In this document: piece by piece, positions 1 through 42,852 of the stretch
Numbering within the stretch: position 1 is the first letter of the stretch
Layout: each line of letters starts with the position of its first letter
DNA from: Wenzhouxiangella limi
GTDB lineage: Bacteria > Pseudomonadota > Gammaproteobacteria > Xanthomonadales > Wenzhouxiangellaceae
DNA length: 42,852 nt
Direction: 5' to 3'
Assembly (NCBI RefSeq): GCF_010499265.1
Contig: NZ_JAAGSC010000033.1
Coordinates: 1 to 42,852 of the forward strand
Notes under the pieces: generated by a model
What the model was told of the DNA's origin: nothing
What the model saw: only the letters and a program-made list of their open reading frames with translations
The model's database searches: none
Position numbers and translations under genes: made by a program

Positions 1-414
1 AGGAAACGAAAAATGCCAAAACAAACGACCGGAAATGCCGCTTCTAGGCTAATCACGCCGATGGTGGCTGTAAAACGCCATTGTTCAGATGTTCCTTAGT
101 TTCCGAAAACCGATCCTATTCCGAACGTCAAGTTCGGCGGGGCGCCAGGTTGGCGGTTCTAAGTCCACGACCGGAAATCGGTTTGTTTTACCGAACCTCG
201 AACCCTGATCGACCTTGCTCCAAGAAGTAGGTTAATTCCGACAAAAGAATCTTCCAGGTCAATGGCTTAGCTGGCAGTTCGACGCGCGGCTGGAGTCTCA
301 TGGGCCATGGGCGTTGACGGATTTGACAGCGAAGTGTGAAGAAAAGTAGAGTAAAAAGGTGATATATTTCACACTCGCTGCTGCTGTGTGCGCATTTGAC
401 CCTGGGAGAGACTA
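1..414. other. Upstream non-coding stretch
   Basis: I see no convincing gene here. A 10-bp word (gaccggaaat) occurs at 27-36 and again at 169-178. The first copy is preceded by aaaacaaac and the second is followed, two bases on, by its inverted complement gtttgtttt, so the two words are bracketed by a 9-bp inverted repeat about 155 bp apart. A 6-bp hairpin (CCGAAC/GTTCGG, 5-nt loop) lies at 121-137. The stretch ends in the promoter and ribosome binding site of the next gene. It may belong to the tRNA-anchored island to its right, or to an element that continues left of the window. Confidence 0.4.
323..352 (+). promoter_or_regulatory. Putative sigma-70 promoter for the large secreted protein
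   Basis: TTGACA (323-328), an 18-bp spacer and TAGAGT (347-352, four of six consensus bases) would start transcription near 359. That gives a leader of about 55 nt. The leader contains a small palindrome (gtga-tatatt-tcac, around 360-373) and a ribosome binding site, gggagag at 404-410. Confidence 0.4.
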
Positions 415-3345
415 GTGTTTAGAGGGATGTGCTTTAGGGGAATTATCGTCAGTGTCCTGCTCCTATCAGGACTGCTGCAAACCACCTCACCTGCAGTCGC
501 ACAGAGTCGAGGTGATACTCAAATCATCGAGCAGAGCATGATCTTTAAGACAGATCAGCAGGGCATTGTGCTTGATCCGAATCCCAGAATTGGGCATAAA
601 AGCCGAGTTGAATACAGGCGCCCCATAAGTGAAGGAGCTCGACAGCCTGACGCTAACAAAATCGCAACGTCTTTCATAGTCAACATCCTAGAAAATGACA
701 TCGGACTAGGTGTTCCGGGCTGGCTAATCGATGTCGCCAATGAAGTAGGCGACTTCTTTGGTCTTAGTGTCGAGCCCACATTCCGGTTTGGCCTATTAGG
801 CGACGTCGGGGGCTACTTTGAAGTGAATTCCGTGGGTAAATCAGGGCTAAAGATCGATTATCCGCTTACCGTCCCAATTACTCTGCCGGCTCCGAACACA
901 TTTGCGTGTGGGGACTTCGTAGATGTCTCCACAACACGGGTGAATGGTAACCCCTGGATGGAGGTAGAGCCAGCCTTCTACAATTTAGAGGTGGGACCAA
1001 TCGCTGATGATTTAAGAATTGGAGTAGAGATCGGCTTAAGTGTCAGCGTTTGTTTGGGAGTCGATCTGCCAGGTGTTGGGTGTGCTGGAAAGCGCAGGCG
1101 CTTTAACTCTGGCCTCCAGTCCCTGACACTTCTTGACCTGCCAGATCTATCTCTTCCAGCTTTGCTCAACTTCTGCGAAGACGCTTTCGAAGAGGGTGCT
1201 GATGTCGCAACACTTCTTGGCTGTACTGCTCCTGGTGGCACAAGAACCCTTTTGCAGGTCGCGCAGACTCTAATTGAGAACAATTCAATAGCGAAAACAA
1301 TTGCTACTTTTGAACCCGGCAAAGTCACCATTGCAACACCTGATCTTCCCACTAACCCAGTCAGTCTGCCTGAGGTTGCGGGTGAGTTTAGAGATGTCAG
1401 GTCCGGTGCGTTAAGTTTTAATGCCGAAGACGGGGGCGATCGTCTCAAAGTATCAGGCGCCACAGATGATATTGCAGAGGTAGGCTTTGATCTTGTTTCA
1501 TTGATCGACGTTGCGACCGGTGTTCCGACAAGCTTAAGCCTTGGCTCAGGGCTGGGTTCGCTAGACCTAGGGGACATTGCTCCGACATTGAGTGTTAACC
1601 AGAGGACGCATTACCAGTTTGACGCGCTGCCTGAGTTTGATGCTGTGTTGGACACCGAAATGGAGTGGCAGGTATTTTCTGCTGAAGGGGCACTCGTTGC
1701 CTCCGGGTTTGGGAAAGTCATTCGAATGAGCCCGGGTGAGCGGCTGCAGGTTCGCTATCCTCAAGCGCTTCAAGATCCCACTGGAGTTGCCAATATTTTT
1801 GAATTGGCTGGACCGTTTACAACGCAGAGCCAGCAAGATTACATTCAGTCTCTCGAAGCTAGGGCGCTTCAACTAAACGTCCCGGGTTTGGTCAACGAGA
1901 CGCTACTCGAACTGGATCTTGGTAAAAGTCAGATTCCGGGTTCTCCCAAGAAAATTGAGCATCATCGTTTTGAGCTTGAGAGTTTCAACATAAGCAGCCA
2001 AACGCCTTTCTTCCTGGACCCCGAGAAACCGATTCTTGACATCGTTCGCTTCGATGTGACCGATTCTTTGAATCTTGGGCGCGGCGAACGAGGTATTGTT
2101 TATAGGCTTGATGTTAGTAACGGTGGGGATGTTGTCCTCAATCAGCTGCAGATATTCCGAGATTTCTCCGAGACGTTTGGGTCAGCACAGAGCTTCGAGG
2201 TTCTGTGTGTTGACAGCCCTGACTTAGAGAAGAATGAGACTTTTGATGGCAATGAAGATACGAATTTGCTGGCCCAAGGAAATACTATGGAGATTGGGCA
2301 GCAATCCACCATCAAAATGCTCGTTAAAGTAAAGCCGGAAGTTTCGGAAGTCCTTGAAGACGGTTGCTTTGGAACGGTTGATTATTTCGCAACCTCATCG
2401 GCCACCGGTGTGAGTCCGATCGGTACTGCGGTAACTGACGGGTTCGATCAATGCACACAGACGAACCGATCTGACCCTATTGTTTCGCCGGTCGATCTTG
2501 GAGCCGCTGTGATCGATGAGCTCTCTGACTTTACGGTGTATGGCTGGGAGGGCGTTGACTTGGCTAGAAGCTTGGGATTGTCTGCCGGAAATTTGGGTAC
2601 GGGTAAGGATCTCCAAGTATTGCCTTACAGAGGAAAGCCGTCAGAAGATCTCAGGATAATTGGAGATCTGCATATCGCGCGCGACCTACAAATCACGCAG
2701 AGCGTCTTGGAGGCTGATTATCTACAGCTGGGGCGAAACTTCAGGGGCAATGGTCGAGGAACAAACCTCATACTCAATGGCGCCAAAAGTGTCGGCTCAA
2801 TGTGTGTATCCACTTTCGACAAGCCGAGCGTCAGTTCTGCAAATATCAGGCGTGCGCCTAAGATTGAAGTAAAAGAAGGAACTGAGATTAATCTTCCTCC
2901 AGGGCAGTATGAAGAAGTGATGGTAGAGCGGGGAGGGCTGCTAATTCTCTCTGCAGGAATCTATGATGTTGGAAGCCTCAGAATTGAAGGCGATGGCGCC
3001 ATTGTGAATTTTGATGTTGCGCTCGGGCCAATAAATCTGAATCTCAATGAATGGTTAATGCTTCCCGTGAGAGATCTAGCCTTTCTTGTGGAAAACGGTT
3101 CGACGCGAGATGTACTGATTGACTATTCTGGACGCAAGCCGCAGATTTTCCGCTCAAGTCTCGTGCAGGCGACGATTCTCGCCCCCCTCGCTTCGCTTAA
3201 CTTCGATGAAGGGACGCGATTAGAGGGGGCGGTCTACGCCAACAGAGTGAAATTCGGACCCGCCTCGAGCTTCAGCGGACATAGATTTCAAGAACCTCTT
3301 CAGATTGATCCGGTTTGTCAGGCTGTGCTGAACCCGGCCAACTAA
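415..3345 (+). CDS. Large secreted protein of unknown function with a DUF11-like middle
   Basis: A 976-residue protein read from a GTG codon four nt after a strong gggagag ribosome binding site; an ATG four codons later is the alternative. Residues 1-29 form a signal peptide (short basic start, hydrophobic VSVLLLSGLL, cleavage near AVA-Q), so it is exported. I recognise no enzyme domain. Residues about 560-690 resemble a DUF11-type immunoglobulin-like fold (GIVYRLDVSNGGDVVLNQL). The last ~230 residues are rich in short beta-strand patterns (LPPGQYEEVMVERGGLLIL, GTRLEGAVYANRVKFG), like a beta-solenoid surface domain. Several cysteines suggest disulfides. Codon use is clearly more AT-rich than in the genes after 6742, which fits acquisition with the tRNA-anchored island. 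No neighbour tells its job. A surface or extracellular-matrix protein is an inference only. Confidence 0.8.
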   Translation: MFRGMCFRGIIVSVLLLSGLLQTTSPAVAQSRGDTQIIEQSMIFKTDQQGIVLDPNPRIGHKSRVEYRRPISEGARQPDANKIATSFIVNILENDIGLGVPGWLIDVANEVGDFFGLSVEPTFRFGLLGDVGGYFEVNSVGKSGLKIDYPLTVPITLPAPNTFACGDFVDVSTTRVNGNPWMEVEPAFYNLEVGPIADDLRIGVEIGLSVSVCLGVDLPGVGCAGKRRRFNSGLQSLTLLDLPDLSLPALLNFCEDAFEEGADVATLLGCTAPGGTRTLLQVAQTLIENNSIAKTIATFEPGKVTIATPDLPTNPVSLPEVAGEFRDVRSGALSFNAEDGGDRLKVSGATDDIAEVGFDLVSLIDVATGVPTSLSLGSGLGSLDLGDIAPTLSVNQRTHYQFDALPEFDAVLDTEMEWQVFSAEGALVASGFGKVIRMSPGERLQVRYPQALQDPTGVANIFELAGPFTTQSQQDYIQSLEARALQLNVPGLVNETLLELDLGKSQIPGSPKKIEHHRFELESFNISSQTPFFLDPEKPILDIVRFDVTDSLNLGRGERGIVYRLDVSNGGDVVLNQLQIFRDFSETFGSAQSFEVLCVDSPDLEKNETFDGNEDTNLLAQGNTMEIGQQSTIKMLVKVKPEVSEVLEDGCFGTVDYFATSSATGVSPIGTAVTDGFDQCTQTNRSDPIVSPVDLGAAVIDELSDFTVYGWEGVDLARSLGLSAGNLGTGKDLQVLPYRGKPSEDLRIIGDLHIARDLQITQSVLEADYLQLGRNFRGNGRGTNLILNGAKSVGSMCVSTFDKPSVSSANIRRAPKIEVKEGTEINLPPGQYEEVMVERGGLLILSAGIYDVGSLRIEGDGAIVNFDVALGPINLNLNEWLMLPVRDLAFLVENGSTRDVLIDYSGRKPQIFRSSLVQATILAPLASLNFDEGTRLEGAVYANRVKFGPASSFSGHRFQEPLQIDPVCQAVLNPAN

Positions 3346-3602
3346 GCCCGGACAGCGTGGAAATGGATTGACGTCACGACGCTCCACTTTGGGCACGAAG
3401 ACTACCGAAACGGACTCTCGTTCACGCCACGCAAACGTGACGCAATGCACATATTACTACCCGTATTGCCGGTGTCTATAAAGGGAGAGAGCCGGCCGAG
3501 CCGATGCTGGTGGCCTGTTAGCTTGATTAGGTCGTGCGGCTCAGTTTGACAAAGCTCGGGAAATCTGTGGGCGCCACGACAGGTCCACGGAACCAAGTCA
3601 CG

Positions 3603-3693
3603 CGACTACCCGACCCCCAGTCTATGGGTCACGCTGGTATTAAAAGTCCATAAATCAATAAGCTGTGTGGAACTGCAGGACTCGAACCTGCGA
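3603..3693. repeat. Left copy of 91-bp island-junction repeat
   Basis: Aligns without gaps to 5694-5784. Three blocks are conserved at identical spacing: a 29-bp block at 3603-3631 with two mismatches (core ccgacccccagtctatg), aaatcaataag at 3652-3662, and the tRNA T-arm word ctgcaggactcgaacctgcg at 3673-3692. The sequence between blocks has drifted. Read on the minus strand it is a tRNA 3' end followed by a downstream flank. That is the structure left by tyrosine integrases that use tRNA genes as attachment sites. Confidence 0.75.
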
Positions 3694-3748
3694 GTTGCCC
3701 GCATGAATCGGCCTGTCTCTTTCTATAACCTTTTCGATCCCAGCTCCC
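3668..3748 (-). pseudogene. Decayed tRNA-like sequence
   Basis: Read on the minus strand, the 3' part has a perfect 5-bp T stem (GCAGG/CCTGC) with loop TTCGAGT and an acceptor strand AGTTCCA. This pairs at six of seven positions with GGGAGCT at the far end. The D arm cannot be folded and the anticodon stem keeps only 3 bp around an ATTCATG loop. The encoded tail reads ACAC instead of CCA. I read it as the displaced 3' end of a tRNA gene joined to unrelated sequence, or a dying tRNA, and not as a working tRNA. Confidence 0.5.
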
Positions 3749-4043
3749 CAGTCAACCTAATCTGTTGATGATTTTACGAATCGCTTTCACAAAATCTTCG
3801 CGGCTATGACTGAATCTTCACTGCGCACGCGGGCAGGTTGCGCTCTCTTTTTTTCATCGAGAGCGTGAGGGCTTGAGTTGCTTGCGGAATGCGCGACGAT
3901 GCGAATGTGGCATTGGTACTGGAAAATTGTGTTTCTAGTTAGGTTCGGGAGCCTTGACCGCTTAGCGATCTGATTAGGGGCGGGTGAAAATGCTTGTGTG
4001 GTTTTGCGGTTAAACCATTACACTTACCGAGGAGATTCAACCT

Positions 4044-5420
4044 GTGATACGTTTATTGAACGCGAAAGTATTCTTTGCGGCAGCCCTGACTGGGTTGCTA
4101 AGTATGGTGCCAGGGTCCGATGCGGCGCAGGCCAGCTCAATGCCCTTCTCGGCGCAGCCTCAGCACATGATTCTAACGAAGGGTGCACCCAGCACCCAGC
4201 TGCTTGCGGCAATTGAAGACGCTGGAGCTGAGGTCGTTTTCTCCCATGACATTGGGTTTGTATTCGCCCGTGGACTGGATTCGATTTCGGCAGAATCGCT
4301 TACAGCCGTTAGGGGTGTCACTGACGTTCAAGGTGACCAGTGGTTCTCGGCCGATGAACCACAATTCACTGATGCGATTGAGTCGCCCGAAGTTTTCAGT
4401 CCGGATGATCCATCACAGGCTTTCTTTTATCCGCTGCTGCAGTGGAACATGCCGGCGATCTCTGCCGAGACCGCGTGGGAGGCTGGTAGAACAGGCTCTC
4501 CGGATGTGACAGTCGCTATTCTCGATACGGGAATTGACTATCAGCACTTGGATCTTCAGGGACGGGTTGATTTGTCGCGATCAGTCTCGTTTGTAGAAAT
4601 TGACGACCTGTTCGCGCAGGCTTTCTTCCCAGACAGGAACCTGATTGCTGATCTGCACTTCCACGGGACACACGTTGCTGCAACAGCAGTTTCAAACTCT
4701 ATCGTTGCAGCAGGTGTCACCTCAAAGCCGACCTTGATGGGCGTAAAAGTCTGCACATTTACCGACTTCTCCTGTTCTTTTGCTGCCGTGATCTCAGGCA
4801 TTCTGCACGCTGTTGACAACGGGGCCGACGTCGTCAACCTCAGCCTGGGTGGTGGATTCCCCAAAGCAGGCAATGGTCGTTTCGTTGGCTTCATCAACAA
4901 CATCTTCAACTATGCACGTAGAAATGGCTCGACGATGGTCGTGTCGGCAGGTAATGCAGCGACGGATCTTGACAAGAATGGGAATATTTTCGCGAGCTAC
5001 TGCGACGCTCCTGGTGTTATCTGCGTATCCGCGACCGGCCCGACTTCATCAGAAGGGGAGACTGGCCCCTGGTTCGAAGTCGATGCGCCTGCGGACTATA
5101 CAAACTTTGGGCGCTCATCTATCTCGGTGGCCGCACCCGGTGGAAACACCGGGGGTTCAGTCTGGGCTGCTTGCACCACTACGAGTTTTGTCCTTCCTTT
5201 CTCATGTGGCCCCGACTCCGTCCTTGGTATATCCGGCACTTCCATGTCAGCCCCTCATGTTTCAGGACTTGCTGCTTTGATAGCCGAGGATGTCGGTAGT
5301 CGCCCCGGGCGGGTAAAGTCCGCTATCCAGAAGGGTGCTGATGACCTTGGCCAGCGGGGTACGGACAAGTTTTACGGAAAAGGCAGAATCAACGTTGGCA
5401 AGACGTTGGGTTTGAACTAA
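4044..5420 (+). CDS. Secreted subtilisin-like serine protease (S8 family)
   Basis: A 458-residue protein starting at GTG, nine nt after the ribosome binding site gaggag (4029-4034). Residues 1-30 are a signal peptide. Residues about 40-110 are a short propeptide-like region (inhibitor I9-like in place and size). The S8 catalytic domain follows with the full triad: Asp161 (AILDTGID), His207 (HGTHVA) and Ser400 (GISGTSMSAPHVSG). Asn304 in SAGN is the oxyanion-hole residue. Six cysteines in the catalytic domain (near 237, 244, 320, 327, 377 and 388) could form disulfides in an exported enzyme. No C-terminal sorting domain is visible, so it is probably released as a soluble extracellular or periplasmic protease. 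It stands alone, followed by a terminator, between two island-junction repeats, which suggests it travelled as cargo. Confidence 0.93.
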   Translation: MIRLLNAKVFFAAALTGLLSMVPGSDAAQASSMPFSAQPQHMILTKGAPSTQLLAAIEDAGAEVVFSHDIGFVFARGLDSISAESLTAVRGVTDVQGDQWFSADEPQFTDAIESPEVFSPDDPSQAFFYPLLQWNMPAISAETAWEAGRTGSPDVTVAILDTGIDYQHLDLQGRVDLSRSVSFVEIDDLFAQAFFPDRNLIADLHFHGTHVAATAVSNSIVAAGVTSKPTLMGVKVCTFTDFSCSFAAVISGILHAVDNGADVVNLSLGGGFPKAGNGRFVGFINNIFNYARRNGSTMVVSAGNAATDLDKNGNIFASYCDAPGVICVSATGPTSSEGETGPWFEVDAPADYTNFGRSSISVAAPGGNTGGSVWAACTTTSFVLPFSCGPDSVLGISGTSMSAPHVSGLAALIAEDVGSRPGRVKSAIQKGADDLGQRGTDKFYGKGRINVGKTLGLN

Positions 5421-5458
5421 GATCCAGCCTCATCAATGTTGCTTTTGCAGAGGCTCGG

Positions 5459-5487
5459 CGAGGGGTACTGAGTGCCCCTCGTCTTTT
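5459..5487 (+). terminator. Rho-independent terminator after the protease gene
   Basis: A 7-bp stem CGAGGGG / CCCCTCG with a 9-nt loop is followed by TCTTTT, 38 nt after the protease stop codon. Confidence 0.8.
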
Positions 5488-5693
5488 ATGGAGCAATTGA
5501 GCGCTGCAGACTCCTGGTAGATTCTAAACAGGCGCAGAAACGGCCTCCCATTGCGGCCAGGTTCGAAACAGGAACCGTTGGTAGATGTGCCCGCATCTTA
5601 TTTCGAAACGATAAAGAGTGACTCCCTAGACCACGAGTGAGTGCAATCCAGAAGCTCTGGTGCGAAGGTTTTTAGTGGTATCGGGGTTTAGAG

Positions 5694-5784
5694 CGACCAC
5701 CCGACCCCCAGTCTATGAGTCAACCGGCGGGTAAACCCATAGAAATCAATAAGATGGTGGGCCCTGCAGGACTTGAACCTGCGA
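5694..5784. repeat. Right copy of 91-bp island-junction repeat
   Basis: Partner of 3603-3693 (offset 2,091 bp, no gaps). It ends inside the 47-bp tRNA-derived direct repeat 5751-5797. On the minus strand both copies can form a short hairpin downstream of the tRNA end (CTATG...CATAG here, TATGG...CCATA in the left copy). The stems differ in sequence but both still pair. Confidence 0.75.
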
Positions 5785-5797
5785 CCTACCGATTATG
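5751..5797. repeat. Attachment-site copy: 47 bp identical to the tRNA 3' half
   Basis: Perfect match to 6653-6699 (offset 902 bp). It covers the T arm, 3' acceptor strand, encoded CCA and 4 nt of flank of the tRNA gene, and stops abruptly in the anticodon loop. This is the layout of attL/attR around an element inserted in a tRNA 3' end. Confidence 0.9.
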
Positions 5798-5935
5798 CGG
5801 CGCGCGCAGGCTCGGAAACTGCTTCGACTGCCTGCCAACTGGCCAGGATACATCCCACCGGACATGGCTTTGGTACTGACACCCGAGGAGGGCGTGAGTT
5901 TTTCCGCCGGAAGGGCTTCGCGGGCGCAAGTTACC

Positions 5936-5952
5936 CCACTGAGTGGTATAGT
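5936..5952 (+). promoter_or_regulatory. Putative operator and -10 box of higBA
   Basis: A perfect 5-bp-arm palindrome CCACT-G-AGTGG (5936-5946) directly abuts TATAGT (5947-5952), which lies 6 nt before the ATG at 5959. An operator touching the -10 box fits autoregulation by the XRE antitoxin. The spacing implies a leaderless or near-leaderless mRNA. Confidence 0.5.
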
Positions 5953-5958
5953 ATTGGA

Positions 5959-6345
5959 ATGATGCGAGTTTTCAAGACCCGCACTTTTGCCCGCTCGACC
6001 AGAAAGTTGGGGTTGACCGACGCTGCGCTCTGGGCCGCAGTCCAGGAAATGAGCGAAGGGCTCGTGGATGCGACTTTGGGTGGCGATCTCCTAAAGCAGC
6101 GAGTCGCATTATCGGGTCAGGGCAAGCGTGGTGGTGCCAGAACCATCGTTGCGATGAGAACGGCGGGCCGTTGGTTCTTTCTGTATGGCTTCAACAAGAA
6201 TGAGCGATCCAACATTGGCAAGCATGAACTGAAGGTGCTCCAGGAACTGGCCAAGGAGCTGCTTGCATTTGAAGATCGGCAGCTGGAGATTGCCCTGTCT
6301 GCCGGTGAAATTGTGGAGATCATCAATGGCGACAACAAAGCGTAA
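5959..6345 (+). CDS. HigB/RelE-type toxin of a type II toxin-antitoxin pair
   Basis: A 128-residue basic protein of the RelE-like family in which the toxin gene precedes the antitoxin (HigBA order). These toxins are generally mRNA interferases acting at the ribosome. Family features seen: N-terminal FKTRTFARSTRKLGL, a central basic GKRGGARTIVAM segment and the conserved beta-strand RWFFLYGFNKNERSNI. The frame is open back to a TTG at 5773, but that start lies inside the tRNA-derived attachment repeat and gives unrelated residues. I chose the double ATG at 5959/5962 because a -10 box and operator palindrome lie just upstream. The last 20 nt overlap the antitoxin gene. The pair is the only cargo between the two 47-bp repeats. 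Confidence 0.88.
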   Translation: MMRVFKTRTFARSTRKLGLTDAALWAAVQEMSEGLVDATLGGDLLKQRVALSGQGKRGGARTIVAMRTAGRWFFLYGFNKNERSNIGKHELKVLQELAKELLAFEDRQLEIALSAGEIVEIINGDNKA

Positions 6346-6646
6346 GAGTCGAATTCTGAGTGAGATGCACGAGACCGCGTGCGGGCTGCATGACGCAGGC
6401 CTGATCAGCAAACGTCGCATGGGCGAGTTCGAGGCGCTGTGCCATCTGGACGTTCACGAAATGCCGCCGCAGAAGATCAAGGCCTTGCGCGAAAAGGCGC
6501 ACGTAAGCCAGGCGGTATTTGCCGCAGTACTGAACACAAGTCTTTCGACCGTTCAGAAGTGGGAAGTCGGTGACAAAAAGCCTGGCGGCCCCTCTCTCAA
6601 GCTCCTGAACCTGGTCGAGCGGAACGGGCTCGAGGCGCTGCTGTAA
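6326..6646 (+). CDS. HigA-type XRE-family antitoxin
   Basis: A 106-residue protein with a C-terminal helix-turn-helix of the XRE/Cro type (residues about 50-95; VSQAVFAAVLNTSLSTVQKWE is the turn region). It would bind the HigB-like toxin and repress the shared promoter, probably at the palindrome 5936-5946. The start ATG at 6326 lies 20 nt inside the toxin gene, so translation is likely coupled. The frame stays open upstream, but those residues read through the toxin gene in another frame. The stop codon lies only 10 bp before the tRNA 3' end. Confidence 0.88.
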   Translation: MATTKRKSRILSEMHETACGLHDAGLISKRRMGEFEALCHLDVHEMPPQKIKALREKAHVSQAVFAAVLNTSLSTVQKWEVGDKKPGGPSLKLLNLVERNGLEALL

Positions 6647-6652
6647 AGCCGG

Positions 6653-6699
6653 AAGATGGTGGGCCCTGCAGGACTTGAACCTGCGACCTACCGATTATG
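6653..6699. repeat. Attachment-site copy within the intact tRNA gene
   Basis: The tRNA-side copy of the 47-bp direct repeat (partner 5751-5797). The intact tRNA gene is kept on this side, as expected when an element carries a replacement 3' end. Confidence 0.9.
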
Positions 6700-6733
6700 A
6701 GTCGGCTGCTCTAACCAACTGAGCTAAGGGCCC
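6657..6733 (-). tRNA. tRNA with CAT anticodon, probably tRNA-Ile2 (lysidine-modified)
   Basis: A complete 77-nt cloverleaf including an encoded CCA: acceptor GGGCCCT/AGGGCCC, D arm GCTC/GAGC, anticodon stem CCGA/TCGG with loop CTCATAA (anticodon CAT), T stem GCAGG/CCTGC with loop TTCAAGT. The GACTCATAATC core and TTCAAGT loop match what I recall of E. coli tRNA-Ile2, where TilS converts C34 to lysidine to read AUA. Elongator tRNA-Met is the alternative. It is transcribed leftward, 8 nt after the stop codon of the DUF3144 gene, so the two may share a transcript. Its 3' end is the insertion point of the island to its left. Confidence 0.93.
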
Positions 6734-6741
6734 GGGGATGT

Positions 6742-7074
6742 TCACTCTTCGCTGGAAGTCTTGCCCTGTTCGCCCGCGGCTTCGGCGACGGGTTTGGGCG
6801 TGAGGCCTTTTTCTTCCAGTTCCTGCTTTTTGCGCTGCTGGATATAGGACAGGTTTTTCTTGTACATGTCGGCCACGCGGTCGACGCCCCCGGGGGCCAG
6901 GAAGCCCTGGTTGCCGGCCGCGGTAAAGGTGGCGTAGACACCGGAGGCGGCCATCAGGGCGGCCGAGACCAGTTTCATGTCGAACCCCTTGTCGTTGACC
7001 ATGGAGTTGGCCATCTGGATGAACTCCGACATTGCCTGGTTGTGGGCGTCGATCTGCTTTTGTTTTTCGGACAT
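6742..7074 (-). CDS. DUF3144 family small protein
   Basis: A 110-residue, probably cytoplasmic protein. It matches the DUF3144 pattern known from gammaproteobacteria: an N-terminal helix with EFIQMANSMVNDKG, a central SAALMAASGVYATF helix and a charged tail (QQRKKQELEEKG) rich in Lys and Glu. The function of the family is unknown to me. The frame stays open upstream, but the ATG at 7074 has an AGGA-type ribosome binding site and begins the conserved region. The gene ends 8 nt before the tRNA 5' end, an unusually tight gap that suggests co-transcription and release of the tRNA by processing. Confidence 0.82.
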   Translation of the reverse strand: MSEKQKQIDAHNQAMSEFIQMANSMVNDKGFDMKLVSAALMAASGVYATFTAAGNQGFLAPGGVDRVADMYKKNLSYIQQRKKQELEEKGLTPKPVAEAAGEQGKTSSEE

Positions 7075-7227
7075 GCAGGATCCTGAAGATCGTGTGCTGA
7101 ATGGCCTACCAGAATACCATGGGCTCGCCTGAGCAGTGGGCTCTGGCGCCGGGCACTGGTTGACTTTGCCGGCCGGACGGTGCAGTTTTGACGGCATAAT
7201 TTCCCGCGACTGAGATTGATCTTCTGC

Positions 7228-10200
7228 ATGACCCCCTTGACCCGGCCGGCTATTCGACTGTGGGGATGCGCGATACTGCTGCTCGGTCTGGTGTCGATGA
7301 ACCACCTGCGCGCCGATGGCGAGGTGCGCTTTGATCGGTTGACGGTGACCGAGGGCCTGTCCCAGTCTTCGATTTCGGGCATTGCCCAGTGCAACGATGG
7401 CTACCTCTGGTTTGGCACGCAGTACGGGCTGGATCGGTTCGATGGCTACAGCGTGCGCGCCTTTCGGCACGAGCCGGAAGATCCGACCACGCTGAACGAC
7501 AGCTTCATCACCGATGTTCAGTTGGCCAACGATGGTCACTTATGGGTCACCACGGAACGCGGACTGAACCGGTTTGATACCCGTACCGGCCATGCCGAGC
7601 GGTTTGCGATGCCCGGGCTGACCGAGATCGTGGCCGAGCATCCCGACGGACGCCTGTTTCTGTCGGCCGACGGGCGGGTACGGGTATGGCGTCCCGACAC
7701 GGGGCAGATTCACCGGATTCCGTTCGCCCGGGAACTGGCGCGCAGCCAGTTGGCCGAGCGCTCTGGCGGGCTGGATCACCAGGGACGCTACTGGGTCTTC
7801 AATGCCGTCGGACTGTGGCGCCTGGACGAGGTCGCCGAGCGCATGGAGCTGGTTCTGCCGCTGGAACAAAGCCCCGGATTTCGAATGTTCAACCCCATGA
7901 GTATCACCGCCGACGGAGCCATTGCAGTGGCGGCGGATCATGCTTTTCTGCTGATCGACCCGAACAGTCTCGAGATTCTGGAGCAGCTCACGCTCGAAGA
8001 CGTAGGCGGGGTCGATGATCGCTTCAACGCGGTGATGTCGACGGCCGACGGGCTGGTCTGGCTGCCGACGCCGACCCGCCTGTTGCGGTATCGACCGGAA
8101 GATCGCTCCCTGGAGGTCGTGTTTGACGGCGGGCGCCTGGACGCGGCCGAAAATGAACGGCAACGCCTGACGCTGCACCAGCACCCCAACGGGGATCTGT
8201 GGTTTGCCAGCCAGTACGGACTGGCTCATATGGACGCTGAAACCGGAGAAATCCGCCTGTTAGGACATGACCCGACCAACCCCTTCAGTATGCCGCAGAC
8301 TATTCCCAGGGCCCCCATCTCGCTGTTCATTGACCGCCAGGGGCTGGTTTGGGTGGGGACCAACCTGGGCGGCGTGGGCTGGCACGCCCCCGAGAACGCC
8401 CGTTTTCGTCACATCTGGGACAGAACCCGCCCAAGCTCCAGCGCAATGCCTTTCGCGGGTCAGAACGTGGTGCGTGGCATTGTTGAAACAAATATGGCCG
8501 GTCATACCGATCTCTGGCTGGCGCTGGATCGGGCGGGTATACGGCGTCTGCGCCTGGCCTCTGACGGGTCTTTTGACTGGTACCGCAGCTATCACGCCGC
8601 TGATTCGTCACCGTCGGGGCTGCCGGAAAACCGTATCTGGTCGCTGGCTGCCGACGCAGAAAGGGGCCTGGTCTGGGCTCTGGGTGATCGCTACCTGGTG
8701 GCGATTGACGCCCGCTCCGACCAGGTCGTGAGCCGGCTTTCGCTGCGCGATGCGCTCGGAGTGGCCGGGATCGGACGCTCACTGCTGCTGGCGCGCGACG
8801 GGCGGACTTTGTGGATTGGAACGACCGAGGGCGTTTGGCAGTTTGAGATCGGTGACACGCCTGCCGATCTGCAGCGACTTGGGCCGCAGCGCCTGCCGGA
8901 GCTGCTGGTCTCTGATTTGCTGGAAGCGAAAACGGGTGACTTGCTGGTTGCCGGCGTGGAGGGTCTCGGGTTTATTGTTCCGGACGAGGCCGGTGGCGAT
9001 GTCTTTTTTTCGACCGCGGAGTTGCACCCGACTCGCTCAAATCATCTGCACACGATCGCGCCGCATCACTCACAAGGGTGGTGGATTGGTGGCCGCGAAA
9101 TCGGACTTGGCCATTTGCGCCTGAGCGATTTGGACGACGGTGCCAAGATACCGGAAGTCGAGTGGTTCGACCAAAGCTCGGGGCTGATTGACGACACGAT
9201 CTATGCCATTGTGCCCGAGCCGGGTGGAGAACTCTGGATGAGCACGAACAACGGTTTGATGCGCTGGAATCCGGCCACCGGTCGGGCGCGCCATTTCACG
9301 CCGCTGGACGGTGTGCAGGCCCTGGAGTTCAATCGTACCGTAGCCCACGTCAGCCCTCGCGGCGAGTTCTATTTCGGCGGCATCAACGGTGTCAACCGGT
9401 TTCGGCCGGATCGCTTCGATTCGCTGCAGCCACCGCCGCGGGTGCTCCTGCAGGAAGTCCTGGTCAACGGCCAGACCGTGGATCTGGCCGGTGCCGATCA
9501 GCCGCGTCTTCGCCTGCGACACGATGAAAACGACCTTGAGATCAAGTTCGTCGGGCTGCAGTTTTCGGATCCGCAACGGCTGCGCTACGCGTTCCGCCTG
9601 GAGGGCGTGGATGGGGACTGGATCGACGGCGGCAATCGCCGCCAGGTGCGCTACGCCAGCCTGCCGCCAGGCCAGTATCGTTTCCATCTCCGCGCCGGTA
9701 ACAGTGACGGCGTGTGGTCCGACGATGAAGTTTTGTTGGCTGCCAGCGTCGCCGCGCCGCCCTGGGCGACGTCGTGGGCGCTGGCCGGATATGGATTGCT
9801 GCTGATGCTTGCCGCCGCCGGGACGTATGGGGCATATCTGCGGCGAAGGCGAGGCCTGGAGTCAGAGGTGGCCGCCCGCACCGCGGCCCTGACCGAGCAG
9901 CAAGTGCTGATTCGGCGCCAGGCGCGCGACCTCGAACAGGCGCTGGAAGCGCGCACCGTGCTGTTTGCCAATGTCTCGCACGAGTTCCGAACGCCGCTGA
10001 CCCTGGTCAAGGCCAGCCTGGATCGCATCGAGCGCGACGGTCCGGGTCCGGATACGCTGGCCACCGGGCGGCGGTATCTGCGCCGCCTGCTGCGCCTGGT
10101 CGACCAGCTGCTGGATTTCTCGCGCTTGAGCTATGAGCAGTGCGAGACTTCTCGCCAGGCCTGGCCGATCGGTCGTATGGTGCGATTGACGGTCGACGCC

Positions 10201-11532
10201 TTCAGCCAGGTCGCCGAAGAACGTGGAATCGAGTTGCTGCCCGATTTCGAGCCCGGCTGGCGCACGCGCTGCGACCAGGAGCAGATCGAAAAGATTCTGC
10301 TCAACCTCCTCACCAATGCGCTGAAGTTCACGCCGGCCGGCGGCCAGGTACGCGTCGAACTCAAGGGTGGTGAGCATGGCGTGGACCTCAGCGTTGCTGA
10401 CTCGGGTCCAGGCATTCCGGAGAATGAGCAGGGCACTATTTTCGAGCGTTTCTACCGGGTCCCGGCCTCGGAGCAGGGTGCGGTCGACGGCGCCGGGATC
10501 GGTCTGGCGCTGGTCAAGGAGGCTGCTCTGGCCAACGGCGGCCAGGTTTACGTCGATAGTGAGCCGGGGCGCGGCAGCCGGTTCACGGTGAGCCTGCCGG
10601 CATGGCGGGAAGCGCATGCGGCCGGTCCCATGGTATTGCTGGCCCAGGGTGAGCGAAGCCGCGAGATTGAATCGCTGATGCCGGTATCGAACGCCTCTTC
10701 GGTCCGGCCGGTTGCCGAATCCGGTGCAGCAATGCCCCGGGTGCTGGTGGTCGAAGACAATGCCGATATGCGCAACTATCTGAGCGAGTTGCTTGCTCCC
10801 GGGTGGCGCGTTCACCAGGCCGCAGACGGGGAGGCGGGCCTGAAGGCGGCCCGATCCGTCCAGCCGGACGTGATCGTCAGCGACATCATGATGCCGGGTC
10901 TGGACGGTTTCGAGCTGCTGGCGCGCCTGCGCCAGGATCTGCGGACCAGCCATATTCCGGTGATGCTGTTGACCGCGCGCCGCGATCGGGATACCCGGGT
11001 TCGCAGTTTCTCGCTGGCGGCAGACGATTTCCTTGCCAAGCCGTTTGACGCCCGCGAATTTCTCGCCCGCCTGATGGCCATGATGGAGCGCCGCAAGCGC
11101 CTGCGCGAGGACTTGCGTATCGAGCTGGTCGGCGGCGGGCGGTCGGATGATGTCTCGGGCACGGCGACCGCACACAGCATCAGCACGCGCGACCGGGAGT
11201 TGCTCAAGCGGCTGCAGGACTGGCTGGAGGCCAAGCATGACGACCCCGAAATCAAGGTCGCCGACATGGCGGCCGCGGCCCTGGTGGATGCGCGCACACT
11301 GCAGCGAAAGCTCAAGTCGCTGCTGGATCGAACACCGGCCGGCTACCTGCAGGAGTATCGGCTGCGCAAGGCGAGAACGATGCTGCGTGAGAACGGGCGC
11401 GCGATCAAGGATGTCGCCGCCCACTGCGGCTTTTCCAGCGCGCAGGCGTTTACCAAGGTCTTTCGCCAGGTCGAGGGTATGCCACCGTCTGAATGGCGAA
11501 AGATGCAGGGCCGCCCCGTCGACACCCCCTGA
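7228..11532 (+). CDS. Hybrid two-component sensor kinase/response regulator with AraC-type output
   Basis: A 1,434-residue one-protein signalling system. Order: signal anchor (residues about 5-25), then a periplasmic sensor of two-component propeller repeats (YLWFGTQYGLDRF, HLWVTTERGLNRF, DLWFASQYGLAHM, LVWVGTNLGGVGW and others) forming two seven-bladed propellers to about 690. A Y_Y_Y domain (~740-840) and one membrane helix (~848-868) follow. Next come HisKA with His918 (NVSHEFRTPL), HATPase (DSGPGIPE, GAGIGLALV), a receiver with Asp1219 (VSDIMMPGLDG) and Lys in LAKPFD, and an AraC helix-turn-helix at the end (AAHCGFSSAQAFTKVFRQ). This is the layout of Bacteroides HTCS regulators that sense glycans. 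No polysaccharide-use genes lie nearby, so its target is unknown. A TTG at 7216 is the alternative start. TTGACG at 7188 may be a -35 box. Confidence 0.93.
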   Translation: MTPLTRPAIRLWGCAILLLGLVSMNHLRADGEVRFDRLTVTEGLSQSSISGIAQCNDGYLWFGTQYGLDRFDGYSVRAFRHEPEDPTTLNDSFITDVQLANDGHLWVTTERGLNRFDTRTGHAERFAMPGLTEIVAEHPDGRLFLSADGRVRVWRPDTGQIHRIPFARELARSQLAERSGGLDHQGRYWVFNAVGLWRLDEVAERMELVLPLEQSPGFRMFNPMSITADGAIAVAADHAFLLIDPNSLEILEQLTLEDVGGVDDRFNAVMSTADGLVWLPTPTRLLRYRPEDRSLEVVFDGGRLDAAENERQRLTLHQHPNGDLWFASQYGLAHMDAETGEIRLLGHDPTNPFSMPQTIPRAPISLFIDRQGLVWVGTNLGGVGWHAPENARFRHIWDRTRPSSSAMPFAGQNVVRGIVETNMAGHTDLWLALDRAGIRRLRLASDGSFDWYRSYHAADSSPSGLPENRIWSLAADAERGLVWALGDRYLVAIDARSDQVVSRLSLRDALGVAGIGRSLLLARDGRTLWIGTTEGVWQFEIGDTPADLQRLGPQRLPELLVSDLLEAKTGDLLVAGVEGLGFIVPDEAGGDVFFSTAELHPTRSNHLHTIAPHHSQGWWIGGREIGLGHLRLSDLDDGAKIPEVEWFDQSSGLIDDTIYAIVPEPGGELWMSTNNGLMRWNPATGRARHFTPLDGVQALEFNRTVAHVSPRGEFYFGGINGVNRFRPDRFDSLQPPPRVLLQEVLVNGQTVDLAGADQPRLRLRHDENDLEIKFVGLQFSDPQRLRYAFRLEGVDGDWIDGGNRRQVRYASLPPGQYRFHLRAGNSDGVWSDDEVLLAASVAAPPWATSWALAGYGLLLMLAAAGTYGAYLRRRRGLESEVAARTAALTEQQVLIRRQARDLEQALEARTVLFANVSHEFRTPLTLVKASLDRIERDGPGPDTLATGRRYLRRLLRLVDQLLDFSRLSYEQCETSRQAWPIGRMVRLTVDAFSQVAEERGIELLPDFEPGWRTRCDQEQIEKILLNLLTNALKFTPAGGQVRVELKGGEHGVDLSVADSGPGIPENEQGTIFERFYRVPASEQGAVDGAGIGLALVKEAALANGGQVYVDSEPGRGSRFTVSLPAWREAHAAGPMVLLAQGERSREIESLMPVSNASSVRPVAESGAAMPRVLVVEDNADMRNYLSELLAPGWRVHQAADGEAGLKAARSVQPDVIVSDIMMPGLDGFELLARLRQDLRTSHIPVMLLTARRDRDTRVRSFSLAADDFLAKPFDAREFLARLMAMMERRKRLREDLRIELVGGGRSDDVSGTATAHSISTRDRELLKRLQDWLEAKHDDPEIKVADMAAAALVDARTLQRKLKSLLDRTPAGYLQEYRLRKARTMLRENGRAIKDVAAHCGFSSAQAFTKVFRQVEGMPPSEWRKMQGRPVDTP

Positions 11533-11562
11533 GCTGACGCTTTCAAGGTCGATTGTCGCGTT

Positions 11563-11591
11563 TTGACAATCTCTTGTCGCGCAGCGATAAC
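11563..11591 (+). promoter_or_regulatory. Putative sigma-70 promoter of a small RNA
   Basis: A consensus TTGACA (11563-11568), a 17-bp spacer and GATAAC (11586-11591, four of six consensus bases) lie 30 bp after the stop codon of the regulator. Transcription would start near 11598, with a strong terminator about 150 nt further on and no reading frame of note between. Confidence 0.5.
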
Positions 11592-11597
11592 ACGAGA

Positions 11598-11747
11598 AAT
11601 GCATGTTCCCTAAACTGCCTGTGTCTCGGCAGCTGAGCATCGGCCGCCCGCTTACGGGGGTTTGCCGGGCGGGCCGGTTTCAGCGAGGGGGACATAACCG
11701 ATGAGGGCAAGGGCCGGCATCCTGCAAAAGATGCCGGCCCTTTTTTT
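11598..11747 (+). ncRNA. Candidate structured small RNA
   Basis: Between the hybrid kinase and the diguanylate cyclase lies an RNA-sized unit with its own promoter and terminator. Three hairpins are visible: CTGCC/GGCAG (11615-11632), a 10-bp stem with one bulged G at 11641-11676 (CGGCCGCCCG / CGGGC-G-GGCCG, 15-nt loop with GGGGG), and the terminator at 11711-11740. A purine-rich linker, gcgagggggacataaccgat, lies between the last two. I could not match it to a known riboswitch or sRNA family. It could also be a leader or attenuator of the next gene, but that gene has its own -10 box after the terminator. Confidence 0.45.
11711..11747 (+). terminator. Strong rho-independent terminator
   Basis: An 11-bp GC-rich stem, GGGCCGGCATC / GATGCCGGCCC, with an 8-nt loop is followed by seven T. 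It ends the candidate small RNA and read-through from the regulator gene. Confidence 0.9.
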
Positions 11748-11762
11748 CTCGACACGGGGCCG

Positions 11763-11768
11763 TATACT
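11763..11768 (+). promoter_or_regulatory. -10 box directly before the diguanylate cyclase gene
   Basis: TATACT ends 6 nt before the ATG at 11775 and lies after the terminator, so the mRNA would begin at or next to the start codon. No clear -35 box is seen at standard spacing. Confidence 0.4.
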
Positions 11769-11774
11769 TCGCGC

Positions 11775-12683
11775 ATGAGTGCTGGAAACCGCGAAGGCCT
11801 GACCGATCCGAATACGGTGCTGCTTTGTCCTACCGATGAAGTGCTGTCGACCGGTTCTCCGGTTCTGGTGGTCATCCGGGGAGAGCGGCTGGGCGCGCGG
11901 CTGGACATCTCCGGCGGGCCCCTGGTCATCGGCCGCAGCAGCGAGAGCGATTTTCGTATTGCCGCGCGCAGCGTATCGCGCACGCACTGCCGGGTTTCAC
12001 AGCAGGGTCAGTCGGTCTGGGTGGAAGACCTCGGCTCGACCAACCGGACCTTTGTCAACGATGAGGTGATCGATCGTCGCCAACTTCGCGACGGTGATCA
12101 GTTGCGGGTCGGCAAGACCGTCCTGAAATTTCTCGGGCCCGACAATCCCGAAGCGCATTACCTGGCCGAAATGCACGAAAGCTCGATCCGCGACAGCCTG
12201 ACCGGTATGTACAACCGGGCTCACGCAATGCAGGTGCTGGAAGAAGAGTTTCGCCGCAGTCAGCGGCTTGCAGACGCCCGGCTGGTGCTGGCCATCATCG
12301 ATATCGATTGGTTCAAGCAGATCAACGACGAGATCGGGCACCTGGCCGGTGACGCCGTTCTGGTTCACCTGGCGCGGGTCCTGGGCAAGGCCTTGCGGGC
12401 CGGTGATACGCTGGCCCGGATCGGGGGTGAGGAGTTTGCCCTGATCATGCCGGATACCTCGCTGCAGGAGGCGCACCAGGCCTGTGACCGTCTGCGCCAG
12501 CGGGTGGCCGACGAATCGTTTCTGACCGATTGCGGAAAGCGCCTTGAAGTCACGATCAGCATCGGCCTGGCCGAAGCCACGCCGCAGATGACGGAGTTCC
12601 GTGAACTGCTTGGCGAAGCCGACAGCCATCTCTACGACGCCAAGACCGCCGGTCGCAACAGCGTGCGCTCCAGGGCGGCGTGA
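11775..12683 (+). CDS. FHA domain diguanylate cyclase
   Basis: A 302-residue cytoplasmic protein. Residues about 30-120 form an FHA domain (VIGRSSESDF, SRTHC, DLGSTNRTFVN), which binds phosphothreonine peptides. Residues about 135-300 form a GGDEF domain that makes cyclic di-GMP from two GTP. The active-site motif is GGEEF (217-221), and an RxxD product-inhibition site (Arg208-Asp211) lies five residues before it, so the enzyme should be active and feedback-inhibited. The input is presumably a Ser/Thr kinase target, and none is encoded nearby. The ATG at 11775 sits 6 nt after a TATACT box. It converges with bioC, with stop codons 10 nt apart. Confidence 0.95.
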   Translation: MSAGNREGLTDPNTVLLCPTDEVLSTGSPVLVVIRGERLGARLDISGGPLVIGRSSESDFRIAARSVSRTHCRVSQQGQSVWVEDLGSTNRTFVNDEVIDRRQLRDGDQLRVGKTVLKFLGPDNPEAHYLAEMHESSIRDSLTGMYNRAHAMQVLEEEFRRSQRLADARLVLAIIDIDWFKQINDEIGHLAGDAVLVHLARVLGKALRAGDTLARIGGEEFALIMPDTSLQEAHQACDRLRQRVADESFLTDCGKRLEVTISIGLAEATPQMTEFRELLGEADSHLYDAKTAGRNSVRSRAA

Positions 12684-12693
12684 GTCTGGCGGT

Positions 12694-13521
12694 TCAGGAT
12701 CGGCGACGCACGCCGATGCTGCCGACCGGGATGCTGGCCTCTTCTCCGAACCCACCACGAATCGGCTGACCCGGCTCGGGCGCCCAGGCCGACGCCGAGA
12801 CGACCTCCCAGCGAACCGCGACCTGCTTGGGTCCGCCGTCGGCCCACTCGGCGTTGCCCTTTTGGTCATTGAGCAAGCCGGTTCCCAGCAGTTCGGTGGC
12901 CAGCGCCGCCGGAGAAGAGTGCGTGGTCGTCAGCCAGTCGGTATCCAGCACCGGCTCAGAGAAGCCGGCGGCGACCAGCATGCCCCCCAGCTGCTGCACA
13001 TCGGGCAGTAGCCGCAGCGCCAGCGCGGCCTTGTGATCCGATTCGTCGAGCGTATCCGGACCGAACAGCGCGACGAGTAGCAGACCACCCGGGCGCAGTA
13101 TTCGCCGCATCCCGGCCAGGGCCCGCTGCGGATCATGCGACCAGTTCAGGCTCAGGTTGACGTAGACCAGATCCATGCTTGCGTCGGCCAGCGGCAGGGC
13201 TTCCAGATCGGCCCGCAGCAGATCGAAGCGCGGTCGCCACCAGCCGCGCCGGCGCCGGGCCCGGGCGAGCATCGCGCTGCTAGTGTCCAGACCGATCACG
13301 TGTGCCCGCCCAAAGCGCTCGTGCAGGGCCTGACATTGCCTGCCGGTGGCGCAGCCCAGCTCCAGTACCCGGGCGGGCTCGAAGCGCAGCCCGTCGAGCC
13401 GCTCCAGCAGCCGCCGGCCGGTTTCTTCGGCCACGGCAGCGTGTTGGTCGTAGGCGGCGGCCAGAGGATCGAAGCGGCTTGCGGACATCTCGGCGAACGG
13501 GGATGCGGGACTGGCCGGCAT
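12694..13521 (-). CDS. bioC: Malonyl-ACP O-methyltransferase-like protein (BioC)
   Basis: A 275-residue class I SAM-dependent methyltransferase. BioC methylates the free carboxyl of malonyl-ACP so that fatty acid synthase can build the pimeloyl chain of biotin. Seen: SAM-binding motif I VLELGCATGRQ, an acidic residue ending strand 2 (VIGLDTSSAML), motif DLVYVNLSLNW after strand 4, and post-motif LRPGGLLLVALFGP. The length, N-terminal SRFDPLAAAYDQHA and neighbouring comF support BioC; another small-molecule methyltransferase cannot be excluded. An internal ATG at 13488 just before the conserved SRFD region is a plausible alternative start. It is divergent from comF, and the birA-like ligase gene on the same strand 2.5 kb away uses the pathway's product. 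Confidence 0.82.
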   Translation of the reverse strand: MPASPASPFAEMSASRFDPLAAAYDQHAAVAEETGRRLLERLDGLRFEPARVLELGCATGRQCQALHERFGRAHVIGLDTSSAMLARARRRRGWWRPRFDLLRADLEALPLADASMDLVYVNLSLNWSHDPQRALAGMRRILRPGGLLLVALFGPDTLDESDHKAALALRLLPDVQQLGGMLVAAGFSEPVLDTDWLTTTHSSPAALATELLGTGLLNDQKGNAEWADGGPKQVAVRWEVVSASAWAPEPGQPIRGGFGEEASIPVGSIGVRRRS

Positions 13522-13601
13522 TCTATCCGGCCGGGGTGAGGCGGGTCGATGGCGCTGTCCTGCGCTATGCTGGCGTCCGGTTGGCTGCAGTTATCCGAAA
13601 C

Positions 13602-14291
13602 GTGATCCTCGAGCGGCTCCAACAGGCTTTTTTCCCGCCCGTCTGCCTGGTTTGCGGCCAGGCAGGTCGGCCCGGGGTGGACTGCTGCGGCGGTTGCGAG
13701 GCCGAGCTGCCCGTGCTGGCCGGACAGTGCGGGCGCTGTGGCCTGGAGCTGGACCGGGACGTTGCCGTTTGCGGTCGCTGCGCCATGGCCATGCCGGCCT
13801 TTTCGGCGACCTGGCCAGGATTTGCTTATCGCGGGGAAATCGAGCGACTGATTCGCCGCTTCAAGTTCCACGGTGACCTCGCTGCCGGCCGCCTGTTGGC
13901 CGATCTGCTGGCTCGTCGTCTCGCCTCGGTGGGGGCACCGAGGCCGGATCTGCTCGTTCCGGTTCCGCTTCATCCGCGCCGGCTGCTGCAGCGCGGCTAC
14001 AACCAGTCAGCCCTGCTGTGTCGGGATCTGGCCGCCAGAATGGATGGTCTGCCCTGGATGGATGCGCTCGCGCGCCTGCGCTCCACGGCCAGCCAGGCCG
14101 AGTTGCCGGCCGAGCGACGTGGTGGAAACGTTCGCGATGCGTTTCGGCTCGCCAGGCTGCCGGGGCCGCCACGCTTCGTATCGCTGGTCGACGACGTCAT
14201 GACCACCGGTTCGACTCTGAACGAGTGTGCGCAGGTACTGCGCGCGGCCGGGGTCGAGCGGGTAGAGGTGTGGACCGTGGCCCGCGCCTGA
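13602..14291 (+). CDS. comF: ComF family amidophosphoribosyltransferase-like protein
   Basis: About 229 residues from the GTG chosen here. An N-terminal zinc-binding region has cysteine pairs (CLVC, CCGGC, CGRC twice), followed by a phosphoribosyltransferase-like domain with the PRPP-binding signature LVDDVMTTGSTLNEC. ComF proteins are needed for uptake of transforming DNA in naturally competent bacteria, where they act in the cytoplasm. The frame stays open to 13302. An ATG at 13503 would overlap the divergent bioC start, and a TTG at 13581 is also possible. I chose the GTG at 13602 because it gives the usual ComF N-terminus about 15 residues before the first cysteine. It converges on ubiA with a 7-nt gap. 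Confidence 0.88.
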   Translation: MILERLQQAFFPPVCLVCGQAGRPGVDCCGGCEAELPVLAGQCGRCGLELDRDVAVCGRCAMAMPAFSATWPGFAYRGEIERLIRRFKFHGDLAAGRLLADLLARRLASVGAPRPDLLVPVPLHPRRLLQRGYNQSALLCRDLAARMDGLPWMDALARLRSTASQAELPAERRGGNVRDAFRLARLPGPPRFVSLVDDVMTTGSTLNECAQVLRAAGVERVEVWTVARA

Positions 14292-14298
14292 TAAACGA

Positions 14299-15186
14299 TC
14301 AGGGGTGGAGGGCGAACGACAGCGCGATGCCGGCGAAGATGGTCATGCCGACCCAGTGATTGCTCAGAAAAGCCCGGAAACAGGCTTCCGGGCGGCGATC
14401 GCGGATTCGCCAAAGCTGGTTTTGAAACAAAAAGAACACCAGAACCACGGCCGTAAACCAGGCCGGCGTGGGCAAAAACTGCAGGCCGATCAGCACCAGC
14501 AGCGCAGTCACCAGACCCATCAGGCCGGCCAGAATCGGCACGTCGAAGCGGCCGAAGGCAATCGCGGTGGATTTCACCCCAACCTGTAGATCGTCGTCGC
14601 GGTCGGCCATGGCGTACTCGGTGTCGTAGATCACCGTCCAGACCAGGTTGGCCGCGAACAGCCACCAGGCCAGCACGGGGATGGTGCCGGTTTCGGCCGC
14701 GAACGCCATCAGGATGGCCCAGCTGAATGCCGTGCCCAGCCCGATCTGGGGAAAATGAGTGAAACGTTTCAGGAAGGGATAAGTGCCGGCCAGCAGGGCG
14801 CCGCCAATGGCCAGCAGCACGGTCAGCCGGTTGGTCATCAGCACCAGGCCCAGCGCGATCAGCATTAGCACAATAAACAGCGCCAGCGCCTGGCCGGGCC
14901 GGATCTCGCCGCAGGCCAGCGGACGATTGCGCGTGCGCTGAACGCTGGGGTCGAGGTCACGGTCGGCGAAGTCATTGATCACGCAGCCGGCTGCTCGCAT
15001 TACCACCACGCCGAGCGTAAAGATGACCAGATTTTTGATCTGGGGCACCCCGCCGGCGGCAAACCACAGCCCCCACCAGGTCGGCCATAGCAGCAGCGCC
15101 ATGCCGATCGGCCGGTCGAAACGCATCAGCCGCAGCCACGGCCCCAGCGGCCCGGAAAAGATGCGGGCGGAAAGGCGGAACTCCAT
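14299..15186 (-). CDS. ubiA: 4-hydroxybenzoate octaprenyltransferase
   Basis: A 295-residue inner-membrane prenyltransferase that joins a polyprenyl chain to 4-hydroxybenzoate, the first membrane step of ubiquinone synthesis. Both aspartate-rich motifs are present: NDFADRDLD and DTEYAMADRDDD, the sites that hold the magnesium-bound diphosphate. Eight or nine hydrophobic helices are visible, and the N-terminal LMRFDRPIGMALLLWPTWW is typical of UbiA. The ATG at 15186 overlaps the TGA of the upstream SPOR gene by one base, so translation is probably coupled. A start 10 codons earlier is open but would overlap more. No chorismate lyase gene (ubiC) is adjacent. Confidence 0.95.
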   Translation of the reverse strand: MEFRLSARIFSGPLGPWLRLMRFDRPIGMALLLWPTWWGLWFAAGGVPQIKNLVIFTLGVVVMRAAGCVINDFADRDLDPSVQRTRNRPLACGEIRPGQALALFIVLMLIALGLVLMTNRLTVLLAIGGALLAGTYPFLKRFTHFPQIGLGTAFSWAILMAFAAETGTIPVLAWWLFAANLVWTVIYDTEYAMADRDDDLQVGVKSTAIAFGRFDVPILAGLMGLVTALLVLIGLQFLPTPAWFTAVVLVFFLFQNQLWRIRDRRPEACFRAFLSNHWVGMTIFAGIALSFALHP

Positions 15187-15851
15187 CAGCTGAATGCCTC
15201 CCCATCTCCAAAGCAAGGAATGGCGCGGTGCTGGGCGTTGGGAGAGGCCTCAATGACAAACCGCCAGGGTGCTTCGAGCTCAGGGTCGACCTCGTAGTCG
15301 ACCCAGAACTGGGGCGTGGACTCGCGCCGAATCTCCATCTGGGCGTTGAATCCGGCCTCTCGCACCTGGCGCTGACGCGCGCGCGCATTGTCGATGTTCT
15401 CGAACAGCCCAACGGACACCACGTTCTCCATGTCGCCGCGAGTGACGACAAAGAAGTCCTCCAGGCCGCTCTCGGCCAACTGACGGGTCAGGTCCAGGGC
15501 TCGGCCGCGTGATCCGGCCGCCAGGTAGACCCACCAGCCACGATCCCGTTCTGAAACGGTCTGGCGGGTGCGGATCCGGTCAGCGACCAGTCGCAGCCGA
15601 TCTTCGGCGCGTTGCTGGGCCAGCAGGGAGGGCAGCGGGCCGATGCTGAAGCATTCTTCTTCGCTGCCACTGTCGTCCGCGGTCTCCGGGGCTTCAGCGG
15701 CCATGACCAGTCGAGGCCATTCCGCGGGCAGAGCGGGTACCGCCGGGGCCGGGGGGTCGGGGCGGACATCGCCACGCAGGTAGATCACCAGCGCAAAAGT
15801 GTTGGCGATCACCAACACAGCGACCAGCCAGCGCCATACGGCAACGCTCAT
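15186..15851 (-). CDS. SPOR domain membrane protein
   Basis: A 221-residue protein with one N-terminal membrane helix (residues about 7-25, WLVAVLVIANTFALVIYL), a Pro/Ala/Glu-rich periplasmic stretch and a SPOR domain at about 105-180 (WWVYLAAGSRGRALDL, DFFVVTRGDMENVVSVGLF). SPOR domains bind denuded septal peptidoglycan, so a role at the division site or in cell-wall turnover is likely. The C-terminal ~45 residues (FWVDYEVDPELEAPWRF) are not part of SPOR. It lies between birA and ubiA on the same strand. It overlaps ubiA by one base, and a 123-nt gap separates it from birA. Confidence 0.88.
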   Translation of the reverse strand: MSVAVWRWLVAVLVIANTFALVIYLRGDVRPDPPAPAVPALPAEWPRLVMAAEAPETADDSGSEEECFSIGPLPSLLAQQRAEDRLRLVADRIRTRQTVSERDRGWWVYLAAGSRGRALDLTRQLAESGLEDFFVVTRGDMENVVSVGLFENIDNARARQRQVREAGFNAQMEIRRESTPQFWVDYEVDPELEAPWRFVIEASPNAQHRAIPCFGDGEAFS

Positions 15852-15974
15852 GTCGTCGTCACCGGGCGGCCCGGAAGGCCCCTATGGTCAGCCACTCGAT
15901 GTGCCGGACGGGCGTACAGAATCATCCGGGAAAGGATAACCCGCCCCGGCGGCCAGTGTCGTTTTGGCGGCGCG

Positions 15975-16784
15975 TCAAGAGTTGGTTCTCAGCGAGATTT
16001 CCCCGCCGTGGAGGCGACGAAGCCCTTGCGGTGTCTGAATCAGCAGGCGGCCGGATTCGTCCACGCCCTGTGCCTGCCCCCTGATCATGGTCGTGCCGGG
16101 CCCGGAAGCGAGCACGGCACATCCCGCCAGCACATCCCGGCGGGCCCACCGAGCCTGCATCGCTGCGAATCCCTGGTCATCGAACGTATCCAGGTCCTCG
16201 GCCAGCTGGTCGATGAGGGCGGCGGCCAGCCTGTTGCGATCCGTCGCCTGCCCGGTCGTGGTCGCCAGGTCTGTCCAGGGCTGATCCGGCGCGGTCTGGC
16301 CACGGAAATCAACGTTGATGCCGATACCGATGATGGCGCTGGCGCCATCGCGCCTGCCACCCAGATCGATCAGGCAACCGGCCACCTTGCGCCCGTCGAT
16401 CTGGATGTCGTTGGGCCATTTCAGACCCGCTCGCAGGCCGCAGCAACGTTCGATGGCGGCAGCGCCGGCCAGTCCGGCCACCAATCCCAGCGCTTCGAGG
16501 CGCCTGACCGGTCCGGAAAAGCGTCGATATAGCGACAGGTACAGTCCGCCCGGCGGCGAGATCCAGCGTCGTCCGCGGCGGCCGCGACCGGCCGACTGGG
16601 CTTCGGCCAGCAGGATATCGACCGCTTCACCCCCCGCCCGCAGCGCGGCCAGCCGGGTATTGGTGGAATCGACCTCGCGCTCGACCCTAAGCGTCGCTGT
16701 GCTTCGGTTCAGTCGGCTCCGGATGCGCTGGGCATCCAGCGCGATCGGGCCTGGCGCCGGCTGAGGACGGCTGCCGTTGGTCAT
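15975..16784 (-). CDS. birA: Biotin-[acetyl-CoA-carboxylase] ligase without a DNA-binding domain
   Basis: A 269-residue enzyme that activates biotin with ATP and attaches it to the biotin carboxyl carrier protein. Seen: EVDSTNTRL, the adenylate-binding loop GRGRRGRRW, LKWPNDIQIDGRKVAGCLID and GIGINVDF. The N-terminal winged-helix of the E. coli type (about 60 residues) is missing, so this is the monofunctional group I form and should not act as the bio-operon repressor. The start ATG at 16784 lies 10 nt after the plsY stop; the longer open frame would overlap plsY. In Xanthomonas relatives a coaX gene usually sits between birA and the SPOR gene. It is absent here (from memory of gene order). 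Confidence 0.93.
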   Translation of the reverse strand: MTNGSRPQPAPGPIALDAQRIRSRLNRSTATLRVEREVDSTNTRLAALRAGGEAVDILLAEAQSAGRGRRGRRWISPPGGLYLSLYRRFSGPVRRLEALGLVAGLAGAAAIERCCGLRAGLKWPNDIQIDGRKVAGCLIDLGGRRDGASAIIGIGINVDFRGQTAPDQPWTDLATTTGQATDRNRLAAALIDQLAEDLDTFDDQGFAAMQARWARRDVLAGCAVLASGPGTTMIRGQAQGVDESGRLLIQTPQGLRRLHGGEISLRTNS

Positions 16785-16794
16785 GACGAGCCAG

Positions 16795-17442
16795 TCAGCG
16801 CCGGCGCTTGAGCAGGAGGGCCTGGTCGAAGCGATTTTCCGAGCCATCGCGCAGGCGCGCAAGATTGCTGCGGTGGGTGAAGATCAGAGTAACCGCGAGG
16901 ATGACGGCCAGCGCCCCCAGCACCGGGGGCAGGGGATCCGGACCCAGCAGCCACATCGCTGGGACCAGTGCGATGCCGGCCAGAATCGTCGCCAGGCCAA
17001 CGTAGCCGGTCCCGACGATGGTGACGATCCAGACCAGCAACAGCGGCAGTATGCACCAGGGTGCCAGCACTGCGATCGCGCCGACCGCGGTGCCGGCGCC
17101 CTTGCCGCCGCTGAACCCGAAATACAGCGGCCAGACATGGCCGAGCACGGCGCAGAATCCGGCGACGGCGGCGAGCGTGAGCGGCGCCACGGCGGTCGGA
17201 AGCAGACCTGCCACCAGCCAGGGTGCCACCAGCGCGGCCAGCGCGCCCTTGCCCAGGTCGATGATGATCACCGCCAGCGCGAAACGCCAGCCCAGGGTAC
17301 GCAGGGCGTTGGTCCCGCCGGCGTTGCCCGAGCCCATGGCGCGGATATCCACGCCGCGCAGTCGGCCCAGCACCAGACTGCCGGAGAGAGAGCCCAGCAG
17401 GTAGCCGATCAAGGCCGCCGTGCCCAGGGCGAGAATAGTCAC
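16795..17442 (-). CDS. plsY: Acyl-phosphate:glycerol-3-phosphate acyltransferase PlsY
   Basis: A 215-residue polytopic membrane enzyme that transfers the acyl group of acyl-phosphate to glycerol-3-phosphate, giving lysophosphatidic acid for phospholipid synthesis. The family's conserved loops are present: GSLSGSLVLGRLRGVDIR, GSGNAGGTNALRTLG, DLGKGALAALVAPWL and GHVWPLYFGFSGGKGAG. The third loop reads GGTN and the last GGKGAGT where many family members have GATN and GGKGVAT. It starts with GTG in a GTGA overlap with the stop of the upstream FakA/FakB-like fusion. The pairing is meaningful, because Fak makes the acyl-phosphate that PlsY uses. Confidence 0.94.
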   Translation of the reverse strand: MTILALGTAALIGYLLGSLSGSLVLGRLRGVDIRAMGSGNAGGTNALRTLGWRFALAVIIIDLGKGALAALVAPWLVAGLLPTAVAPLTLAAVAGFCAVLGHVWPLYFGFSGGKGAGTAVGAIAVLAPWCILPLLLVWIVTIVGTGYVGLATILAGIALVPAMWLLGPDPLPPVLGALAVILAVTLIFTHRSNLARLRDGSENRFDQALLLKRRR

Positions 17443-19268
17443 TTGGCTTGTTCTTCCGGGGCGTGCCAGGGGTGGAGGCCGCACAGGAGGGCGCCCGGTC
17501 CGGCGTGGCAGCCAATGGCCGGGCTGGCGTCCTCCAGCCAGCAGGCGTCGACCTTTGGATGCCCGGTCAGCAGCCGATCGCGCAAGGTTCGAGCGTCTTC
17601 CAGGGCATCGGTATGGCTGATGATGACTCGATACACTCGATCGCGGTCCATTTTCTTGAGCACGAAGCGGGCGAACCGCTCGACCGCGTTGCGCCGCCCG
17701 GGCAGCACGCCGCGGGGCCCCAGTTTGCCCTCTGCCGTGTTGGCCAGCACCAGGTTCAGGCGCAGACGGCGCGAGACGGTTTCCATCCATGGCTTGATCC
17801 GCCCACCGCGCACGCCCCAGGACAGATCGCGCACCAGGCACAAGGTCTGGAATTCGGCTCGTGTCCGGGTGAGGTGTTCGATGATGGCCGCCCGCTCCCA
17901 GCCGCGGGCGGCGGCTTCGGCGGCCCACAGCACCATCAGGCCCTGGCCGGTCGCACCGTTGAGCGTATCGAACACGGAGATAGCGTCGCCTTCGAAGCGC
18001 TCGCCGGCAGACTTGGCAGCCTGGAAGGTACCGCTCACGGCGCTGGAAATCTGCAGGGCCAGCACCTCGAGACCGTGCGAGGTCAGCAACTCGAACTGGC
18101 GGCGGAAATCACCCGGCGGTGGTTGCGAGGTGCGAGGTGCCGTCGTGCTTGCCGCCAGGCGCTGGTAGAACGCGGTCGGCGTGATCGTAAGCTTGTCGAG
18201 GAATTCCTCGTCGCCGAAGTTCAGGCGCACCGGCACGACGTTGATGCCCAGGCGGTCGACTTCCTCGGCCGGCAGATCGGCGGCCGAGTCGGTCACGATG
18301 GCGACCTGGCCGTGCTGGTTCATCAAGCCGTGCTGGCGGGTCATGTCGTCGGCTTTCTGCTGACGGATTTCGCCATGATCGCCGCAGATTCGAAAGACCT
18401 CGCCGGGGGAGTCGGTGTGAATGTGCACGCGCGCCCGGCGCGCGCCGCCAGCCACGACCAGCGAGGACGCATCGAGCGCTTCGAGTTCGCTTCTGAGCGC
18501 GACCACGTCGAGGGATTCGCCGGCGATCAGGCATTCGGTGCAGAAACGATGTTCATCGGGCGCCTCGCCGTGCAGGTGCATGGCTTCTCCGCCGGCGATC
18601 GCGGCAGAACCCTCGCTGATGCCGGGCACCTTGCCGCTTTGGATGTAGCGCGAAATGCCTTCGAGGAAATCCACAAAACCCTGCGCGCCGGCATCGACGA
18701 CGCCGGCCTCGCGCAGGACGGCCAGTTTTTCCGGGGTGGCGGCCAGTGACTGGCGGGCGCGCTTGAGGCCGCGCTGAAACAGGGCCCGGATATCGTCGAC
18801 GCCGTCGCGCGCCAGGCGGCCGAGTTCGTCGCCGAAGTCTTCCAGCACCGTCGGCAGGGTGCCCGGCACCGGGTTGGACATCGCGCCCCAGGCTGAACGC
18901 GCGGCCGAGCGCGAGGCTTCGGCCAGCCCCGCGGCATCGAGCACCTGGTGATTGCGGCTGGAGTCGCTCAAGCCCTGGAAATACTGGGCCATGATCGCCC
19001 CGGAGTTGCCGCGCGCCCCGTCCAGCGCGGCCTCGGCGATCTGCTCGAGCAGTTCCGGCAGACTGCGCCGGTCCGGTTGCTCGATGGCGCTGCGGACGCT
19101 GGCCAGAGTGAACGCCAGGTTGGTCCCGGTATCGCCGTCGGGCACCGGGAATACATTGATCTTGTTGATGTAATCGCGCCGTGCGAGAACGTTGGCAATG
19201 CCCGCCAGCAAGGCTTCCTGAAGCCGGGAAGCGTCGACGTGGGTGACAGCCAGCGCGCCGCTAGCCAT
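17439..19268 (-). CDS. DAK2-DegV fusion: fatty acid kinase FakA and FakB in one chain
   Basis: A 609-residue cytoplasmic protein. Residues about 10-205 form a DhaL/DAK2 kinase domain (INVFPVPDGDTGTNL at 38-51, ARGNSGAIMAQYFQG at 85-99, DAGAQGFVDFLEG near 192-204). Residues 240-310 match the FakA middle domain (CTECLIAGE, ARVHIHTDSPGEVF). Residues from about 321 to 595 form a DegV/FakB domain (VAIVTDSAADLP, TSQPPPGDF, ISSAVSGTFQAAK). In Firmicutes FakA phosphorylates a fatty acid bound by a separate FakB. Here both are joined, so the protein may phosphorylate incoming fatty acids by itself. It overlaps plsY by 4 nt and the glutaredoxin-like gene by 8 nt. The function is inferred from domains and context. 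Confidence 0.88.
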   Translation of the reverse strand: MASGALAVTHVDASRLQEALLAGIANVLARRDYINKINVFPVPDGDTGTNLAFTLASVRSAIEQPDRRSLPELLEQIAEAALDGARGNSGAIMAQYFQGLSDSSRNHQVLDAAGLAEASRSAARSAWGAMSNPVPGTLPTVLEDFGDELGRLARDGVDDIRALFQRGLKRARQSLAATPEKLAVLREAGVVDAGAQGFVDFLEGISRYIQSGKVPGISEGSAAIAGGEAMHLHGEAPDEHRFCTECLIAGESLDVVALRSELEALDASSLVVAGGARRARVHIHTDSPGEVFRICGDHGEIRQQKADDMTRQHGLMNQHGQVAIVTDSAADLPAEEVDRLGINVVPVRLNFGDEEFLDKLTITPTAFYQRLAASTTAPRTSQPPPGDFRRQFELLTSHGLEVLALQISSAVSGTFQAAKSAGERFEGDAISVFDTLNGATGQGLMVLWAAEAAARGWERAAIIEHLTRTRAEFQTLCLVRDLSWGVRGGRIKPWMETVSRRLRLNLVLANTAEGKLGPRGVLPGRRNAVERFARFVLKKMDRDRVYRVIISHTDALEDARTLRDRLLTGHPKVDACWLEDASPAIGCHAGPGALLCGLHPWHAPEEQAK

Positions 19269-19491
19269 TCATCAGGTCCCGGACCTGAGACGCGGTAAAC
19301 GGCCAGGACAGTTTTTCACCGGTGGAGTCTCGCATGAGGACCGGGATCTGGTCGCCGTAGCGCTCGGTCAGCTCGGGGTCATCGTCGATGAAGACCTTGT
19401 CGACCTCACCCCCAAAACCGGCTTCGGCCAGCAAGTGCTCGGCCTTGGTGCAAAGCTCGCAGTCGCTGCGGGTATACAGAATCAAGCGCAT
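19261..19491 (-). CDS. Glutaredoxin-like small protein (DUF836 type)
   Basis: A 76-residue thioredoxin-fold protein with an N-terminal redox motif C11-E-L-C14 in LILYTRSDCELC and a cis-proline region QIPVLM. It lacks the longer tail of classical glutaredoxins. It probably works as a small dithiol reductant in the cytoplasm; the partner is unknown. It is the first gene of a minus-strand run (glutaredoxin-like, FakAB-like, plsY, birA, then SPOR and ubiA). A TACACT -10-like box lies about 30 nt upstream (19520-19525, minus strand). The last 8 nt overlap the next gene. Confidence 0.88.
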   Translation of the reverse strand: MRLILYTRSDCELCTKAEHLLAEAGFGGEVDKVFIDDDPELTERYGDQIPVLMRDSTGEKLSWPFTASQVRDLMNG

Positions 19492-19545
19492 GAAATCGTC
19501 AGCTCAATTAAGAAGCGGAAGTGTAGCGTCGGGCCGCAGCGGCGT

Positions 19546-20883
19546 TCAAGGCGCCGTCGCGTCACGCATGATACGGCCATCTTTGAGGATCACAACGAAG
19601 TTGCGCGCAGGCTCAGCAAGCACGGTCAGGTCGGCAAGCGGGTCTCCGTCGACCAGCAGCAGGTCGGCCAATGCGTCCGGTTCGATCACGCCGAGTCGAC
19701 CGGGGTAGGGATTCCTGGGCCCTGACAGCGCCAGCAGGCGGGCGTTGTCGTGGGTGACCATCTTGAGGATCTCGGCCGGCGTGAACCATTCCAGCAGCAG
19801 CATCAGGTTGCTGTTTTGCTCGTGGTTGAGGGCTGGTTCGAACAGGAAATCCGTCCCCCAGGCCAGCTGTACGCCCAGCTCGCGGGCCAGCGGCCACAGC
19901 CGGGCCTGCCCGGCCAGTACCGGCTCTCGCTTGGTTCGGCGCATCGGGTCCATATCCGGTGTGCTGGCGCGCAGGACCTGGGTCGACAGCCAGATCTCTT
20001 GCTCGGCCATGATGCCCAGCGTTTCCTCGTCGAGCAGCTGGCCGTGCTCAACCACCCGCACGCCCGCCTCGATCGCCCGGCGGATGGCGCGCGGGGTGTA
20101 GGCATGAACGGCGACGTAAGTGCCCCAGTCTTCGCTGGCCTCAACCGCGGCGCGCATTTCGTCGAAGGTGTACTGGGTGACGTCGACCGGGTCATAGGCC
20201 GAGGAGGTGCCGCCGCCGGCCATCAGCTTGATCTGGCTGGCGCCGAAGCGCAGGTTTTCGCGCACCGCCGTCAGCACTTCGGCGCGGCCATCGGCGATGA
20301 AGGTCGCACCCAGTTGCTCGGCCCGCGAGGGTTCGCCAAAGAACCGGCGCGAGCGCTCGCTGGGCAGCCGGAAATCACCGTGACCGGCGGTCTGGCTGAT
20401 GGTTGCACCCGAGGGCCAAACCCGCGGCCCCGGATAACGGCCCGAATCGATGCCCTTCTTCAGGCTCCAGATCGGCCCGCCCATGTCGCGCACCGAGGTA
20501 AAGCCGCGCAACAGCATGGCCTCGGCTTGCTCGGCTGCAGCCGTCTCGGCCAGCTCAGGGGTCAGATCGGGCGAGAGCAGGCGCGGCATGGACAGGGCGC
20601 TGAAGGTCAGGTGCACATGGACATCGATCAGGCCCGGCATCAGGGTGCGGCCCTGGCCCTTGATCACCCGAGCACCCGATGGCGTTGCCAGGTCGCCGCC
20701 GATGGCAGCGATGCGATTGCCCTCGACCAGAACACGCGTCGGTTCGGTCAGTTCGGTGGCTGTTCCGTCGAAGACCCGGACGTCCTGAAACAGGATCGAA
20801 TTGGGTTCCTCTCCCCCGGCGAAAGCCGTACCGAGCAGGGAAAAGACCAGGAGCAGCGTCGTAGCGGTCGATCTCGTGTTCAT
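19546..20883 (-). CDS. Exported amidohydrolase family metallohydrolase
   Basis: A 445-residue protein with a signal peptide (residues 1-22, TTLLLVFSLLGTAFA), so it acts in the periplasm or outside. The amidohydrolase barrel has the metal ligands HVH in PGLIDVHVHLTF, Lys in ASQIKLMAGGG, His in VAVHAYT and VEHGQLL, and Asp in AWGTDFLFEP. This subgroup resembles imidazolonepropionase and Xaa-Pro dipeptidase-like enzymes that hydrolyse cyclic amides or dipeptides. The substrate cannot be read from the sequence. The frame stays open upstream to 21159, but the ATG at 20883 begins the signal peptide and avoids the divergent sdaA. A 54-nt gap separates it from the glutaredoxin gene downstream. Confidence 0.9.
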   Translation of the reverse strand: MNTRSTATTLLLVFSLLGTAFAGGEEPNSILFQDVRVFDGTATELTEPTRVLVEGNRIAAIGGDLATPSGARVIKGQGRTLMPGLIDVHVHLTFSALSMPRLLSPDLTPELAETAAAEQAEAMLLRGFTSVRDMGGPIWSLKKGIDSGRYPGPRVWPSGATISQTAGHGDFRLPSERSRRFFGEPSRAEQLGATFIADGRAEVLTAVRENLRFGASQIKLMAGGGTSSAYDPVDVTQYTFDEMRAAVEASEDWGTYVAVHAYTPRAIRRAIEAGVRVVEHGQLLDEETLGIMAEQEIWLSTQVLRASTPDMDPMRRTKREPVLAGQARLWPLARELGVQLAWGTDFLFEPALNHEQNSNLMLLLEWFTPAEILKMVTHDNARLLALSGPRNPYPGRLGVIEPDALADLLLVDGDPLADLTVLAEPARNFVVILKDGRIMRDATAP

Positions 20884-20971
20884 CAGGCCGGACCTTGGGG
20901 TGTGAGTTTTGATTATTTCATCGGGGCTTGGCGCCGTCCAGCCGGCCCGGCTTTTGGCTACACTGGCATGC

Positions 20972-22342
<1,371 letters not shown>

Positions 22343-22401
22343 GGCGCCTCGACGAGGGTGGGGCTGAACAGCGTAGTCATCGCTTATCCCGGTTTGCTGA
22401 C

Positions 22402-22431
22402 TTGCCAGGTGACCACTTTGGTGACTATCAT
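22402..22431 (+). promoter_or_regulatory. Promoter of the VapBC-type module
   Basis: TTGCCA (22402-22407), an 18-bp spacer and TATCAT (22426-22431), 6 nt before the antitoxin ATG. The spacer holds two direct copies of ggtgac (22408-22413, 22420-22425), a possible site for repression by the antitoxin. Confidence 0.5.
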
Positions 22432-22437
22432 TTACCC

Positions 22438-22686
22438 ATGAGCGAAGCGACCACCAATCTCAAGGACGCCAAGGCGCGCCTGAGCGAGCTGGTTGATCGG
22501 GCCCAGGCCGGTGAGACCGTAACCATTTCGCGCCGAGGGCGGGTGGTGGCGCAATTGACGGCCAGTCCGTCCGCCCGCCGAGCCATTGACGTCGAGGCCT
22601 TGCGCGAATTGACCCGTCGGCTGCCCAGAACCGACCAGGAGGCCGGTCGGCTACTCCGCCAGATGCGCGACAACGCCCGCTATTGA
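22438..22686 (+). CDS. Phd/YefM-type antitoxin
   Basis: An 82-residue protein with the Phd/YefM N-terminal fold ([32 protein letters not shown]) and a charged C-terminal tail that would wrap the toxin. It is the antitoxin of the PIN toxin that starts at its stop codon. The frame is open far upstream inside sdaA, but the ATG at 22438 starts the family N-terminus and is 6 nt after a -10 box, so there is no ribosome binding site and the transcript is probably leaderless. Confidence 0.9.
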
Positions 22687-23117
22687 CGGTGGGGCCCTGT
22701 TACCTGGACACCAGCACGCTGGTGGCCGCCCTGGGCAACGAACCGCATACGGCAAGATCCCAGGACTGGCTGGCCGCCCAGGCCGCGCAAGACTTGTTCA
22801 TCAGTGACTGGGTGATCACCGAATTTTCCAGCGCGCTGGCGCTAAAGCTCAGAACCAGGCAGATTGAGGAAGATCACCGGGCCGAATGCCTGGCGGTTTT
22901 TGCCCGCCTGGTTGAGCACAGTCTGATCGTGCTGCCCGTCAGCAGCAGCGATTTCCGCGCGGCCGCTCGTCTGGGCGATCAGCACCAGATCGGCTTGCGC
23001 GCTGGTGACGCCCTGCACCTGGCCATCTGCGCCGCCCACGGCCTGCGCATGATCACCCTGGACAAGGCTTTGGCCCAAGCGGCCACCACCCTGGCCGTCC
23101 CGGCGAGACTGCTGTGA
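22683..23117 (+). CDS. VapC-type PIN domain ribonuclease toxin
   Basis: A 144-residue PIN-domain protein with the four acidic metal-binding residues: Asp9 (YLDTSTL), Glu47 (ITEFSSAL), Asp109 (RAGDALHLA) and Asp127 (ITLDKAL). VapC toxins cleave structured RNAs such as tRNA. It starts at TTG overlapping the antitoxin stop codon (ATTGA); a GTG two codons later is an alternative. It appears intact, unlike several PIN fragments further on. Confidence 0.9.
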
Positions 23118-23214
23118 GTTGCCCATCACAGGGTCGGTCTGCGCCTGTCCGGCACACCTGGCCCCAGCCCGGGCTTGCCGTTACTTGCGCCGTGAACGCT
23201 AGACTGGCCTGCTA

Positions 23215-24183
23215 ATGAAGCTCGCGTCCGCCCAGCTCTTCGCCGTTCTCCTGCTCAGCGGGCTGCTGACCGTGCCGGCAGCCTGGGCCCAGACGATTTA
23301 TAGCTGGACGGACGAGGACGGGATCACCCACTTTACTGATCGCAAGCCTGACACCGATCGGGAAGTGACGGTGCAAAAGGCGATCGCCGAGCCGGAATCA
23401 CCATTGGAGATCCGGCGCAGCGGGCCGGACGATGACCCGGTCTGGTGGTTTCGCAATCGCCTGGCCGGACCGCTGGCCGTGCGTCTCAGCCTGGCCGAGT
23501 CGGACAACGTGGTCTCCGAGCCTGAATTGCCGCGGGTCTTCATCCTGCCGGGCGAGACCGAGAGCGAGCTGGTCACCCTCGGCCCGCTGGACCCGCGCCG
23601 GTCCTGGCGCTACCGCTTTCAGACCGAGGCCGTGGTCGGTTCGCCCGAAGCCGTTCATCGCCCACCAGGGCCTTACCGCCCGCCGTTTGCGCCGGGTGAG
23701 TCGTTCACCATCGGCCAGGCTTTCGGTGGTGCGTTCAGCCACAGCGATGCGCAGTCGTTTCATGCCGTCGACATTGCCATGCCGGTCGGCACAGCCATTC
23801 ATGCAGCGCGCGCCGGGGTGGTTATGGACATCGCGCGCTACTTCCACCGCGCCGGTACCGACCGCGACCGCGACGGCCCCAGGGCCAACTTCGTCCGCAT
23901 CCTGCACGACGACGGCACCATGGCCGTCTACGCCCATCTCGACTACGAAGGCGTGCGTGTCCATCCCGGCGAGCGGGTGGCCAGAGGCCAGTACATCGGC
24001 CGCTCCGGCAACACCGGCTACTCCTCCGGACCGCACCTGCACTTCGTCATCCAGAAAAACCGCGACATGGCGCTGGTCTCGGTGCCGTTCGAGTTCGAGG
24101 GGGCGGGCGGCGGCGCGGTAACGCCGCGTGAGCGGCTGCGCCTGAGCGCACCTGATGCACGGACGCCCGGATCATCACTTTGA
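23215..24183 (+). CDS. Secreted M23 family metallopeptidase with a DUF4124 domain
   Basis: A 322-residue protein: signal peptide (1-25, FAVLLLSGLLTVPAAWA), DUF4124 (IYSWTDEDGITHFTDR), a linker domain and an M23 (LytM) domain at about 170-290. The zinc ligands are present as HAVDIAMPVG (His and Asp) and HLHFVIQ. M23 enzymes cut peptidoglycan cross-bridges or act as activators of amidases, in the periplasm. A TAGACT box lies 9 nt before the ATG. The last 23 codons lie in a 119-bp direct repeat (24114-24232), and the stop codon falls inside a fragment of a PIN toxin gene read in another frame. The C-terminal tail is therefore probably not ancestral. Confidence 0.92.
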   Translation: MKLASAQLFAVLLLSGLLTVPAAWAQTIYSWTDEDGITHFTDRKPDTDREVTVQKAIAEPESPLEIRRSGPDDDPVWWFRNRLAGPLAVRLSLAESDNVVSEPELPRVFILPGETESELVTLGPLDPRRSWRYRFQTEAVVGSPEAVHRPPGPYRPPFAPGESFTIGQAFGGAFSHSDAQSFHAVDIAMPVGTAIHAARAGVVMDIARYFHRAGTDRDRDGPRANFVRILHDDGTMAVYAHLDYEGVRVHPGERVARGQYIGRSGNTGYSSGPHLHFVIQKNRDMALVSVPFEFEGAGGGAVTPRERLRLSAPDARTPGSSL

Positions 24184-24232
24184 AGATGCACTGATCGCCG
24201 CGACCGCCTTGATCCATCATCTAACCGTTGCC
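24114..24232. repeat. 119-bp direct repeat, copy 1
   Basis: Matches 24790-24908 without gaps with about seven mismatches (offset 676 bp). It contains the end of the M23 gene and a piece of a PIN toxin gene (EDALIAATALIHHLTVA). Similarity stops right after gttgcc. It brackets the ParE-type module with copy 2. Confidence 0.9.
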
Positions 24233-24277
24233 GCTCTGAGACTGACGCGGAAAACGACAAGAGGTAAACTAGACCGC

Positions 24278-24472
24278 ATGGCTTCTAAATCAGACACCGT
24301 TAAGGCCAAGGCTCGGGAGTTGATTGAGCAGCTACCCGACACCGTAACCTGGGATGACGTGGCTTATGAAATCGCCGTACGTCGATCCGTTGAGCGTGGG
24401 CTGGACGATATTGATGCCGGGCGCACTTATACGAGCGAAGCCCTGCTGAAGTCTCTTGGCCTGAGTGCATGA
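24278..24472 (+). CDS. Small antitoxin of a ParE/RelE-type module
   Basis: A 64-residue acidic protein with the pattern LIEQLPDTVTWDDVAYEIAV followed by GLDDIDAGRTYTSEALLKSLG. This is common in antitoxins paired with ParE/RelE toxins, though I cannot name the exact family. The frame is open upstream through the PIN fragment to 24155; the ATG at 24278 is chosen because a TAAACT box ends 7 nt before it. The stop overlaps the toxin start (ATGA). Confidence 0.85.
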   Translation: MASKSDTVKAKARELIEQLPDTVTWDDVAYEIAVRRSVERGLDDIDAGRTYTSEALLKSLGLSA

Positions 24473-24768
24473 CGGTCATCTGGTCGGCCGAGGCGCAGGC
24501 TCAGCTTGCTGCCATTCATGAACATGTGGCCGAGAACGACCCCCAAGCTGCCGAGGCACTGATCAAGCGCCTGGTCGCCCGTGTTGTTCAGCTGGAGACT
24601 GTTCCGTTCAGCGGACGCAGGGTGCCTGAGTACCCAGACGACGACCTGCGCGAGTTGCTGTTACGACCTTATCGGATCATCTATCGGCAACGCGATGAGC
24701 GCGTGGAAGTCGTGACCGTGATGCACTACCGGCAGCTGTTGCCCATTAACCCCCACGACTTGACCTGA
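24469..24768 (+). CDS. ParE/RelE-type toxin
   Basis: A 99-residue protein of the ParE/RelE superfamily: IWSAEAQAQLAAIHEHVAE (helical hairpin), GRRVPEY, the strand LRELLLRPYRIIYR and a terminal EVVTVMHYRQLLP. ParE members poison gyrase and RelE members cut ribosomal mRNA; the sequence alone does not decide which. It shares an ATGA overlap with its antitoxin. The module lies exactly between the two 119-bp repeats. Confidence 0.9.
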   Translation: MTVIWSAEAQAQLAAIHEHVAENDPQAAEALIKRLVARVVQLETVPFSGRRVPEYPDDDLRELLLRPYRIIYRQRDERVEVVTVMHYRQLLPINPHDLT

Positions 24769-24789
24769 CTTCGGCAAAACCGTGTGAAA

Positions 24790-24908
24790 CGCGGTAACGC
24801 CGCGAGAGCGGCTGCGCCTGAGCGCACCTGATGCACGGACGCCCGGATCACCACCTTGAAGATGCACTGATCGCCGCGACCGCGTTGACCCATGATCTGA
24901 CCGTTGCC
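24790..24908. repeat. 119-bp direct repeat, copy 2
   Basis: Partner of 24114-24232. Beyond it the PIN reading frame continues to a natural stop at 24968, which suggests this copy keeps the original junction and copy 1 arose when the ParE-type module came in. Confidence 0.9.
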
Positions 24909-24968
24909 ACCCGCAATACGAAGGATTTCGGTTTGTTTGGCGTCAGTTTGGTCAATCCGTTCCGGTGA
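24822..24968 (+). pseudogene. C-terminal remnant of a VapC/FitB-type PIN toxin
   Basis: After an in-frame stop at 24819-24821 the frame encodes about 48 residues ending in EDALIAATALTHDLTVATRN followed by TKDF and a terminal VNPF. This is the usual last third of a VapC protein with its final catalytic acidic residues. The first two thirds are missing, so no toxin is made. Confidence 0.85.
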
Positions 24969-25057
24969 CCACCGAGAGGGGCTCAACGCCCGAACCGCCG
25001 TCCGCCTGCATACCCGTCGTGAACGCGCGGCCTGCGCGAAGAGTGGAATGACCGGTT

Positions 25058-25423
25058 TTGAAGTATCTGCTCGACTCGGTCATCGTGCTCGATCATCTTA
25101 ACGGCATTGCTGAAGCGACCGGGTTCTTGCGTGCGCATGCCCACCTGAGTGCCGTTTCCGTCATCACCCCGGCCGAAGTACTGGCGGGAGTATCAGACAC
25201 CGAGGAACAACCGGTCACCCGCCTGCTCAACCAGTTCCGCACTCTGCCGATGACGGTACAGGTGGCCGACCAAGCCGCCGCGCTGCGTCGCTCGGAACGC
25301 TGGAAACTGCCCGACGCGGTCAAGGCAGCCATTGCGATCGAATCCGGGCTTGTGGTGACCCACAATACCCGCGACTTTCAGCCGGGCAGCCTGCCCGAGG
25401 TGCTGATTCCTTACCGTCTGTAG
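25058..25423 (+). CDS. Orphan VapC-like PIN domain protein
   Basis: A 121-residue PIN-domain protein with Asp6 ([12 protein letters not shown]), Glu40 (TPAEVLAG), Asp86 ([10 protein letters not shown]) and Asp106 (NTRDF), so the ribonuclease site looks complete. It starts at TTG (25058). The stop codon of a 12-codon frame upstream (ending REEWNDRF) overlaps that start as TTGA. That short peptide resembles the tail of an antitoxin, and the rest of the antitoxin gene is not recognisable. The toxin may be silenced, neutralised by another antitoxin, or decayed in expression. Confidence 0.75.
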
Positions 25424-25463
25424 GTTATCGGCCTTTGAAAAGTGGTTAATGGCACCCAAGGCT

Positions 25464-25469
25464 TATAAT
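25464..25469 (+). promoter_or_regulatory. Probable -10 box of prfC
   Basis: A perfect TATAAT lies 27 nt before the prfC ATG, giving a leader of about 20 nt. No good -35 box at 16-18 bp is visible; TTGAAA at 25435-25440 is 23 bp away. Confidence 0.45.
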
Positions 25470-25496
25470 GGCCAGTTAGCTCAAGAAGTCGTTGAT

Positions 25497-27107
25497 ATGC
25501 CCCGCCTGCCCGAAGAAATCGCCCGCCGCCGCACTTTCGCGATCATCTCGCATCCGGATGCCGGCAAGACCACGCTGACCGAGAAGTTTCTGCTGTTCGG
25601 CGGGGCGATCCAGCTGGCCGGGTCGGTCAAGTCGCGCAAGGCTTCGCGCCATGCCACCTCGGACTGGATGGAGATGGAAAAAGAGCGCGGGATCTCGATC
25701 ACCTCCTCGGTGATGCAGTTTCCCTACCACGACGCCATCGTCAACCTGCTCGACACGCCGGGCCACGCCGACTTCTCCGAAGATACCTACCGCGTGCTGA
25801 CCGCGGTCGACTCGGCGCTGATGGTGATCGACTGCGCCAAGGGCGTGGAGGAGCGCACGATCAAGCTGATGGAGGTCTGTCGCCTGCGCGACACGCCGAT
25901 CTTCACCTTCATCAACAAACTCGACCGGGAAGGCCGCGAGCCGATCGAGCTGCTCGACGAGGTCGAAGAGGTGCTCGGCATCGAGTGTGCGCCGGTGACC
26001 TGGCCGATCGGCATGGGCCGGCGGCTCAAGGGCATCTATCACCTGATCCGCGACGAGATCCACCTGTACGAATCCGGCAAGAACTACATGCGCCAGGAGC
26101 CGCGCGTCATTGCCGGCCTGCACAGCGCCGAGGCCGATGAGGTACTCGGCCCGATGGCGGCCGAGCTGAGAGACGAGATCGAGCTGGTCCAGGGCGCCAG
26201 CCACGAATTTGACCTCGAGCGCTATCTGAAGGGCGGCCAAACGCCGGTGTTCTTCGGCTCCGCACTCAATAACTTTGGCGTCATCCCGCTGCTCGATGAG
26301 TTTGTCGAACACGCCCCGGCGCCGCAGCCACGCGCGACCCTGGGTCGGACAGTGCAGCCAGCCGAAGAAAAGCTCACCGGCTTCGTGTTCAAGGTCCAGG
26401 CCAACATGGACCCGGCCCACCGAGACCGCATGGCCTTCATGCGCGTGTGTTCCGGCGTTTTCGAGAAGGGCATGAAGCTGCATCACGTGCGCTTGGGCAA
26501 GGAGCAGCGCACCCACGGCGCCCTGACCTTCATGGCCGACGAGCGCGCGGCGGCCGAGTACGCCTACCCCGGCGATATCGTCGGCCTGCACAACCACGGC
26601 ACCATCGGCATCGGCGATACCTTCACCGAAGGCGAGAACCTGCAGTTTGCCGGCATCCCGAGCTTCGCGCCCGAACTGTTCCGGCGCGTCCAGCTCCGAG
26701 ACCCGCTCAAGCTCAAGGCCCTGACCAAGGGCCTGACGCAGTTATCCGAAGAGGGCGCGACCCAGTTTTTCAAGCCGCTGATCGGCAACGACCTGGTCCT
26801 GGGCGCGGTGGGCCTGCTGCAGTTCGACGTGGTCGCCTACCGGCTGAAGGCCGAGTACAACGTCGAGGCGCGCTTCGAGGCGGTCAACGTCGCCACCTGC
26901 CGCTGGGTGTCCTGCAGTGATGAGCGCGCGCTGGAAAAATTCCGCAACAAGAACGAGCAGCACCTGGCCGAAGACGGCGGCGGCCAGCTGGTCTACCTGG
27001 CCCCGACCCGGGTCAACCTTCAATTGGCCCAGGAACGCCATCCCGAAATCACCTTCCGCGCCACGCGCGAGGTCAGTGTGTATGTCGAGGTCGAGCAGGC
27101 GGCTTGA
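25497..27107 (+). CDS. prfC: Peptide chain release factor 3
   Basis: A 536-residue translational GTPase that removes RF1/RF2 from the ribosome after termination. GTPase motifs: G1 HPDAGKTT, the switch region [14 protein letters not shown]3 DTPGHADF and G4 NKLD. Later domains carry [17 protein letters not shown] and the C-terminal [18 protein letters not shown]. The length equals that of E. coli RF3 to within a few residues. The open frame starts 16 codons earlier, but the ATG at 25497 begins the conserved [20 protein letters not shown] region. A decayed second copy of its 3' end lies at 28303-28479, beyond an MntA-HepT module. Confidence 0.97.
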
Positions 27108-27244
27108 GGGGGGCTTTACACTGAGAAATTGAGAAATCAGTGGAGCAATGAGCGTCCCAAAGGTGAGCCTACGAGGGCTTGAGTCTGACTTCCCCTGATC
27201 TGCCGAGCTTTCGACCATCCCGGAACCTAACCTATACTTCACTG

Positions 27245-27631
27245 ATGGATACACAACTCCAGCAAATTTCCCAGTGGCTGGCAACCCAGCCGGATATCCG
27301 GCTGGCGGTCGGCTTTGGTTCGGTTGCCGAGGGCACAGCGAAGCCGGATAGCGATATCGATATTGCGGTGCGAGCCGAACAGCCGCTGGATGCCGAGCGC
27401 AAGATGGCGCTTATTGAGGGCATTGCGAGCCTGGCTGGTCGCACCGTGGATCTGGTTGACCTGGCGCGCATCGGCGAGCCGTTGCGAGGTGAAGTCCTGA
27501 GGGGGCAACGCTTGTTTGGCAGCGACGAAGATTGGGCCGAGCAAATGCTGCGTCACATCTACGACAACGAAGACTTCGTGCCTTATGTTCGGCGTCTGTT
27601 GGCCGAGCGACGTGAGCGGTGGCTGAGATGA
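27245..27631 (+). CDS. mntA: MntA-like nucleotidyltransferase antitoxin
   Basis: A 128-residue minimal nucleotidyltransferase with the signature GS-X10-D-X-D (Gly25-Ser26, Asp37, Asp39; GFGSVAEGTAKPDSDIDI). In MntA-HepT systems this protein inactivates the HEPN ribonuclease by adding AMP groups to its tyrosine. TATACT (27233-27238) ends 6 nt before the ATG, so the mRNA is probably leaderless. The stop codon overlaps the hepT start as ATGA. The gene order antitoxin then toxin is usual. Confidence 0.9.
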   Translation: MDTQLQQISQWLATQPDIRLAVGFGSVAEGTAKPDSDIDIAVRAEQPLDAERKMALIEGIASLAGRTVDLVDLARIGEPLRGEVLRGQRLFGSDEDWAEQMLRHIYDNEDFVPYVRRLLAERRERWLR

Positions 27632-28035
27632 TTACTGAACGCAAACTCGACTCTCTCCGACGTTGTCTCGAGCGAGTCCGACGCTGGTGCCCTGACGAGG
27701 CCGAAGCACTCACAGTCGATGTTGATGCGCAGGATATTTTGTCGCTCAATCTCACCCGAGCGGTGCAACTGTGCGTGGACATCGGTGCTCAGGTCTTGGC
27801 GCGCAGCGGAGCTGCAGCGCCACAGACGATGGCCCAGACCTTTGCCCAGCTCAGCCAGGAAGGCATCATTGCTCCGGAATTGGCCGAGCGCATGCGCCGA
27901 GCGGTAGGATTTCGCAATATAGCGATTCACGAGTATGACGAGATCGACTGGCAAATTGTCCACGCCATCGCCACCCGTCACTTGACTGACTTCGAAGATT
28001 TCGCGCGGGCTGCCGTCGCTGAGCTTGGCAGCTGA
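27628..28035 (+). CDS. hepT: HepT-like HEPN ribonuclease toxin
   Basis: A 135-residue all-helical HEPN protein with the R-X4-H-X-Y active motif (Arg96, His101, Tyr103; RNIAIHEY). Such toxins form dimers and cut tRNA or other RNA; Tyr103 is the expected AMPylation site. The ATG at 27628 overlaps the mntA stop. A GTG at 27619 is also in frame. Together with mntA it lies between prfC and a decayed copy of the prfC 3' end. Confidence 0.9.
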   Translation: MITERKLDSLRRCLERVRRWCPDEAEALTVDVDAQDILSLNLTRAVQLCVDIGAQVLARSGAAAPQTMAQTFAQLSQEGIIAPELAERMRRAVGFRNIAIHEYDEIDWQIVHAIATRHLTDFEDFARAAVAELGS

Positions 28036-28155
28036 AACAGCCCTCTTATGCTCAATTCATTAGAGAATCTTCGAATGCACTTGCTAGTAGCGTCACGCTG
28101 CGGAAAATCCCTGCCGACCATAGATTAAACCTCGCAGACCCAGTCGCGCCCGGGG

Positions 28156-28266
28156 TTGCGACTGATTGCGATGCTGGTGTTGGTCGCGATGGTGATCACT
28201 GGCCTGGCCGCTACGACGTCAGCTCAGGCGCAGACAGCGGTTGCGCCCACTATGCACTCTGAGTAA
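28156..28266 (+). pseudogene. Truncated signal-peptide-like coding remnant
   Basis: A 36-codon frame from TTG 28156 (ATG 28171 also possible) encodes a hydrophobic stretch (MLVLVAMVITGLAATTSAQA) followed by 12 residues and a stop. It looks like the first exported segment of a lost gene, cut off by the duplicated prfC piece that follows. The absence of a downstream domain makes a real short protein unlikely. Confidence 0.35.
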
Positions 28267-28302
28267 CGAAAACGATCCGCAGTCCGCAGGGCGTTGTCGT
28301 GT

Positions 28303-28479
28303 CTGCACAACCACGGCACCATCGGCGTCGGCGACACCTTCACCGAAGGCGAGAACCTGCAGTTTGCCGGCATTCCGAGCTTCGCGCCCGAGCTGTTGGC
28401 CCAGGAACGCCATCCCGAAATCACCTTCCGCGCCACGCGCGAGGTCGGTGTGTACGTGGACGTTGATCAGGCGGCTTGA
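28303..28479 (+). pseudogene. prfC 3'-end fragment with internal deletion
   Basis: The frame encodes [20 protein letters not shown] and on to APELL, then joins directly to [20 protein letters not shown] and ends DVDQAA. These match prfC nucleotides about 26586-26680 and 27025-27107, so about 340 bp between them were deleted. The junction lies at a shared ctgtt/ttgg word. Similarity runs a few bases past the stop codon. Several substitutions (Ile to Val, Glu to Asp) show that it is older than a fresh duplication. Confidence 0.9.
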
Positions 28480-28534
28480 GGCTTTGCAGTAGAGCAGGGG
28501 CTGACGCTGAGCAATACCAGCGCGGCTGGTCCGA

Positions 28535-28913
28535 CTATCGAGGCCTTCTTCGAAAACTGTCGCAGCCCGCGCCGGAAGTACCGTCGAGCAGTCGCTCGAC
28601 GGTATCCGGCAGCGGCAGGACAATAAGGCCGCAGATGGCCTGCCCGTACAAGTGACCAAAATCGCGACGATCACCGGTCACGAAAAGGTCGGCTTTTTGG
28701 GCTATTGCGGCTGCCAGGATGGGAATGTCCTTGGAAGGCAGTCCCTGGGCTCGAGCGGCGGCCAGATGCTCAGCGCCTGGCTCGGCACCGATGGCAACAT
28801 TGCCCAGCAAATTCTCGAGAATCTCCCCGCGTTGCGCGCGCTTACTGGCCAGGTTTCGACGCGCCTCTTCGACGGCAAGCCTGGACCGATGGGAGAAAAC
28901 ATGTTGAGCACAT
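28535..28913 (-). pseudogene. N-terminally truncated PIN domain gene
   Basis: On the minus strand, the frame encodes LAVEEARRNLASKRAQ, then KDIPILAAAIAQKADLFVTG and DRRDFGHLYG, the second half of a PIN domain with acidic residues. The expected first ~40 residues with the first catalytic Asp are absent, and there is no proper start before the divergent FitA-like gene. It looks cut off by the arrival of the neighbouring module. Confidence 0.65.
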
Positions 28914-28949
28914 AATAAAATGTGCGAAACATTTATAGTGGAGCAGGCC

Positions 28950-29180
28950 GTGAGCCACATGATTCAGATCAGGAACGTGCCCACCGAGCTGCATCGTGCG
29001 CTGAAAGCGCGAGCGGCAATGGAAGGGACGAGCATGAGCGAGCTGTTCTTGGACCTGATGCAAGGCTGGCTGGAGCTGCCCTCGGAACTGGAGTTACGCG
29101 AGCGGTTGCGCGATGCCGAGCCTTTCGACATGACCGAGTCCTCGGCCGAGCTGATCCGCAAAGAACGAGATGCGGCGTGA
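28950..29180 (+). CDS. FitA-type ribbon-helix-helix antitoxin
   Basis: A 76-residue protein whose first half is a ribbon-helix-helix DNA-binding fold (MIQIRNVPTELHRALKARAA, then MEGTSMSELF), with a charged tail (SAELIRKERDAA) for toxin binding. I chose GTG 28950 because GGAG lies 6 nt upstream (28940-28943); ATG 28959 is the other good choice. TATAGT at 28934-28939 may be its -10 box. Its toxin partner, overlapping by GTGA, is broken, so it is now an orphan antitoxin. Confidence 0.85.
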   Translation: MSHMIQIRNVPTELHRALKARAAMEGTSMSELFLDLMQGWLELPSELELRERLRDAEPFDMTESSAELIRKERDAA

Positions 29181-29475
29181 GTCGGATTCTGGTCATCGAT
29201 GCATCGATTGCCATCGACCTGATCGCCCGCTTTCGTCCCGAGCCGGGCAGATCCCCGCATCCCGGTCGGACCTGGCGGGCGAATTGAAATCATTGCCCAT
29301 CCGCCGTTACCGGCACGCAAACCTGCTCGACGGCATCTGGTCACTGCGCGGGCACCTCACCGCTTATGATGCTGCCTATGTCGTATTGGCCCGACTTCCT
29401 AACGCCACCCTGGTGACACGCGATGAACGACTGGCGCGCGCAAGCGGCCAGCTCGAGCGAGTGCTATTGCCGTAA
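29177..29475 (+). pseudogene. Broken FitB/VapC-type PIN toxin gene
   Basis: It starts at GTG overlapping the antitoxin stop. The first ~23 codons give a normal PIN start (MSRILVIDASIAIDLIARF), but the frame stops at 29285-29287. The normal C-terminal third (HLTAYDAAYVVLARLPNATL, TRDERLARASG) lies in the next frame up to 29475. The middle ~50 residues, with the second acidic residue, are missing. An internal deletion with a frameshift explains it. Confidence 0.88.
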
Positions 29476-29490
29476 CTTGAGGAAATCCTG

Positions 29491-30516
29491 ATGACGTTAT
29501 TCGCGACAAGGACAATCGCGGCAGGCATCCTGCTGATAATGGCGACCGCGCCAGCGCTGGCGGAGTCACCGCGCGAGTTGCGCCAGCAGGTTCAAAACTG
29601 CCAGACCATTCGCGAACCCGAGCAGCGCCTGGCCTGCTTTGATCGCTTGCTGGAAACGCCCCAAGAGCGCGCCGAAGGCCCGGGCGCGGAGTCTGCGACC
29701 GAGGATATCCGGCCCGTCTCCCGCATGAATCTATTCTGGGAGCTGGACGACCAGACCCACAGCGGCCTAGGCCGCATCCGAGCCTACCGCCCACTGCTGG
29801 CCACGTTGGCGCGCTGGAGCAGTTCACCGAATGGCAGGCCGTCTTCGCCGAACGGTGAGGCGATTGACGACTTTCCGCTCGATTCGGTGGAGGCATTTTT
29901 CCGCATCAGCCTGCGCACCAAGGCCTGGGACAACCCGATCGGGGACAACGGTGATATCTGGGTTGCCTACACCCAGACGGCCCATTGGCAGGCCTACAAC
30001 ACCGACAATTCCTCGCCGTTCCGCGAAACCAACTACATGCCGGAAGTGTTTTCGGCCTGGCGCGTCGGCCTGCCGCTGGGTGAGCGGTGGCGCTGGGAGC
30101 TGCTCAGCCTGGGTTTCAAGCATCAGTCCAACGGCCGTGGCTCGGTGCTGGGCATTTCCCGGAGCTGGAACCGCATCTATGCCAACTTCGGTTTCAAGGC
30201 GCAAAATACCGAGGTCTATCTGCGCCCCTGGGTTCGGGTCTTCCATGAAGATCCGGACGACAACGCCGACATCGAGGACTTTCTCGGCTACGGCGATCTC
30301 CAGGTCATCCGCCACCTGAACCAGAGTCGCCTGGAACTGACCGCCAGACTCAACCCGTCGACCAGAAAAGGGATGGTTCGACTGGGCTATCACTTCCCGC
30401 TGGTTGGCGATCTCCACGGCTACCTGTCCGTTTTCAGTGGCTATGGCGAAAGCCTGATCGACTACAACCATCGCCAGACCACCCTGAGCGCGGGTGTTTC
30501 GATGTTTCAGTTCTAG
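29491..30516 (+). CDS. pldA: Outer-membrane phospholipase A
   Basis: A 341-residue exported protein (signal peptide 1-24, ATAPALA-E) with the OMPLA beta-barrel. The catalytic residues are His211 and Ser213 in KHQSNGRG and Asn227 in SRSWNRIY. The spacing from Ser to Asn is two residues longer than in E. coli. It hydrolyses phospholipids that reach the outer leaflet, and is active as a calcium-bound dimer. The segment between the signal peptide and barrel (CQTIREPEQRLACFDRLL) is a short cysteine-containing motif seen in several gammaproteobacterial OMPLAs. A good ribosome binding site (gagga) precedes the ATG. Confidence 0.94.
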   Translation: MTLFATRTIAAGILLIMATAPALAESPRELRQQVQNCQTIREPEQRLACFDRLLETPQERAEGPGAESATEDIRPVSRMNLFWELDDQTHSGLGRIRAYRPLLATLARWSSSPNGRPSSPNGEAIDDFPLDSVEAFFRISLRTKAWDNPIGDNGDIWVAYTQTAHWQAYNTDNSSPFRETNYMPEVFSAWRVGLPLGERWRWELLSLGFKHQSNGRGSVLGISRSWNRIYANFGFKAQNTEVYLRPWVRVFHEDPDDNADIEDFLGYGDLQVIRHLNQSRLELTARLNPSTRKGMVRLGYHFPLVGDLHGYLSVFSGYGESLIDYNHRQTTLSAGVSMFQF

Positions 30517-30560
30517 CTCAGTCAGGAGAATCGCTAAGGGGTCGTTTAAGCCGCATATCG

Positions 30561-30595
30561 CCCTGGGACATGTTCAACATGCAAATTCCCCAGGG
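30561..30595. repeat. Nested inverted repeat between pldA and the MATE gene
   Basis: An outer 7-bp stem CCCTGGG / CCCAGGG encloses a perfect palindrome CATGTT-C-AACATG (30570-30582). There is no T tract, so it is not a classical terminator. It may end pldA transcription poorly, or bind a regulator. Confidence 0.45.
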
Positions 30596-30713
30596 ATGAG
30601 ATGCCGCGATCAGGAATTCAGCCGCGCGCCGCCGGTTCGTGAGCGTGGTCTGGTTGCAACATCGGGCACAATGCCCAAGTGACTTTCGTTCCCGCTCCAA
30701 TCTGTCCTTCCCG

Positions 30714-32066
30714 ATGGTGATCACCGCCGGTTCCGGTCTTTTCCCCAGCCGAACCCGCCGCCGCCAGCTGTTTGCCATTGCCCTGCCGGTGATCGGCGGG
30801 ATGACCTCGCAGAATATTCTCAACCTGGTCGATATCGGCATGGTCGGGCGGCTGGGTGATACGGCGCTGGCCGCGACCGGGCTGGGCAGCTTCGCCAACT
30901 GGCTGTCGATGGCCTTCATCCTGGGGCTTTCGACCGGCGTGCAGGCGATCGCCGCCCGCCGCATGGGGCAGGGCGCGAGCGGGGAGCTGGCCTTGCCGCT
31001 CAACGGCGGATTGCTGCTGGCGCTGCTGCTGGGCACGCCGCTGGCCGCGGCCCTGATTCTGCTGGCGCCCGAAATCATGGCCCTGCTCAACCCGGACCCG
31101 GACGTGGTCGCCGAGGCCGGACCCTACCTGCAGGTTCGCCTGGTCGCGCTGGTGGCGGTGGGGATGAATTTCTCGTTTCGCGGCTACTGGTCGGCGGTGC
31201 ACCTGACCCGGCTGTACCTGGTCACGCTGTTGATCATGCACACGGTCAACGTGTTTTTGAACTGGGTGTTGATCTTCGGCAACCTGGGCGCCCCGGCGCT
31301 GGGCGTGGTGGGCGCCGGCCTGGCGACCACGCTGTCGATCTTTTTAGGCCTTGCCGTCTACGTCTACTTCGGCTTTCGCTACGCCCGCGAGGAAGGTTTT
31401 CTGTGCGCGCTGCCCAGCCTGGCGATGCTCAGAAGCCAGCTCAAGGTGTCGCTGCCGGCCAGCCTGCAGCAGTTTTTCTTTGCCGCCGGCATGCTGACCC
31501 TGCTGATCATCATCGGCCAGATCGGCACGCGCGAGCTGGCGGCGGTCAACGTGCTCATGACCCTGGGCCTGGTGATTATCCTGCCGGCGATCGGCTTCGG
31601 GCTGGCCACGGCCACCCTGGTCGGCAATGCCCTGGGGCGCGAGGATCCCCAAGACGCCATGCTGTGGGGCTGGAACGCGGCCGTTTTCGTCGCCGTGCTC
31701 GGGCTGGCGCTGGGTGCGGCGGTGATGCTGGTCGGGCGCCCGCTGCTGGAGGTCTTTCTGACCGACCCGGCGACCGTCAAACTCGCTCTGCCGGCGCTGA
31801 TGATCTCGGCGGCCATCATTGGCGTCGACGCCGCCGGCATGGTGCTGCTCAACGCCCTGCTGGGCGCCGGCGACACGGCCCGGGTGATGCGGATTTCCAT
31901 CATCGCCCAGTGGGGCATCTTCCTGCCCCTGGCGGCCCTGGTCGGGCCGATCCTGGGCGGCGGCCTGCTTGCGGTGTGGATTTTGCAGGCGGTCTACCGC
32001 TGCGGCCAGGCGGCCTGGTTTGCGCGAACCTGGAAGCAGGGGCGGTGGCAGTCGATCAGGATATAG
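30714..32066 (+). CDS. MATE family multidrug/cation exporter
   Basis: A 450-residue inner-membrane protein with 12 hydrophobic helices in two similar halves. Family features: FAIALPVIGGMTSQNILNLV at the start, DIGMVGRLGDTALAATGLG after helix 1, and LPAIGFGLATATLVGNALGR in the second half. MATE proteins export drugs or metabolites in exchange for protons or sodium. The length is typical. The open frame begins at 30639, but the ATG at 30714 gives the usual short N-terminus. The substrate cannot be told from sequence. It stands alone between pldA and the giant repeat protein. Confidence 0.93.
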   Translation: MVITAGSGLFPSRTRRRQLFAIALPVIGGMTSQNILNLVDIGMVGRLGDTALAATGLGSFANWLSMAFILGLSTGVQAIAARRMGQGASGELALPLNGGLLLALLLGTPLAAALILLAPEIMALLNPDPDVVAEAGPYLQVRLVALVAVGMNFSFRGYWSAVHLTRLYLVTLLIMHTVNVFLNWVLIFGNLGAPALGVVGAGLATTLSIFLGLAVYVYFGFRYAREEGFLCALPSLAMLRSQLKVSLPASLQQFFFAAGMLTLLIIIGQIGTRELAAVNVLMTLGLVIILPAIGFGLATATLVGNALGREDPQDAMLWGWNAAVFVAVLGLALGAAVMLVGRPLLEVFLTDPATVKLALPALMISAAIIGVDAAGMVLLNALLGAGDTARVMRISIIAQWGIFLPLAALVGPILGGGLLAVWILQAVYRCGQAAWFARTWKQGRWQSIRI

Positions 32067-32350
32067 ATGACCGTTTTTCTCAGGCGCATTGCGGGACAAA
32101 GCGCGGCCTTTTCGGGCTCACCGGATCGATCCCGTAACAATTCTTAATAAACCAGATGGGGCTCGGGCGCATTGAGCTTGCTAGAGTAATCAACGCGTCT
32201 TATGCGTGTTTCCATGGTTTTTGCGTTTTCCGCTGAATGGAGTTCGGGGACCGTCTCCAGCCAGGTGATCACCCCTGGAGCATGACTGCAATACGGACGC
32301 AGAAAAATGCTTGAACGTCCAATGCGAGTCTTTTCCGGGGGCTACTTGTT
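32067..32350. other. Intergenic leader before the giant surface protein
   Basis: No gene seen. A hairpin CTCCAG / CTGGAG at 32255-32280 contains the palindrome ggtgatcacc in its loop. The ribosome binding site of the next gene (cggggg, about 32336-32341) lies at the end. TTGAGC/TTGCTA words near 32173-32184 might belong to a promoter, but no convincing -10 box pairs with them. Confidence 0.4.
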
Positions 32351-35300
32351 GTGTCCAGATGGTTCGCGATTTTCATCGCGGTCTTTTATTGTGTAGTAAT
32401 CGAGGGGGCCTCGGCTCAGGAAGCCCCGGAACCGCAGTTGACCGAAACGGTTCCGGATGAGTCCTTTCTGGGCGAGCCGTTCTGTTTTAGCACTGAGGTG
32501 ACCAACTCCGGCCCGACCGGTTTCGGGCCTTATCTGCGCCTGGTGTTGCCGCCGCTGCTGCAGTTCGACTCGGCCTCGGCCTTCGGTGGCGGAACGGCTA
32601 ATTTTATCGGCCAGTTTCCTCTCGACCCGGATCCGTTGGTCACCGAGACTGAACTGAACGATCCGCGTATCGATGAGCCGGTAACCGGGCCGGAGGGTTT
32701 CTCCTATCGCAACATCTTGCTGCCGGTCGGCTCCCTGGTCGAAGGCTCTCCACCGCTACCGGTGGAAATCTGCCTGACGATCGACCCCGATGCCGTGGTC
32801 GGCGATCCGCTTACCGTGGACCTGACCCCGGTCTACCAGTTCGGCGACAGCGCCACCGGCGACAACGGGCCAATCGTCGGCGATGGGGTCGAGCAGGCGG
32901 TTGTTCCGACCGTCCTGCTGTTCGACAAGACCGACAGCACGCCCGAATCCGAACGGCCGCCGGGTAGCAGTTGGCGTTATGCCTATACCCTGTCTGTGGA
33001 TATCGCCAATACGGCGATCATCGATCCGATCACCATTGTCGACACCCTGCCGGACGATTTCCTGTACGAGGCGGGATCGGCGACCGTCGTGGCCGGGGAT
33101 AACTGTTCGGTGACGCAGGAGCCCCTGGGCGGCGCGCCGGGCGGGAACCTGGAAGTCCAGTGTGGTGCAAACGTGGGAATGACCGGGGGCGGCGAGATCG
33201 TCGTGACCTATTCGGGTCATATCGTCGATATTCTGAACGAGACTGTCTGCGAGACCAGTCCGATCATGAACGATGCGAGCGTGACGGCTACCTACATCGA
33301 TCAGGACAACAACCGCAATCCCCTGCCGGAGGTCTTCGACGACACCAAGGTCACGGCCGAGCATGTTGCGGTTCAAAAGAGGGCCTCGCCCGGACAGGCC
33401 AGCCCGGGAGCCGTGATCGACTACAGCTATGCCGTTCAGGTCACTGACTTTGGCGATGTCTCTGACCTGGTGTTTACCGACGTGCTCGCCGACGGAATCG
33501 ACCTTGATGCCGACAGCGTGATTTTCACGGTCGACGGAGACGCGCCGATCTCGATAATCCCCGACGTGACGGTGGCCAACGACACCACGGTGTTGCTCGA
33601 TCTGTTCTCGGCCTGGCAGGACGCGACCGGCAGCACGCAGATCGACGCCGGCAGCACGATTGCGGTCAGCTACCAGGGCAGCGTCCGTCAGACCTACCGC
33701 GAGACCGGCTTGCCGGTACTGGCCGCCGATGCCCTTGGCAACTCGGTGGTCGCCGACTACAACCTGCTGCAGGGCGCGAGTGCCTGCAGCGACGGCAGCG
33801 GTGCCACCGTGGACGTTCTGCCGGTATCGATCGACAAGTCACTGGTCGACGCCCAGGACTTCTACGAGCCGGGTGAAACCGTCATTTTCCGCCTGCGCAT
33901 GAATGTCCCTTCCGGTGATACGCGCGACATCGAGTTCCTCGACTTCCTGCCGCTGCCGGTGTTGCAGGTCGGCGACGTGGAACTCGCGTTCAGCACCGAC
34001 AAGGCCGATTGCGACGCCGGAACGGCCGGCATCTGCCTCGGCCCGGACGATACCGCGCGACTGACGCCGGTCGCAATCTCGGCCGATGGGGCGCAGAACG
34101 CCATCCAGATCGACTGGCCGGATGTCGATACCGAGGAGCCCCAGGTCATCGAGGTCGACCTGTATACCACCGTGACCGATGAGCCGTTCGCCGACGGGCT
34201 TGTCCTGACCAATATTCTCCAGGCCTTTACCGCCAACACCCCCGGCGAGATTGCGGCCGATACCGGCCCGGTACAGATCCAGGTCGGCGCGCCGGCGCTG
34301 GAACTGACCAAGGGCGTGATCGCTACTGATGGGGACGGTGTCATCGACCCGGTACCCGGAGATTTCCCCGAAGACAGCAGCATCAGCAAAGTCGAGGCCG
34401 GCGACCAGATCACCTTCCGCATGACCGTCGAAAACCTTGGCACTGCCCCGGCCTTTGAGGTCACGCTGTTCGATGACCTGCCGGCCGGGCTTTCCTTGTG
34501 CACGGTCGACGACGTGGTCACCCAAGCCGGAGACGGGCTGGATTTCAGCGGCGATCTGTTCGATGCCAACGATCCGCTCACCCTGAATGACCCGCTGCCC
34601 GGTCTGGCCGAGCCGCTCGATGAGCAGAACGTGGCCTTCATAGACTTCAGCTGCGAGGTCGAAATCGGTGTCCAGCCCGAAGAGCAGTTTTCCAACTTCG
34701 CCGTCGGCGCCTACACCTCCCAGCCCGGCGGGCCGGAGTTCCCGACCATCGAGGATGATGCCGCTATCGAGGTCGCCTTGGTCGAGTTAGGCAAGTCACT
34801 GGCCGCCAGCTCCGAAGCTCACACCAGCGACAGTGCCAACCCGCCGCGCCTGACCATTGGCGAGATCGCCCGCTATCGGCTGATCACGCGGATTCCGCGT
34901 GGCACCCTGCCGGACTTCACCGTCGAAGACGTGCTGCCGACCGGTCTGCAATTTCTCGACGATGGCACGGCCACGGTCGGATTTGTTTCCGCCAATGGTG
35001 ACATCACGTCTTCGACGCTCAGCGGCGTCGATTTGAACATGATCGGTTCCGACCCGAACGTGTCGCCGACCTTTCAGATTCCCGCCGCGGCGATCAGCGG
35101 CGAACCGTTCGAAAGCGGTACCAACCCGATCTTTAGCCTCGGCGATATCGTCAACTCGGAGACCGGTGACGACGACGAGTGGATCGTGATCGAATTCAAC
35201 GCCCTGGTACTCAATGCCGCGGCTAACAGTGCCGGTACCAACCGGGACAATCGTTTCCGTGCAAGTGTCGATAGTAGCCAGGTGGGAGACGACTCCAACG

Positions 35301-38300
35301 ACCAGCGCATCCGTATCGTCGAGCCGGCCATGAACGTGACCAAGTCGGCCAGCCCGGCCACAGGCCAGGCGGGTACGGTCATCGATTACGAGGTGGACTT
35401 GGATGTGCTGTCAGGCAGCGATCGGGCCGACGCCTTCAATGTCGTCGTTGACGATGTCCTGCCTGGCAGTGCCGTACTGGATACAAATTCGGTCAGCGTG
35501 ACAAACCAGTCCGGCTGCGGCTTGCCTGGCGTGACGGACTCTTCGGCTGGCAATACCGTCAGTGTAGCGTTCGATACGCTGCCCATCGGTTGCTCCCTGA
35601 GCGTTGTTTACCGGGCCACACTGTCGTTCAACGTCGTGCCCGGCACGACCCTCCTCAATACCGCCAGCCTGGGCTGGTCCAGTCTGCCCGACGGTGGCAG
35701 CGATCCCAACCCGACCGGATCAGTTACCCCTGGTGCGTCCGGTGATGGCGATGGCGCGCGGCTTTACGGCACCAACAATTCGGCTTCGGTAACCATTGAT
35801 AGCGTCGGCACCGAGAAAGACGTGTCCGCGACCACCGAATCGCACACGGCCGGCAATGACCTGGCCATTGGCGAGGTCGTGACCTACCGTCTGGCCATCG
35901 AAGTGCCCCAGGGTAGATCGCCGGACTTTACTGTCATTGAAGCGCTCGCCCCGGGTCTTGAATACCTTACCGGCACTGCGACACTGGGCTTTGTTGCCAA
36001 TGACGCCGGCATTCGTTCCGATGACGGGGCTATTGGCACCAACCCGCAGATTTCCGGCAACGATCCGAATGTCTCGCCAACCTTTAACGTGCCGGCGGGC
36101 AACCTTGATGTTAGCGGCGATCCATTGGGCGCGGGCACGACGCTGACCTTTGATCTGGGAACGCTCAGCAACGACGACGATGATGCTGACAGCGAATTCG
36201 TCGTCATCCAGTTCGATGCCCTGCTGCTCAATATCGCCGGCAACCAGGCGGGCACGGAGCGTGATAACCAGTTCAGCGTCGAGATCGCCGGCCAACAGAA
36301 CGGCCCGGCCTCCAATGCCGAAACCATCACCGTGGCGGAGCCGGAAATCGTGGGCTTGAGCAAGTCCGCCACCCCGGATTCGGGGCAGGCCGGCGACCCG
36401 ATCGAGTTCACGGTCAGCTACACGGTTGCCAGTGGTGCCAACACCGCCGATGCCTTCGACCTGCTGGTCGATGACGAACTGCCCGCCGAAATGGAACTGG
36501 ATATCGGCAGCATCGAGGTGACGCTGACCGACTGCCCCGATGCGCCGGTTGAAAGCGATCGGTCCTCGGACAACCAGGTGCTGCTGGAGTTTGCGGCGTT
36601 ACCCACCGGCTGCAGCGTGCAGATTGACTACGCCGCCGAGCTGCTGGTCGACGTCAAGCCGGGTCAGCCGCTGGAAAACACCGCCGATGTGACCTGGACC
36701 TCCTTGCCCGGCAGTGGTGCGGCCACGCCGGGAACCCCGGGCGGCCAGGAAGGCGAGCGCACCGGCGACGGTGGCGTCAACAACTATGCCGATTCGGCTT
36801 CCGGCGAAGTGACCATCGATGCGGTGGTGCTGAGCAAGAACATCATCGACGGCTCCGATCCGGTTACCGTGCTGCCCAAGAGCGCCATCGGCGAGACCAT
36901 CACCTATGAACTCGTCATCACCATTCCGCAGGGCACCACGCCCAGCGTGACCTTGCGTGACGAGGTGCCGCACGATGCCACCGGCGTCATGGAGCTGATA
37001 TCGGTCGCGGTGCCTGCCAATGGTATTGGTTCGAACCTCGATGTCGATAATCCCACCGGCAATCCGCAGATCCAGAATCTACGCCTGACTCCGCAGGGGC
37101 TCGCCGACACCGTCGATTTCGATTTCGGTCAGATCATCAATAACCCTGACACGGCTACCGGCGCGTCCGGCGAAAACGAGATAGTAGTAGAGGTCGAGGC
37201 CCGCCTGAACGATCTTGCGGCCAACGCCAGTGGCGATGTGCTGACCAACACCGCCGTGGTCCAGTTCGGCCCGGATCTGACCGCGTTGGCAGCCGCCGAT
37301 ATCGAGGTTGTCGAGCCGGCGCTGAATATCTCCAAGGTTGGTGATATCACCTCGGGTGATGCCGGTGACCTGGTCGAGTTCACCATTGAGATCGACCATG
37401 CCGGTGCCTCCAATGCCGATGCCCAGAACGTGATCTTTGTCGACGACCTGCCGAGCGCCGAAGTGGTCTATCAGACTGGCACGGTGGGCGTCGATGGTTA
37501 TGACGTTGACGTGGAGATCAACGACGGCGGCGGCATCATCACGGTTGAATGGCCCGCATTCCCGCAGGGCGAGTCGGCCACGATCACCTACCAGGCCGTG
37601 CTGGATAACACGGTGCAGACCGGCACGACGGTTACCAATACCGGGGAGCTGGAGTGGACTTCACTGGTCGACGATACCGAGCCGGAAGTGCGCGACTACG
37701 AAACCAGCGATACGCATGACATCGTGGTGTCCGACCCGGGTGTCGACAAGTTCATCTTCGCCACCAGCGAGCCGTCGACGAGCGACCCGGACCTGACCAT
37801 CGGCGAGCAGGTGACCTGGCGAGTCACGGTGACTTTCCCGCAGGGCCTGACCCCCGATGCCGAGTTCGTCGACCTGTTGCCTTCGGGTAATGACTTTGAC
37901 TATGTCAGCAGTGAGATCGTCTCGATCGGTTCGAACCTGGGTGTGGCCGGCATTTCGGCCGGAGATCTCGGGACCTTCGATGCCGGTGGTGGCACGGTGA
38001 CCTGGTCGCTCGGGACCGTGAGCAATCCACCGCTCGGCGCCAATGAGCAAGACCAGCAGATCGTTTTCGAGGTGGTGGCCGTGGTGCTCGATGAAACGGC
38101 CAATCAGAGCGGAGACAGCGCCACCAACCGCGCCCGGCTCAGTGCCGATACGCTGGCCAATGCCATCGAGGACACCAGCACCGTCGAAATGGTCGATCCG
38201 GTACTCAATTTCAACAAGACCGTTTCCGACCCGGTTTCGGGCATTGTCAATGCCGGGGATGTCGTCACCTTCGAGCTGGTCATCAATCATGGCGGTGTTT

Positions 38301-41300
38301 CCACGGCTGATGCATTTGCACTGGCCATTACCGACACACTGCCCGATGAACTGGACTGGCTCGGGCTCGTAAGCGAGGATTGCGACAGCGATCTGGGCGT
38401 CGATGCCTCCGCGGCGCCGATTATCCAATTCGATCTCGACACGCTCACGCTGGCCGAGGGCGGCTGCACCGTCATCTACCAGGCTCAGGTCGATATCAGC
38501 GCCGAAGTCGGAACCAGTTTCGCCAACAGCGTGGTCGCGCAGTATGATTCGACCCCGAGTTTCGTCGCCGATGAAACCCGCCGGCGTAGCGGCGCCACTT
38601 CGGCCGATGTCACCATGGAAGCTCCGGCGCTGGTCAAGGTCGGCGATGCGAGCGACCTTGGCGATACCGGTTCGGGCGCGTTCGATCCGAACCGGTTCGA
38701 TCTGGCCATTGGTGAACTGGTCACCTACGAACTTGATGTGCTGGTGCCGCCGGGCACGACTTCCGAGGCTGTGGTGACCGATTTCCTGCCCTCGGATATC
38801 GACACCGGGGTCATCGAGGCCGATAGTGCCCAGGTCTCGGGCGTTGGTGGCGCAGTCACGATCAGCCGGCCGATGGCCGACATCATCAGCATCTTCGATG
38901 ACAACGGCAATGGCTTCGATGACACGGTGGTGTTCGATTTCGATACCATCGTGGTCCAGCCCAATGCGACCGCCGAGGATCGCACGATTAAGCTGCGGGT
39001 AACCGGGCGGATCGTGGATGTGCCGGGCAATGTCGACGAACTGATGCTGACCAACACGGCCGAGTTCGACTTCTTCGGCAATCCCGAGGAGCCGCTGTCC
39101 GACACGGCAGATATCGACATTGTCGAGCCCGACCTTCAGCTGGGCAAGTTCATGACCCAGCAGGGCAACGGCGTGGTCCGGATTGCCCTGAGCGTCGAGA
39201 ACACCGGTACCGGTCCGGCCTATGATTTCGAGCTCACCGATGTGCTCAGCGACGTCGACTGGGATCTTGGCAGTTACCAGCGGGTCGACGTCCCGACCGA
39301 CTACGAGCTTGTCGACTCCCTGTCCGCCTCGGAACTGACCGTGACCTTCCAGGCGGAGAGTTCTTCGGTGGCGCTGCTGCCGGGCGTCAGCCGGACGGCG
39401 TCGTTCGACATCAGTTTGGCCAACAATCCGCCGCTGCCGTCACCGGACGGCAACAACCCGGTGGTCAATCTTGCCGATCTGGAGTTTGCCTGCTCTTTCC
39501 CGGCCGGCTGTGGCGAGGCCGATCCTGAAGACAATATCGGTCGCATCGCCGATCCGCTCGATGATGAGGCCGAACTGGGTATTCCCGATCTGGCATTGAG
39601 CAAATCGGTCGAGTTGGAAAACGATGCCGATGGTTCCGGCGATATCTCGCCGGGAGACACGCTGCGCTATACCCTGGTGCTGGACAATACAGGTGTCGGT
39701 GCGGCGACGGACCTGATCATCACTGATACGCCCGATGACAACAGTCCGCTTGAGGTCGACACCGTCACCACCACCCAGGGATCGGTGGTGCTGGGCAACA
39801 ACCCGGGCAATACCTCGATCCAGGTGGAACTGGCCAGTCTCGGAGCCGGCGACTCGGTGACGGTGACCTACGATGTGGTCATCGGCGATCCATTCCCGGC
39901 CGGTGTCGACGATCTGGTCAACCAGGCCGAGGCGGTGTCCTTCGAGACACCCGATCTCGATGATGAGGTCACGACACCGGTCAATGCCGAGCCCGACCTG
40001 TTTATCAGCAAGGATGATGGCGGGATCACCGCTGAGCCTGGCGATCTGGTGGTCTATACCCTGAACTACGGCAATATCGGCAACCAGGATGCCACTGGCG
40101 TGTTCATCAGTGATGTCGTGCCGGATCACACCACTTTCGATCCGGGCAACAGCAGCGCCGGCTGGAACTGTGTGCCCGATAGCAGCGCCGGCAGCACCTG
40201 TGAGCTGAGCATCGGGGATCTCGATGCGGGTGACTCCGGGTCGGCAACCTTTGCCGTGGTCATCGACAATCCGCTGCCAATGGGTATTGACGAAATCGAC
40301 AACCTTGCCGTGGTCAGCGATGACGGCACCAATTCCGATGACCCGATCACCGACAGTGACGGCGAAATCACGCCGCTTGATGTGAATCCGGAACTGACGA
40401 TCGACAAGTCCCTGGACTCGGCCGATCCGTCGCCGCCAACGCTTGAGAGCTTGTTGGCCTACACCATCATCGTCGAAAACGTTGGCAACATGACGCTGAC
40501 TGGTGTAACCATCAGCGATCCTCTGGTCGATCCCATCGACCTGGTCGCCGACTGCGCCTGGGACGGTGCCGTGGACACGTTGCTGGTGGGCGACTCGGTC
40601 GCCTGTACGGTTGAGTACACGGTCAGCCAGGGCAACGCCGATGCCGGGCAGGTCGTCAATACCGCCACCGCCGACAGCGACCAGACCGGCCCGGTCAGCG
40701 ATGGCGAAACGGTTGGCATCGATCCGAACCCCGGGCTGGTGCTGGTCAAGTCGGCCACGCCCGACAGCTACGCTCAAGCCGGCGATACCATCGATTACAG
40801 CTTTGAGGTCCAGAACGTCGGCAACGTGACCCTCACCGGCGTTGTCGTCGACGATCCGATGCTCTTCCCGACCATTGCCTGTACACCGTCGACGCTGGCG
40901 TCGGGTGAGACGGCGACCTGTGGCCCAGTCACCTATACCGTGACCCAGGACGACGTCAATGCCGGTCAGATCGTGAATACGGCGACGGCCTCCGGTGTCG
41001 AGCCTTCCGGAGGTGATGTGGACAGCCCGCCGGATACCGAGACGGTTATCGGCCCGAATGCTGCACCCGAACTGGGCCTGATCAAGTCGGCCTCGCCGGA
41101 GACTTTCGGCGAGGTGGGCGACATCATCGAATACAGCTTCGAAGTGGCCAATATCGGCAACGTCACCGTCAGCAACATTGAAGTCGATGATCCCATGCTC
41201 GGCGGTGCGGTGACCTGCGCGCCGATGACGCTGGACCCGGGCGAGACCGCGAACTGCGGACCAGTAAGCTACACCGTGACCCAGACCGACATTGATGGCG

Positions 41301-42852
41301 GTGAAATCGTCAACCTGGCCCAGGCCTCGGGTGAGGACCCGAGCGGCACACCGGTGTCCGACAACGACGAGGAGACGGTGGTCGGCCCAGCTGGCGCGCC
41401 GTCCGTTGAGTTAGTCAAGACAATCACCGACGGCTCGCCCTACGCGAACGTGGGTGATGAGATCAGCTACGAGATCACGGCCACCAACGCCGGCAACGTG
41501 ACTCTGTTCGACGTTGAAATCAGCGATCCGCAGGCGAGCATCCACAGCTGCGCTCCTGCTCAGCCGGCCGAGCTGGCGCCGGGTGAGGAGCTGGTTTGCG
41601 GGGCAACCTACACGGTCAGCCAGGCTGATCTCGATGCCGGCAGTTTTACCAACATGGCCATGGTTGACGGTGAAGATCCGAATGACACGCCGATCAGCGA
41701 CACCGACGATGCCACAGCTGATGGTCCCGATGCTGAACCGGCGATTAAGCTCAGCAAGATCATTAACGCCGGTTCGCCCTTCGCCGAAGTTGAAGATGTG
41801 ATCGAGTATGAGATCACGTCGATTAACACTGGCAATGTGACGCTTTTCGATGTCGAGATCAGTGATCCGGATGCGACGATCGATAGCTGTGACCCGGCAC
41901 AGCCGGTTGAGCTGGCCCCAGGCGATGAGCTGGTCTGCCAGGCCAGCTATACGGTGATCCAGACAGACATTGACGCCGGTAGCTTCACCAACATAGCCTT
42001 AGTCGGCGGTGAGGACCTGAACGAGACGCCGGTCAGTGCACAAGACGATGCAACAGCGCCGGGTCCTATTGCTGGTCCTTCTCTGGTACTCAATAAGGTT
42101 TTGGGCGCTGAGCCGGATCCGATTGAGGTGGGCAGTATTCTGGAGTACACGCTAACGGCGACCAACAACGGCAACGTGACGCTTGGCGATGTGATGGTGA
42201 GCGATGATCGGATTGATCCGAACCAGATCACCTGTTCGGTGGTGGCCCCGGAAGACACCTGCGTGCTGGTGGGCCGGTATGTGGTGACCCAGGCCGATGT
42301 GGATGCGGGTCAGATCGTGAATACCGGCGTTGCCGATGGCACGGATCCGGATGGTGTGCCGGTTGGTCCGGTCAATGATGATGAAACGGTGGCTCTGGAT
42401 CAGTCACCGGCGATTGAGCTGGACAAGGACATCAGTGCTGGCAACCCGTATCTGGAGGTGGGTGACGCGGTTGGCTACGAGATCACGGCGACCAATACGG
42501 GGAACGTGACGCTGAGGGGAGTGGAGATCAGTGATCCGCAGGCGCAGCTGGGCGAGTGTGTGCCGGCCCAGCCTGCGGTGCTGTCGCCGGGTGACAGGCT
42601 GGTCTGTCCGGCCAGTTATGAGACCACGCAAGCCGAGATCGACGCTGGCAGCTTCACCAACGTAGCGACTGTTGCGGGAACCGACCCGAACGGGTCTGGC
42701 GTTGCAGACGAAGACGATGCCACCGCGCAAGGTCCGCAGGCTGAGCCGTCCCTGGTGTTGCTCAAACGCCTGACGAGTGCGCCGGACCCGATTGAGGTGG
42801 GCAGTATTCTGGAGTACACGCTAACGGCGACCAACAACGGCAACGTGACGCT
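32351..42852 (+). CDS. Giant secreted repeat protein (isopeptide-type and DUF11 domains), 3' end outside the window
   Basis: One uninterrupted frame of at least 3,500 codons that runs off the right edge. GTG 32351 is the first usable start after a stop at 32312 and begins a clear signal peptide (RWFAIFIAVFYCVV, cleavage near ASA-Q). After a unique N-terminal part come five tandem modules of about 300-340 residues. Each pairs a domain starting (L/A)xIGExxxYxL...P.G with one starting K(S/T)...AGD.V.F.(V/L) and ending DDxLP. From about 39590, shorter DUF11-like repeats follow; from 40730 they have a ~110-residue period (K...VGD.I.YE...N.GNVTL...V.D). The composition is very acidic, rich in Asp, Thr and Val. 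Such proteins are usually long surface fibres or adhesins. A C-terminal sorting or secretion signal would lie beyond the window. Confidence 0.93.
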   Translation, partial: MSRWFAIFIAVFYCVVIEGASAQEAPEPQLTETVPDESFLGEPFCFSTEVTNSGPTGFGPYLRLVLPPLLQFDSASAFGGGTANFIGQFPLDPDPLVTETELNDPRIDEPVTGPEGFSYRNILLPVGSLVEGSPPLPVEICLTIDPDAVVGDPLTVDLTPVYQFGDSATGDNGPIVGDGVEQAVVPTVLLFDKTDSTPESERPPGSSWRYAYTLSVDIANTAIIDPITIVDTLPDDFLYEAGSATVVAGDNCSVTQEPLGGAPGGNLEVQCGANVGMTGGGEIVVTYSGHIVDILNETVCETSPIMNDASVTATYIDQDNNRNPLPEVFDDTKVTAEHVAVQKRASPGQASPGAVIDYSYAVQVTDFGDVSDLVFTDVLADGIDLDADSVIFTVDGDAPISIIPDVTVANDTTVLLDLFSAWQDATGSTQIDAGSTIAVSYQGSVRQTYRETGLPVLAADALGNSVVADYNLLQGASACSDGSGATVDVLPVSIDKSLVDAQDFYEPGETVIFRLRMNVPSGDTRDIEFLDFLPLPVLQVGDVELAFSTDKADCDAGTAGICLGPDDTARLTPVAISADGAQNAIQIDWPDVDTEEPQVIEVDLYTTVTDEPFADGLVLTNILQAFTANTPGEIAADTGPVQIQVGAPALELTKGVIATDGDGVIDPVPGDFPEDSSISKVEAGDQITFRMTVENLGTAPAFEVTLFDDLPAGLSLCTVDDVVTQAGDGLDFSGDLFDANDPLTLNDPLPGLAEPLDEQNVAFIDFSCEVEIGVQPEEQFSNFAVGAYTSQPGGPEFPTIEDDAAIEVALVELGKSLAASSEAHTSDSANPPRLTIGEIARYRLITRIPRGTLPDFTVEDVLPTGLQFLDDGTATVGFVSANGDITSSTLSGVDLNMIGSDPNVSPTFQIPAAAISGEPFESGTNPIFSLGDIVNSETGDDDEWIVIEFNALVLNAAANSAGTNRDNRFRASVDSSQVGDDSNDQRIRIVEPAMNVTKSASPATGQAGTVIDYEVDLDVLSGSDRADAFNVVVDDVLPGSAVLDTNSVSVTNQSGCGLPGVTDSSAGNTVSVAFDTLPIGCSLSVVYRATLSFNVVPGTTLLNTASLGWSSLPDGGSDPNPTGSVTPGASGDGDGARLYGTNNSASVTIDSVGTEKDVSATTESHTAGNDLAIGEVVTYRLAIEVPQGRSPDFTVIEALAPGLEYLTGTATLGFVANDAGIRSDDGAIGTNPQISGNDPNVSPTFNVPAGNLDVSGDPLGAGTTLTFDLGTLSNDDDDADSEFVVIQFDALLLNIAGNQAGTERDNQFSVEIAGQQNGPASNAETITVAEPEIVGLSKSATPDSGQAGDPIEFTVSYTVASGANTADAFDLLVDDELPAEMELDIGSIEVTLTDCPDAPVESDRSSDNQVLLEFAALPTGCSVQIDYAAELLVDVKPGQPLENTADVTWTSLPGSGAATPGTPGGQEGERTGDGGVNNYADSASGEVTIDAVVLSKNIIDGSDPVTVLPKSAIGETITYELVITIPQGTTPSVTLRDEVPHDATGVMELISVAVPANGIGSNLDVDNPTGNPQIQNLRLTPQGLADTVDFDFGQIINNPDTATGASGENEIVVEVEARLNDLAANASGDVLTNTAVVQFGPDLTALAAADIEVVEPALNISKVGDITSGDAGDLVEFTIEIDHAGASNADAQNVIFVDDLPSAEVVYQTGTVGVDGYDVDVEINDGGGIITVEWPAFPQGESATITYQAVLDNTVQTGTTVTNTGELEWTSLVDDTEPEVRDYETSDTHDIVVSDPGVDKFIFATSEPSTSDPDLTIGEQVTWRVTVTFPQGLTPDAEFVDLLPSGNDFDYVSSEIVSIGSNLGVAGISAGDLGTFDAGGGTVTWSLGTVSNPPLGANEQDQQIVFEVVAVVLDETANQSGDSATNRARLSADTLANAIEDTSTVEMVDPVLNFNKTVSDPVSGIVNAGDVVTFELVINHGGVSTADAFALAITDTLPDELDWLGLVSEDCDSDLGVDASAAPIIQFDLDTLTLAEGGCTVIYQAQVDISAEVGTSFANSVVAQYDSTPSFVADETRRRSGATSADVTMEAPALVKVGDASDLGDTGSGAFDPNRFDLAIGELVTYELDVLVPPGTTSEAVVTDFLPSDIDTGVIEADSAQVSGVGGAVTISRPMADIISIFDDNGNGFDDTVVFDFDTIVVQPNATAEDRTIKLRVTGRIVDVPGNVDELMLTNTAEFDFFGNPEEPLSDTADIDIVEPDLQLGKFMTQQGNGVVRIALSVENTGTGPAYDFELTDVLSDVDWDLGSYQRVDVPTDYELVDSLSASELTVTFQAESSSVALLPGVSRTASFDISLANNPPLPSPDGNNPVVNLADLEFACSFPAGCGEADPEDNIGRIADPLDDEAELGIPDLALSKSVELENDADGSGDISPGDTLRYTLVLDNTGVGAATDLIITDTPDDNSPLEVDTVTTTQGSVVLGNNPGNTSIQVELASLGAGDSVTVTYDVVIGDPFPAGVDDLVNQAEAVSFETPDLDDEVTTPVNAEPDLFISKDDGGITAEPGDLVVYTLNYGNIGNQDATGVFISDVVPDHTTFDPGNSSAGWNCVPDSSAGSTCELSIGDLDAGDSGSATFAVVIDNPLPMGIDEIDNLAVVSDDGTNSDDPITDSDGEITPLDVNPELTIDKSLDSADPSPPTLESLLAYTIIVENVGNMTLTGVTISDPLVDPIDLVADCAWDGAVDTLLVGDSVACTVEYTVSQGNADAGQVVNTATADSDQTGPVSDGETVGIDPNPGLVLVKSATPDSYAQAGDTIDYSFEVQNVGNVTLTGVVVDDPMLFPTIACTPSTLASGETATCGPVTYTVTQDDVNAGQIVNTATASGVEPSGGDVDSPPDTETVIGPNAAPELGLIKSASPETFGEVGDIIEYSFEVANIGNVTVSNIEVDDPMLGGAVTCAPMTLDPGETANCGPVSYTVTQTDIDGGEIVNLAQASGEDPSGTPVSDNDEETVVGPAGAPSVELVKTITDGSPYANVGDEISYEITATNAGNVTLFDVEISDPQASIHSCAPAQPAELAPGEELVCGATYTVSQADLDAGSFTNMAMVDGEDPNDTPISDTDDATADGPDAEPAIKLSKIINAGSPFAEVEDVIEYEITSINTGNVTLFDVEISDPDATIDSCDPAQPVELAPGDELVCQASYTVIQTDIDAGSFTNIALVGGEDLNETPVSAQDDATAPGPIAGPSLVLNKVLGAEPDPIEVGSILEYTLTATNNGNVTLGDVMVSDDRIDPNQITCSVVAPEDTCVLVGRYVVTQADVDAGQIVNTGVADGTDPDGVPVGPVNDDETVALDQSPAIELDKDISAGNPYLEVGDAVGYEITATNTGNVTLRGVEISDPQAQLGECVPAQPAVLSPGDRLVCPASYETTQAEIDAGSFTNVATVAGTDPNGSGVADEDDATAQGPQAEPSLVLLKRLTSAPDPIEVGSILEYTLTATNNGNVT
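34849..39590 (+). repeat. Five tandem ~0.9-1.0 kb modules within the giant gene
   Basis: The marker (L/A/S)(T/A)IGE(x3)(Y/W)(R/E)(L/V) recurs with starts near 34849, 35860, 36882, 37795 and 38704, that is at steps of about 1,011, 1,022, 913 and 909 bp. Boundaries are approximate. The DNA copies have diverged, so this is an old protein-level expansion. Confidence 0.75.
42113..42183 (+). repeat. Near-identical DNA repeat, copy 1
   Basis: 70 of 71 bases equal 42782-42852. The offset of 669 bp is exactly 223 codons, or two DUF11-like domains. Confidence 0.9.
42782..42852 (+). repeat. Near-identical DNA repeat, copy 2 (runs to the window end)
   Basis: Partner of 42113-42183. The match is still perfect at the last base of the window, so the real repeat may be longer. 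Confidence 0.9.

What the first reader, a model, noticed from the sequence alone, without database searches (positions are those of the whole stretch)
22438..29475. Three TA modules bracketed by direct repeats of a neighbouring gene's 3' end
Across the window, HigBA lies between tRNA 3'-end copies (47 bp), the ParE-type module between copies of the M23 gene's 3' end plus a PIN fragment (119 bp), and MntA-HepT between prfC and a decayed prfC 3' end. All three modules are without integrase or transposase, and the repeats show rising age (0, about 7 mismatches per 119, heavily decayed). A shared process that inserts TA cassettes at gene ends with a copy of the target end would explain this. The tRNA case is classical, while the two protein-gene cases are not. 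This is the best candidate here for an undescribed mobility pattern.
Basis: partly seen in the sequence, partly recalled or inferred. Interest (0 to 1): 0.72.

Follow-up and report, generated by a model that had tools for sequence, protein, structure and literature searches.

The report
Toxin-antitoxin genes inserted at gene ends
In this bacterium and in unrelated ones, small toxin-antitoxin gene pairs sometimes sit just beside an ordinary gene, between the intact gene and a leftover copy of its end; this suggests that they can arrive by recombination at shared gene ends, with no enzyme of their own.

Summary
In the window RelE/HTH (HigBA-like), ParDE and MntA-HepT are bracketed by copies of a tRNA-Met 3' end (47 bp, 100%), an M23-gene 3' end plus PIN remnant (119 bp, 94%) and the prfC 3' end (two blocks, 96% and 93%). 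It recurs. In the same genome TA genes lie between copies of rpmE, gmd, ICMT and antitoxin-gene 3' ends and of an hsdR 5' start. In relatives TacAT sits at prfC, and MntA-HepT plus VapBC in series at a 6PGDH-like gene. Of 80 MntA-HepT loci from many phyla, 18 are bracketed by direct repeats against 10 of 103 control centres; I read six as clean gene-end cases. Relatives lack both window inserts. Repeat homology mostly stops within about 15 bp of a stop or start codon. At rpmE the two copies carry markers of different relatives. I favour insertion with long target duplication, seeded by homologous recombination with incoming DNA carrying another allele of the gene end beside the TA; addiction may then protect the repeat-flanked insert. 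Such insertion is described for restriction-modification genes; my searches found no paper applying it to TA modules. New variant of a known kind.

The parts
6657..6733 (-). tRNA-Met (cat), intact target of two insertions
   Evidence: ARAGORN
6653..6699 (-). target copy 1: tRNA 3' end + 4 bp
   Evidence: 47 bp, 100% to 5751-5797
5751..5797 (-). target copy 2 (distal tRNA 3' end)
5962..6345 (+). RelE-type toxin (HigB-like) of the insert
   Evidence: PF06296, E 1e-42
6347..6646 (+). HTH antitoxin of the insert
   Evidence: HTH_3 E 1e-7
5693..5784 (-). tRNA 3' end + about 60 bp downstream, copy nearer the tRNA of the older pair
   Evidence: 78% to 3602-3693
3602..3693 (-). distal copy of the older pair
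4044..5420 (+). subtilase (S8) between the older pair; non-TA cargo
   Evidence: PF00082
23215..24183 (+). M23 peptidase gene with DUF4124; its last nine codons lie in PIN-derived DNA
   Evidence: C-termini of relatives
24114..24232 (+). target copy 1: M23 3' end + PIN remnant
   Evidence: 94% over 119 bp
24278..24472 (+). ParD-like antitoxin (name by position; no Pfam hit)
   Evidence: ORF
24469..24768 (+). ParE toxin
   Evidence: PF05016 E 7e-17
24790..24908 (+). target copy 2: M23 3' end + PIN remnant
24831..24968 (+). C-terminal remnant of a PIN (VapC) gene that resembles the intact one in relative G001
   Evidence: read by eye
25497..27107 (+). prfC (RF3), intact
   Evidence: PF16658 and others; orthologues
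26586..26680 (+). prfC block present again at 28303-28397
   Evidence: 96%
27024..27109 (+). prfC 3' end block present again at 28396-28481
   Evidence: 93%
27245..27631 (+). MntA nucleotidyltransferase antitoxin
   Evidence: PF18765 / PF01909
27619..28035 (+). HepT toxin
   Evidence: PF01934 E 3e-26
28303..28481 (+). distal prfC 3' fragment with a 343-bp internal deletion and its own stop codon

Best explanation
TA modules are inserted beside ordinary genes with a long duplication of the gene end (tens to several hundred bp). Proposed steps: (a) incoming DNA, linear or circular, carries a TA module next to the 3' end (or 5' start) of a gene that the recipient also has; (b) the shared gene end recombines by homology, so the intact gene keeps a complete end followed by the TA; (c) the other end of the incoming piece joins inside the resident gene end, by an illegitimate join or because the piece was circular, and leaves the resident gene end as a fragment beyond the TA; (d) such direct repeats invite deletion of the insert, and a TA punishes its own loss, so TA inserts outlast other cargo; (e) repeats at one gene give tandem arrays. 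Shown here: the anatomy, its recurrence, absence of the insert in relatives, serial accretion of different TA modules, homology mostly ending at codon boundaries, and two allele types at rpmE. Inferred: the recombination route, circles, and protection by addiction.
For: Recurrence in this genome: rpmE-Xre/RES (105 bp, 96%), gmd array with AbiE, PIN, PIN and YhaV modules, ICMT with an HTH_37 gene, antitoxin-gene end with DUF433/DUF5615 and PIN_3, hsdR start with HTH_66/PIN_10. Relatives: TacAT at prfC in G001; MntA-HepT and VapBC in series in G005. Other phyla: L292, L293, L295, L299 (with HicAB in series), L300, L313. Absence of inserts: MntA not found beside prfC in 16 of 16 relatives with prfC in the fetched stretches; ParD/ParE not found between M23 and prfC in 11 of 11 with both genes. 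Asymmetry: with E below 3e-8, prfC 3'-end fragments away from contig ends at 4 loci and 5' fragments away from contig ends at 0 (same 30 genomes). Outer boundary of the repeat: 14 of 16 3'-end cases within 15 bp of the stop codon or tRNA end (11 of 13 after merging repeated copies of one gene end), 3 of 3 5'-start cases within 2 bp of the start codon. Two alleles at rpmE: the distal copy shares an extra GGC codon and GCCGAC after the stop with G013; the intact copy shares 17 bp after the stop with G002. Differences between copies are richer in synonymous changes (nonsynonymous share 0.46) than my estimate for self-duplication followed by drift (0.59).
Against: The route is not observed. Whole-stretch identities do not single out G013 or G002 (distal copy nearest G022 at 69%; intact copy G022 85.5, G002 84.4, G013 84.3), so the two-allele claim rests on a codon, a hexamer and a 17-mer, and the extra codon also occurs in G019. 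prfC copies are each nearest their own intact gene. Three cases do not end at a gene boundary: the M23 copies run on into PIN DNA, the S8 pair runs 60 bp past the tRNA, and two gmd insertions lie inside dead copies. Offsets were read by eye; the uniform null and the 0.59 expectation are my assumptions. Gene-end classification was not blind. Non-TA cargo exists. No donor with TA beside an unduplicated rpmE or prfC was found in the loci searched.
Confidence: 0.5

Rival explanations
1. Insertion with long target duplication by a break-repair or template-switch process inside one genome: the resident sequence is itself duplicated as TA DNA is captured, and selection keeps only cases in which the gene stays whole.
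For: Same anatomy; variable duplication lengths; gene starts and intergenic sequence duplicated too (hsdR, L295, L299, L192); nested insertions in dead gmd copies; prfC copies nearest their own gene.
Against: Homology ends at codon boundaries more often than random breakpoints would give; rpmE copies carry markers of different relatives; excess of synonymous differences.
Confidence: 0.25
2. Remnants of integrase-borne elements that target gene 3' ends; the integrase has been lost or acts in trans.
For: The 47-bp tRNA-end duplication and tandem insertions at one site look like that; tyrosine integrases that restore gene ends are established knowledge (recalled).
Against: Many different targets with repeats of 47 to over 500 bp, inserts that hold little but one TA module, no integrase ORF seen in the window inserts, 5' starts also used.
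Confidence: 0.08
3. Separate tandem duplications of gene end plus TA, each followed by loss of the second TA.
For: Would give the same order of parts for a single case.
Against: Adjacent units of one array hold different TA modules (gmd, G005, L299), and loss would have to stop at the gene end again and again.
Confidence: 0.1
4. Chance, REP-like repeats, integron attC sites or assembly artefacts.
For: 8 of the 14 bracketed TA loci in the genus are REP-like, intergenic or unclear and 2 are attC; some rpmE pieces in relatives lie at contig ends.
Against: The gene-end cases contain coding sequence of an adjacent intact gene, lie inside contigs and recur in unrelated genomes.
Confidence: 0.07

Closest known systems
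Insertion with long target duplication of restriction-modification genes (Nobusato et al. 2000, not read; described in PMC1643837, PMC3031569, PMC3874152, passages read)
   Same: Addiction-type cargo inserted between long, variable direct repeats (order of 100 bp) of the target, without a mobile element; the repeat-flanked form is said to allow amplification.
   Different: Here the cargo is TA modules of many families; repeats are mostly gene ends whose homology stops near codon boundaries; at one site the two copies carry markers of different relatives; arrays of different TA modules form.
Integron gene cassettes with TA modules
   Same: Small TA-only units in arrays separated by repeats; addiction as stabiliser of arrays is proposed for superintegrons (passages of PMC2654758).
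   Different: The repeats here are not attC sites; attC-bracketed TA cassettes occur elsewhere in this genome.
tRNA- or gene-3'-end-targeting integrative elements
   Same: Target 3' end restored and duplicated; tandem accretion.
   Different: No integrase seen, no constant core, 5' starts also used, about 1 kb of cargo.
Homology-facilitated illegitimate recombination in transformation (recalled)
   Same: One homologous and one illegitimate junction would give this anatomy.
   Different: Known from experiments, not tested here; my search pairing it with toxin-antitoxin found 0 papers.

Membership tests
Insertion with long target duplication | Insert flanked by direct repeats of target sequence, long and variable | tested here: met
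   Repeats of 47 bp to over 500 bp
Insertion with long target duplication | Related genome without the insert | tested here: met
   No MntA beside prfC in 16 of 16 relatives and no ParDE between M23 and prfC in 11 of 11; exact empty-site junctions were not aligned
Insertion with long target duplication | Repeat is a self-copy of the recipient target | tested here: inconclusive
   prfC copies nearest their own gene; rpmE copies show markers of two relatives
Integrase-borne element | Integrase gene in the element | tested here: not met
   Only TA ORFs recognised in the three window inserts; no integrase-specific family search was run
Integrase-borne element | Constant att core | tested here: not met
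   Different target sequence at each site
Integron cassette | attC site at each boundary | tested here: not met
   Repeats read as gene ends; attC-like sites seen at other loci
Type II and related TA modules | Toxin family and adjacent antitoxin | tested here: met
   Pfam; some partners have no Pfam hit
Addiction-stabilised insert | Loss of the insert is costly to the cell | not testable with these tools
   needs an experiment

The most novel reading that the evidence does not exclude
TA modules spread as integrase-free homology cassettes: recombination between the two gene-end copies releases a circle of one gene end plus the TA, which can enter any related cell and integrate at the same gene by ordinary homologous recombination, so a pirated gene end serves as the attachment site and addiction as the anchor.
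Probability: 0.3. Interest if true: 0.8.

Novelty: new variant of a known kind. Interest (0 to 1): 0.58.

Why it matters
How small TA modules, which carry no recombination gene, spread between genomes is an old question. If many of them enter at gene ends with a duplication, their boundaries, donors and ages can be read from sequence, gene-end fragments become fossils of past insertions, and the idea that addiction keeps unstable inserts in place becomes directly testable. It would also join TA and restriction-modification genes as addiction cargo that uses the same route.

Tried and rejected
Integron explanation: attC sites do flank other TA loci (L126, L133, L178, L185) but not these. Single integrase: no constant core. 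Rising age: rejected. Two-lineage test at prfC: gave no support for foreign copies. prfC fragments in G019 and G022: in G019 the fragment lies upstream of the kinase gene that follows prfC in other relatives, so the locus is rearranged; the G022 fragments match other genomes slightly better than their own prfC; neither was resolved. rpmE pieces in G007, G012 and G016 lie at contig ends and were not counted. One search used wrong positions for clipped minus-strand loci; one search replaces it. HepT and FitA queries were in a wrong frame, so only MntA, ParD and ParE absences are used. The list is capped at E about 3e-8, so fragments weaker than that were left out of the comparison. In some searches the glmS frame was wrong; the glmS counts were set by eye, and repeats the test without glmS. 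The ICMT offset typed (-45) is nearer -41. No structure prediction was run.
Full report
WHAT IS THERE. The window is one whole contig (G000:C25) of a 3.35-Mb genome. The scans confirm three bracketed TA modules: RelE/HTH between tRNA-Met 3' ends (47 bp, 100%), ParDE between copies of the M23 3' end joined to a PIN remnant (119 bp, 94%), and MntA-HepT between prfC and a prfC 3' fragment (96% and 93% blocks, 343 bp missing between them). Pfam supports the cargo. A fourth pair of tRNA-end repeats brackets a subtilase gene. A Phd-PIN pair (22438-23117) and later PIN/FitA remnants are not bracketed.

ABSENCE IN RELATIVES. In stretches fetched from relatives MntA is not found near prfC in 16 of 16 genomes that show prfC, and ParD/ParE are not found between M23 and prfC in 11 of 11 that show both. 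M23 in G001 and G013 ends at ...RERLRLSAQ* and ...RERLRLRAE*, so the last codons of the window's M23 come from PIN DNA; that fusion is in both repeat copies and therefore older than the ParDE insertion.

RECURRENCE IN THE GENUS. A search of 30 genomes with the RF3 C-terminus found extra prfC 3' ends in G001, G019 and G022 besides the window genome. In G001 the fragment lies 924 bp after prfC and the gap holds TacA1 and GNAT genes: a different TA at the same gene end. The matched N-terminal query found 5' pieces only at contig ends among the matches it listed; above the E-value where that list was cut the comparison is 4 loci against 0. In the window genome, stretches around PIN and ParE hits show rpmE-Xre/RES, a gmd array, ICMT, an antitoxin-gene end repeated four times among TA genes, and an hsdR 5' start around HTH_66/PIN_10. 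In G005 a 6PGDH-like gene end occurs three times with MntA-HepT and a VapBC pair between. Non-TA cargo occurs at alaX (no Pfam hit), glmS (an ATPase region by my reading) and the S8 gene. glmS, ICMT, copA and the antitoxin gene were named by me from sequence.

CONTROLS. 20 control stretches of the same genome (400 kb) gave 10 repeat pairs, none a protein-gene end beside its own fragment; one tRNA-end-bearing repeat around non-TA DNA (L174) is unexplained and counts against TA specificity. Bracketing repeats: 14 of 59 TA-centred loci against 1 of 30 glyoxalase loci (p = 0.011), of which about four are gene ends.

BEYOND THE GENUS. 80 HepT loci were fetched from a scan that had more matches than it kept, many of them clipped by contig ends. 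18 of 80 are bracketed, against 10 of 103 centres 4 kb away (p = 0.015). I read six of the 18 as clean gene-end cases (L292, L293, L300, L313: 3' ends; L295, L299: 5' starts), against none of the control centres, or one if L308 is counted, which itself brackets a TA-like pair by my reading (p = 0.006 or 0.03). L299 has MntA-HepT and then HicAB, each followed by another copy of the same hsdR-like start. This classification was not blind.

BOUNDARIES AND ALLELES. Outer ends of homology lie within 15 bp of the stop codon or tRNA end in 14 of 16 cases, or 11 of 13 after merging copies of one gene end (offsets read by eye), and within 2 bp of the start codon in 3 of 3. M23, the S8 pair and the nested gmd insertions do not fit. 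At rpmE the distal copy has RYGGK* followed by GCCGAC as in G013 (the extra codon is also in G019), while the intact copy has RYGK* followed by a 17-bp stretch shared with G002. Overall identities in the same call do not point to those two genomes, and the prfC copies do not show this split. Across 14 repeat blocks 88 of 191 coding differences are nonsynonymous (87 of 189 without glmS), fewer than I estimate for self-duplication and drift.

INTERPRETATION. Homology that ends where gene conservation ends, two allele types at rpmE, and arrays of unlike modules fit recombination with incoming DNA that shares a gene end. A template-switch type of target duplication remains possible. TA enrichment may reflect survival: direct repeats delete easily, and a TA resists its own loss. 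That last step is inference.

LITERATURE. Passages of PMC1643837, PMC3031569 and PMC3874152 describe insertion of restriction-modification genes with long, variable target duplication, citing Nobusato et al. 2000 and Furuta et al. 2010, neither of which I could read. Passages of PMC2654758 treat TA systems as addictive and apparently mobile and cite the same work for restriction-modification systems. Searches in the open-access library listed no paper whose title or listed abstract start describes this for TA modules; papers outside that library were not searched.

Noticed in passing
G000 C15 near 227.6 kb (L126), C30 near 1.7 kb (L133): attC-like sites around TA and other small genes: a chromosomal integron cassette array; no integron integrase was looked for.
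   Followed up: no
G000 C31 99-108 kb (L135, L136): Array of gmd and glmS end fragments among five TA or Abi modules; fragments themselves split by further insertions near the same gmd position.
   Followed up: partly
L174 15668-17777: tRNA-3'-end-bearing repeats (76%) around about 1.65 kb without a recognised TA in a control stretch.
   Followed up: no
window 32351-42852: Long open frame with many internal direct repeats, cut by the contig end.
   Followed up: no
L300 3752-5560: Open frame joining a PemK-like toxin domain to a DegT aminotransferase, just upstream of the MntA-HepT insert.
   Followed up: no
G022:C39 5167-5322 (L066): prfC 3' fragment beside what looks like a REP-associated transposase gene, closer to prfC of G001 and G015 than to its own.
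   Followed up: partly
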